Assembly: GCA_018818165.1 (NCBI GenBank)
Contig: JAHISP010000086.1
Location: 1-45,272, forward strand
DNA: 45,272 nt
Reading direction: 5' to 3'
Origin: Bacteroidota bacterium
GTDB lineage: Bacteria; Bacteroidota; Ignavibacteria; Ignavibacteriales; Melioribacteraceae
In this document: piece by piece, positions 1 through 45,272 of the stretch
Layout: each line of letters starts with the position of its first letter
Position numbering within the stretch: the stretch's first letter is position 1
Notes under the pieces: generated by a model
The model's input: only the letters and a program-made list of their open reading frames with translations
Databases searched by the model: none
What the model was told of the DNA's origin: nothing
Program-made: the position numbers and the translations under genes

Positions 1-139
1 AGTCTGGTCTAAAAAGGTATTTCCCGTCATTGCGAGGAACGGAGTGACGAAGCAATCTTTTGATTTTGCGCTAAATTCGGCAGATTGCTTCGCTCCGCTC
101 GCAATGACATTATTCAATAGAACCTTTTTATAGTAGACT
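1..139. repeat. Palindromic repeat element (MITE/REP-like)
   Basis: The whole stretch is an imperfect inverted repeat. The inner arms are 26-58 and 82-108: both contain GTCATTGCGAG and GAAGCAATCT (or its complement), and the left arm has six extra bases. The outer ends also pair: AGTCT...AAAAAGGT at 1-18 against ACCTTTTTA...AGACT at 122-139. It has no coding capacity. 'GTCATTGCGAG...GAAGCAATCT' palindromes are a known type of dispersed non-coding repeat in many bacterial genomes. The outer ends suggest a mobilised unit rather than a simple terminator. The window starts at its edge, so the element may extend further left. Confidence 0.7.
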
Positions 140-153
140 CAAATATTTAACAG

Positions 154-2859
154 CTAAGAAAAAGTGACTCTAAATTTAGAACCCACATCTTTTTTGCTAA
201 AAACCTCAATTTGGGCATTATTTAATTCACAATATTTTTTTACCAAAGCCATACCAATTCCGTTACCTTCAAACTTTCTAGTAAAGCCCATTTCCTCTTG
301 TGAAAATGGTTCAAATAGACTTGTCAAATATTCATCCTCAATTCCAATTCCCGTATCTTCAACCTCAACAGCTAAGTTTTCATCATCATTACGAATCATT
401 TTTATCGACACTTCTCCTTCAAACGTGTATTTTAGAGCATTATCGATGAGTTGTATAAAAATCTGATTTACGGTGTAGGAATCTCCAATTATTTCAGTAT
501 CGCTTGCAGAGTTTATTAAAGTAAATTTAAGATTTTTCTTTTCGGCAAGTTTTTTGTTTTCAGCAACAATTGAAATCAAAATTTCGGCATATAAATCAAA
601 ACGAGAAATATTTTTTTCATAAGTGCCAGCTTGAATTTCTGATAAATTAAGCAAAAGATCTACTGTTCTTATAATTCTATCGCCAGCTCTATCAATTATA
701 TCAAAACTCATTATTTGCTCTTCAGTGGCATTTTCTTCAAAGTCATATCTAAGTAAACTTGCCATGCTTACTAATGCATTTATTGGTGTACGTATTTCGT
801 GAGACATTTGAGCAAGAAAAATTGATTTCATCTTGTTTGCGTTTTCGGCGTTATTTTTCGCTTTTATAACTTCATCAATCATTTTTTTCTTTTCGGTAAT
901 ATCCTCTTTAACCGCTACAAAATTTATTATTTCTCCACTATTATTTTTAATTGGAGAAATTGTTACTGATTCCCAAAAAAGCTCACCGCTTTTCTTTCTA
1001 TTATGCAATTCGCCTGTCCACTTGTTTCCACCTAAAATTGTTTGCCAAAGCTCACTGTAATATTCCTTTGGATGCTCGCCCGATTTTAAAATATTTGGAG
1101 TTTTGGAGGTTAATTCGTTAAGTGAATAACCAGTAATTTCAGTAAACTTTGGATTAACATATTCAAATTTTCCATTCTTATCAGTAATTACTACACTTAT
1201 TGTATTTTGAGTAATTGCATTTGAAAGTTTACGAATTTCCCATTCACTTTCTTTTCGCTTTGAAATGTCGCGGATAGCTGCCAAACGGATATTTTTCTTT
1301 TCACCATCAAATTCTATTTTTCTTGATTCTATTTCTATTGGAAGAATTGTTCCATCTTTTCGAATTACTTCAACTTCATAAGGCAATACAAAATCACTTT
1401 TCATGTTTTTAATAACAACTTCGTGATACTTTTGTGGAATTACCATCTGAATAACATTTTTACCCAACAATTCCTCGCGACAATATCCAGATATTTCCTC
1501 TATTGCTTTATTTGCGTCTATTACTAAACCGCCATTATGAATTACTATTCCCTCATAAGTTAAAGACGATAGTCTTGCATAACGTTCTTCACTTTTTGCG
1601 AGTGATTTTTGCATTTGATATTCTGCAGTAACATCGCGGAAGACAAGAACAACCCCACGAATATTTTTCTGCTCATCTAAAATTGGAGCAGCACTATCGG
1701 CAATGTTATATTCAGTTCCATCTTTTGCAATAAGAACTGTGTGATTTGCAAGACCGACTATCTTGTGTTCCAAAAGCACCAAATTAACCGGATTGACCAC
1801 TTTTTCGCGAGTGCTTTCATTTACAATTTCAAATATTTCCGCTAATTCTAAACCTTTTGCCTCATCATTTTTCCAACCAGTAAGTTTTTCGGCAACAGAA
1901 TTCATCAATTGCACTTTCCCAAATTTGTCGGTAGTTATTAGTCCATCTCCAACCGAACGAATTGTTACAAATAGCTGTTCTTTTTCGTCAAACAATTCTT
2001 TTTCGGCAATCATTTTAGCCACCAGCATATTATTAGCATTTATTGCCATTTCTTCAAAATTAGAAAATTTTATTTTTGATAAATTTATTGGCTCATTGTT
2101 GCAAGCGGCTTTTGTTAAAAATAGATTAAATTCGCCAAAATCATTTTTTAGTTTTTTTACTTGTAGATTAATAAGAAACAGAAAGATAGCAATTGTAATA
2201 ATAACCACGACAATTGTGTAAATCAGGTTTTTTAATATCATTGTGATTATCTGATTTTTCATTAAAGCTAAATCGCTGTTGATTTCAGTTAAATAAACTC
2301 CCGCTCCAACAAGCCATTGTAGTTTTTGAATTCCGTAAATAAACGACACTTTTGGCGATTCTTCGACTGCGCTTGTATATTTTCTAAATGTATAATTGAT
2401 AAAATCGCCATTATGTTTTTGAGCCGCAATATATTCCTTATCAAATATATCTTTCATTTTTTCTGAATTAGTTGTATAAACCTCCCATAATTTTTGCTTT
2501 CCAGATAAAACTTGCCCATTAGAAATTAAAGCATCTCCATTAAATTTGTTGATAAAAATATATCCTTCTTTGCCAAACCTGATATTGCCAATTAACTCAA
2601 ATAGTTCTTCCTTTATTTTCTCTTCATCATAATCGGGGTTTTTTAGTTTTAAATTTATGATTTCTACAACTTGCATAACTTCTTGCTTTAAGCACTCTTT
2701 TTTCTCCGCAATAAATTCATTTCTTCTTCTATTGGCTCGGTAGTCATAATCGATATACGAAACTATTGTTTCGTAAGTAATAAGAATTGCAGCAAGACTT
2801 ACTAAAAACACAACTCCCATCTTTTGGGTAAGTTTGATAAAATCAATTTTTTGCTTCAT
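154..2859 (-). CDS. Membrane sensor histidine kinase, cache-PAS3-HisKA-HATPase
   Basis: 901 aa. TM1 is about residues 13-33, followed by a periplasmic single-cache region (about 37-195, with GKEGYIFI typical of sCache_2) and TM2 (about 203-230). Three PAS domains follow (about 295-415, 420-540, 545-665), then HisKA with SHEIRTPIN (phospho-acceptor His687) and a HATPase_c with N-box QLIDNALKYT, G1 DTGIGI and G2 EGNGIGMAL. It should sense a small periplasmic ligand through the cache domain and autophosphorylate. It has no receiver domain and no adjacent regulator. It is the last gene of the array, 150 bp beyond the PocR kinase. From PAS2 onward it closely resembles the kinase at 7993, and its transmitter resembles that at 3010. 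No strong Shine-Dalgarno precedes the ATG. Confidence 0.93.
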   Translation of the reverse strand: MKQKIDFIKLTQKMGVVFLVSLAAILITYETIVSYIDYDYRANRRRNEFIAEKKECLKQEVMQVVEIINLKLKNPDYDEEKIKEELFELIGNIRFGKEGYIFINKFNGDALISNGQVLSGKQKLWEVYTTNSEKMKDIFDKEYIAAQKHNGDFINYTFRKYTSAVEESPKVSFIYGIQKLQWLVGAGVYLTEINSDLALMKNQIITMILKNLIYTIVVVIITIAIFLFLINLQVKKLKNDFGEFNLFLTKAACNNEPINLSKIKFSNFEEMAINANNMLVAKMIAEKELFDEKEQLFVTIRSVGDGLITTDKFGKVQLMNSVAEKLTGWKNDEAKGLELAEIFEIVNESTREKVVNPVNLVLLEHKIVGLANHTVLIAKDGTEYNIADSAAPILDEQKNIRGVVLVFRDVTAEYQMQKSLAKSEERYARLSSLTYEGIVIHNGGLVIDANKAIEEISGYCREELLGKNVIQMVIPQKYHEVVIKNMKSDFVLPYEVEVIRKDGTILPIEIESRKIEFDGEKKNIRLAAIRDISKRKESEWEIRKLSNAITQNTISVVITDKNGKFEYVNPKFTEITGYSLNELTSKTPNILKSGEHPKEYYSELWQTILGGNKWTGELHNRKKSGELFWESVTISPIKNNSGEIINFVAVKEDITEKKKMIDEVIKAKNNAENANKMKSIFLAQMSHEIRTPINALVSMASLLRYDFEENATEEQIMSFDIIDRAGDRIIRTVDLLLNLSEIQAGTYEKNISRFDLYAEILISIVAENKKLAEKKNLKFTLINSASDTEIIGDSYTVNQIFIQLIDNALKYTFEGEVSIKMIRNDDENLAVEVEDTGIGIEDEYLTSLFEPFSQEEMGFTRKFEGNGIGMALVKKYCELNNAQIEVFSKKDVGSKFRVTFS

Positions 2860-3009
2860 AATTTTTATCGTTTTGTTTTACAATTTTGCAATATAGCAAG
2901 AAACTTATTATTTATTTCATTCTTTTGAACCTTTAATCAAAAAATATTTTTTACATAATTTCTTTTTTTTTTACTGCTAGGAGATTTGTTTTACTAGTTT
3001 CACATTGAA

Positions 3010-5823
3010 CTAAAATACTATTCTAAACGTAGTTCCAACATTTTTAACACTTTCTACTTCAATTTTTGCGTTATTTAATTCGCAGTATTTCTTAACTAAT
3101 GCCATTCCAATTCCATTGCCCTCATATTTTCTGGTATAACCCATTTCTTCTTGTGAAAATGGTTCAAATAAATTTGGTAAATATCTTTCCTCTATTCCAA
3201 TTCCAGTATCCTTAATTTCAACAACTAGCTGGTCGTTCTCATTTCGTGAAACTTCCACAACTATTTCACCCTCATTTGTGTATTTAATTGCATTATCAAT
3301 TAGTTGAACAAAAATCTGATTTACAGTGTATGCATCGGCAATAAGTTCAGTATTTAAGGTAAATGTATTTAAAATTAGTTTTAAATTTCTCTTTTCAGCT
3401 AATTTTCTATTATCTGCAACAACCAAAGATAAAACTTCTGAATATAGATCAAATTTTACGCTGTTTTTTTCATAAGTACCAGTTTGTATTTCAGATAAAT
3501 TAAGAAGAAGGTCAATAGTTCTTATAATTCTTGCACCAGCTCTATCAATAATTTCAAAGCTCATTATCTGATCTCCATTTGCTTGGGCTTCAAAATCGTA
3601 TCGAAGAAGACTTGCCATACTAACCAATGCATTTATTGGTGTTCTAATTTCGTGAGACATTTGAGCAAGAAAATTAGATTTCATTTTATTTGCATTTTCT
3701 GCTTTCTCCTTAGAGATGAGCAATTCTTTTTCCGCAGTTTTTCTTTCAGAAATATCTTTTGTATAACCACTAATTGCAATTGGAACTTCTTCCTTATTGA
3801 AAATAGCTTTACCTGTAACCTCAACTGGAAAAGTGTTTCCATTCTTGTGTACAGCTATCGATTCAAATCTAATTCCTTTATGCTTTAAGCCAAGAGCAAG
3901 TTCTTGTTTTATTAATTCCAATATCTTCAAATACTCAGTGTGCGTAAAGAAATCAAAAGCATTCATTTTTAGAGCTTCCTCCTGTGAATATCCCAAAATA
4001 GAATATACACTTTGGCTTGCATATAGCATATTAAGCTCCATATCAACTTTCCAAATAAAATCGACAGAATTTTCTGCAAGAACTCGGTATTTGCTTTCAC
4101 TTTCTATAATAGCTTCTGCTACTTTCTTACGCTCGGTTATATCTTCTTTAACTGCAACAAAGTGAGTAATTTTTCCATTATTGTCTTTAATAGGTGAAAT
4201 TATTGCAGATTCCCAAAACAATTCTCCATTTTTCTTTTTATTATGAAATTCTCCATTCCAATTTTTACCAGATGAAATTGTATTCCATAAATTTTTGTAA
4301 AACTCATGGGATTGCTCACCAGATTTTAGAATTTTGGGATTTTGATTAATTGTTTCCTTAAAAGTATAGCCAGTCGTTTCAATAAATTTTGGATTAACAT
4401 ATTCAATATTTCCTTTAATATCTGTAATCACTATGCTAACAGGACTTTGTTCAATTGCTTGAGAACGTTTTTGTAATTCCTTTTCAGTTTTTTTTCTCTC
4501 CGTTATGTCGTGCCCAATAACAACTAAGCCTTGTCTTTTTCCACTATCATCAAAAACAGGTACTTTAATAATATCATATACTCTTTCGGAGCCATCTATT
4601 GTTGGAATAACTTCCTCGCCTTGTGATAATTTTTTTTTAGCCCAAGCTTCTTCATCAGAAACCATACATGATAGAAAAGCATTTTTATAAATTGGATCGG
4701 TAAATTGAGCAAGTTCTGCATCAGTTTTACCCAAATAGTCAACACCATTAAGTGAAAACAACTCTAAATCTGCCTCATTTGCAATTAACCATCGTCCTTT
4801 AGCATCTTTGAAACAAATTATATCGGGAGTTGAGTTAATAAGGATTCTTAGTCTTAATTCACTATTTTTTATTACATCTTCCATTTTTTTGCGTTCAGTT
4901 ATATTTCGGGCAACCCCAAGCACACCAATAAGTTCTCCTTCATTATTGTACATTGGTGTTTTGGATGTTTCAATTATTTCAGTGTGTCCATCATCAGCAA
5001 ATTTTATCTCTTCTTCAGTAATTGTTGTTTTATTTGCAATGATAGCCGCTTTATCGTGTGCTCTAAAAGAATTGGATATTTTTTTATTTACAAAATCATA
5101 ATCCGTTTTTCCCACAATATCATTTTCTTTGGCACCAAAAAATTTTTCAAATTTTGGATTACATTTCAGATAAACTCCTTCTAAATTCTTTAGCCAAACA
5201 AGATCGGGTATTGTTTGAAATAGTGTACGTAAATGTGCTTCACTAATTTGAATAGTTTTATTAGCTTCTTTAATTTGGATATTCATTAAACCCTGTTCAG
5301 CAAGCATAACTGCTATTTCAGCCAAAAAGCTGAGAGTTTCTTTAAATCTTTCTTCGGTTACAACGGGAACTTTTTTTAGAGCCGTAATATAGTCATCAGT
5401 ATTGTATCCATAATCTTGGGCTTGTTTTTTAAATTTTTCAAAATTTGGTTTTTCAAAAAGAATTTGTCCTGTAAACAGGTTTGCTACATGTACTCCTTTG
5501 ATAATTATTGGGGTTGCTCCATCTACCAATCCAAGTTCACAATGGTGAATGTTCAGTTCTTTTCCTTCTTTTAATTGTGACGTAAGAGCAAAATTACTTG
5601 ATTTACAATGAATTTCTGATTCCGGGAAAACACGATGAAATTTTACACATATATCACGCCATCCTGTTCCAATAAGCAATTCCTGTTCTGGATAAGAAAC
5701 AAGACCAGTAGTAAAGCCTGTGGATTTGGAAAATAATTCAAATAAATTACGTAGTTGATTAATATCTACTAAATCTTTAAAAGAATATTTTCCATCTACT
5801 AGGTTTTTAGTTGTAATTTTCAT
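3010..5823 (-). CDS. PocR-PAS4 sensor histidine kinase (soluble)
   Basis: 937 aa with no signal peptide or membrane segment. Residues about 15-170 are a PocR-type ligand-binding domain (starting near DLVDINQLRNLFELFS, with spaced cysteines Cys59, Cys73 and Cys95 as in that family). Four PAS domains follow (about 195-315, 325-445, 455-575, 580-700). HisKA has SHEIRTPIN (His724), and the HATPase_c has QLIDNAIKYT, DTGIGI and EGNGIGMAL. PocR domains are known or proposed to bind small organic ligands; the ligand here is unknown. The ATG is preceded by AAGAAGAG, a fair ribosome-binding site. The transmitter is a close paralogue of those at 154 and 7993. It lies 108 bp from the TPR kinase, so it may have its own promoter. 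No output domain is present. Confidence 0.92.
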   Translation of the reverse strand: MKITTKNLVDGKYSFKDLVDINQLRNLFELFSKSTGFTTGLVSYPEQELLIGTGWRDICVKFHRVFPESEIHCKSSNFALTSQLKEGKELNIHHCELGLVDGATPIIIKGVHVANLFTGQILFEKPNFEKFKKQAQDYGYNTDDYITALKKVPVVTEERFKETLSFLAEIAVMLAEQGLMNIQIKEANKTIQISEAHLRTLFQTIPDLVWLKNLEGVYLKCNPKFEKFFGAKENDIVGKTDYDFVNKKISNSFRAHDKAAIIANKTTITEEEIKFADDGHTEIIETSKTPMYNNEGELIGVLGVARNITERKKMEDVIKNSELRLRILINSTPDIICFKDAKGRWLIANEADLELFSLNGVDYLGKTDAELAQFTDPIYKNAFLSCMVSDEEAWAKKKLSQGEEVIPTIDGSERVYDIIKVPVFDDSGKRQGLVVIGHDITERKKTEKELQKRSQAIEQSPVSIVITDIKGNIEYVNPKFIETTGYTFKETINQNPKILKSGEQSHEFYKNLWNTISSGKNWNGEFHNKKKNGELFWESAIISPIKDNNGKITHFVAVKEDITERKKVAEAIIESESKYRVLAENSVDFIWKVDMELNMLYASQSVYSILGYSQEEALKMNAFDFFTHTEYLKILELIKQELALGLKHKGIRFESIAVHKNGNTFPVEVTGKAIFNKEEVPIAISGYTKDISERKTAEKELLISKEKAENANKMKSNFLAQMSHEIRTPINALVSMASLLRYDFEAQANGDQIMSFEIIDRAGARIIRTIDLLLNLSEIQTGTYEKNSVKFDLYSEVLSLVVADNRKLAEKRNLKLILNTFTLNTELIADAYTVNQIFVQLIDNAIKYTNEGEIVVEVSRNENDQLVVEIKDTGIGIEERYLPNLFEPFSQEEMGYTRKYEGNGIGMALVKKYCELNNAKIEVESVKNVGTTFRIVF

Positions 5824-5931
5824 ATCGGCTCTTCTTTGCTTCTAAAATTTTTATCTCATTCAAATTAACGAATTCAATATACAGCAACTACTATTATATT
5901 TAAATTTATCTTTCATTATTATACCTCTACT

Positions 5932-7974
5932 CTAGTTATTAACATAATTGTTTTGCAAGGTAAACATAAACTTACTTCCTTTTCCTAACTCGCTTTCAAC
6001 CCATATTTTACCATCATGTTTTTCAATAAGCTCTTTACAAAGAATTAAACCAAGACCTGTGCCAGCTTCGGTGTTTGTGCCAACAGAAGTATGGTGAATA
6101 TCTATTCTGAAAAGTTTTTGTATGTCTTCAGAACTAATTCCTATTCCCGAATCAGTAATGGAAATAATAGATTCACCGTTTTTGTTTTCTGCTTCAATTT
6201 TAACAACACCACCTGAGTTTGTATATTTAATAGCATTAGCAATAATATTTCTTAAAACAGTATCTATTGCTCTAGCATCAGCAAATATAAATGTGTTTTC
6301 TTTTATAGCGTTTTCAAATGTTATGTTTTTGGTCATTGCATTTGTTTTAAAAAGTTCAATAACCTTTAAACTTTTTTCATAAATATTTATTTTTTCAAAC
6401 TTGTATTCCATTCTTTCATTTTGTGTTTGTGCCCATTCTAGCAAACCTTCTAAGAGCTTATAAACATTTGAGGAAAGATTATGTATTACATTAATCATGT
6501 CCTTAATTTCATCCGAAGTAAGATTATCATAGTCGGATACTAAGAGTTCTGTAACACCCAAAAGACCATTAAATGGACTTTTAAGATCATGTGAAATTAT
6601 TGAAAAAAATTTATCTTTATTTGCATTCGATTCCAAAAGTTTCTTTTCAGATTTTTTTAGTTGAGTATTTAGTTTTTTTACTGAAATGCTGCTCCTTAAA
6701 ATTATTGCTAAAATTATAAGAATAAAAATACTGCCAACAATTAAGATAGCCCTAATTGTTTTTTCTTCTTTAATAGTTAGCTCTTGAATTTCATTATTTT
6801 TTCTTAAAAGTATATTTTCTTGCGACTTTTTTTCTAAATAATATTTTACTTGTAAATCGGTGAATTTAGACATTTTTTCTGTATTAAAAATGCTATCCTT
6901 CACGGTGGAACCTTCTTTAAAATATTTGAATGCTAGAGCAGTGTTGCCCCTTTTTTCTTCAATTTTCGACAGAAGGAATTGGTTATCCTTAATTATGGAA
7001 TTATAACCGTTTACAAGTGCTTTTTCCAAACTGGATAGAGAATAATTTAGGGCTTTATCCAACTGATTTAACTCTAAATAAGTTCTAGCAAGAAAATATT
7101 CTGCAGTTGAATTACGAAACTGGTCATTTATATTTTTTGAAAGATTATTTGATTCTTGATAATATTTTATTGCCGTGGTATAATTTTTTAATTTATAGTG
7201 AATATCACCAATATGTTGAAGTACAACAGTAATAGAACGGTCTTTACTATTTACTGAAAAATATTCATCATAAGATAATTGATAACATTTTAGAGCATTT
7301 TGATAATCTTTTTGGGATTCATAGCAAATGCCCAAGTTTAAGTTTGAAAAGGCACGTGCAGAAGCATCATTTGCTTTGTTTGCATTTAACAATGCTTCGT
7401 TGTGATATTTTAAAGCGTCATCAAACAGTCCCCATTCCTGATAAACACCACCAACATTATTTGAAATTACAGATATACCTCTGTAATCTTTTTCAGCTAT
7501 TCTTATTTTTAAAGCTTTTTGATATAGCTCTAGCGCATCATTGTAATTACCAAGACCCCAATATGTTGCAGCTAGATTATTTTCAACTTTGGCAATTAAG
7601 CTAACATCTTTCAATTGTGTAAAAATTGACAAAGCTTCTTTATAATAATCAATGGTTTCAAGATAATTACCCAATTGCCAATTGTGAAAACCAATTTTAT
7701 TTAGCAAAACTCCTTTACGATGAACATCTATTTTTTCTTGAAATAAATTAAGAGCTTCAATATAGTAAGCTATTGTTTTTTTCTCATCAAAAGTATTGTA
7801 GGCATAACCTAATTGAACTAGTATTTCCGCTTGGCTTGAATCATTCTCTGTTATTTTAAGAACTTGTTGAAGACTATCAATATTAATAGCTTGAGGAAAA
7901 ACACTACTTGTTATTACGCTTGCAAACATCAAGGCTATGAATATGTACAACTTGTTTCTTTTAAAAATTAACAT
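5932..7974 (-). CDS. TPR-containing sensor histidine kinase
   Basis: 680 aa. An N-terminal signal/anchor (about 8-28, ending near SSVFPQA) is followed by seven or eight tetratricopeptide repeats (about 45-370; the pattern LGNY..A...Y..AL recurs), a short coiled coil, a TM segment (about 405-427), HisKA with ISHDLKSPF (His462) and a HATPase_c (NAIKYTNSGG, DSGIGI, GTGLGLILC). The TPRs should lie outside the cytoplasmic membrane, a layout common in Bacteroidota kinases, and may sense through protein contact. The C-terminal signature HHTSVGTN.EAGTGLGL is shared with the receiver-kinase at 11314, so the two transmitters are close relatives. It lies 18 bp after the PAS kinase at 7993 in the same tight operon. 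Confidence 0.92.
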   Translation of the reverse strand: MLIFKRNKLYIFIALMFASVITSSVFPQAINIDSLQQVLKITENDSSQAEILVQLGYAYNTFDEKKTIAYYIEALNLFQEKIDVHRKGVLLNKIGFHNWQLGNYLETIDYYKEALSIFTQLKDVSLIAKVENNLAATYWGLGNYNDALELYQKALKIRIAEKDYRGISVISNNVGGVYQEWGLFDDALKYHNEALLNANKANDASARAFSNLNLGICYESQKDYQNALKCYQLSYDEYFSVNSKDRSITVVLQHIGDIHYKLKNYTTAIKYYQESNNLSKNINDQFRNSTAEYFLARTYLELNQLDKALNYSLSSLEKALVNGYNSIIKDNQFLLSKIEEKRGNTALAFKYFKEGSTVKDSIFNTEKMSKFTDLQVKYYLEKKSQENILLRKNNEIQELTIKEEKTIRAILIVGSIFILIILAIILRSSISVKKLNTQLKKSEKKLLESNANKDKFFSIISHDLKSPFNGLLGVTELLVSDYDNLTSDEIKDMINVIHNLSSNVYKLLEGLLEWAQTQNERMEYKFEKINIYEKSLKVIELFKTNAMTKNITFENAIKENTFIFADARAIDTVLRNIIANAIKYTNSGGVVKIEAENKNGESIISITDSGIGISSEDIQKLFRIDIHHTSVGTNTEAGTGLGLILCKELIEKHDGKIWVESELGKGSKFMFTLQNNYVNN

Positions 7975-7992
7975 AAAAATTTTACCAATCTT

Positions 7993-10476
7993 TTAATTAA
8001 AAATGACTCTAAATATAGACCCAATTCCTTTTTTGCTTTCTATTTCAATTTTTGCATTATTTAGTTCGCAATATTTTTGAACTAATGCCATTCCAATTCC
8101 ATTGCCCTCATATTTTCTTGTATAACCCATATCCTCTTGTGAAAAAGGTTCAAAAAGACTTGATAAATATTTGTCTTCTATTCCAATTCCAGTATCTTTA
8201 ATTGAAACAACTAATTTGTCTTGCTCATTTCTTAAAACTTCAACATCAACTTCACCTTCATTTGTATATTTAATTGCATTATCAATTAGTTGAATAAATA
8301 TCTGATTTACAGTGTATGCATCAGCAATAAGTTCAGTATTTGAAGTAGATGTATTTAGAATTAATTTTAAATTTTTATTTTCAGCTAGTTTTCTATTATC
8401 CGCAACAACCAAAGATAAAACTTCCGAATAGAGATCAAATTTTATGTCGTTTTTTTCATAAGTACCTGCTTGTATTTCGGATAAATTAAGAAGAAGGTCA
8501 ATAGTTCTTATAATTCTTCCACCAGCTCTATCAATAATATTAAAGCTCATTATCTGATCTTCGTTTGCTTGAGTTTCAAAATCGTATCTAAGAAGACTTG
8601 CCATGCTAACCAATGCATTTATTGGTGTTCGTATTTCGTGAGACATTTGAGCAAGAAAAATTGATTTCATTTTATCTGCATTTTCTGCTCTATTTTTTGA
8701 AATAACCAATTCGTCAATCATTTTTTTCTTTTCTGTTATGTCTTCTATTATTCCAAGAAAGTGGGTTATTTTTCCTTCAACATCTTTTATTGATGAAATT
8801 CTTGCTGATACCCAATAAAGATCACCGTTCTTCTTTTTATTACGAAATTCTCCAGCCCATTCTTTCCCAGCCAAAATAGTATCCCATAGTACTTTGTAAA
8901 ATTCTTTTGTTTGTTTACCAGAACTTAATATTCTAGGGTTTTTTCCTAAAATTTCCTCAATTGTGTATCCTGTGGTTTCTACAAATTTAGAATTAACATA
9001 TTCTAATTCACCTTTTTTATTAGTAATTACCACAATTATAGGGCTTTGCTCAATAGCATTGTAAAGCTTTTTAATTTCAAATTCGTTATTCTTTCTAATA
9101 GAAATATCTCTAATTGCAGTTACTCTCACACCTAAATTATTGTTTCCATAATTTATATTTTTAGATTCAATTTCTAAAGGAACTATTACTCCATCTTTTC
9201 TAACTCCTTCAATTTCATACGGCAATGAAATTTCACTTTGCAGGTTAATAAATAATTGTTCATGATATTTTTCTGGAATTAGCATCTGAATAATGTTTTG
9301 CCCTATTAATTCTTCAGCACTATAACCAGAAATTCTTTCGAGAGCTGAGTTTATATCAATAACAATACCATTTTTGTGAATTAAAATGCCTTCATAAGTT
9401 AAATCTGAAAGTCTACTAAAACGTTCCTCGCTTGCTTTTAAAATTTCCTCTGATTTTTTCCATTCAGTAACATCTTCAACTAAAGCAACACCGCCAATTA
9501 TTCTAACTCCATCTTCATATATTGCTTTAAAATGAATTATTATTGGAGTGGTCTTTCCTCCTGTAATAGATGTATAATATTCTTCATAATAAGCAGAACC
9601 ATCAAACAATGTTTTTTCAACAGCATTAATAATATTTTTATCTGTAAGCTGCTTTAGCATATTCAGCCCTATTAACTTTTCTCTCGTTGATCCAAGAATT
9701 CTTACGAATTCATTGTTGCAATTAGTAATAATACCTTCTGTGTTAAAGTGAAAAATTCCAAGGGGTGCATAGTTAAAAACATTCCTATATAGTTCCTCAC
9801 TAGTTTTTAAAGCTTCTTCTGTTCTGATATGCTCTTTAATTTCCTCTTCTAGCTCACCTAAACTTTCAGCTATTCTCTCTTCGAGAAGTTCGTTCTGATC
9901 AGCAAGTTGTTTCATTAAATATAAATTATCAAGTTTGTTGTTTATAAGTGTAACGGAATGTTTTAATACATTTCTTATTGAGTCTAATCTATCATCCTCA
10001 CAATTATCAATGCATATTAAAACTCCATCATGGTTTCTTAAGTTAGCAAATGATATTATCAAAATATTTTTTGGTGTAAAACTTGTCTTATTAAATTCTA
10101 TTTTAATTTGTGAATTAGTTTCATCATATTTTATAATTATAATTTCTTTTTGTAATGCTTTTTCTTTTAGGAGTGGAGAAAGTTCTATTTTTGCTATTTT
10201 TTCTTCCTCTGTAAATGAGGCATATTCATACTCAATATTCATTTTGCCGTTTCCAATAGTGCCAAATGCGCAATAAGGAATATTCTTCATTATTGAAATT
10301 TGTTCGAGAGCTACCTCAAAAACATCTTTCTCATTAGATAGCAGACTAATACTTTCTGCTGTGGATGCAAAAAGAAAAATGTCCTCAGCCCTTCCAGTCC
10401 AATCGCTATTTTCAATTTCTAGAAGTCTAATTTTTTCTTCTAAAGCCCTAATTTTTTGTGTTAACTCTTCATGCAT
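7993..10476 (-). CDS. GAF-like/PAS3 sensor histidine kinase (soluble)
   Basis: 827 aa, no membrane segment. A short N-terminal coiled coil precedes a GAF-like region (about 30-185). A second coiled coil (about 195-225) leads to three PAS domains (about 228-345, 350-470, 475-595), HisKA (SHEIRTPIN, His613) and HATPase_c (QLIDNAIKYT, DTGIGI, EGNGIGMAL). The ATG overlaps the end of the alpha/beta-hydrolase gene by 8 bp (ATGCATGA), so translation of the two is probably coupled. PAS2 and PAS3 and the transmitter closely match the kinase at 154; the transmitter also matches 3010. The GAF call rests on length and position, not on clear motifs. No receiver or DNA-binding output is encoded. Confidence 0.92.
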   Translation of the reverse strand: MHEELTQKIRALEEKIRLLEIENSDWTGRAEDIFLFASTAESISLLSNEKDVFEVALEQISIMKNIPYCAFGTIGNGKMNIEYEYASFTEEEKIAKIELSPLLKEKALQKEIIIIKYDETNSQIKIEFNKTSFTPKNILIISFANLRNHDGVLICIDNCEDDRLDSIRNVLKHSVTLINNKLDNLYLMKQLADQNELLEERIAESLGELEEEIKEHIRTEEALKTSEELYRNVFNYAPLGIFHFNTEGIITNCNNEFVRILGSTREKLIGLNMLKQLTDKNIINAVEKTLFDGSAYYEEYYTSITGGKTTPIIIHFKAIYEDGVRIIGGVALVEDVTEWKKSEEILKASEERFSRLSDLTYEGILIHKNGIVIDINSALERISGYSAEELIGQNIIQMLIPEKYHEQLFINLQSEISLPYEIEGVRKDGVIVPLEIESKNINYGNNNLGVRVTAIRDISIRKNNEFEIKKLYNAIEQSPIIVVITNKKGELEYVNSKFVETTGYTIEEILGKNPRILSSGKQTKEFYKVLWDTILAGKEWAGEFRNKKKNGDLYWVSARISSIKDVEGKITHFLGIIEDITEKKKMIDELVISKNRAENADKMKSIFLAQMSHEIRTPINALVSMASLLRYDFETQANEDQIMSFNIIDRAGGRIIRTIDLLLNLSEIQAGTYEKNDIKFDLYSEVLSLVVADNRKLAENKNLKLILNTSTSNTELIADAYTVNQIFIQLIDNAIKYTNEGEVDVEVLRNEQDKLVVSIKDTGIGIEDKYLSSLFEPFSQEDMGYTRKYEGNGIGMALVQKYCELNNAKIEIESKKGIGSIFRVIFN

Positions 10477-11296
10477 TTAGAACCCCTTTGAAAAATTGGA
10501 CTATTCCTCTAGCAATTTGATCTGGCTCGTCTTCCATCATAAAATGACCAGCTGTTGATATTTTTAGTAGTTTACTGCCATGAATATTGTTATGTAGTGT
10601 TTTACTAATATCAGCACTTAAATAAACATCTGCTTCACCATGAATTATAAGAACAGGAATCTCTAAATTATGGAGTTTATCGCTAATTTCAAGAAGCTGT
10701 TTATTATTCAAACACTCCGCAAGATGTAAAAATGCTTTGCGCCCATTGCGTGTTTTAAGTGGCTCCCAAAACAAGTCCATTAATTCATCTGTTAGAACCT
10801 CTTTATGAAATAATCCTCTTTTTACAATTAGTCTAAATGTGCCAAAATCTAAAGTTGCCATTGCCAATTGTCTAATAATTGGTGTTCGCATGGCAATAAT
10901 AGGTTGAACAGGCCAAAAATCGTAAGCAACTGAATTAATAAGAGTCACATCGTAAAATAATTCGGGATTATTTGCAGCTAATATTTGGGCAATGCCGCCA
11001 CCAATATCATGAGCAACAAGGTGAACTTTGCCTAGTTCAAGTTTTTTAATAAATTCCACAATAAATTTGGCTTGGTTTTTAATTGAATAGTCAATATCTA
11101 AGGGTTTATCAGAACTACCACATCCAATTAAATCAACAGCAATTACATCGTAATTTGGACTAAGTAGTGAAATAATTTTCCGCCAAATAAAAGAGTATGT
11201 TGTAATACCATGAATGAGAAGTACATGTTCACCTGAGCCCTCTCTTATATAAGAAATATCAATTCCAGAGAGATTACACTTATTATTAGCCTTCAT
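10469..11296 (-). CDS. Alpha/beta hydrolase with Asp at nucleophile position
   Basis: 275 aa alpha/beta-hydrolase fold. The oxyanion motif is LLIHGITTYSF near the N-terminus. The nucleophile elbow reads VAHDIGGG, giving Asp rather than Ser. The acid is in IHGEADVY and the catalytic His in AGHFMMEDEP. An Asp elbow is known in haloalkane dehalogenases and epoxide hydrolases, so an ester or haloalkane/epoxide-like substrate is possible; the substrate is unknown. Its ATG follows GGAG at a good distance. It sits 17 bp after the receiver-kinase and overlaps the PAS kinase downstream by 8 bp. An enzyme inside a kinase operon recalls the RsbQ-RsbP pairing of a hydrolase with a PAS protein, although RsbQ uses Ser; this parallel is inference. 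Confidence 0.88.
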   Translation of the reverse strand: MKANNKCNLSGIDISYIREGSGEHVLLIHGITTYSFIWRKIISLLSPNYDVIAVDLIGCGSSDKPLDIDYSIKNQAKFIVEFIKKLELGKVHLVAHDIGGGIAQILAANNPELFYDVTLINSVAYDFWPVQPIIAMRTPIIRQLAMATLDFGTFRLIVKRGLFHKEVLTDELMDLFWEPLKTRNGRKAFLHLAECLNNKQLLEISDKLHNLEIPVLIIHGEADVYLSADISKTLHNNIHGSKLLKISTAGHFMMEDEPDQIARGIVQFFKGVLNA

Positions 11297-11313
11297 ATTT
11301 TACTCCACTAAAA

Positions 11314-12423
11314 TTAAATGCTATGGCTATTTGGCAAAGAAAACATAAACTTACTTCCTTTACCAAGTTTACTTTCAACCCAGATTTTTCCATTATGTTT
11401 TTCAACTAGTTCTTTACATAAAAGTAATCCAAGACCTGTACCAGATTCATTATTTGTACCCACTGAAGTGTGATGCACACCAATTTTAAAAAGTTTCTGT
11501 TGGTCTGCTTCGCTAATTCCAATTCCAAAATCGGAAATAGAAACTACTATTTCGTTGTTATTAATTTTGGCGTTTATTATCACTTTACCGCCATTAGGCG
11601 AAAATTTAATTGCATTGGAAATTAAATTTCTCATAATTAGTTCTAACATGTTCTCATCACCAGAAACAAATAAATCCATTTTTAGATTATTTTCTATTTC
11701 TATTTTTTTTAGTGATGCACTTTCTTTAAATAATTGCAGTACTTTTAGAAGCACGTCAAACATGTCAGTTTTCTTGGGATTATATTGAAAACTACCTAAT
11801 CTTGCACGTGACCAATTTAGCAGACTTTCTAATAATTCATACGTATTTTTTGCACCATTTTTAATTAAGTTAATTAATTCTTTTCTTTCTTTGTCTGAAA
11901 AATCATCATATTCAGCGTCCAAAAAATCGACTGTGCTAATAATTACGCTTAATGGATTTTTTAAATCGTGAGAAATAATGGAAAAAAATTTATCTTTGCT
12001 TACAATTTCCTCTTCCAATTTACGGCGATTTATTTCTAATTCTTTTTCTACCCTTGCTTTATCCAAAACCATTTCAATCATTGCATAAAGTTCTTCTTGA
12101 TTGTATGGTTTAAGCATATATCCAAAAGAGCCAGCTTTTTTGGCTCTATCAATTAATTTGGAATCAGAATATGCAGTAACAAAAATTATTGGAATTCTGA
12201 ATTTAGAATATATTTCCGTTGCTGCATCAATGCCATCCATTTCTGTTTCGAGATTTATATCCATTAATATTAAATCAGGAATTTCTATTTCAGCATGTTT
12301 AATAGCCTCTTCACCAGAAGTCACAATTGCAGAAACGGTAAATCCCAATTTTATTAATGTTACTTTTAAATCGAGAGCAATTAAATATTCATCCTCTACA
12401 ATTAAGATGTTTTTTTTTGCCAT
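11314..12423 (-). CDS. Receiver-histidine kinase hybrid (REC-HisKA-HATPase)
   Basis: 369 aa from the ATG chosen here; a TTG 12 bp upstream is also open but has no usable ribosome-binding site. The N-terminal receiver (about 4-120) has the acidic pair ED, phospho-acceptor Asp55 (LILMDINL), the Thr of FVTA and the Lys of LKPY. HisKA follows with ISHDLKNPL (His152), then HATPase_c (NLISNAIKFS, DFGIGI, GTGLGLLLC). A receiver placed before a kinase lets phosphate from another kinase modulate this one. It therefore could link the neighbouring kinases. The transmitter is closely related to that of the TPR kinase at 5932. Its gene lies between the HisKA_2 kinase (30 bp gap) and the alpha/beta hydrolase (17 bp gap). 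Confidence 0.92.
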   Translation of the reverse strand: MAKKNILIVEDEYLIALDLKVTLIKLGFTVSAIVTSGEEAIKHAEIEIPDLILMDINLETEMDGIDAATEIYSKFRIPIIFVTAYSDSKLIDRAKKAGSFGYMLKPYNQEELYAMIEMVLDKARVEKELEINRRKLEEEIVSKDKFFSIISHDLKNPLSVIISTVDFLDAEYDDFSDKERKELINLIKNGAKNTYELLESLLNWSRARLGSFQYNPKKTDMFDVLLKVLQLFKESASLKKIEIENNLKMDLFVSGDENMLELIMRNLISNAIKFSPNGGKVIINAKINNNEIVVSISDFGIGISEADQQKLFKIGVHHTSVGTNNESGTGLGLLLCKELVEKHNGKIWVESKLGKGSKFMFSLPNSHSI

Positions 12424-12453
12424 GATATTTTTCAACCTTTGATAATTGAGATA

Positions 12454-14133
12454 TTATTGTTTTTTTGCAAATACGATAGTATAGCTAGTTCCATTTGTTA
12501 CATCCAAATCTATATCTCCTTTTAGCTGACCTTCAACTAAATCAAAAATTAATTGCATACCAAGAGATTCAACCTCGTATGGTTTAATTTCTGATGGCAT
12601 ACCTATTCCATTATCGGAGAATTTTAGCAATATTTTATCGTCTTCTAAATTTTTAAATATAATTTTAATTTTCCCATTCTTTTTATTTGGGAAAGCATAT
12701 TTATATGCGTTTGTAAGTAATTCATTTATAATTAGAGCAATTGGAATTGTTTCATCTAAAGAAAAATCCATTTTTTCAATTTCCAGTTCATGTTTAATCT
12801 TTTTATCAATAGAACCAAAAGCTCTTACAGTGTTTTGAATTAATTTATTAATATACTCTTCTGGGTCAATAGTTGAAAGATTATCAGATTTATAGAGTGT
12901 TTCGTGAATTAAACCCATTGCGTTAATTCTACTATTGCTCTCGGCAAATGCATTTCTAATAACAAGGTCTTCAATTGAATTTGCTTGAAGATTTAATAAA
13001 CTCATTACAATTTGCATATTGTTTTTTACTCGGTGATGAACTTCTTTTAAAAGTATGTCCTTTTCTTTCAAAGAACTTTTTAGTTGTTCTTCTGCTGTTT
13101 TCAGATCTTTTAAGGAGTTCTTTAGTGATAAATTTTTCTTAGATAATTGGTAGAATAATAAAATAATTACAAATATTATCACAATAGATATAATTAAATT
13201 AACAACAAATGAGAAAAAAAAGCCATTAATTGTTTCATCTTTTTTATAAGAAACAAAATAAGCTGCATTTTGGTTTTCTATATTTTTTACTGGAATAAAA
13301 ACTATTTGCCAATTTTCCTTTTCAAGCGAAGTGTTTTTTATAAATTCTTTACCGTTATTCAATTCATGAGAAACATTTGCAAAAATCTGTCTATTCAATT
13401 TTACAATTATACTATCCTTCCTTGATGCTTTTGTAACAAAAAATTCATTAGAAAGTGTGCTTAGTTTATAATTTGATTGTTCATTAAAAAACCCCTTTTT
13501 CTCAACAATTGTTTTTTTTAAGATAAAATCGGTTTTATTCAAAAGTATTTTTTCAACAAAAGCTACAATAGATTTGTAGGACATGCTCACTTCAACGCTT
13601 CCAAGATGTTTTCCATTATAAATAATTGGAAAAACATTTCTGAAACCATTAAATGTTTCGCCTTCTTCAAAACCAACAACTTCGACAAGTTCTTTATTTG
13701 CTTTTTCGACAGAAAACCGAACACCAATTAAACTATCCCCCCATTTATTTATCCTATTAAAACGTAAAAAACTCTCTGAATTTGGAAGATGAAAATGGAG
13801 CTGTCTTACGCCAAGTCCCTTAATATTGTTATAATGGGGCAATAATTTGTTATATAATTCATTTCTACTTTTATCCTTAACCTTCTTATCTACTGAGTTA
13901 GCTTCTGCCAGTATTTTTAACACCTCTGGCTGCATCACATAATTTTGAAAAAATTGTTTGGCAATAGTGTGGTTTGATTCCAAAATAAAATTATAAGTTA
14001 TTTTAAGACCTTCAATTTCCTTACTAAAATATTGCTCTTTGCTATTCTCATAAACTTGAAAACCTCTAAAAACTATAATTGCAGAAGCACCTATGAGTAG
14101 AATAATAAAAGCGATTTTTTTTTGAATTGTCAT
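12454..14133 (-). CDS. Membrane sensor kinase, cache-HisKA_2-HATPase
   Basis: 559 aa. TM1 is about 7-24. A large periplasmic region (about 30-305) resembles double-cache sensors: the stretch with NRINKWGDSL, VGFEEGETFNGFR and HLGSVEVSMSY matches the dCache_3 style. TM2 is about 310-335, then a coiled coil and a HisKA_2 dimerisation box LLKEVHHRVKNNMQIVMSLL (acceptor His366 or His367). A HATPase_c follows (NELLTNAYKYAF, DNGIGM, SLGMQL). HisKA_2 kinases usually pair with stand-alone or atypical regulators; the only receiver nearby is the next gene, the REC-kinase at 11314. It is the first gene of the tight five-gene run, with 223 bp of upstream non-coding DNA for a promoter. Confidence 0.9.
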   Translation of the reverse strand: MTIQKKIAFIILLIGASAIIVFRGFQVYENSKEQYFSKEIEGLKITYNFILESNHTIAKQFFQNYVMQPEVLKILAEANSVDKKVKDKSRNELYNKLLPHYNNIKGLGVRQLHFHLPNSESFLRFNRINKWGDSLIGVRFSVEKANKELVEVVGFEEGETFNGFRNVFPIIYNGKHLGSVEVSMSYKSIVAFVEKILLNKTDFILKKTIVEKKGFFNEQSNYKLSTLSNEFFVTKASRKDSIIVKLNRQIFANVSHELNNGKEFIKNTSLEKENWQIVFIPVKNIENQNAAYFVSYKKDETINGFFFSFVVNLIISIVIIFVIILLFYQLSKKNLSLKNSLKDLKTAEEQLKSSLKEKDILLKEVHHRVKNNMQIVMSLLNLQANSIEDLVIRNAFAESNSRINAMGLIHETLYKSDNLSTIDPEEYINKLIQNTVRAFGSIDKKIKHELEIEKMDFSLDETIPIALIINELLTNAYKYAFPNKKNGKIKIIFKNLEDDKILLKFSDNGIGMPSEIKPYEVESLGMQLIFDLVEGQLKGDIDLDVTNGTSYTIVFAKKQ

Positions 14134-14356
14134 TTTAGACTTATTTCCTTTTCTATTTGAAAAATAACAGTTTTAATTTTACTGTAATTAAATTTTAGCA
14201 AAATTTAAACGCAATTTTACGAGAAGTTTGAAAGGCTTCATATTGTTTTCTCGTTTATAAATTGAAAGGAAAATAGTTAAATTTTTCTTTAGTATAAAGT
14301 CAATTTTATATTTTAGCGGAGCAAAAAGGAAAGAAATGCTTAATAATATTTGAACA

Positions 14357-15205
14357 TTATTCGAAGACTATAGTTTTACCTTTGTGTACCAAAACTCTGT
14401 GTTCTAAATGCAGATGAAGTGCTTTTGCAAGAACCAATCTTTCTAAATCTCTTCCTTTTCTAACTAGGTCTTTAACGGAGTCTTTATGACTAATTCTAAT
14501 AATATCTTGCGCAATAATTGGACCTTCGTCTAAATCATTTGTTACAAAATGACTTGTTGCGCCAATCATTTTTACTCCACGCATAAAAGCTTGTTTGTAA
14601 GGATTTCCGCCCATAAATGCTGGAAGAAATGAGTGATGAATATTGATTATTATATTAGGAAATTGTGAAACAAATTTGGAAGACAAAATTTGCATATATC
14701 TTGCAAGAACAATAATGTCAACGTCAAGTTTTCTTAATAAATCAATTTCATTCTGCTCTTGCTCCAATTTATTCTGGTCATTAATTGGAAAGTGATGAAA
14801 TGGAATATTATAATTTTTTGCAAGTGTTTCTAAATCATTATGATTAGAAATAATAGAACATATTTCTGTATTAAATTCACCAAGCTTATGTCGCCACAAT
14901 ATTTCTTGCAAAACATGGTCATATTTAGAAACAAAAATAGCAATCTTATGTTTTTTTTCAGCCAATTCAATTCGCCATTTTGCATTTATTTTTTCAGCTA
15001 AAGGTTTGAATTTTGCACTAAGTTCATCGTGTGAATATTGTAATTCATCCATTTTCCATTCAATACGAATAAAAAACATTTTTTCGTCCGAATCAACATG
15101 CTCGGCTAAATTTATTATATTTCCATCAATATCAGAAATAAAATTTGATATTGAAGCAACTAATCCTTTTTGATCAGAACAAGATAGTAAAAGCACGGCA
15201 GTCAT
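14357..15205 (-). CDS. purU: Formyltetrahydrofolate deformylase
   Basis: 282 aa, the usual length. An N-terminal ACT domain (about 3-80, starting VLLLSCSDQKGLVASIS) is followed by a formyltransferase-fold domain with the active-site segment INIHHSFLPAFMGGNPY and, further on, GATSHFVTNDLDEGPII, which carries the catalytic Asp. The enzyme hydrolyses 10-formyl-THF to THF and formate, balancing one-carbon units and supplying formate. It is cytoplasmic and in other bacteria is regulated by glycine/methionine through the ACT domain. It is the third gene of a minus-strand run, 29 bp after the GtrA-like gene. I see no functional tie to the two membrane genes upstream of it. Confidence 0.95.
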   Translation of the reverse strand: MTAVLLLSCSDQKGLVASISNFISDIDGNIINLAEHVDSDEKMFFIRIEWKMDELQYSHDELSAKFKPLAEKINAKWRIELAEKKHKIAIFVSKYDHVLQEILWRHKLGEFNTEICSIISNHNDLETLAKNYNIPFHHFPINDQNKLEQEQNEIDLLRKLDVDIIVLARYMQILSSKFVSQFPNIIINIHHSFLPAFMGGNPYKQAFMRGVKMIGATSHFVTNDLDEGPIIAQDIIRISHKDSVKDLVRKGRDLERLVLAKALHLHLEHRVLVHKGKTIVFE

Positions 15206-15234
15206 AAGATATCCAAGAATTGTTAAATTAAAGT

Positions 15235-15666
15235 TTAGTCTTCAACGGATTTAAAAACCCAGAATTCGCCAAGTATGAAATTTGAAATCATTCCAAGAAA
15301 GATTCCTACAAGATTTGCGATTAGGTAATAAACATCAAAAAAATGAGTTAAGCTTAATAGGAATGTATAATTAATTAATGCTCCCAGTGATGCCGATAAA
15401 TAATAACGCCACAACCGATGCAAAAATGAATGCTTGTGGTTGTGCTTGTTTTTGCTCCAAGTCCAATGATTGTTTAACATAAAATTGGAAAACACAGCCA
15501 TTCCAATAGCAAATATTGGCGCAATTGCAAGAGGAACGCCTAGCACACCTTTAAAAAGCCATAACACACTAGTGTTAATAGCTATCCCACTAGTTCCAAC
15601 AATTCCAAATTTTATGAATCGAAGGATGAAGTTTTTATCAATTTTTTCCGTGATATTTTTTAGCAT
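15235..15666 (-). CDS. GtrA-like membrane protein
   Basis: 143 aa with four predicted membrane segments (about 14-36, 42-62, 82-104, 110-132). The start FIKFGIVGTSGIAINT and the later NHWTW and GEFWVF are typical of the GtrA/DPMS_TMD family, which is proposed to flip or present polyprenyl-linked sugars for cell-envelope glycosylation. The gene starts 29 bp inside the end of the GT39-like gene, which implies translational coupling. The pair probably forms a lipid-linked-sugar transfer unit. The specific sugar cannot be read from the sequence. Confidence 0.88.
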   Translation of the reverse strand: MLKNITEKIDKNFILRFIKFGIVGTSGIAINTSVLWLFKGVLGVPLAIAPIFAIGMAVFSNFMLNNHWTWSKNKHNHKHSFLHRLWRYYLSASLGALINYTFLLSLTHFFDVYYLIANLVGIFLGMISNFILGEFWVFKSVED

Positions 15667-17158
15667 AATAACAAATTATCTTTCTTGCTGATTTTCCATT
15701 TACAAATTTATAATCAAAAGTTTGTAATTCAACTACTGAATCAAAATATTTTTTAATTTCGTTTAAATCATTATCGTATTCTGTTCTATCGCTTCTAACA
15801 TAAATTGCATCTTTGCCAATTAAATTATCTGGAATTCCCCAATAATCAAACTGCAATGCTCGTTTTCCATAAATATTTTCCGCATAAGTATTTTGCTGAT
15901 CGGGCAAATAAAATTTTAGAAGAGATGCACCTTTGTAGCCATTACTAAAAATGAAGACGCTGTCTTTTCCCCCATGTTCTTGCTGAATTTTATATATTTT
16001 TTGAGAAGCATCTTGCCAACCACTCCAAGTATTTCCATTGCCAAGTGGAATATTTGGAACAACCATTACTAAATGACCAAGAAAAACTAAAATGATAGAC
16101 GACCCAATTCCAAATTTCATCAACTTTGTTTGTTTAATTTTTTTTAATGTTAATTCAATAAAATTTTCAGAATATAAAATTGATATAATTGCAATTAGCG
16201 GAAGAAATCCAGGCAACAGCCAATTCATTTTAACTAATGATGTTAAACTTACAAATGAAAATCCACCAATGATAATAATTGCACTCCAAAAATAGAGTTG
16301 CAGATTTTCTCTATGTTTCCAATTTTTAATTACTGAAAAAAGACTTTTGAAAAGATAAACAAAAAGTAATGGTGTAAGCATAAAAAGCTGACTTCCTAAG
16401 AGCTGAAGAATGTATGTAATTTGTAATGACCGCACTGTGCTTGCTCTTTCTGTAGATTGAAACAGAAATGAAGCCCAGCTGCGTTCGTAATTCCAATAAA
16501 TTACTGGAGCAAAAATTACAAAGCCAAGTGCAATTGCTAAATATGGATATGGAGAGAGCAATTCTTTTCGGTATTTGGATGAAAAGATAAAAAAGAAAAA
16601 TATTGCTCCAATAATTACAATTGCCGTGTATTTGCTTACCAATCCAAAACCAAGAGCAACACCAGCAAGAAGCCACCAGTTTCTATTTTCAGTAATTATC
16701 CTTTCTTGAACTGAATAAATAACAAGTAACCAAAAGAACATTAGTGGAGTATCTGGCACAATTGTGATGGAATATATGTGAGCAAACAAAGTAAGATTTA
16801 ATAAAATAACAGAGAGAAAAGCCAATTTGTTTTTATTAGTATTTGGAATATAATTTTCGGTAAAACGCGATACCGTTTTGTAGAGCAAAAGGCTTGTTAA
16901 CAAATACCAAAAAACAGCCATAAATTTTACGCCAAAAATGTTATCACCAAAAATATTTGTTCCAAACCAAATTGAATAAGCAGCCATTGGCGGATGATCG
17001 AAATAAGACCAATCCAAATTTTGAGAGTAAAACCAATAGTACGCTTCCTGCGGTGTAATTGGAATAAAGAAAAGATATGCAAATTTTACGAAAGCAATAA
17101 TGCCAAGGAATTTGTAAAAATTACTTTTTGATGAAAGAAATGTTTCGTTGAAAATCAA
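15638..17158 (-). CDS. GT39/ArnT-like membrane glycosyltransferase
   Basis: 506 aa, about ten or more membrane segments. The first extracytoplasmic loop reads PQEAYYWFYSQNLDWSYFDH, followed by PPM, the signature of the GT39/PMT_2 (ArnT-like) family. The usual acidic DE at the start of this motif appears as QE, a variant I believe recurs in relatives. A soluble C-terminal part (about 400-500) follows the last helix. The family moves a sugar from a polyprenyl-phosphate donor to lipid or protein outside the cytoplasmic membrane. It overlaps the GtrA-like gene by 29 bp and leads the GT-gtrA-purU run. Donor and acceptor are unknown. Confidence 0.88.
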   Translation of the reverse strand: MIFNETFLSSKSNFYKFLGIIAFVKFAYLFFIPITPQEAYYWFYSQNLDWSYFDHPPMAAYSIWFGTNIFGDNIFGVKFMAVFWYLLTSLLLYKTVSRFTENYIPNTNKNKLAFLSVILLNLTLFAHIYSITIVPDTPLMFFWLLVIYSVQERIITENRNWWLLAGVALGFGLVSKYTAIVIIGAIFFFFIFSSKYRKELLSPYPYLAIALGFVIFAPVIYWNYERSWASFLFQSTERASTVRSLQITYILQLLGSQLFMLTPLLFVYLFKSLFSVIKNWKHRENLQLYFWSAIIIIGGFSFVSLTSLVKMNWLLPGFLPLIAIISILYSENFIELTLKKIKQTKLMKFGIGSSIILVFLGHLVMVVPNIPLGNGNTWSGWQDASQKIYKIQQEHGGKDSVFIFSNGYKGASLLKFYLPDQQNTYAENIYGKRALQFDYWGIPDNLIGKDAIYVRSDRTEYDNDLNEIKKYFDSVVELQTFDYKFVNGKSARKIICYYAKKYHGKN

Positions 17159-17181
17159 AGTTATTCCTTGAGCTAAAAATG

Positions 17182-17522
17182 TTACTCGTCTATTTGTTTA
17201 ATAATGTTTAGAATGTCTTTCTTGGAAATGGTTTCAGTCTGGGATTTATCATAAATTGACAGAAGATAAAGTTCATTTATTTTTTCATATTTTACAAAAA
17301 TCACAACAAGATGTGTTATTATTCTAACGCCACCCCTTTTCCCTTGCTTTTGACAGCTAAACGAATTTTAAATGAATTGTTTCCTATCGAACTACCTAAA
17401 GTTGGGTTGTCCTTTAATTGCAGCTCAAGAATCTCCAATTCACTTTTTAAGGATTTATACTTTTTTAATAGTTTCTTTGCTTCATTGGAAAAATTTGTTG
17501 TAATAAAAACATTAGTTTTCAT
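17182..17522 (-). pseudogene. RelE/ParE-type toxin, frameshifted
   Basis: The intact reading frame from the ATG at 17522 gives 67 residues and stops at 17319-17321, after IRLAVKSKGKGVALE. The remaining third of the toxin is in the -1 frame: GGVRIITHLVVIFVKYEKIN and onward to a stop at 17182-17184. Family members normally read IRLA..SKGKGKSGG.RVIT without a break, so a single base is missing near the run 17333-17344 (minus strand AAAAGGGG). If the frame is restored, the protein is about 112 aa, the usual RelE-family length. The active toxin would be an mRNA-cleaving ribonuclease or a gyrase poison. The gene starts 11 bp inside the antitoxin gene. A sequencing error at the homopolymer run is the main alternative. 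Confidence 0.8.
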
Positions 17523-17724
17523 CTAAGAATTCTCTTAGAGTTTTTGCTTTACCTTTGTTTTTCTTTAACAGTTTAATTTCTTCAACTGATTTCTGAAGGC
17601 CAGTAAGCATTTCAAGTTTATTTTTCATGGAATTTTGTTTCTTAAGTAAATTTTTCCAATCATCAATTTCAATAATAACTGCGGTTTGATTTCCATTAAC
17701 ATCACTTATGTAACTTACGTCCAT
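17512..17724 (-). CDS. Antitoxin of RelE/ParE-type system
   Basis: 70 aa. The N-terminus MDVSYISDVNGNQTAVIIEI followed by DDW resembles small Phd/YefM-like or 'prevent-host-death' antitoxins that pair with this toxin type. The C-terminal half is helical and charged (KGKAKTLREFLDEN) and would wrap the toxin. It overlaps the frameshifted toxin gene by 11 bp, the usual antitoxin-first order. The protein itself looks intact. Such antitoxins usually autorepress their own promoter, but I see no clear operator in the 60 bp upstream. Confidence 0.8.
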   Translation of the reverse strand: MDVSYISDVNGNQTAVIIEIDDWKNLLKKQNSMKNKLEMLTGLQKSVEEIKLLKKNKGKAKTLREFLDEN

Positions 17725-17783
17725 TTTGAAACCTAATAATTATTTGAGTTTAATTTACGACATTTTTGAAATAATTTCTTAAA

Positions 17784-17829
17784 TAAAAAAAGGCTGAATC
17801 CTGTGTAATAATTACATAGGATATCAGCC
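17784..17829 (-). terminator. Intrinsic terminator of eno
   Basis: Read on the minus strand, GGCTGATATCCTATGTAA pairs with TTACACAGGATTCAGCC around a short loop, followed by a run of seven T residues (17784-17791). It begins 20 bp after the enolase stop codon, so it ends eno transcription before the toxin-antitoxin pair. Confidence 0.9.
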
Positions 17830-17850
17830 CCATTTGAACAAATATTTAAT

Positions 17851-19256
<1,406 letters not shown>

Positions 19257-19401
19257 AACAAATAATTTAAAACATAAGATTTATATTTATCAAAGAATTT
19301 ATACATTAGTAAACATAACTTACAAATAAATATAATTTGTAACCAAAAGTTCAAAGTAAAGATTTGTGCTTTCTAGAAAATATTGAATTAAAAATTTCTG
19401 T

Positions 19402-19860
19402 CTATAAGTCAATCATTTCATCCCACATATTATCCATACTAGTTATTATAGTTTTCAGTCTAATTGGTAAATCTGTTGCTAAGGGTGTACGAACAGATAC
19501 TGTATCAGGCATTCCACTGTAACTAAAAATAATAGTGATATAATCTTGATCTGTTATGTCAATTAATGGGTCATAATGTGATTTATAGGTTGAAAACGAT
19601 TCAAATTGACTGGCTAAATTATTTTGCTCCCTATCCTTCAAAAATCTTGAAGAACTTTTTAATGTGTCGCCTCCATAAGAGTGGTAAGCATTTACCAATC
19701 CATTATTATAAATATTAAGTGTTAACTTACCACCCTGCCCAGATCTGGAATAATGAATTTCCATTTCAGAAAATTCCAAATCATAATTGGGTTCAACTGA
19801 ATTATTACACTGGATAAATAATATTGAAATGATAAACATTATTATGGAAATTTTTCTCAT
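19402..19860 (-). CDS. Small lipoprotein of unknown function
   Basis: 152 aa from the ATG at 19860 (a GTG 12 bp upstream is open but less likely). The signal peptide IIMFIISILFIQC ends in a lipobox Cys, so it is probably an outer-membrane or periplasmic lipoprotein. The mature part begins around NNSVEPNYDLEF and contains IHYSRSGQGGKLTLNIYNNG. The order 'RSGG, strand, helix with L..F, D-x-Y strand, V.V' loosely recalls emfourin-type inhibitor folds, but this is only a suggestion. The tail SVEP and the neighbour's AVEP resemble each other just after the lipobox. No function can be assigned. Confidence 0.7.
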   Translation of the reverse strand: MRKISIIMFIISILFIQCNNSVEPNYDLEFSEMEIHYSRSGQGGKLTLNIYNNGLVNAYHSYGGDTLKSSSRFLKDREQNNLASQFESFSTYKSHYDPLIDITDQDYITIIFSYSGMPDTVSVRTPLATDLPIRLKTIITSMDNMWDEMIDL

Positions 19861-19904
19861 TACTTTTCCCACTTTATTTATATAAAGATAACTCTATTTA
19901 TTAC

Positions 19905-20214
19905 TTAATATTTAAGTTTTATCGAAATTAATTCTTTAAGAAATTGTGCTTTCCATAATTGCTTGTTCAGCTTTATCACCAAAATAAAAAGCAATTCTGA
20001 AAGAATTAGGAATAATTGAAAGCCAAAATATAGTCTTTGTTTTTTTAGTCACTTTTAATAGACAACCCTTGCCATCAATATAATATCTCCATAATTCAGA
20101 AAATTGCGAGTATTCAATGTAGATATAATCACAAATAGAATTCCATTGTTTTTTAGTGCTTCCAATATGAGAAAATATAATTTCTTCAGTTGGAAATTGA
20201 TTTTTTTCTAAAAG
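19905..20214 (-). pseudogene. Decayed DUF3788-family gene
   Basis: An open stretch of 92 codons (20214 to 19939) has no ATG, GTG or TTG start near its beginning and an in-frame TAA just upstream. It reads NQFPTEEIIFSHIGSTKKQW and later LLKVTKKTKTIFWLSIIPNS and FRIAFYFGDKAEQAIMESTIS, then stops. This matches what I know of DUF3788 proteins (about 140 aa). Immediately after, in a shifted frame, FLKELISIKLKY then a stop looks like the family's C-terminal end (..KELI.IKL). An internal deletion of some 30 codons would explain both. The function of the intact family is unknown. It lies between two lipoprotein genes on the same strand. Confidence 0.6.
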
Positions 20215-20245
20215 TTAACGGATTGTTCTGTTCGTTTCCGAACTC

Positions 20246-20665
20246 CTATTTTTTATTTGCCTCAAATGTGCCATAATTAGTTATGCCAACATAACTAATG
20301 TATTGCCATTCACCCACATATTTGCCTTGCTCAAGTGTTCCAGTAAGAATAAGATTATTGTCAATAAATTGTGGATTTAGTTCAACAAAAGTTAAATCGC
20401 CATGTTTACTACCAACAAGTTTTCCAGTTCCTACTTGAGGACCAATGTTTTCTGAATTTCCAACTTTCTTTAATTCCCATTCACCCAAAATTCCCAAACT
20501 GTCTGTGAAATTAATTGTAATCCATCCCTCAACAATTTTTATTCCAGTTGAATCATAGCTTTTGTATAAATACATTTCGGTTGGATCTGGTTCAACAGCA
20601 CTATCATTACATGAAGTAATAACAAAACCCGCGATAATTAAACCAATTAAAAATATTTTTCTCAT
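20246..20665 (-). CDS. Small lipoprotein of unknown function
   Basis: 139 aa from the ATG at 20665, which follows GAGGAAATTATT, a good ribosome-binding site; an upstream in-frame ATG is weaker. The signal peptide IFLIGLIIAGFVITSC ends in a lipobox Cys, giving a lipoprotein. The mature protein is mostly beta-strand (about 120 aa), with short repeats of the kind GTGKLVGSKHGDLTFVEL and LTGTLEQGKYVGEWQYISYV. The pattern 'G-x-L..GxYxGxW' suggests a small antiparallel beta barrel or lipocalin-like shape. No enzyme motif is visible. Confidence 0.7.
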   Translation of the reverse strand: MRKIFLIGLIIAGFVITSCNDSAVEPDPTEMYLYKSYDSTGIKIVEGWITINFTDSLGILGEWELKKVGNSENIGPQVGTGKLVGSKHGDLTFVELNPQFIDNNLILTGTLEQGKYVGEWQYISYVGITNYGTFEANKK

Positions 20666-20887
20666 AATAATTTCCTCTTTGCCTATAAAAAACACTGTAT
20701 TTATTTTTCCTAACAGATTAAAGTACTAAAATTAGTTGAAATTAAAAAGAAATAAGAGTCTCCCCAAATGGTAGGAATTAAACGCACTTAATAAAGGATT
20801 TAGCAAAACCAAATATAAGGTTGGAATCAATTATAATAATTCTAAACTGCATAAAAAGCAATAAATTTTTCAACTAAATTAATTGAG

Positions 20888-21340
20888 CTAATGTCCTTTG
20901 GCTTTAACTCGAACTTCAAATTTTTGAGATCCCACATTTTCGAAAAGAAATATTTCTGCAGAAACTCCATCTTTATGAATTTGGAATTCAGTTGTAGAAA
21001 GCGTATCCGAAACGAATCCATGTTTAATTGAGGAAGAAATAACTTCATTCAAGTCCTTTATTGCCGAGGATTTGCTTCCATATCCTTTAGTAGCTTCAGC
21101 TTGGAAAATACCCTTAGCGTTTGCAACAAAAACTAATTGAAGAGTTTGGGTTTTGTAGAACACACATTCCATTGCTGGATTGCTTTTATCCTGATGAGCA
21201 GGTTTGCCATATTCTTTTACAGCAGAACTTAAAGGCTTTCCAATTAAGTAAAAAACTTTAATGTTTTGAGCAATTGTAGTTATTGGTTGAAAAAGCAAAA
21301 ATAAAAAGAGAAGAATTCCTGTTGCTATTGTAGATTTCAT
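20888..21340 (-). CDS. Secreted protein of unknown function
   Basis: 150 aa from the ATG at 21340, preceded by GGAGGCATT, a near-perfect ribosome-binding site. The signal peptide (about 1-25, cleavage after TIAQ) is of type I. The mature part starts NIKVFYLIGKPLSSAVKEYG and has a helical middle section and strand-rich ends; one Cys (MECVFY) is present. It is probably periplasmic. It is not recognisable as any named family. It stands alone with 190 bp downstream and 290 bp upstream to the divergent racemase gene. Confidence 0.75.
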   Translation of the reverse strand: MKSTIATGILLFLFLLFQPITTIAQNIKVFYLIGKPLSSAVKEYGKPAHQDKSNPAMECVFYKTQTLQLVFVANAKGIFQAEATKGYGSKSSAIKDLNEVISSSIKHGFVSDTLSTTEFQIHKDGVSAEIFLFENVGSQKFEVRVKAKGH

Positions 21341-21630
21341 AATGCCTCCAACTTGGATTAGTTGATAATACAATAAAAAAAATCTTTATTTTTAATATCA
21401 GAACAAGAAGATTAGATAAATTAACAAAAATGAGTTAATAGCATCCTCTGTTAATATTCCAATTTATTTTATTATTTGCAACACTAATTTTTGTTAGACC
21501 TATTAAAAAAAATTGCTTATCATATTTGAAATTATTGATTTAGCCCATACATTTAGTAGTAAGTGTTTTATTAAAATTAGCTAATTTTACTTGTAATAAC
21601 CTGATTTAATTATAAAAAAGGACTGAACAA

Positions 21631-22383
21631 ATGATTGGTATTGTTGGTGGTCTTGGACCTTATGCAGGCATTGACTTGCTTAAAAAAGTATATGATAATA
21701 CAATTGCAAATAGTGACCAAGAACATCTTAACACAGTGCTAGTTTCTATGCCTTCAAGTATTAATGACAGAACGGAGTTTTTGGCTGATAAAACAATTGA
21801 AAATCCAGCCGTTGCCATTGTTGAAGTGCTTTTATTACTTGAAAAAATTGGAGTAACATTTGCTGGCATTCCTTGCAACACTGCTCACTCAAAGGAAATA
21901 TTTGATGTCATTTTAACTAAGTTAAAAGAAAAAAAAAGCATGTTAAATGTTTTAAATATGATAACTGAAACAATTCTGTTTCTTAACACGAATTATCCCA
22001 ATATTGTTCGTGTGGGTGTTTTATCAACCACTGGAACTTATAAAAGCGGAATTTATTCCGAACCTCTTAAGGCAAATGGTTATAAAGTAATATTGCCAAC
22101 AATTGAAATTCAGGAAGAACTAATACATCCAGCAATATATGACTCTGTGTTTGGAATAAAAACAGTTTCAAATCCCATTAATCCCAAAGCGGTTAAAAAT
22201 TTATTACAAGGAGTTGCATTTTTGAAGAAAAATGGTGCTCAAGCAGTAATTCTTGGCTGCACGGAAATTCCACTTGCAATTCCTCAAAAGGAAATTGACG
22301 GCATTGTTATGATTGATGCAACTAATGTTTTAGCTAGAGCATTAATAAATAAATATTCTCCTGATAAATTAAAAGGACTATAG
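21631..22383 (+). CDS. Aspartate/glutamate racemase family protein
   Basis: 250 aa. The start MIGIVGGLGPYAGIDLLKKV, the first catalytic Cys82 in GIPCNTAH and the second Cys210 in LGCTEIPLA identify the PLP-independent Asp/Glu racemase family. These enzymes interconvert L- and D-amino acids (Asp, Glu or broader) with two cysteines acting as acid/base. The ATG follows AAAGGACTGAACAA. It is followed 3 bp later by an exported P1 peptidase gene, so the two are one transcription unit. A link to D-amino-acid or peptide turnover is plausible, but substrate specificity cannot be read. Confidence 0.9.
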   Translation: MIGIVGGLGPYAGIDLLKKVYDNTIANSDQEHLNTVLVSMPSSINDRTEFLADKTIENPAVAIVEVLLLLEKIGVTFAGIPCNTAHSKEIFDVILTKLKEKKSMLNVLNMITETILFLNTNYPNIVRVGVLSTTGTYKSGIYSEPLKANGYKVILPTIEIQEELIHPAIYDSVFGIKTVSNPINPKAVKNLLQGVAFLKKNGAQAVILGCTEIPLAIPQKEIDGIVMIDATNVLARALINKYSPDKLKGL

Positions 22384-22386
22384 ATT

Positions 22387-23529
22387 ATGATTAAAATATT
22401 ATTAATTTCATTAATTGTATTCACCTTTGCAAATAACAATATAGCTCAAGAGCGCGGAAGAGCACGTGATTTAGGTATTAATTCTGGCATTCTTACTCCA
22501 GGGCATTTTAATGCAATTACAGATGTAAAAGGAGTTTCGGTTGGACAAAAAACGCTTATTGTGGGCGATTCGGTAAGAACAGGTGTTACTGTTATTATTC
22601 CGCATGAAGGAAATATCTTTCAGGAAAAAGTACCTGCCGCAGTTTTTGTGGGAAACGGATTTGGAAAAGCAATTGGTTTTACTCAAATAGAAGAACTTGG
22701 AAACATTGAAACTCCTATTGCGCTTACAAATACATTAAATGCTTTTTTAGTTGCAAATGCATTGGTTAACTACACATTATCAGTGCCAGATAATGAAGAT
22801 GTTAGATCTGTAAACCCTATTGTTGGAGAAACAAATGATGGTTGGCTTAATGATATTGCTGGTAGATATGTAAAAAATGAACATGTGCAACAGGCAATTA
22901 ATTCTGCTAAATCAGGAGAAGTAGAAGAAGGAAGTGTTGGTGCTGGAACAGGAACTAGATGTCTGGGTTTCAAAGGTGGTATTGGAACTTCATCACGTGT
23001 ACTTCCTATAGACAAGGGTGGATATACTATTGGAGTTCTTGTGCAAACAAACTTTGGTGGAATTTTAACTATAAATGGAGCTCCCGTTGGAAAAGAATTA
23101 AATAATTTTTATATGGCTGAAGATGTTCCATACGTGGTAGATGGGTCTTGCATGATTGTAATTGCCACAGATGCTCCTCTTTCTGCTCGAAATTTGAAAC
23201 GTTTAGCTAAACGATCGTTTTTAGCCTTTGGACGCGTGGGTTCTTTTTCCTCTAATGGAAGTGGTGATTATAGTATTGCATTTAGCACTAACAAGGATTT
23301 ACGTATTCCATATGATGATGATAATATCGAAAAAAATATTAAGGAAGTTTCAAATGACCATATGTCGCCTCTTTTTCTTGCAATAGTTGAAGCAACAGAA
23401 GAAGCTATTTATAACTCCCTATTTATGGCTAAAACAATAACTGGACAAAATGGAAGAGTAACAGAAGCATTACCAATTGAAAAAACACTTAAAATTTTAG
23501 ATAAATATAATGCTAGAATTAAAAATTGA
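22387..23529 (+). CDS. P1-family (DmpA-like) aminopeptidase, exported
   Basis: 380 aa. A signal peptide (about 1-20, ILLISLIVFTFANNNIAQE) precedes RARDLGINSGILTPGHFNAI and TDVKGVSVGQKTL, typical of DmpA/P1 peptidases. The self-cleavage and nucleophile site is SNGSGDYSIAF, with Ser292 expected to be the N-terminal nucleophile of the small subunit. The upstream glycine-rich GSVGAGTGTRCLGFKGGIGT is also conserved. Family members cleave N-terminal L- or D-amino acids or beta-peptides after autoprocessing. It lies 3 bp after the racemase gene, so export and racemisation may serve the use of D- or unusual amino-acid peptides. The signal peptide suggests periplasmic action. Confidence 0.92.
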   Translation: MIKILLISLIVFTFANNNIAQERGRARDLGINSGILTPGHFNAITDVKGVSVGQKTLIVGDSVRTGVTVIIPHEGNIFQEKVPAAVFVGNGFGKAIGFTQIEELGNIETPIALTNTLNAFLVANALVNYTLSVPDNEDVRSVNPIVGETNDGWLNDIAGRYVKNEHVQQAINSAKSGEVEEGSVGAGTGTRCLGFKGGIGTSSRVLPIDKGGYTIGVLVQTNFGGILTINGAPVGKELNNFYMAEDVPYVVDGSCMIVIATDAPLSARNLKRLAKRSFLAFGRVGSFSSNGSGDYSIAFSTNKDLRIPYDDDNIEKNIKEVSNDHMSPLFLAIVEATEEAIYNSLFMAKTITGQNGRVTEALPIEKTLKILDKYNARIKN

Positions 23530-24184
23530 AAATTGCATTATTAAATTTCATAAACAATTGAATAAACACATAAAATTCATCACTATGAATACTATTTGTG
23601 ATTTGTATATTCAAATTACTCAAGATGTGATAGGAAATTTGTAAAAAATGTTACATCCAAAATAGGAATCAGCGTTTTTACCTGACTGTAAAAAACTACA
23701 AAAAATGATTAGACAATTAAGTGCTTTTTACCATATTTCTCCAGATGATGGTAAATACTATGAAGACATGCACTCAATTTTGATTATTTGTAGGAAAACC
23801 TTTTATACTTCCTATAGGAATCATTAACACGTTTGATTATATAAACCATATAACGATATTAGAAATAAACTCGATTGAATGTTAATTTTTGGAAATCCCA
23901 ATTAAATTTGGAATTAAGTTCGTTGGATAACAGAGAATACAGTATTATTAGCTTTTTCAAAAAAATAGCTTAACAATCGTAACACAAATAAAGCACAGAC
24001 TTTTTGTTTTTTGTGTGCTCTATTGATGTATATTCTGAGAATACTACTTAATATTCAGATAAATAAATTATATTAAAAATGTATTATAAAATATTACATT
24101 ATAACTTTTTAATCATTAACTTTAAGATTAATAATTTACTATTATAAAATATTAGCAAAAACTGATTATGATACTCATGGATAA
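23530..24184 (+). other. 655-bp intergenic region without a gene
   Basis: No convincing ORF: the longest ATG frame is 40 codons (23705-23827) with no recognisable similarity. One imperfect hairpin at 23987-24024 (AATAAAGCACAGA against TGTGTGCTCTATT, two mismatches, 12-base T-rich loop) is visible but lacks a following T-run. The region separates the racemase-peptidase pair from the kinase gene and probably carries the end of the former transcript and the promoter of the latter. I cannot identify either precisely. Confidence 0.6.
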
Positions 24185-25495
24185 ATGGAATTTCCCCAAA
24201 TGATTGATTTTGAAAATATTGAAAATGATAATAAAAAGCAGTTGTCATATATCATGGTTTACGTAAGTTCCATTATGTTTCCCGTATTCATGTTAGTTTC
24301 ATATTTCCAAAAAGATTTTATAAACTTCATTTATACAGCCTCTGCGAGCATTATCCAATTATTATTTTATTACTTACTTAAAAAAAATTATTCTCTAAAA
24401 ATAGTTTATACTTTAGGGTTTACTGTATATGCTCTAATTTTTATCTATCTTATTATTACTGGTGGTATAAATAACACGGGTTTTATATGGACTTTTGTTT
24501 TTCCTATGAGTTTGTCAATTTATTTTGGTAAAAAACATGGATTACTTCTTTCTCTTATTTTTTTAATTTTAATAATAGCTAGTTTCCTTTCAGTTTCGGT
24601 CTACCGAGAAGTGGGTAATTATTTTCGACTAAAATACATTGCAGTTTATCTTTTAGTTGTGATAATTAGCTACTCTCATGAAAGAATTAAATTGCTATTA
24701 AATAACAAATTAAAAGAGATTATTTCAAATCTACAAGAAAAAAACAATGAATTATTAAGGAAGGAAAAGGAATTAAAGTTTGCCAAGGACGCTGCAATTA
24801 TTGCAGAACAAATTAAATCTGAATTTCTTGCCCAAATGTCCCATGAAATTAGAACTCCAATTAATATTATTACTGGAAATTCAGGCTATATTAAGGAAAT
24901 GATTTCTAACGATGTGGATTCTGAAATAATTGAATGTTTTAATAGTATAGAGATAGCAACTAGTAGAATTATTAGAACTACTGATTTAATTATCAACGCT
25001 TCGGAATTACAAACAGGCGGTTTTCAACCAATATTTGCTAATATTGATTTAAATAACACTGTTCTTAAAAGATTATTTGATGAGTATCAAAAAGTTGCAA
25101 ATCAAAAAGGGCTTGAATTTATTTATAAGTGTGAACCGAAAGAATTTGTTTTATTTGGTGATGATTACAGCTTAAATCAAATATTTGCTAATTTAATTGA
25201 TAATGCAATTAAGTATACAGCAGAAGGAAAAGTTGAAATTGTTTTATCTAAGCTTGTCGATAAAAAAATAATGGTAGAAATTAAAGATACTGGTATTGGA
25301 ATTAATACTAAATTTAAAGAGCAAATGTTTCATCCATTTGCTCAAGAAGAACAAGGCTACAAAAGAAAGTTTGATGGAAATGGACTTGGGTTGACTTTGG
25401 TGAAAGGTTACCTTGATTTACATAAAGCCAAGATAGAAGTTGAAAGTTCAAAAAATATTGGCTCAACTTTTAGAATAATTTTTGATCAAGAATAA
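24185..25495 (+). CDS. Membrane-embedded sensor histidine kinase
   Basis: 436 aa. Five or six hydrophobic helices fill residues about 18-165 (for example LGFTVYALIFIYLIITGG), leaving little periplasmic mass, so it may sense within the membrane. A coiled coil (about 170-205) leads to HisKA with LAQMSHEIRTPIN (His220) and HATPase_c (NLIDNAIKYT, DTGIGI, DGNGLGLTLV). The C-terminal tail QGYKRKFDGNG.GL and the spacing mark it as a relative of the transmitters at 154, 3010 and 7993, 14 kb away on the opposite strand. It has no adjacent response regulator. An ATG six codons downstream (MIDFEN) is an alternative start. Confidence 0.9.
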   Translation: MEFPQMIDFENIENDNKKQLSYIMVYVSSIMFPVFMLVSYFQKDFINFIYTASASIIQLLFYYLLKKNYSLKIVYTLGFTVYALIFIYLIITGGINNTGFIWTFVFPMSLSIYFGKKHGLLLSLIFLILIIASFLSVSVYREVGNYFRLKYIAVYLLVVIISYSHERIKLLLNNKLKEIISNLQEKNNELLRKEKELKFAKDAAIIAEQIKSEFLAQMSHEIRTPINIITGNSGYIKEMISNDVDSEIIECFNSIEIATSRIIRTTDLIINASELQTGGFQPIFANIDLNNTVLKRLFDEYQKVANQKGLEFIYKCEPKEFVLFGDDYSLNQIFANLIDNAIKYTAEGKVEIVLSKLVDKKIMVEIKDTGIGINTKFKEQMFHPFAQEEQGYKRKFDGNGLGLTLVKGYLDLHKAKIEVESSKNIGSTFRIIFDQE

Positions 25496-25552
25496 AATAA
25501 TATATAAAGCATTCCATATGAAGTACTTATGAATTAGCACCAAAATATTTTC

Positions 25553-27160
25553 TTACTTTACAAATTGCTTGGCATAATATTTTGGAGTAAGTTCCTCTCC
25601 AGTAGCTTTTTCAATTAATTCATTCCAAGGAAATAATGCTCCATATGAGAAAAATAAATGTTTTAGATAGTCTCCAACTTCTGTTTTTCCAACAAAACTT
25701 TCGGTATTATTTTTAGGCAATTTTAGAACTTTTGTTGTGATGAAATTGTGCAATTGCGAAGCCAGCAATTCGCCTAACATATAGTTATGGTAATATGCAG
25801 GATAGAGTGCTATATGAATCTTGGCAGCCCAATCGGGTTCATTTCGCCCTTCTGGCTTTTTAATTAACTGATATTTCTCAACCAATTGCCACCATATTGC
25901 ATTCAAATCTTGGTCTGGATTTGAGTACATTTCTTTTTCAAAATGATACATAACTTGCACCCAACGACTAAAAATTAGCTGCTCGCTTCTTAATGAATTA
26001 AAACTTAGCTCAGCAATTTTGGCGGCATCTTTTTCTGAAATTCCAACCATTTCTTTAAGCCATTCGGGATTATGCGATAAACGCCCAAACAGCATTGCAA
26101 TTGCTTCTGTTGTGAAAATGTGACCATAAATTCTTAGTTGCCAAGGTAGTTTGGATGAAATGTTTTTATCATAAACTGCATGCCCAAACTCGTGAAGCAT
26201 GGTTCCCATCCATCTTTGATTTTGTTTAATATTGCAAAGCACTCTAATATCGCCATTTCTATCAATATCAGTGCAGTATGCGTGCTGATATTTTCCATCC
26301 TTTTCATATAAATCACTATTGGCAATTAAGTCATCAATATTAAGGTTTATTCCATTAAAATAATCTTGTGTTATTTTACTTATATTTTTATTCTCAAAGT
26401 GCTTATCAATATCGGTATCATAAATTTTTGGTCCCTGCTGAAAAAATTTGTCCTCATAATGCCAAGGCATAAGTTCATCTTTTGGGATTCCAAATTTTAC
26501 AGAAAGGTAATCATCAATTTCATCTTTTAGTTGTTCAAAACTAATTTCAATTAGTGAGTTAAGTTCATTAAAAAGATTATCGAGTGAAGCGTAATCTTGT
26601 TCGTTTAGTTTAAGAGACATATCATGATAATTTTCAAATCCTAAATCACGCGCGCCTTTGTTTCTTAGCTTCACTAATTTAAGAACATCTTCTGCAACAA
26701 CTTTTCCAATTTTTTTACTTTCTTCCCAAACAGTTTTTAGTTCAGCAGAGTTAGTTGAATTATCAAGAATTTTATCAATTTCATTATCGGATATTTTGTT
26801 ACCATTAAATTCAGCTCGGAAAGTTGAAAAATCTTTTTCAATTTTTATAGATAGATTAATAATTTCTTTATGTAATTCTTCGCTAAATTGATTGCCTGCA
26901 AACTCGTTGTAAATCAATTGGAGTTCTCTTTGTTTAACTACATCCTTAATTTCACCAGAATCCTTAAACTCCTTTAACTGCTTAAATAATTCCTTATCAG
27001 AATATATCCTGCTCATTTCTAATTGGAGTTTTGCTGCCTCGTTATAGTCCTCTTCCAAGCCGCTAATTGAAGCATCAAAATATTTGAGATTTGATTGAGC
27101 ACTTAGAGTCTCTATTCTATAATAATACTCTTCTAAAAATTGATAAAACTTTTCTTCCAT
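25553..27160 (-). CDS. M2/M3-like zinc metallopeptidase (gluzincin)
   Basis: 535 aa from the ATG at 27160 (a TTG 12 bp upstream is open). The zinc site is MLHEFGHAVY (His323, Glu324, His327) with the third ligand Glu352 in TTEAIAMLFGR. This spacing and LPWQLR between them match bacterial proteins annotated as M2 (ACE-like) or M3-type peptidases. The N-terminal half is helical and long, as in enzymes with a deep closed groove for short peptides. There is no signal peptide, so it is probably a cytoplasmic oligopeptidase or carboxypeptidase. It lies 22 bp downstream of the groES-like gene on the same strand. Confidence 0.88.
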   Translation of the reverse strand: MEEKFYQFLEEYYYRIETLSAQSNLKYFDASISGLEEDYNEAAKLQLEMSRIYSDKELFKQLKEFKDSGEIKDVVKQRELQLIYNEFAGNQFSEELHKEIINLSIKIEKDFSTFRAEFNGNKISDNEIDKILDNSTNSAELKTVWEESKKIGKVVAEDVLKLVKLRNKGARDLGFENYHDMSLKLNEQDYASLDNLFNELNSLIEISFEQLKDEIDDYLSVKFGIPKDELMPWHYEDKFFQQGPKIYDTDIDKHFENKNISKITQDYFNGINLNIDDLIANSDLYEKDGKYQHAYCTDIDRNGDIRVLCNIKQNQRWMGTMLHEFGHAVYDKNISSKLPWQLRIYGHIFTTEAIAMLFGRLSHNPEWLKEMVGISEKDAAKIAELSFNSLRSEQLIFSRWVQVMYHFEKEMYSNPDQDLNAIWWQLVEKYQLIKKPEGRNEPDWAAKIHIALYPAYYHNYMLGELLASQLHNFITTKVLKLPKNNTESFVGKTEVGDYLKHLFFSYGALFPWNELIEKATGEELTPKYYAKQFVK

Positions 27161-27182
27161 TAAATTACCCAACCCAATCTTT

Positions 27183-27548
27183 TCATTTTATATTTAATAA
27201 ATCATTATCTCTAACTAACAATAGAATGGCAGACTGCGCCACAATAACCAATTTTTCTCCATCCAATTCTATCTCAATTGCATCTTTTTTTAGGAACAAT
27301 GCTTGGTCACCTTCCATAGCTTCCAAAGGAATGTATTTTGTTGCATTAGGGCTTTTCCATGTTTCATCCTCAGTGGGTGCGCCAACAGGATATCCTGGTC
27401 CCACTTTTAATACATATCCACTGTGAACTTTTTCCTTTTCAATAACATTAGGTGGTAAATATAAACCGCCTTGCGATTTTTTATTACCTTCAAAAGGACG
27501 AATTAAAACTTTATCGCCAACTATTATTATTTTTTGTGTGTCTATCAT
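27183..27548 (-). CDS. Divergent GroES-like co-chaperonin
   Basis: 121 aa. VGDKVLIRPFE, GGLYLPPNVIEKEKVHSGYV and LKVGPGYPVG match the GroES fold and mobile-loop region, with a longer loop (about 54-75, EDETWKSPNATKY) than the usual 95-aa GroES. The C-terminal LVIVAQSAILLLV differs from the canonical DVLAVLE end. No groEL lies in the window, so this is likely a second, stand-alone GroES paralogue. It is followed by the metallopeptidase gene after 22 bp. Whether it still caps GroEL cannot be judged here. Confidence 0.85.
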   Translation of the reverse strand: MIDTQKIIIVGDKVLIRPFEGNKKSQGGLYLPPNVIEKEKVHSGYVLKVGPGYPVGAPTEDETWKSPNATKYIPLEAMEGDQALFLKKDAIEIELDGEKLVIVAQSAILLLVRDNDLLNIK

Positions 27549-27726
27549 TACTTTCTCAGTTTAATATTACAAATATAGTAAAATGAAAACATTTTAATTG
27601 ATGTGTGGAAAAGGGATAAATATAAGTGTGGTAAAAAGAAAATTCTTTGCAAAACAGGATTCTAATAGCTAATTTTCTATGAGATTTCGCAAAATAAAAT
27701 TAATATTATTCATAAAAAGGACTGTC

Positions 27727-28323
27727 ATGCGTAAAATTACAATTCTTTTATCATTGCTATTTATTTCCTCTAATTCCACAATGTTTTCACAAGAATATTT
27801 CCAAGATGTTACAAGAACCGAATCTTGGTATACTTATTGGGGCATTGGATACTCTGGCATTAGCTATCCAAGTGAAGTTCAAAAAGTATTTGATTTACTC
27901 AATGAGCAAAATGGAACAACTAATATTTCAATAAATTTAGACCTTTTAGGAATTTATTTTAATGTTACTCCTAAAACAATTGCGGGCGTAATTATTAATG
28001 CCGTTGGTGATAGATATGAAAAAGATGGGAATTATATTCAGTTTAACCAATATCTCTATAGTGCTAGTGTTATTCATTATTTAGGTGAATATTTTGGAAG
28101 CGGTCCTTTTCTTAGAACAGATATCGGGTTAGCAAAAATGGCTATGCAAAGTTCTGATGGTTCAACAAAACATAGCGATAGTGGCTTTGGAGCTTTAATA
28201 GGTGGCGGCTGGTCTTTTGATTTTGGCGGAACAAGACTTTTGCTAAATGTTAATTACACTTATCGCAATGTAGAAAGCGAAACTTATAATGCAATTAGTT
28301 TTTCTGTTGGTGGTTTGTTTTAA
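27727..28323 (+). CDS. Exported beta-rich (outer-membrane barrel-like) protein
   Basis: 198 aa from the ATG at 27727 (MRKITILLSLLF); a longer frame upstream lacks a signal-peptide start. The signal peptide ends near MFSQ. The mature protein is built of alternating, aromatic and glycine-rich strands (WYTYWGIGYSGISY, FGALIGGGWSFDFGG, LLNVNYTYRNV) and ends with a C-terminal hydrophobic strand (FSVGGLF), as small outer-membrane barrels do. Function unknown. A clear terminator follows 40 bp downstream. Confidence 0.75.
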   Translation: MRKITILLSLLFISSNSTMFSQEYFQDVTRTESWYTYWGIGYSGISYPSEVQKVFDLLNEQNGTTNISINLDLLGIYFNVTPKTIAGVIINAVGDRYEKDGNYIQFNQYLYSASVIHYLGEYFGSGPFLRTDIGLAKMAMQSSDGSTKHSDSGFGALIGGGWSFDFGGTRLLLNVNYTYRNVESETYNAISFSVGGLF

Positions 28324-28364
28324 CTCAAATTCGCTTTTTCATTATTTTTCCCATGTAAAAAGCA

Positions 28365-28393
28365 TCCCGAGAAAAACTCGGGACAAGTTTTTT
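28365..28393 (+). terminator. Intrinsic terminator
   Basis: TCCCGAG (28365-28371) pairs perfectly with CTCGGGA (28377-28383) over a five-A loop, followed closely by six T residues. It lies about 40 bp after the exported barrel-like gene. Confidence 0.9.
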
Positions 28394-28476
28394 ATATTTA
28401 TTAATTTTGTTTCTATTGTAAACAAGGTTAACTTCATTTTTAGTAGATTTATTAAAAAAATAATTATATTACATTT

Positions 28477-28770
28477 ATGAAATTACAGCAAAAACATATT
28501 GATCGAATAAAGATTTTTTTTAATAACAAACCTGTTTTAAAAGCATATTTATTTGGCTCATACTCTCGCGGAGATGCTAACGAAAATAGCGATATTGATA
28601 TTCTTGTTGAATTAGATTATTCAAAACAAATTGGACTTGAGTTTGTCCAAATGCAATTAGACCTACAAGACTTACTTCACCATAAAGTTGATCTTCTTTC
28701 TGCAAAAGCAGTTTCAAAATACATTTATCCAATTATTGAAAATGAAAAATATTTGATTTATGAAAAATAG
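28477..28770 (+). CDS. mntA: MntA-like minimal nucleotidyltransferase antitoxin
   Basis: 97 aa. The nucleotidyltransferase motif GSYSRGDANENSDIDILVE fits GSX10DXD exactly (Gly27-Ser28, Asp39, Asp41). In MntA-HepT systems this protein AMPylates a tyrosine of the HEPN toxin to silence it. It overlaps the next gene by 11 bp, as a co-translated pair. The preceding terminator at 28365 isolates it from the upstream gene, so it should have its own promoter in the AT-rich 80 bp before the start. Confidence 0.9.
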   Translation: MKLQQKHIDRIKIFFNNKPVLKAYLFGSYSRGDANENSDIDILVELDYSKQIGLEFVQMQLDLQDLLHHKVDLLSAKAVSKYIYPIIENEKYLIYEK

Positions 28771-29104
28771 TCTGGGTGATAGGGTAAGGCTCCTGCATAT
28801 TCAAGATGCTATTTTAGAGATTGTATCCTACACTAATAATATTTCATTTGAAGAATTTACTTCAAATTCGATGATTTTGTTTGCATCAGTAAAACAATTA
28901 GAAATAATTGGTGAAGCAACCAATAACATTACTGAACATTTTCAAAAAACATATAATGAAATTGAATGGCGTACAATCATAGGTCTAAGAAATTTATTAG
29001 TTCATGAATATTTTGGAATTGACGAAGAAATAGTTTGGGGAATTATACAGAAAGATTTACCCAAACTGCAAGAAGAAGTTAAACAAATTCTTGCACAGTT
29101 ATAA
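28760..29104 (+). CDS. hepT: HepT-like HEPN toxin (DUF86)
   Basis: 114 aa, helical. The catalytic RX4-6HXY motif is visible in LRNLLVHEYFG (Arg77, His82, Tyr84), matching HepT ribonucleases; Tyr84 is the expected AMPylation target of the partner. The family cleaves RNA and causes growth arrest when the antitoxin is lost. It overlaps mntA by 11 bp. Such pairs are frequent in defence islands and mobile regions, which fits the nuclease gene that follows. Confidence 0.9.
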   Translation: MKNSLGDRVRLLHIQDAILEIVSYTNNISFEEFTSNSMILFASVKQLEIIGEATNNITEHFQKTYNEIEWRTIIGLRNLLVHEYFGIDEEIVWGIIQKDLPKLQEEVKQILAQL

Positions 29105-29265
29105 GTTGGTATAATTGACAATGATATTTTCCTTTGCTAAAAGAGAAGGTTTATCAAATAATATTTAAGATAAATTAAATGACTTATGACGATAAATAGA
29201 AAAATATTTCAGCATGCTAAATAAATGCCGTTTACGTCGGGTTAGTAGTTATACACGTTGATAAA

Positions 29266-30222
29266 ATGAGTCTACAATCAGAAAAATTTGAAAAGCAAAT
29301 AGAAAGGATTCATTTCCTTTTATGTCAAGATGATGCTATTGTAACTTGGAACGACAAAATAGTCGACCCAGATAACCCAAATCAATTGAGACAAATTGAT
29401 ATTACGATAAAATCTGGTAATTATTTGACAATGATTGAATGTAGATTTCAGAAGAAAAAACAAGATGTTAAATGGATAGAAGAATTGATGGGGAGAAGGA
29501 CAAGTTTAAGAGCTGATTCTCTAATTGCAGTTTCTTCATCTGGCTTTACGGAAGGAGCGATAAAAAAAGCAATAAAATATGGTGTCATTTTAAGAGATAC
29601 AAAATCACTCACAGAAGAGGAAATTCAAAGATGGGGACACCCTACCAAAGTAAGTCTGAAATACTTCCATTATGAAAATGTAATAATAAAATTCGTCATG
29701 AAATCAACAAGTGATGTAATATTCGACCAAAATACTTTGTTAAGCGAGATAAAAAAAGAGAATCTATTTTCTACTATATTTGAGAGGGTGGCTCAAGAAA
29801 TTCTGAATGCAAATGTCCCTGATATTCCGATCAAAATTAAAGTCCCATTTATGATAGAAGGTTTAAATATCTCTAGTTGTGATGTGCTATCAATTATATT
29901 TGAAGCTGATTTCCATGTAATAAAGACTAATTTGGATACTCCTTCTGTTGTTGTATATGACGATCCAAGAATCCTTCCGATTGAACGAAACATTTCCATT
30001 GAGAAATATGAATTAGATACTTTCGAAATAACTAAATCTTCAAATAATGTTTCTGTAATAATGGACTTATCACATATAAAGAATCCAATAAATACTCAAT
30101 TCAGAAGTAGCAATTTTAATTTTGAAAGAGAAATGAATCTCAACTACATAGAATTTGTAGGTCGACCGAATTTTGATTTCGGATTAGAGAATATTATACT
30201 AGAAATCAATTATTTAAAATAA
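29266..30222 (+). CDS. PD-(D/E)XK nuclease-like (Mrr-type) protein
   Basis: 318 aa. Residues about 1-125 form a restriction-endonuclease-like fold: the catalytic pattern reads QIDITIKSGNYLTMIECRF (Asp45 and Glu58-Cys-Arg60), with the usual final Lys replaced by Arg, followed by IEELMGRRTSLRADSLIAVS and SGFTEGAIKKA as in Mrr_cat proteins. The C-terminal 190 aa show no recognised domain and could recognise a target. No methyltransferase is adjacent, so it may be a stand-alone or type IV-like enzyme. It follows mntA-hepT after 161 bp of AT-rich DNA. Whether the ECR variant cuts DNA is unknown. Confidence 0.75.
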   Translation: MSLQSEKFEKQIERIHFLLCQDDAIVTWNDKIVDPDNPNQLRQIDITIKSGNYLTMIECRFQKKKQDVKWIEELMGRRTSLRADSLIAVSSSGFTEGAIKKAIKYGVILRDTKSLTEEEIQRWGHPTKVSLKYFHYENVIIKFVMKSTSDVIFDQNTLLSEIKKENLFSTIFERVAQEILNANVPDIPIKIKVPFMIEGLNISSCDVLSIIFEADFHVIKTNLDTPSVVVYDDPRILPIERNISIEKYELDTFEITKSSNNVSVIMDLSHIKNPINTQFRSSNFNFEREMNLNYIEFVGRPNFDFGLENIILEINYLK

Positions 30223-30318
30223 AACGAGTATAATGTTATAGAGAATTCATACAAAACCCCACAAAAATAACGAGGTAAACTCTGCTTAGGTGTTAAATTT
30301 GAAAAGAGTTAATTATTC

Positions 30319-31452
30319 TTAAATCCAGTATTGCGAAACCGAATCCATCAATCTTCTTATTACATCTTTATTAATTTTTAATATTTCATCGCGTCTTGGA
30401 ATTATTTCATAAGCTGGTAATTTATCGTGCAAAGTATTTGGAATTGTTTTACCAAGAATTTGTTCCCAATGGTTTTTCCAATTTTCGGGCAAATATTCTG
30501 GCATTTCTAAATTATTAAGAATAAGATATAGCAAAGCCCAGATTCTTGGTGTTGCTGTTGAAGAATAACCTCCGCCTAAAGTAAAAAGAACTTTCCCATT
30601 GCAGCTTTTATCAGCATAATCAATTATTTGACGAAAGATTTTTTCATAATCGTGAGTGGTTAATAAATTATCAGCAAGAGGGTCGGCAAAATGCGCATCT
30701 GCTCCGGCTTGCACAACAAGTGCATCTGGCTTAAACCAAGATAGTGCAGGTTTTACTACTTTTTCTAAAACTTCAAAATAAGAATCACCTTCAGAAAAAG
30801 GTTCTAAGGGAATATTTAATTTCAATGAGCGTCCACTTCCTTGACCCAATTCGTGCAGCCAACCTTTCCCCGGGAAAAGATATTCGCCAGATTCATGAAT
30901 TGAAATAGTCATTACATTTCCGTTTGAATAAAACATTTCCTGAACACCATCACCGTGATGAACATCAATGTCCAAATAAGCAACGTGCCAGCCATGATTT
31001 ACCATTTCGGTAATTGCCATTGATAAATCGTTATAGAGACAAAATCCAGAAGCAAGATTATGATGCGCGTGATGGAAGCCACCGCCAAGCTGCAAAACTT
31101 TTTTAGCTTTGTTTTCTATTAGCAATTTTGCACCTAAAACAGTTCCACCAACTTGATATCTTGCACCTTCCGCCATTCCTAGAGAAATTGGGTTATCAGA
31201 ATTGCCCAAACCAAATATATCAATTCCATTTAATACAGCACCAGAGCTAACTTGCTCAATTGCATCAATATATTTAGAGTCGTGAATTGCTTCAAGTTCA
31301 ACTGGGTTGATAGCATTTGGTTCTATTGGCTCTTTATAAACATTCCATTCTTTGAGTAACTCAATTAGCATTTCCACTCTTCTCGGGCTGAATGGATGCA
31401 ATTCTCCCAAATTGTACATACTATATTTTGGATTATAAATTACTCTACACAT
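30319..31452 (-). CDS. acuC: AcuC-like class I/II histone-deacetylase-fold protein
   Basis: 377 aa from the ATG at 31452; it overlaps the acuB-like stop by 13 bp, so translation is coupled. Zinc-deacetylase landmarks are present: GGGFHHAHHNLASGFCLYND, LDIDVHHGDGVQE, VQAGADAHFADPL and TLGGGYS. In Bacillus, AcuC removes acetyl groups from acetyl-CoA synthetase and so switches it on. The same role is likely here because acs, a Pat-like acetyltransferase and an AcuB-like protein precede it on the same strand. It ends about 95 bp before the convergent nuclease gene. Confidence 0.93.
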   Translation of the reverse strand: MCRVIYNPKYSMYNLGELHPFSPRRVEMLIELLKEWNVYKEPIEPNAINPVELEAIHDSKYIDAIEQVSSGAVLNGIDIFGLGNSDNPISLGMAEGARYQVGGTVLGAKLLIENKAKKVLQLGGGFHHAHHNLASGFCLYNDLSMAITEMVNHGWHVAYLDIDVHHGDGVQEMFYSNGNVMTISIHESGEYLFPGKGWLHELGQGSGRSLKLNIPLEPFSEGDSYFEVLEKVVKPALSWFKPDALVVQAGADAHFADPLADNLLTTHDYEKIFRQIIDYADKSCNGKVLFTLGGGYSSTATPRIWALLYLILNNLEMPEYLPENWKNHWEQILGKTIPNTLHDKLPAYEIIPRRDEILKINKDVIRRLMDSVSQYWI

Positions 31453-32069
31453 GATGCTTGAATAGGCCAAAGAACTTCAAAATCCGCATTACAAATTGCT
31501 TTTGCGAGTGGTCTAATTTCCATAGTTGAAACACGAAAAACCACACGTAATTTGCCATTTGCATCTGGATAACTGAGAATTGAATGAATATTTATATTTC
31601 TATCGGCAATCAGTTTTGTGAGTTTTGCAATTTCTCCAGCACGGTCTTTTAATCTAACATCCAAGCGACCAGAAGGATAATGCACGCCAGTCATTAAAAG
31701 CATTGCATCTAATAGATTAGCAACTGTTACAATTCCAACTAATTTATAGTCATCCAAAACTGGGAGGCAACCAATTTTAAATTGTCGCATAGTTTGTATG
31801 GCAACTTCAATTGGTTCTGAAGGACGAGTAGTTTCAACAGGGTGACTCATAATTTCGGAAATCATTGTACCTGGTTCATAAGATGTTTTTGCAAACTTAC
31901 TTGTTGCCAATCTCACATCTCTATCGGAAACAATTCCAACAAGAAGGTCATTTTTAATTATTGGCAAGTGCCTAATATTATTGTCGTTCATTAAGTTATA
32001 AGTGTCACTTAACGAAGTTTCTGGGGAAATTGAAATAGGATTCAAATGCATTACTTCACGAATTAACAA
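31440..32069 (-). CDS. acuB: AcuB-like CBS-ACT protein
   Basis: 209 aa. Two CBS domains (about 1-60 and 70-130, with VGIVSDRDVRLA and VGIVTVANLLDAM) are followed by an ACT domain (about 138-205, from LDVRLKDRAGEIAKLTKLIA). CBS pairs usually bind AMP/ATP or CoA-like nucleotides and ACT domains bind small effectors, so it probably acts as a sensor in acetyl-CoA synthetase control. It starts 15 bp after the GNAT fusion gene and overlaps acuC by 13 bp. The exact partner is unknown. Confidence 0.88.
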   Translation of the reverse strand: MLIREVMHLNPISISPETSLSDTYNLMNDNNIRHLPIIKNDLLVGIVSDRDVRLATSKFAKTSYEPGTMISEIMSHPVETTRPSEPIEVAIQTMRQFKIGCLPVLDDYKLVGIVTVANLLDAMLLMTGVHYPSGRLDVRLKDRAGEIAKLTKLIADRNINIHSILSYPDANGKLRVVFRVSTMEIRPLAKAICNADFEVLWPIQASCVE

Positions 32070-32084
32070 TTTATATCTCCATAA

Positions 32085-34502
32085 TTAATAAGTTGGTCTT
32101 TTATTATCGCGAATATTTAATCTCATTTTTATTTCGCTTATTATAACTGGATTTTCGTCTTCAACTACATAAATTTCCAGGCAGCACAGCCATGGAAGTT
32201 CTTCAATCATTTGGGATAATCTTCCTAATATTTGTTTTAATCCAATGCTCGATTCAATTTTGATATATTCAAATGTTTCATCTAAATCTCTGTCTGTAAG
32301 CGGAGTTATTCTTACAAATCTTTTTTGTCCAGGAATATTTAATTCAATAACAGGCCCAAATAATGAATCTGTTTTGATATTTACATTAATTAGTTTTGAA
32401 TCAATATTATTTTCATTTGTAATCCTCATTCCAAATAAGTTTAGTATTTCGGTAGCTTCTTTAAGATTAAGATCAATAAATTCATCTAAAGTTTTATTTT
32501 CTGAAATTATCTTTTGAATTAATTTGCGAGCCTTTTCTGCTTTAACATCGCTGTACCAAACAATTTTTCCAGGCGCTTTTTTCTTGAATTCAGCATAATT
32601 TACAATTCTACCTAATGCTCGCACAGCTGATTCAGGAAATCTGAATGCAGGAAATTTTTTCTTTGAAACAGAATTGTCAGAATCATCAATTATTGATATT
32701 GTTCCAGCAGCACCCATTAAGCATAGTAGCACTGGTTTTTCTTTTCCATTTATTGTATCGGCAGCTTTAACTGCTTTTTTAATTGAAGCAGCTATTTCAC
32801 TTGAATCGTTTTTACCAACAGAAGCAAAACCAATAAGAGCTGATTGAATATTTTCATCAATAAGCATATTATAAACAGCGGTTTCGTATTTTTCAGAATT
32901 GGCAAAAGCACCTAAATTAACTAATCCATTATCATTTAGCATCAGACCATTTGCTTCACATCCATCTGCAAAAATTGTTGCCATTCCAGCAGAGTTAGCA
33001 ATTATTCCAACTTTATTTCCTTCAGGAAGTGGTTGATGTTCTAAAACAATTGCTGTATCAAATAATTCTTCGAGTGTTGGCGCAAGGATAACTCCAGCTT
33101 GATGAAATAAGGCTTCTACTTCCAAAACTCCGCCAGTCATTCCTCCACTTTTTTCTTCAATTGTTTTACGCCCCGCAACGCTGCGTGCACTTTTTACACA
33201 AAGAATTGGTTTTTTATAACTCATGCTTCTTGCTATTCGAACAAATTTTCTGGGGTTTCCAAAAGTTTCCAAATATAAAATTACTATTTGAGTGTTTGGA
33301 TCTTCTTCCCAATATTGAAGCAAATCGTTTCCTGAAACATCCGCTCTGTTACCAGCAGAAACAAAGGTTGTAAATCCAAGTCCGAGAGATTGTGCGTAAT
33401 CTAAAATTACTAAACCAAGAGCAGCTGAATGTGCAAAAAATCCTATTTTCCCTTTTTGAGTTAAGTTTGGCAAAAGGCTTGAGTTTAATCTTACTCCATC
33501 ATCTGTGTTCATAAGCCCCAAACAACTTGGACCCAAAAGCCTAACTCCGTTTGAGCGCACAAGATCAACTAATTCTTTTTGTCGTTTAATCCCTTCTTTA
33601 CCAGCTTCGGCAAAGCCTGTGGATACAACAACAATTGCTTTTGCCCCAGCTTTAATAGAATCATGAGTGGCATTTAAAACTTCTTCTGCAGGAACAGAAA
33701 TGATGGCTAAATCAATATTTTCTGATAACTGTGAAACGGAGGAAAAAGCTTTAACTCCATTTACAGAATTAAAGTTAGAATTTATTGGATAAACAGTTCC
33801 AGTAAAATTTCCAGAAAGAATATTTTTGAAAATAATATTACCAATTGAGGATGGATCTTTTTCAGCTCCAATAACAGCAATAGTTTTGGGTCTGAGCAAA
33901 GGAAAAAGAGAATTAGCTACTGCAATTCTTTCTCGCAAAGAAGTTCTTTTCCACAATGCAGCTGCGCCATCAACAGGAAATTCAACGTGAATAGTATCAG
34001 AATGCCAAACTTTATGTATTTCAAATCCAGAACTTTTAAATACATTAATCATTTGCTGATTATCAGGTAAAACTTCGGCTTCAAATTCAATTATTCCATT
34101 AGCGGAAGCTAAGCCAGCAAGTCTTTCTAAAAGCAGAGTTGAAATTCCAAGTCCTTGATAGGAATCTTCAACAAGGAAAGCTACTTCAGCAGTTCTATTG
34201 TTATTCATAGAAATGTAATTTGCTAATCCCACAACTTTTGAATCTTCATTTTCACCCTCAGTTGCAAGTAGACAGCCAGTATCGGTAAAATCTCCGTTAC
34301 ACAAATTATTAATTATTTCATCTGACACTTGAGAGATGGATGCCATAAATCTCATCCGAAGTGCTTCACGTGAAATCCTTGACATGAATGAAGTAATATT
34401 TGCTTTATCAGCAATTGTGGCAGGCTTAAGAAAAAGTCCTTGTCCATTTTTTAATAGAACATGTTCTTGGTAAAGCAAACCTTCTGGTATAATTCGGAAC
34501 AT
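32085..34502 (-). CDS. Pat-like protein acetyltransferase: GNAT + ADP-forming acyl-CoA synthetase fusion
   Basis: 805 aa from the ATG at 34502, which follows GAGGAATTA; a longer frame upstream has no such site. Residues about 18-180 are a GNAT acetyltransferase (AEVAFLVEDSYQGLGISTLL binds acetyl-CoA). Then come a CoA-binding domain (about 205-325, KTIAVIGAEKDPSSIGNIIF) and succinyl-CoA-synthetase-like domains (about 330-620, LLGPSCLGLMN and KSGGMTGGV). A C-terminal section of about 170 aa resembles a cut-down ATP-grasp half. In E. coli Pat the GNAT domain is at the C-terminus, so the order here is reversed. The family acetylates the active-site lysine of acetyl-CoA synthetase; acs is 91 bp upstream across a terminator-like hairpin. 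Confidence 0.9.
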   Translation of the reverse strand: MFRIIPEGLLYQEHVLLKNGQGLFLKPATIADKANITSFMSRISREALRMRFMASISQVSDEIINNLCNGDFTDTGCLLATEGENEDSKVVGLANYISMNNNRTAEVAFLVEDSYQGLGISTLLLERLAGLASANGIIEFEAEVLPDNQQMINVFKSSGFEIHKVWHSDTIHVEFPVDGAAALWKRTSLRERIAVANSLFPLLRPKTIAVIGAEKDPSSIGNIIFKNILSGNFTGTVYPINSNFNSVNGVKAFSSVSQLSENIDLAIISVPAEEVLNATHDSIKAGAKAIVVVSTGFAEAGKEGIKRQKELVDLVRSNGVRLLGPSCLGLMNTDDGVRLNSSLLPNLTQKGKIGFFAHSAALGLVILDYAQSLGLGFTTFVSAGNRADVSGNDLLQYWEEDPNTQIVILYLETFGNPRKFVRIARSMSYKKPILCVKSARSVAGRKTIEEKSGGMTGGVLEVEALFHQAGVILAPTLEELFDTAIVLEHQPLPEGNKVGIIANSAGMATIFADGCEANGLMLNDNGLVNLGAFANSEKYETAVYNMLIDENIQSALIGFASVGKNDSSEIAASIKKAVKAADTINGKEKPVLLCLMGAAGTISIIDDSDNSVSKKKFPAFRFPESAVRALGRIVNYAEFKKKAPGKIVWYSDVKAEKARKLIQKIISENKTLDEFIDLNLKEATEILNLFGMRITNENNIDSKLINVNIKTDSLFGPVIELNIPGQKRFVRITPLTDRDLDETFEYIKIESSIGLKQILGRLSQMIEELPWLCCLEIYVVEDENPVIISEIKMRLNIRDNKRPTY

Positions 34503-34540
34503 TAATTCCTCAATCTTTAAATCATTTAATAACAGAAAAA

Positions 34541-34581
34541 TAAACAAAAGGGAGGTTCAAACAAAAATGTTTTGAACCTCC
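34541..34581 (-). terminator. Terminator between acs and the Pat-like gene
   Basis: On the minus strand GGAGGTTCAAA (34581-34571) pairs perfectly over 11 bp with TTTGAACCTCC (34561-34551), loop of 9 bases, followed by a T-rich tail (CTTTTGTTTATTTTT). It lies 12 bp after the acs stop, so acs transcripts should end here. The three downstream genes need readthrough or another promoter within the 48 bp before the GNAT start. Confidence 0.85.
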
Positions 34582-34593
34582 AGTGGAATAGAA

Positions 34594-36633
34594 TTAATAT
34601 AGTTTTTTAATTTCTTCAACAATTTGAGGATTTGCTAAAGTAGTAACATCACCAGTATCTTGTCTAGTTGCAATTGCACCTAATACACGGCGCATAATTT
34701 TACCAGAACGAGTTTTAGGCATATCTGGAACAATCCACACTCTGCCAGGCTTTGCAATAGGTCCAATTTCTGAAGCAAGCATATCGGATATTTTCTTTTC
34801 AAGCTCTTTTGTTGAAGCAATTCCAGGTTTAAGTGAAACAAATACATGAGGCATTACGCCTTTAATTGGATCAGGAACAGGAACGACTGCAGCTTCACCA
34901 ACTTCATCAACCATAAGAGCGGCGGATTCTAATTCCTTTGTTCCCAAACGATGACCTGCAACATTTATTACATCATCAATTCGTCCGAGAATACGGAAGT
35001 AACCATCTGGAGCTTCAACCGCGCCATCACCAGCAAAATAAGGCCAGTCTCTCCAATCTTTACTGTCTTTATCTTTACAATATCTTTGATAATATTGGCG
35101 TTCAAAGCGTTCATCATCACCCCAAATAGAAAGCATTCTTCCAGGCCAAGGATTACGTATTACAATATTGCCGGCTTTGCCACAACCTTTTGGTAGTGGA
35201 GTTCCTTCTTCATCCAAAATTTCTGGATAAATGCCTGGAACACCAGGACCCGCGCTACCTGGTTTCATTTTATGAATTCCTGGAATAGTTGAACACAAAA
35301 ATCCCCCAGTTTCAGTTTGCCAATAAGTATCAACAATAACAGCTTCCTTTTTGCCAACAACATCGTAATACCAACGCCACACATTTGGCTCAATTGGTTC
35401 ACCAACAGTAGTCATGTGTTTAAAATGATAATTATATTTTGCTGGCTCATCAGCGCCAACTCTTCTTAAAGCTCTAATTGCTGTTGGTGAAGTATGGAAA
35501 ATATTAACATTTAATTCCTCTGCAATTCGCCAAGGTCTACCTGCATCGGGATGAGTTGGAACGCCTTCAAAAATAACAGAAGAAGCTCCGAGTGCAAGCG
35601 GTCCATAAACAATGTATGAATGCCCAGTAATCCAGCCAATATCCGCCATGCACCAATAAACATCTTCGGGATGAATATCTTCAATGTATTTTGAAGTTCC
35701 TGTTGCGTATGCTAAATATCCGCCAATTGAATGCTGAGCACCTTTTGGTTTTCCAGTAGTTCCAGAAGTGTACATTAAAAACAAAGTATCTTCTGCTTTT
35801 AAGCTAACTGGCTCAACAACTTTATGATAATAATTTTTAATAATATCGTTTACAAAAACATCGCGACCTTCAACCATTGGAGTTTGTCCAGAATACTTGC
35901 CAGCATATCTTTGCCAAATTAAAACTTTTTCAACATGTTGTCCCTCTTCTTCGGCGTGATTAACTGCAATATCAGCTTTTTCTTTGTGGTCAATTAAATT
36001 TCCAGCGCGATAGTAGGAATCGGCAGTTATTAAGTATTTGCTTTTTGCATCAATAATTCTATCCGCACAAGCTTTGCCAGAAAATCCAGAAAAAACTTGA
36101 GAATGAATAATTCCAAGCCTTGCACAAGCAAGCATGGTAATTACAATTTCGGGAATCATAGGCATGTGAAGCGTAACAGTATCACCAGCTTTCAATCCAC
36201 AATAATCTTGCAAAACAGCAGCAAATTCATTTACCTTAACGTATAGTTCTTGATAAGTCATGTGAATAATTGGTTCGTTTTCTGGTTCGGGAACAAAATG
36301 AATAGCAGTTTTATTTTTATATTTTGGCAAATGACGGTCAACACAATTGTATGATGCATTTAACTTTCCGCCAACAAACCATTTAAAAAATGGAGGATTT
36401 TCGGAATCTAAAACTGTTTGCCAATGCTCATCCCAATCAAGCAAATCGGCATATTTTTCATAACATTGTGGGAAATTTTCTTCTCCAAACTCATCAAGAA
36501 CTTTGGGATCTGTTAAGTTTGCTTGAGCAATAAATTCTTTTGATGGTTCAAAATATCCCTCTTCTTTCCAATGGACAGCAATCTGCGCTTCAGAAACATT
36601 GTCGTCATTTTTTTTTGATTCGTCAATACCCAT
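34594..36633 (-). CDS. acs: Acetyl-CoA synthetase (AMP-forming)
   Basis: 679 aa, slightly longer than the usual 650. The adenylate-forming core has YTSGTTGKPKGAQHSIGGY (A3), WCMADIGWITGHSYIVYGPL, VDTYWQTETGG (A5) and the C-terminal PKTRSGKIMRR with catalytic Lys645. Lys645 is the residue that Pat-type enzymes acetylate to inactivate Acs. It makes acetyl-CoA from acetate, ATP and CoA. A hairpin terminator follows directly, and the Pat-like, AcuB-like and AcuC-like genes come after it. Its 5' side faces the divergent glucanase operon across 346 bp. Confidence 0.97.
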   Translation of the reverse strand: MGIDESKKNDDNVSEAQIAVHWKEEGYFEPSKEFIAQANLTDPKVLDEFGEENFPQCYEKYADLLDWDEHWQTVLDSENPPFFKWFVGGKLNASYNCVDRHLPKYKNKTAIHFVPEPENEPIIHMTYQELYVKVNEFAAVLQDYCGLKAGDTVTLHMPMIPEIVITMLACARLGIIHSQVFSGFSGKACADRIIDAKSKYLITADSYYRAGNLIDHKEKADIAVNHAEEEGQHVEKVLIWQRYAGKYSGQTPMVEGRDVFVNDIIKNYYHKVVEPVSLKAEDTLFLMYTSGTTGKPKGAQHSIGGYLAYATGTSKYIEDIHPEDVYWCMADIGWITGHSYIVYGPLALGASSVIFEGVPTHPDAGRPWRIAEELNVNIFHTSPTAIRALRRVGADEPAKYNYHFKHMTTVGEPIEPNVWRWYYDVVGKKEAVIVDTYWQTETGGFLCSTIPGIHKMKPGSAGPGVPGIYPEILDEEGTPLPKGCGKAGNIVIRNPWPGRMLSIWGDDERFERQYYQRYCKDKDSKDWRDWPYFAGDGAVEAPDGYFRILGRIDDVINVAGHRLGTKELESAALMVDEVGEAAVVPVPDPIKGVMPHVFVSLKPGIASTKELEKKISDMLASEIGPIAKPGRVWIVPDMPKTRSGKIMRRVLGAIATRQDTGDVTTLANPQIVEEIKKLY

Positions 36634-36979
36634 AAATTCTCCAGCTTTTTATTTATATAGTTTTAATTTCAATAAAAGGATTAAATGTCTTAACAGTTCA
36701 AGTTACACTAAAAAAAATATTTATGCAATTATCTTTTAGGTTTTGCGTTTAAAACACCTCACATTTTGGATATTACATTTAACCAATTTCATAATTTGAG
36801 CAAGCTTTTTGTTTAAATCAATAATGGTTTTTATTAAAATGATAATTTGTTGTAAATCGCTTAAATTATGCTTTGATAAATACGACTATTTTACCTAAAA
36901 ATTAAACAATTATTCTTATAACTAATGGAATAAAAATTGACATCATTTTAGATTAAATGTTTCAATTTATGGAATTGAT
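36634..36979. other. 346-bp divergent promoter region (acs / GH5 operon)
   Basis: No ORF. The region separates acs (minus) from the glucanase operon (plus) and must hold both start points. It is over 75% A+T. A TTGACA at about 36937-36942 on the plus strand is a possible -35 box, but no convincing -10 lies 17 bp downstream. No strong palindrome or riboswitch shape is seen. Confidence 0.5.
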
Positions 36980-37999
36980 ATGCTTCAAAATAATATTTTA
37001 AAAAGCTCTTTTAGAATACTTGTAATTTTAATTTTCACATTATCGTGCAGTAATTCGGAAGGCATTACAAATGAAAATACAGATTCCTCAATAGTTGAAA
37101 AACATGGACAGTTATCAATAAAGGGAACGAACCTTGTTGATAAAAATGGCGATGTTTTTGTCCTTCGCGGAATGAGTCTATTTTGGAGCCAATGGGGTGG
37201 CGATTATTACAACGAAGAGACTATTAAATGGTTACGTGATGATTGGAAATGCACGGTTATTCGTGTCGCAATGGGAATTGAAGGTGGAGGTTATTTAGAA
37301 AATTCCTCTTTGGAATTCCAAAAAGCCACTACAGTTATTGACGCTTGCATTAAGTTGGGCATTTATGTAATTATTGATTGGCACGACCATCACGCCGAAA
37401 GTCATACAAACGAAGCAATTTCGTTTTTTAATAATATTTCGCTTAAATATGGAAATGTTCCAAATATCATCTATGAATTATATAATGAGCCGCTCGCTGT
37501 TTCTTGGAACGATGTTATAAAACCTTATGCACAATCGGTTACAAATGCAATTCGCACAAACGATTTGGATAATATTATTCTTGTTGGAACTCCAAATTGG
37601 TCGCAAGATGTTGAGGACGTTATAAATAACCGAATTAACGACAACAATCTTGCATACGTTTTCCATTTTTATTCCAGCACTCACACAGCCGATTTGCGAA
37701 ATAAAGCAATTAAAGCAATTAATGCTGGAATTCCAATATTTGTTTCAGAATGGGGATTAAGCGAAGCAAACGGAACTGGAAACATAAATTTAGCCGAATC
37801 AGAAATTTGGATGAATTTTCTTGAGCAATATAATTTGAGCTGGTGCAATTGGTCTGTTATTAACAAAGATGAATCTTCGGCAGCTCTTTTACCAACAACT
37901 TCAACTTTAAGCGGTTGGAACGAAAGTCAATTATCGCAATCTGGGACAATGATTCGCGAGTATTTAATTAAAGAAAATTCAAGTTTGTTTAATCAATAA
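36980..37999 (+). CDS. GH5 cellulase-like lipoprotein (endoglucanase)
   Basis: 339 aa. The lipobox TLSCSNSEG (Cys23) makes it a probable outer-membrane or periplasmic lipoprotein. The GH5 barrel includes LVDKNGDVFVLRGMSLFWSQ and the catalytic acid in IYELYNEPLA (Glu170), with the nucleophile in FVSEWGL (Glu257). Layout and motifs fit subfamily GH5_2-like endo-beta-1,4-glucanases. There is no carbohydrate-binding module. It is the first gene of a three-gene glucan operon; the next start is 12 bp away. Confidence 0.93.
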   Translation: MLQNNILKSSFRILVILIFTLSCSNSEGITNENTDSSIVEKHGQLSIKGTNLVDKNGDVFVLRGMSLFWSQWGGDYYNEETIKWLRDDWKCTVIRVAMGIEGGGYLENSSLEFQKATTVIDACIKLGIYVIIDWHDHHAESHTNEAISFFNNISLKYGNVPNIIYELYNEPLAVSWNDVIKPYAQSVTNAIRTNDLDNIILVGTPNWSQDVEDVINNRINDNNLAYVFHFYSSTHTADLRNKAIKAINAGIPIFVSEWGLSEANGTGNINLAESEIWMNFLEQYNLSWCNWSVINKDESSAALLPTTSTLSGWNESQLSQSGTMIREYLIKENSSLFNQ

Positions 38000-38011
38000 T
38001 TGAGGAATTCA

Positions 38012-39229
38012 ATGAACCTAATCAAAAGCTTTTTGCTAATTTTAGTTTTAACAACTCAAATTTTTGCTCAACAAAAATATTTTGGAGTTGATGGAAAAAA
38101 CATCACAGATACAGATGAAAAAATATTTATTATGAAAGGTGTAAATCTTGGTAACTGGCTTGTTCCCGAAGGATATATGTTTAAGTTTAATAAAGCCAAC
38201 TCACCGCATTTAGTTAACGGTGTAATTACTGAACTGATTGGACCTGCAGAAGCAAAAAAATTCTGGATTGAGTTCCAAAATAATTATATCACTTATGACG
38301 ATATCAAATTTATAAAAGCAAGTGGAGTAAATTCAATCCGAGTTCCGTTTAATTATAAATTGTTTTGTGATGAAACATACTTGTGGAATACAAACGCACG
38401 TGGATTTGAGTTAATTGACCGTTTGCTTGAATGGTGTAGAAAAGAAAATCTTCCAATAATTTTGGATATGCATTGCGCACCAGGCGGACAAACTGGCGAT
38501 AACATTGATGATAGTTACGGTTATCCTTGGCTAATGGTTGATGAAGATTCACAAAATCAAATTGTTGAAATATGGAAAAACATTGCTAGTCATTATGCAA
38601 ATGAACCATTAGTTCTTGGTTACGATTTATTGAACGAACCAATTGCTCACTATTTTGAAGAAGAAAATCTTAACGGAAATTTAGAACCGCTTTATAAAAT
38701 AATAACTGCCGCAATTAGAGAAGTTGACCAAAATCATATAATAATTCTCGGTGGTGCAAAATGGAATACGGATTTTTCCGTATTTGGCGAGCCATTTGAT
38801 GAAAAATTAGTTTACGAATTCCACAAATACTGGATGCCCCCAGTTCAAAAAGAAATTCAAGAGTATTTAGATTTTAGAGAAAAATACAATGTGCCAATTT
38901 ATATGGGAGAATCTGGTGAAAACGATGACGATTGGGTAAACAAATTTCGTGAACTACTTGATGAAAATTCTATTAGCTGGCACTTCTGGCCATATAAAAA
39001 AATGGACAACACAAGTGGTCCAGTAAATTTTGATAAGCCAGATAATTACGATTTAGTAACAGAATATGCTGAATCTGATAGAAGTTCATACAAAAGCGCA
39101 AGAGAAAATAAGCCAGATATTGCAAAAGTTAAACTTGCTTTAAATGCTTTCCTTGAACAATGTAAATTTATTAATTGCTTTCCAAATAATGGATATATGG
39201 AAGCACTAAAACTAAATATTAGTAAATAA
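38012..39229 (+). CDS. GH5 exo-glucanase-like secreted enzyme
   Basis: 405 aa from the ATG at 38012, which follows TGAGGA (the frame opens 12 bp earlier at a TTG). A signal peptide (about 1-19, ending IFAQ) exports it. The barrel has FGVDGKNITDTDEKIFIMKG and VNLGNWLVPEGYMF. The catalytic acid is Glu209 in LLNEPIAHYF and the nucleophile Glu300 in IYMGESGE. GVNLGNWL is typical of the exo-beta-1,3-glucanase-like branch of GH5. It probably works with the cellulase-like GH5 upstream and the GH3 enzyme downstream on mixed beta-glucans; the linkage preference is inferred. Confidence 0.9.
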   Translation: MNLIKSFLLILVLTTQIFAQQKYFGVDGKNITDTDEKIFIMKGVNLGNWLVPEGYMFKFNKANSPHLVNGVITELIGPAEAKKFWIEFQNNYITYDDIKFIKASGVNSIRVPFNYKLFCDETYLWNTNARGFELIDRLLEWCRKENLPIILDMHCAPGGQTGDNIDDSYGYPWLMVDEDSQNQIVEIWKNIASHYANEPLVLGYDLLNEPIAHYFEEENLNGNLEPLYKIITAAIREVDQNHIIILGGAKWNTDFSVFGEPFDEKLVYEFHKYWMPPVQKEIQEYLDFREKYNVPIYMGESGENDDDWVNKFRELLDENSISWHFWPYKKMDNTSGPVNFDKPDNYDLVTEYAESDRSSYKSARENKPDIAKVKLALNAFLEQCKFINCFPNNGYMEALKLNISK

Positions 39230-39288
39230 CCCTAAATCAATTAGATTTATTTAAAATGAAAACACAAATAAAACAAGGAAATATTAAG

Positions 39289-41814
39289 ATGTTCAACGCA
39301 AAATTTTTATTATTTATTTCAATAATATTTACTACAATTTCTTGTGGAAATTCAAATGTGAGCAAGGAGGAAATTGACAATAAAATAAAAAAAATGAGTC
39401 TGGAAGAAAAAGTAGCTTTTATAGGTGGATACAAAGGATTTAATATTCGTGGCTACGAAAAATTAGGAATTCCAGAAATTAAATTTGCTGATGGTCCAGT
39501 TGGAGTAAGGAATTATGGAAAATCATCAGCATATCCAGCTAGTATAAACTTAGCCGCATCTTGGGATAAAGAGATTGCTTACAATGTAGGCAAGGCAATT
39601 GCTGCCGAAGCACGAGCAAAAAATGTCCACGTAATGTTAGCGCCTGGAATGAATATTTACAGACTTCCATTATGTGGCAGAAATTTTGAATATTTAGGCG
39701 AAGACCCTTATTTAGCTGGTCAATTGGCAGCGCAATATATTATTGGAATGCAGAAAGAAGGCGTTATGGCAACAGCAAAACATTATGCCGCAAATAACCA
39801 AGAGTTTAATCGTCACCATGTTTCATCTGATGTTGACGAGCGTACTCTTCACGAAATTTATCTTCCCGCATTTAAAACTTCTGTTCAAGTAGGTAAAGTG
39901 GCTTCAATTATGACTTCGTATAATTTAATTAACGGAGTTCATGCCTCGCAGAATGATTATTTGAATAATGAAATATTAAAAGGTACTTGGGGATTTGAAG
40001 GATTTGTAATGTCCGATTGGGTTTCAACTTACGATGGTTTAGGTTGCGCAAAAGGTGGACTTGATTTGGAAATGCCTTCTGGAAAAATGATGAATGCAGA
40101 AACTCTTATTCCAGCAATAAAAAATGGCGAGTTACAAGAATCAGTAATTGATGATAAAATTAGAAGAATATTAAATGAGTACAATCGTTTTGGATTATTT
40201 GAAAATCCTGATATAAGCAAGGGTTACAAATTAGATGAAGATTTTGTTCGTAAAACTGCTCTTGACGCTGCTAGAGGTGGTATGGTTTTATTAAAAAATG
40301 AAAATAAATTTCTTCCAATTAATAAAGAAAAAATTAAAACAGTTGCAATCATTGGCCCAAACGGAAATCCAGCGGCTACTGGCGGTGGTGGAAGTTCCTT
40401 TGTTAATCCACTTTACCCAATGTCTTTGCTGGAAGCAGTTCAAAAAGTTGCGGGTGAAAATGTTAATGTTAGTTGGGAGCCTGGAGTTTACACTGGAATA
40501 AAATTCCCAGATGATATGTTTGAAAACTTTGAATTCTATGTTTATGAAAATGAGGAAAAGAAAACAGGAATAAATGCAGAATATTATAAAGGCAAAAAGC
40601 TTGAAGGCTCTCCAATACTGAAGAAGTTTTATACAAACTTAAAATTATCAAATGAAGATATGTGGAATGAACCAGAAGTTCCAGAAAATGATTATTCGGC
40701 AAAATTTAGTTGCTTCTATACACCAAAAGAATCTGGACAGTATTTAATTGGTGTTTCTGGTGACGATGGTTATAAGGCTTTTCTTGATGATGTTGAAGTA
40801 ATAACTATGTGGCATGATCAAGGCGATTCGCCAGCAAAATTCGAAAGCTATCTAAATGCTGGGCAAGAGTACAAAATTGATTTGGAATATTATCAATCTG
40901 GTGGCGACGCAAAAATTAGATTGGGAGTTGTAAAATATCAGCAACAAATTAAACCAGAAGAATATTCTAAATTAGCTATTGAAGCAGCTAAAAATGCGGA
41001 TGTTGTTATTATGTCTGTTGGTTTTGACGGTTCAACCGAAAGTGAAGGTTTTGATAGAACCTTTGAAATGCCTTATAAACAAAGCGAATTGATAAACAAA
41101 ATTGCAGAAGTAAATAAAAATATAATTGTTGTGCTCAATTCTGGTGGAAATGTTGAAATGGATAGTTGGATTAATAATGCAAAAGGATTATTAATGGCGT
41201 GGTATCCAGGTCAGGAAGGAAATCTAGCAGCAGCGGAAATTCTGTTTGGGAATCTAAATCCATCAGGTAAATTGCCAGCTTCATTTGAATATAGAATAGA
41301 AGAAAATCCTACTTACAATAGCTATTTTGACGATGACAAAGATTTAAAAGTAAACTACAGCGAAGGTTTGTTTGTTGGATATAGATTTTGGGATAAAAGT
41401 GAAAGCAAACCACGATTTCCTTTTGGTTACGGACTTTCTTACACAAACTACGATTACTCAAATTTAACTAGTGACAAAGCCACATACACAATTGGAGAAA
41501 CGATAAAACTAAAATTGGAAGTGAAAAATACTGGAAGTTATGACGGAGCCGAAATTGTTCAACTATATGTTTCTGATAAAGATTGTTCTCTTCCTCGTCC
41601 AATAAAAGAACTAAAAGCTTTCGACAAAGTGAGCCTAAAAGTTGGTGAAGAAAAAACAGTAGAATTTGAAATTGGTAAAGATGCTTTCTCGTTCTATAAT
41701 CCCGAAACACTTGCTTGGGAATTAGAGCCAGGCGAGTTTGATATTTTAATTGGAAGTAGTTCTGCAGATATTAAACAGAAAGTAACAATAAATATTGAAG
41801 TTTCTGAAAAGTAA
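39289..41814 (+). CDS. GH3 beta-glucosidase with PA14 insert, lipoprotein
   Basis: 841 aa from the ATG at 39289, which has AAGGAAATATTAAG before it; an ATG 33 bp upstream gives a poor signal peptide. The lipobox SIIFTTISC has Cys19. The barrel carries KHYAANNQEFNRHH and the nucleophile Asp243 in GFVMSDWVS. The C-terminal alpha/beta domain follows, interrupted by a PA14 domain (about 400-540, GINAEYYKGKKLEGS to GDDGYKAFLDDVEV). An acid/base Glu is likely in VGFDGSTESEGFDR. A fibronectin-III-like domain closes the protein. It releases glucose from glucan oligomers made by the two GH5 enzymes; the PA14 insert usually narrows the active site. Confidence 0.94.
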   Translation: MFNAKFLLFISIIFTTISCGNSNVSKEEIDNKIKKMSLEEKVAFIGGYKGFNIRGYEKLGIPEIKFADGPVGVRNYGKSSAYPASINLAASWDKEIAYNVGKAIAAEARAKNVHVMLAPGMNIYRLPLCGRNFEYLGEDPYLAGQLAAQYIIGMQKEGVMATAKHYAANNQEFNRHHVSSDVDERTLHEIYLPAFKTSVQVGKVASIMTSYNLINGVHASQNDYLNNEILKGTWGFEGFVMSDWVSTYDGLGCAKGGLDLEMPSGKMMNAETLIPAIKNGELQESVIDDKIRRILNEYNRFGLFENPDISKGYKLDEDFVRKTALDAARGGMVLLKNENKFLPINKEKIKTVAIIGPNGNPAATGGGGSSFVNPLYPMSLLEAVQKVAGENVNVSWEPGVYTGIKFPDDMFENFEFYVYENEEKKTGINAEYYKGKKLEGSPILKKFYTNLKLSNEDMWNEPEVPENDYSAKFSCFYTPKESGQYLIGVSGDDGYKAFLDDVEVITMWHDQGDSPAKFESYLNAGQEYKIDLEYYQSGGDAKIRLGVVKYQQQIKPEEYSKLAIEAAKNADVVIMSVGFDGSTESEGFDRTFEMPYKQSELINKIAEVNKNIIVVLNSGGNVEMDSWINNAKGLLMAWYPGQEGNLAAAEILFGNLNPSGKLPASFEYRIEENPTYNSYFDDDKDLKVNYSEGLFVGYRFWDKSESKPRFPFGYGLSYTNYDYSNLTSDKATYTIGETIKLKLEVKNTGSYDGAEIVQLYVSDKDCSLPRPIKELKAFDKVSLKVGEEKTVEFEIGKDAFSFYNPETLAWELEPGEFDILIGSSSADIKQKVTINIEVSEK

Positions 41815-41851
41815 TAAATCTGTCATTTTTTACTGACGCTTAAAGGAAGAA

Positions 41852-41875
41852 AATGAATTGGCTTTAGCCTCATTT
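41852..41875 (+). terminator. Weak hairpin after the glucanase operon
   Basis: AATGA...GGCT pairs with AGCC.TCATT across a short loop, with a three-base bulge and only a weak T-run. It may end the operon's transcript, but the structure is marginal. Confidence 0.3.
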
Positions 41876-42000
41876 ATAACACGCGAATTTACTTTTGTTC
41901 TTAAGTTGACAACATTGCTATGGCACAAAGGAATTCTAATTACAAGTGTAACACAAAACTAGTTATAAATTGAAATAATGGTCAATTCAAACTAATAGAA

Positions 42001-42273
42001 TTACATAATAACTTTTTTCTTTTTAAGATGATTTTTTAAAGATATAAAAAATATTATTGCAGTTAAACAAGCTGTAACAGCATTTGCAACAATTACTGGA
42101 AGATCGTTTATTATTATACCATATATAAGCCAGCAAATAACTCCAGAGAGTAAAACTCCATACATTACTGGGGATAAGTCATCGGTTGATTTTGTTTTAA
42201 TAGTTTTAATCACTTGCGGAATAAATGCAAATGTTGTTAGTGATGCGGCAATAAAGCCAAATAATGTTAACAT
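42001..42273 (-). CDS. SemiSWEET sugar transporter
   Basis: 90 aa with three membrane helices (about 3-22, 34-53, 58-79), the size of a SemiSWEET protomer. The PQ motif is in TTFAFIPQVIKT, and KSTDDLSPVMY follows as in the family. Proteins of this type work as dimers and move sugars down a gradient. It faces the glucan operon tail to tail and lies downstream of the FucP-type symporter gene on the same strand, with 204 bp between. Its sugar is not identifiable. Confidence 0.9.
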   Translation of the reverse strand: MLTLFGFIAASLTTFAFIPQVIKTIKTKSTDDLSPVMYGVLLSGVICWLIYGIIINDLPVIVANAVTACLTAIIFFISLKNHLKKKKVIM

Positions 42274-42477
42274 ATAGATTTTTATTAAATGAGAAAATTG
42301 TAAGAAGATTATTCATATAGCACTCGTGCCATTAAAGACAATAGAACGCACTAGTTTGAAAACTTGAAGTGCAAATATACCAATTATTTCACAATTTAAA
42401 ATGATAACTAAACTAGAAATAATTTAGCATAAATAAGTAAGCTCGATTAAACCCAAACATAATAAATGTATACATAT

Positions 42478-43797
42478 TTAGGATGAACTTTTTATAGAAC
42501 GATAACCATAAAATGATATCACAACAAAACTGATAAATGGTAATATGAATGAAAAGTTTACAGCCGGTAAACTAGCAACAGTTCCTAGATCAATAATTGA
42601 TCCTTGCAATGGGGGCATTAGCGCACCACCAACTATTGCCATAACTAAACCTGCGGCACCTAATATTTTATCTTCATTAACATTTTCTAATGCAATTCCA
42701 TATATAGTAGGAAACATCAATGACATAAAAGCTGAAGTTGCAATTAAAGAATACAAACCTCCCATTCCTTGAATAAATATCACACCAAGAATCGTAATCA
42801 TTCCACCAATTGCAAATAACATTAACAACAATCTTGAATTCATATATTTCATTAAATAAGTACTAATAAATCTGCTTAGCAAAAATATAACCATTGCCAG
42901 AATGTTGTAGTTCTGCGCCTCGGCTTTAGGAATTCCAAGATTATCAGCATATTGAATTATAAAAGTCCAACACATTATTTGAGCGGCAACATAAAAAACT
43001 TGCGCAATTACACCTCCTCTGTATTCAGCATTTTTTATTAGTCTTTTAAACGATTCATAAGGGTGAATTGAATTATCGGATTTACTAATAGAAGGCATTT
43101 TGGAAAATGCGATTATTATCATAATTATTATTACAACAAATCCAAGTATAACATAAGGATCGCGGATTGTTGCCAAATCATTCGTTCGGATAACTGCTTT
43201 TTCGGCTGTGCTAAGTCCACTAAATATTAATTCACCCGACTCATTTCTAATATCTGATTGTAATGATACAAGTATAAACTTTGATGCTACAAACATTCCA
43301 AGTAAAGAGCCAACTGGATTAAAAGATTGAGCAAGATTTAATCTTCTTGTTGCTGTTTGTTTATCACCCATCGAAAGGATATACGGATTTGCGGTTGTTT
43401 CTAAAAATGCCAAACCAAATGTTAAGATATATAACGAAACCAAGAAAAATCCAAATAATTCAAATTGTGCGGCAGGAATAAATAGTAAGGCACCTGTGGC
43501 GTATAAAGTTAAGCCCACCAGAATTCCTTTTTTATAACTGTATTTTTGAACAAAAAGGGCAGCCGGAATTGCCATAGTTGCGTATCCACCATAAAACGCA
43601 AATTGAATTAAAGCCGCTTTAGCTGTGGAAATTTCCATTACAGTTTGGAATGCTGCAACCATTGGATTTGTTATATCATTTGCAAAACCCCACAATGCAA
43701 ACAAACTAGTGATTAAAACAAATGGAACAATATACTTTCTTGAAACAACTTCGGGCTTGCTTTCCACAACTTGATTTACTGAAATATTTTTACTCAT
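42478..43797 (-). CDS. FucP/GluP-type sugar:H+ symporter (MFS)
   Basis: 439 aa with twelve predicted helices. Family signatures are present: FAFYGGYATMAIPAALFVQK, LAFLETTANPYILSMG and ATRRLNLAQSFNPVGSLLG. The FucP/GluP branch imports L-fucose, glucose, galactose or related sugars with protons across the cytoplasmic membrane. The LacI-family gene precedes it by 51 bp, with an inverted repeat in between, so it is probably a LacI target. Nearness to a rhamnulokinase-like gene hints at a deoxy-sugar such as rhamnose or fucose; nearness to glucanases hints at glucose. Confidence 0.93.
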   Translation of the reverse strand: MSKNISVNQVVESKPEVVSRKYIVPFVLITSLFALWGFANDITNPMVAAFQTVMEISTAKAALIQFAFYGGYATMAIPAALFVQKYSYKKGILVGLTLYATGALLFIPAAQFELFGFFLVSLYILTFGLAFLETTANPYILSMGDKQTATRRLNLAQSFNPVGSLLGMFVASKFILVSLQSDIRNESGELIFSGLSTAEKAVIRTNDLATIRDPYVILGFVVIIIMIIIAFSKMPSISKSDNSIHPYESFKRLIKNAEYRGGVIAQVFYVAAQIMCWTFIIQYADNLGIPKAEAQNYNILAMVIFLLSRFISTYLMKYMNSRLLLMLFAIGGMITILGVIFIQGMGGLYSLIATSAFMSLMFPTIYGIALENVNEDKILGAAGLVMAIVGGALMPPLQGSIIDLGTVASLPAVNFSFILPFISFVVISFYGYRSIKSSS

Positions 43798-43822
43798 AAA
43801 AACCAGATTTATTTTCTTTTCG

Positions 43823-43842
43823 ATAAATGAATTAACATTTAT
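43823..43842. promoter_or_regulatory. Inverted repeat before the FucP-type gene
   Basis: ATAAATG-AATTAA-CATTTAT is a perfect 7-bp inverted repeat with a six-base spacer, lying 26 bp upstream of the symporter start and just after the LacI-family gene. It could be an operator. It lacks the central CG of classic LacI sites, so support is weak. Confidence 0.3.
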
Positions 43843-43848
43843 AATTTT

Positions 43849-44856
43849 TCAGATAGCAACAGAATCCTTCTCAACAAGTACTGAATCCAGAACTATACTT
43901 TCAACTATATTTTTTTTATTCTTTTTTTCAATTTTTGATATAAGTAAATTCATTGATTCACGACCCAACCTATCTGTTGGATAATCAATATAAGTTAGTT
44001 TTGGGTAAAGCATCTCGGCATAACTTTTATGATCAACTGCAACAACACCAATGTCATTGGGTATTTCCAATCCTTTTTCCCTTATTGCTTCATAAACTCC
44101 TCTTGCAATCATTCCATTTCCACAAAATATTATTTCTGGTAGATCACCTGCTTCATAAATTTGATTAAAACCGTTGTATCCATATTCGGGAAAATATTCG
44201 CCATTAATTATCCATTCTTTTTTTACTAAAAGTTTATGTTCATTCATGGTATCTAAAAATCCATTTAAACGAAATCCACCGTCACTTTTTATATCACCAG
44301 AAATGTGCGCTATTTTGGTTTTACCTTTTTTAATTAAATATTCGGTTAATTTTTTAGCCGCCAAATAATCGTCAAAACCAATTGAATCAAATCCCGTAAA
44401 TCCAACAGGTCTACCAAAAAAGACTATTGGTTTATTTCTCTTTTTAACTTTCTCAAAAATTTCCACATCAACAGTATCTAAAGATTGGCATACTAACAAT
44501 CCATCTACATTCAAAGAAAGTAAATTAAATATATTTTCACTTTCAATTTTGCTATCCTCTCTTGAAGCTGTAAGAATTATATGGTATGATTCTTTTTCTG
44601 CCGCTTCCATCATTCCACGAACAATTGCTGAAAAATAAAGGTTTGTTATATCCGGTAAAACAACTCCAATAATTCTTGTTTTCTTTGCGGTTAAATGTCT
44701 AGCAGTTAAGTTTGGAATATAGTCCATTTCTTCAGCAATTTTTTTAACCTTTTGTTTCATTTCTTCCGAAATATCTGGACTATCCTGAAGAGCCTTTGTA
44801 ACAGTTACTCTAGAAATTCCCAACTTTGCCGCTATGTCCGATTGTTTTACATTCAT
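43849..44856 (-). CDS. LacI-family transcriptional regulator
   Basis: 335 aa. The N-terminal helix-turn-helix is SDIAAKLGISRVTVTKALQD, with the hinge helix at about 50-60 (LTARHLTAKKTRIIGVVLPD). A periplasmic-binding-protein-like sugar domain follows (NLYFSAIVRGMMEAAE, GLLVCQSLD, VVAVDHKSYAEMLYPKLT). It should repress neighbouring sugar genes and release DNA when a sugar or sugar phosphate binds. Genes on both sides (symporter downstream, kinase upstream) are the natural targets. Inverted repeats flank it at 43823 and 44881. Confidence 0.95.
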   Translation of the reverse strand: MNVKQSDIAAKLGISRVTVTKALQDSPDISEEMKQKVKKIAEEMDYIPNLTARHLTAKKTRIIGVVLPDITNLYFSAIVRGMMEAAEKESYHIILTASREDSKIESENIFNLLSLNVDGLLVCQSLDTVDVEIFEKVKKRNKPIVFFGRPVGFTGFDSIGFDDYLAAKKLTEYLIKKGKTKIAHISGDIKSDGGFRLNGFLDTMNEHKLLVKKEWIINGEYFPEYGYNGFNQIYEAGDLPEIIFCGNGMIARGVYEAIREKGLEIPNDIGVVAVDHKSYAEMLYPKLTYIDYPTDRLGRESMNLLISKIEKKNKKNIVESIVLDSVLVEKDSVAI

Positions 44857-44880
44857 TTTTAGTTTTTACTTTCGTGTTTA

Positions 44881-44899
44881 TGATAATGTATTATTATCA
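44881..44899. promoter_or_regulatory. Palindrome before the LacI-family gene
   Basis: TGATAAT-GTATT-ATTATCA is a perfect 7-bp inverted repeat with five central bases, 25 bp upstream of the LacI-family start and 32 bp after the kinase-like gene. It may be an autoregulatory operator. It lacks the usual central CG, and its sequence does not clearly match the repeat at 43823. Confidence 0.35.
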
Positions 44900-44931
44900 A
44901 TAATAATTTTTATTACATACCTATTTTTAAT

Positions 44932-45272
44932 TTACGTTGTAATATTTTTCAAGTATCTGATTTGATTCTTGATATTTACGTTCCCAAATATCCTTTTGTA
45001 TAGGAAGGTATTTTTTCAATTCAACTGAGTTTTTTATTATTTCTCTTCCTTCTTTTATATCTTTTATTTTCCCCTTTGCTATTGCCTGTACCATTATATT
45101 TCCAAAAGCCGTGGCTTCAACAGGACCCGCAACAACCTTTATGCCTGTAGCATTAGCCGTAAACTGGTTTAATAAATCATTTTGCGAACCGCCACCAACA
45201 ATGTTTATCGTCTGGATATTTCTATCAGTAAGTTCATTTATTTTTTCAATAATAGAACGATACTTAAATGCC
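44932..45272 (-). CDS. Rhamnulokinase-like FGGY sugar kinase, C-terminal part
   Basis: The reading frame runs off the window at 45272, so only the last 112 or so residues are seen. INIVGGGSQNDLLNQFTANA and VVAGPVEATAFGNIMVQAIA match the C-terminal ATPase-domain motifs of rhamnulokinases (RhaB), which phosphorylate L-rhamnulose at C1. It ends ILEKYYNV then TAA, 75 bp before the LacI-family gene on the same strand. Other FGGY kinases (xylulokinase, fuculokinase) have a weaker match to this NLLNQ-type segment. The sugar should be checked with the missing N-terminal part. Confidence 0.82.

Follow-up and report, generated by a model that had tools for sequence, protein, structure and literature searches.

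Organization of the Kinase Array

The window, which is the whole stretch of DNA that was analyzed, is the entire contig C37 (45272 bases). Seven genes on its minus strand (154–14133) encode six histidine kinases and one alpha/beta hydrolase; they are named here by their lower coordinate. The first gene in order of transcription (14133–12454, 559 aa) encodes a membrane kinase with dCache_3, HisKA_2, and HATPase domains. It is followed by a receiver-headed kinase, or receiver-kinase (12435–11314, 373 aa; Response_reg, HisKA, and HATPase), the hydrolase (11296–10469, 275 aa; Abhydrolase), and a cytosolic kinase in which Pfam recognizes three PAS domains, HisKA, and HATPase (10476–7993, 827 aa). 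The last three genes encode a TPR kinase (7974–5932, 680 aa; TPR, HisKA, and HATPase), a cytosolic PocR-PAS kinase (5823–3010, 937 aa; PocR, four PAS, HisKA, and HATPase), and a membrane Cache-PAS kinase (2859–154, 901 aa; an sCache_2/dCache_2-type Cache domain, three PAS, HisKA, and HATPase). The successive gaps are 18, 17, −8, 18, 108, and 150 bp, so that the first five genes are spaced by 17–18 bp or overlap; these genes may well be co-transcribed, and the two longer gaps of 108 and 150 bp are possible promoter sites. Hydrophobic segments flank the sensor in three kinases (12454, 5932, and 154), and the same measure finds none in the other four proteins. Gene calls and domain searches thus confirm the sequence-only reading of this region as six kinases with six different heads, plus a hydrolase, on the minus strand, the first five genes tightly packed. 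The heads indeed differ, but the transmitters less so: identity to the 154 transmitter is 73% for 3010 and 76% for 7993.

A receiver profile search of the contig returns a single receiver domain, inside 11314, as had been read from the sequence, and no separate receiver gene; the side below position 154 lies outside the contig. The earlier claim that the array has no output gene therefore holds for the visible contig but not as a general statement, because the array runs to within 153 bp of the contig end, below which absence cannot be judged. An interspersed-repeat unit (26–57, plus strand) lies at that end, with a near-inverse copy at about 83–108; nine copies are found in the genome when up to 3 mismatches are allowed. 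Scans for promoters (87 matches, versus 76.8 in shuffles, sd 8.5) and for terminators (2 matches, versus 4.6, sd 2.3) return about as many matches as shuffled sequence. The arrangement of ordinary kinase-regulator pairs, with a regulator gene beside each kinase, is not seen on this contig. Response regulators are plentiful elsewhere in this genome, which has 95 receiver matches, 91 of them above the family cut-off.

The genome contains 71 transmitter matches. In 2000 simulations with 71 positions placed at random, at least five fell within 12 kb 7 times. The observed density exceeds chance, and local copying accounts for part of it. By a rough count based on match positions, which omits the 4 receiver matches below the cut-off, 34 of the 71 transmitters lack a fused receiver and also have no regulator gene within 4 kb. 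The contig carries a further orphan kinase (24185–25495, plus strand) whose first third looks membrane-spanning by eye; its transmitter is distant, 44% identical to that of 154, and no receiver gene adjoins it. Translations read by eye also point to a restriction-endonuclease fold (Mrr-like) at 29266–30222 (plus strand) and, at 36980–44856, to two glycosidase-like genes, a glycoside hydrolase family 3-like gene, a sugar transporter-like gene, and a LacI-like regulator.

A HisKA_2 Kinase and a Receiver-Headed Kinase

The product of 12454 (12454–14133, minus strand) has its dCache_3 head between hydrophobic segments at residues 2–28 and 300–333, followed by a HisKA_2 transmitter, and is proposed to be the upstream kinase of the protein encoded directly behind it. 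That protein, 11314 (11314–12435, minus strand), has the order REC-HisKA-HATPase and retains Asp59, Thr87, Lys109, and His156 (TTG start numbering). It shows the hallmarks of a Rec-controlled kinase: a receiver at the N terminus as the sole sensor, DHp and CA domains behind it, a phosphorylatable Asp59 in the receiver, and His156 in the DHp. It matches LvrB (8vc9) colinearly over residues 29–368 (E 4e-13). The extract of PMC13269768 on LvrB describes a receiver that can switch its attached kinase, and Rec-controlled kinases switched by an upstream kinase as known.

Gene order in relatives was surveyed in a HisKA_2 sample of 30 rows, made up of 27 fetched stretches with flanks (28 rows), the window, and genome G002; 29 of these genes are recognized by the model made for this survey, and one (L097) is not. 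A receiver-first gene directly follows on the same strand in 19 of the 29, and the remaining 10 have none. Sixteen of the 19 receiver-first genes carry a kinase transmitter (HisKA or HisKA_3), two have ends unrecognized by Pfam, and one is a lone receiver. A class-level sample was drawn from the best 30 loci shown, one per genome, with 1.5 kb flanks; omitting repeats (6 of 29) left 23. In this sample, a receiver-first gene lies directly behind the HisKA_2 gene in 2 of 3 new loci inside the order and in 4 of 20 outside it, with L124, which the same model did not recognize, counted as a miss. The pairing of HisKA_2 kinase and receiver-kinase is thus a habit of this order and not a rule.

The type of receiver follows the same pattern. 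All 14 listed receiver-first kinases directly behind a HisKA_2 gene have a receiver scoring at least 91 bits against that of 11314, compared with 2 of 13 others (Fisher p = 6e-6). The two high-scoring exceptions are L037, which has no HisKA_2 neighbor, and L077, in which a HisKA_2 gene lies two genes away. Ten of the 13 others were found by a search with 11314 itself, a bias that works against the contrast. The receiver type is unchanged whether the attached transmitter is HisKA or HisKA_3, and it therefore goes with the upstream kinase. Four loci have a DNA-binding regulator as the next gene, of LuxR type behind HisKA_3 (L073, L074, and L078) and LytTR behind HisKA (L091). The simplest reading of these four loci would be a relay from HisKA_2 kinase to receiver-kinase to regulator.

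Because the receiver type follows HisKA_2 kinases, the likely donor of the 11314 receiver is 12454 alone. The sequence-only reading had instead proposed that all six kinases pass phosphoryl groups to this one receiver, which would integrate them. One receiver among six kinases and a receiver-kinase in three arrays of the genus fit such a scheme, and extracts of PMC5964349 describe a promiscuous receiver hub, MrrA, that is fed by HisKA_2/HWE and HisKA kinases. However, the association of this receiver type with HisKA_2 kinases extends to other loci. In the G001 array, the receiver-kinase carries another receiver, about 33% identical, and is not adjoined by a HisKA_2 kinase. Kinases with the transmitter type shared by 154, 3010, and 7993 are also found where the fetched surroundings contain no receiver gene (L061–L069). 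The kinases other than 12454 and 11314 have HisKA transmitters of two other types. Convergence of all six kinases on 11314 is not supported by these data and is considered very unlikely.

Our comparison suggests that 12454 and 11314 form a kinase-to-kinase cascade like LvrA-LvrB. As described in the extract of PMC13269768, the LvrA-LvrB system of Leptospira has the same REC-DHp-CA order and an upstream kinase as donor; here, however, the proposed donor is a HisKA_2 kinase with a dCache head, and no LvrC-like target adjoins. In the MrrA/SdrG hub of alphaproteobacteria, as in the cascade proposed here, a receiver takes its phosphoryl group from HisKA_2/HWE kinases and in turn acts on other kinases (PMC5964349, in extract). 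MrrA itself is a free single-domain receiver with the motif PFxFATG(G/Y), whereas the receiver of 11314 is fused to a transmitter and reads PIIFVTAY; 11314 was thus rejected as an MrrA-type hub. Archaeal kinases with an N-terminal receiver, REC-(PAS)n-HisKA, share the architecture, and none had been experimentally characterized according to the 2018 paper as excerpted (PMC5847659); they differ in being archaeal, and the term HisKA_2 is absent from the main text of that paper.

The best-scoring solved receiver for that of 11314 is 1s8n, listed as a putative antiterminator, which we take to be Rv1626/PdtaR. PdtaS, the kinase of PdtaR, is of the HisKA_2 type. PdtaR (Rv1626) is named as the PdtaS partner in the extract of PMC5676007. 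No description of a HisKA_2 kinase paired with a receiver-kinase was found in the extracts of the literature on receiver-headed kinases and HisKA_2, and one may exist.

The Hydrolase and the GAF Head

The hydrolase (10469–11296, minus strand) has Asp97, Asp223, and His251 and is the proposed sensing partner of the head of kinase 7993 (7993–10476, minus strand), whose gene it overlaps by 8 bp. This head (9829–10476, minus strand; 216 aa) had been called GAF-like from the sequence; it has no Pfam family match, but the assignment is upheld by its predicted structure. The model has a mean pLDDT of 86.7, and its best GAF-fold match has a Z of 16.4 and an rmsd of 3.1 over 151 residues. GAF and fRMsr structures match best, a list that leaves a PAS relation possible. 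The head is, by prediction, a GAF fold, and 7993 is accordingly described as a GAF-PAS-PAS-PAS kinase.

Full-length hydrolase orthologs of at least 55% identity define five testable loci (the window, G103, G261, G017, and G382; the G002 hydrolase is itself cut), and the hydrolase lies directly upstream of a GAF head in all five. In G382, the first 102 residues of the head are visible before the contig end, 27–36% identical to the other heads (best E 2.8e-10). Between head and transmitter there are three PAS domains in the window and two in G017, and none was found in G103 and G261. Because the pairing persists whether the head is followed by no PAS domain or by as many as three, the hydrolase tracks the head. 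Among 395 genomes of the phylum, the GAF head was found in three (G000, G103, and G017), with the hydrolase directly upstream each time; these three heads were already part of the query alignment, and the 395 genomes yielded no additional one. The hydrolase thus appears to be a companion of 7993 rather than of the whole array. Only in G261 is the hydrolase-GAF pair followed by a stand-alone receiver, and a single case does not suffice for naming a partner.

In G017, the hydrolase-GAF pair and a receiver-kinase are on different contigs. Directly behind that receiver-kinase (L032, 5911–6150; G017:C10), the first ~20 hydrolase residues run into a receiver remnant (receiver model E 1.2e-12), a trace of the order receiver-kinase then hydrolase.

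The hydrolase could also be an ordinary metabolic enzyme, a relative of dehalogenases or epoxide hydrolases that is in the operon by chance. Among proteins of solved structure, haloalkane dehalogenases are its best relatives and the first 60 include an epoxide hydrolase, and Asp97, Asp223, and His251 are invariant in all five orthologs, as is the stretch VAYDFWPVQP. Against this explanation, the gene is directly upstream of a GAF head wherever the locus could be tested, and the protein falls below the cut-off of the three listed NCBIfam dehalogenase models: NF002938 (130.5 bits, the best; cut-off 241), NF002043 (98.8; 265), and NF002873 (93.8; 466). The Asp nucleophile position is present, and the aligned Asn and Trp positions, which are presumably those that bind halide in haloalkane dehalogenases, carry Ile31 and Ile98. 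A true dehalogenase was rejected on the model scores, and a chance metabolic passenger is judged improbable.

The closest known parallel considered is RsbQ/RsbP-PAS. As in the systems described in extracts of PMC3183031, an alpha/beta hydrolase gene lies directly upstream of the sensor gene, the N-terminal domain is the likely partner, and kinases are among the known outputs. The two differ in the nucleophile, which is Asp97 in 5 of 5 orthologs here and not the Ser of a Ser-Asp-His triad, and probably in the head, for which a GAF fold is predicted in place of RsbP-PAS; the terms GAF and dehalogenase are absent from the main text of that paper.

Kinases That Share a Transmitter Type

The transmitter of 3010 (3010–5823, minus strand) is 83% identical to that of 7993 over 245 columns, and 154 (154–2859, minus strand) has the same type. 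After these, identity to the 154 transmitter drops to 50% for the closest remaining transmitter of the genome. At the DNA level, the three transmitters are mutually 74–88% identical, and outside the shared PAS-transmitter body, identity is 7–36% in 60-residue steps. Five positions that we take to decide partner choice read NASML in 154, 3010, and 7993, and in one kinase each of G001, G002, G003, G004, and G017. Two further 154-type kinases of G004 read NAGML and NVSML, kinase a on G003 C83 could not be scored at these positions, and kinase 24185, which falls outside the set, reads NIGNY. Because they share a transmitter type and have identical residues at these positions, 154, 3010, and 7993 probably feed one shared regulator that is unlinked to the array.

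In a transmitter tree, 3010 and 7993 group with good support (97/91), the placement of 154 relative to kinases of other genomes is not resolved, and 9 of 19 inner forks are left open. In G001, a different type of transmitter carries a PocR head with 61% identity to the head of 3010, which shows that heads move between transmitters. In relatives, the surroundings of kinases that have the 154-type transmitter, some of them shortened by contig ends, yielded no receiver domain. One of these loci (L061, 518–8548; G003:C83) contains two tandem 154-type kinases, with a FliM gene 0.5 kb downstream beyond one small gene.

The TPR kinase 5932 (5932–7974, minus strand) has its TPR region between hydrophobic segments at residues 8–27 and 404–435. 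It matches the FimS kinase model (NCBIfam NF053520; E 3.8e-77), but at 260 bits, below the cut-off of 600, and no receiver gene adjoins it. It is a further orphan input.

The Site behind purU

In five sampled members of the genus, the next gene behind purU is a kinase in G000, G001, G002, and G003; in G004 it is the next but one, with a 148-aa reading frame in between. Several kinases and a receiver-kinase follow in G000, G001, and G002, and the contigs of G003 and G004 end soon after the first kinase. These observations support the earlier view that the locus is not a set of ordinary two-component pairs. Of seven purU orthologs from other genera, none is directly followed by a kinase, as judged by similarity to the domains of the window. 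Across relatives, the array splits into modules. The G001 array consists of a PocR kinase, a hybrid kinase, a receiver-kinase, and a PAS kinase. This four-kinase array differs from that of the window at the same chromosomal site (L034, 4759–15645; G001:C49), and its hybrid kinase has a C-terminal receiver.

G002 has a HisKA_2 kinase behind purU, then a receiver-kinase, and then a hydrolase cut by the contig end. The core of this HisKA_2 kinase is 65% identical to that of 12454, with a Tll0287/PAS head where 12454 has dCache. A second G002 contig ends in the 3′ end of a 7993-type kinase directly before the TPR kinase, the same junction as in the window; both pieces are cut by contig ends, and the five-gene order in G002 is inferred from them. 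No receiver domain was found in the seven genes visible behind the G002 TPR kinase, and the five scanned encode CotH, GH3, HlyD-like (weak), VTC, and a decarboxylase. The flank matches G002 at 94.9% DNA identity through the final base of purU, after which identity falls to 72–73% in the HisKA_2 core, the receiver-kinase, and the hydrolase. Beyond this block, the TPR kinase is 92–94% identical to its G002 ortholog in protein sequence. The block behind purU is thus strongly diverged between sister species with 95% identical flanks, and because it is so diverged between conserved flanks, it looks exchanged or fast-evolving. The 3′ end of the receiver-kinase gene (11300–11543) shares 77% DNA identity with the 3′ end of the TPR-kinase gene of G002 (L042, 11835–12077), possibly a trace of gene conversion between neighbors.

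Such a site might be simply a hot spot at which orphan kinases accumulate by copying and exchange, with no joint function of the seven genes. Orphan kinases are common in this genome by the rough count given above, and the gene set at the site varies between species. The tight spacing or overlap of the first five genes argues against this explanation, as do the recurrence elsewhere of two gene pairs from inside the array and the conservation in G002 of the junction between the 7993-type 3′ end and the TPR kinase. Accumulation without joint function is regarded as unlikely.

Proposed Model and Its Implications

Our studies allow us to propose, with a moderate degree of confidence, that the cluster is not one funnel but three kinds of signaling module at an exchange-prone site behind purU: a cascade, a hydrolase-GAF sensor, and copied kinases on one regulator. 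In the first module, 12454 would sense through its dCache head and phosphorylate Asp59 of 11314, which would switch the attached transmitter so that it phosphorylates a regulator encoded elsewhere. In the second, the hydrolase would bind or turn over a small molecule and report to the GAF head of 7993, forming a two-part sensor. In the third, 154, 3010, and 7993 would be copies of one PAS-transmitter body whose heads have been exchanged and which feed a shared, unlinked regulator. The TPR kinase 5932 would be a further orphan input besides these modules. No output regulator was found for any of the modules.

A more far-reaching version of this model is put forward only tentatively and is rather doubtful. 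The hydrolase and the GAF-headed kinase would be an obligate enzyme-receptor module of a new kind, RsbQ-like but of separate origin, in which a hydrolase with an Asp nucleophile binds a small molecule and signals to a GAF domain. The same site would house a cascade from a HisKA_2 kinase to a receiver-kinase, with a receiver matched to the upstream kinase rather than to the transmitter fused to it, so that entire sensing modules could be exchanged at this site while feeding regulators in common.

What is new here is the combination and the two pairings, not a new principle of signaling. Large sets of orphan kinases are hard to wire up, and comparison alone yields definite predictions in this case: the donor kinase of a receiver-kinase, the match between an enzyme and a sensor, and the kinases that share one regulator. 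The wiring is open to testing one unit at a time. With the hydrolase-GAF pair, the concept of an enzyme serving as signal receptor would reach beyond RsbQ-PAS, and the pairing of HisKA_2 kinase with receiver-kinase would assign an upstream partner to many receiver-headed kinases of this order.
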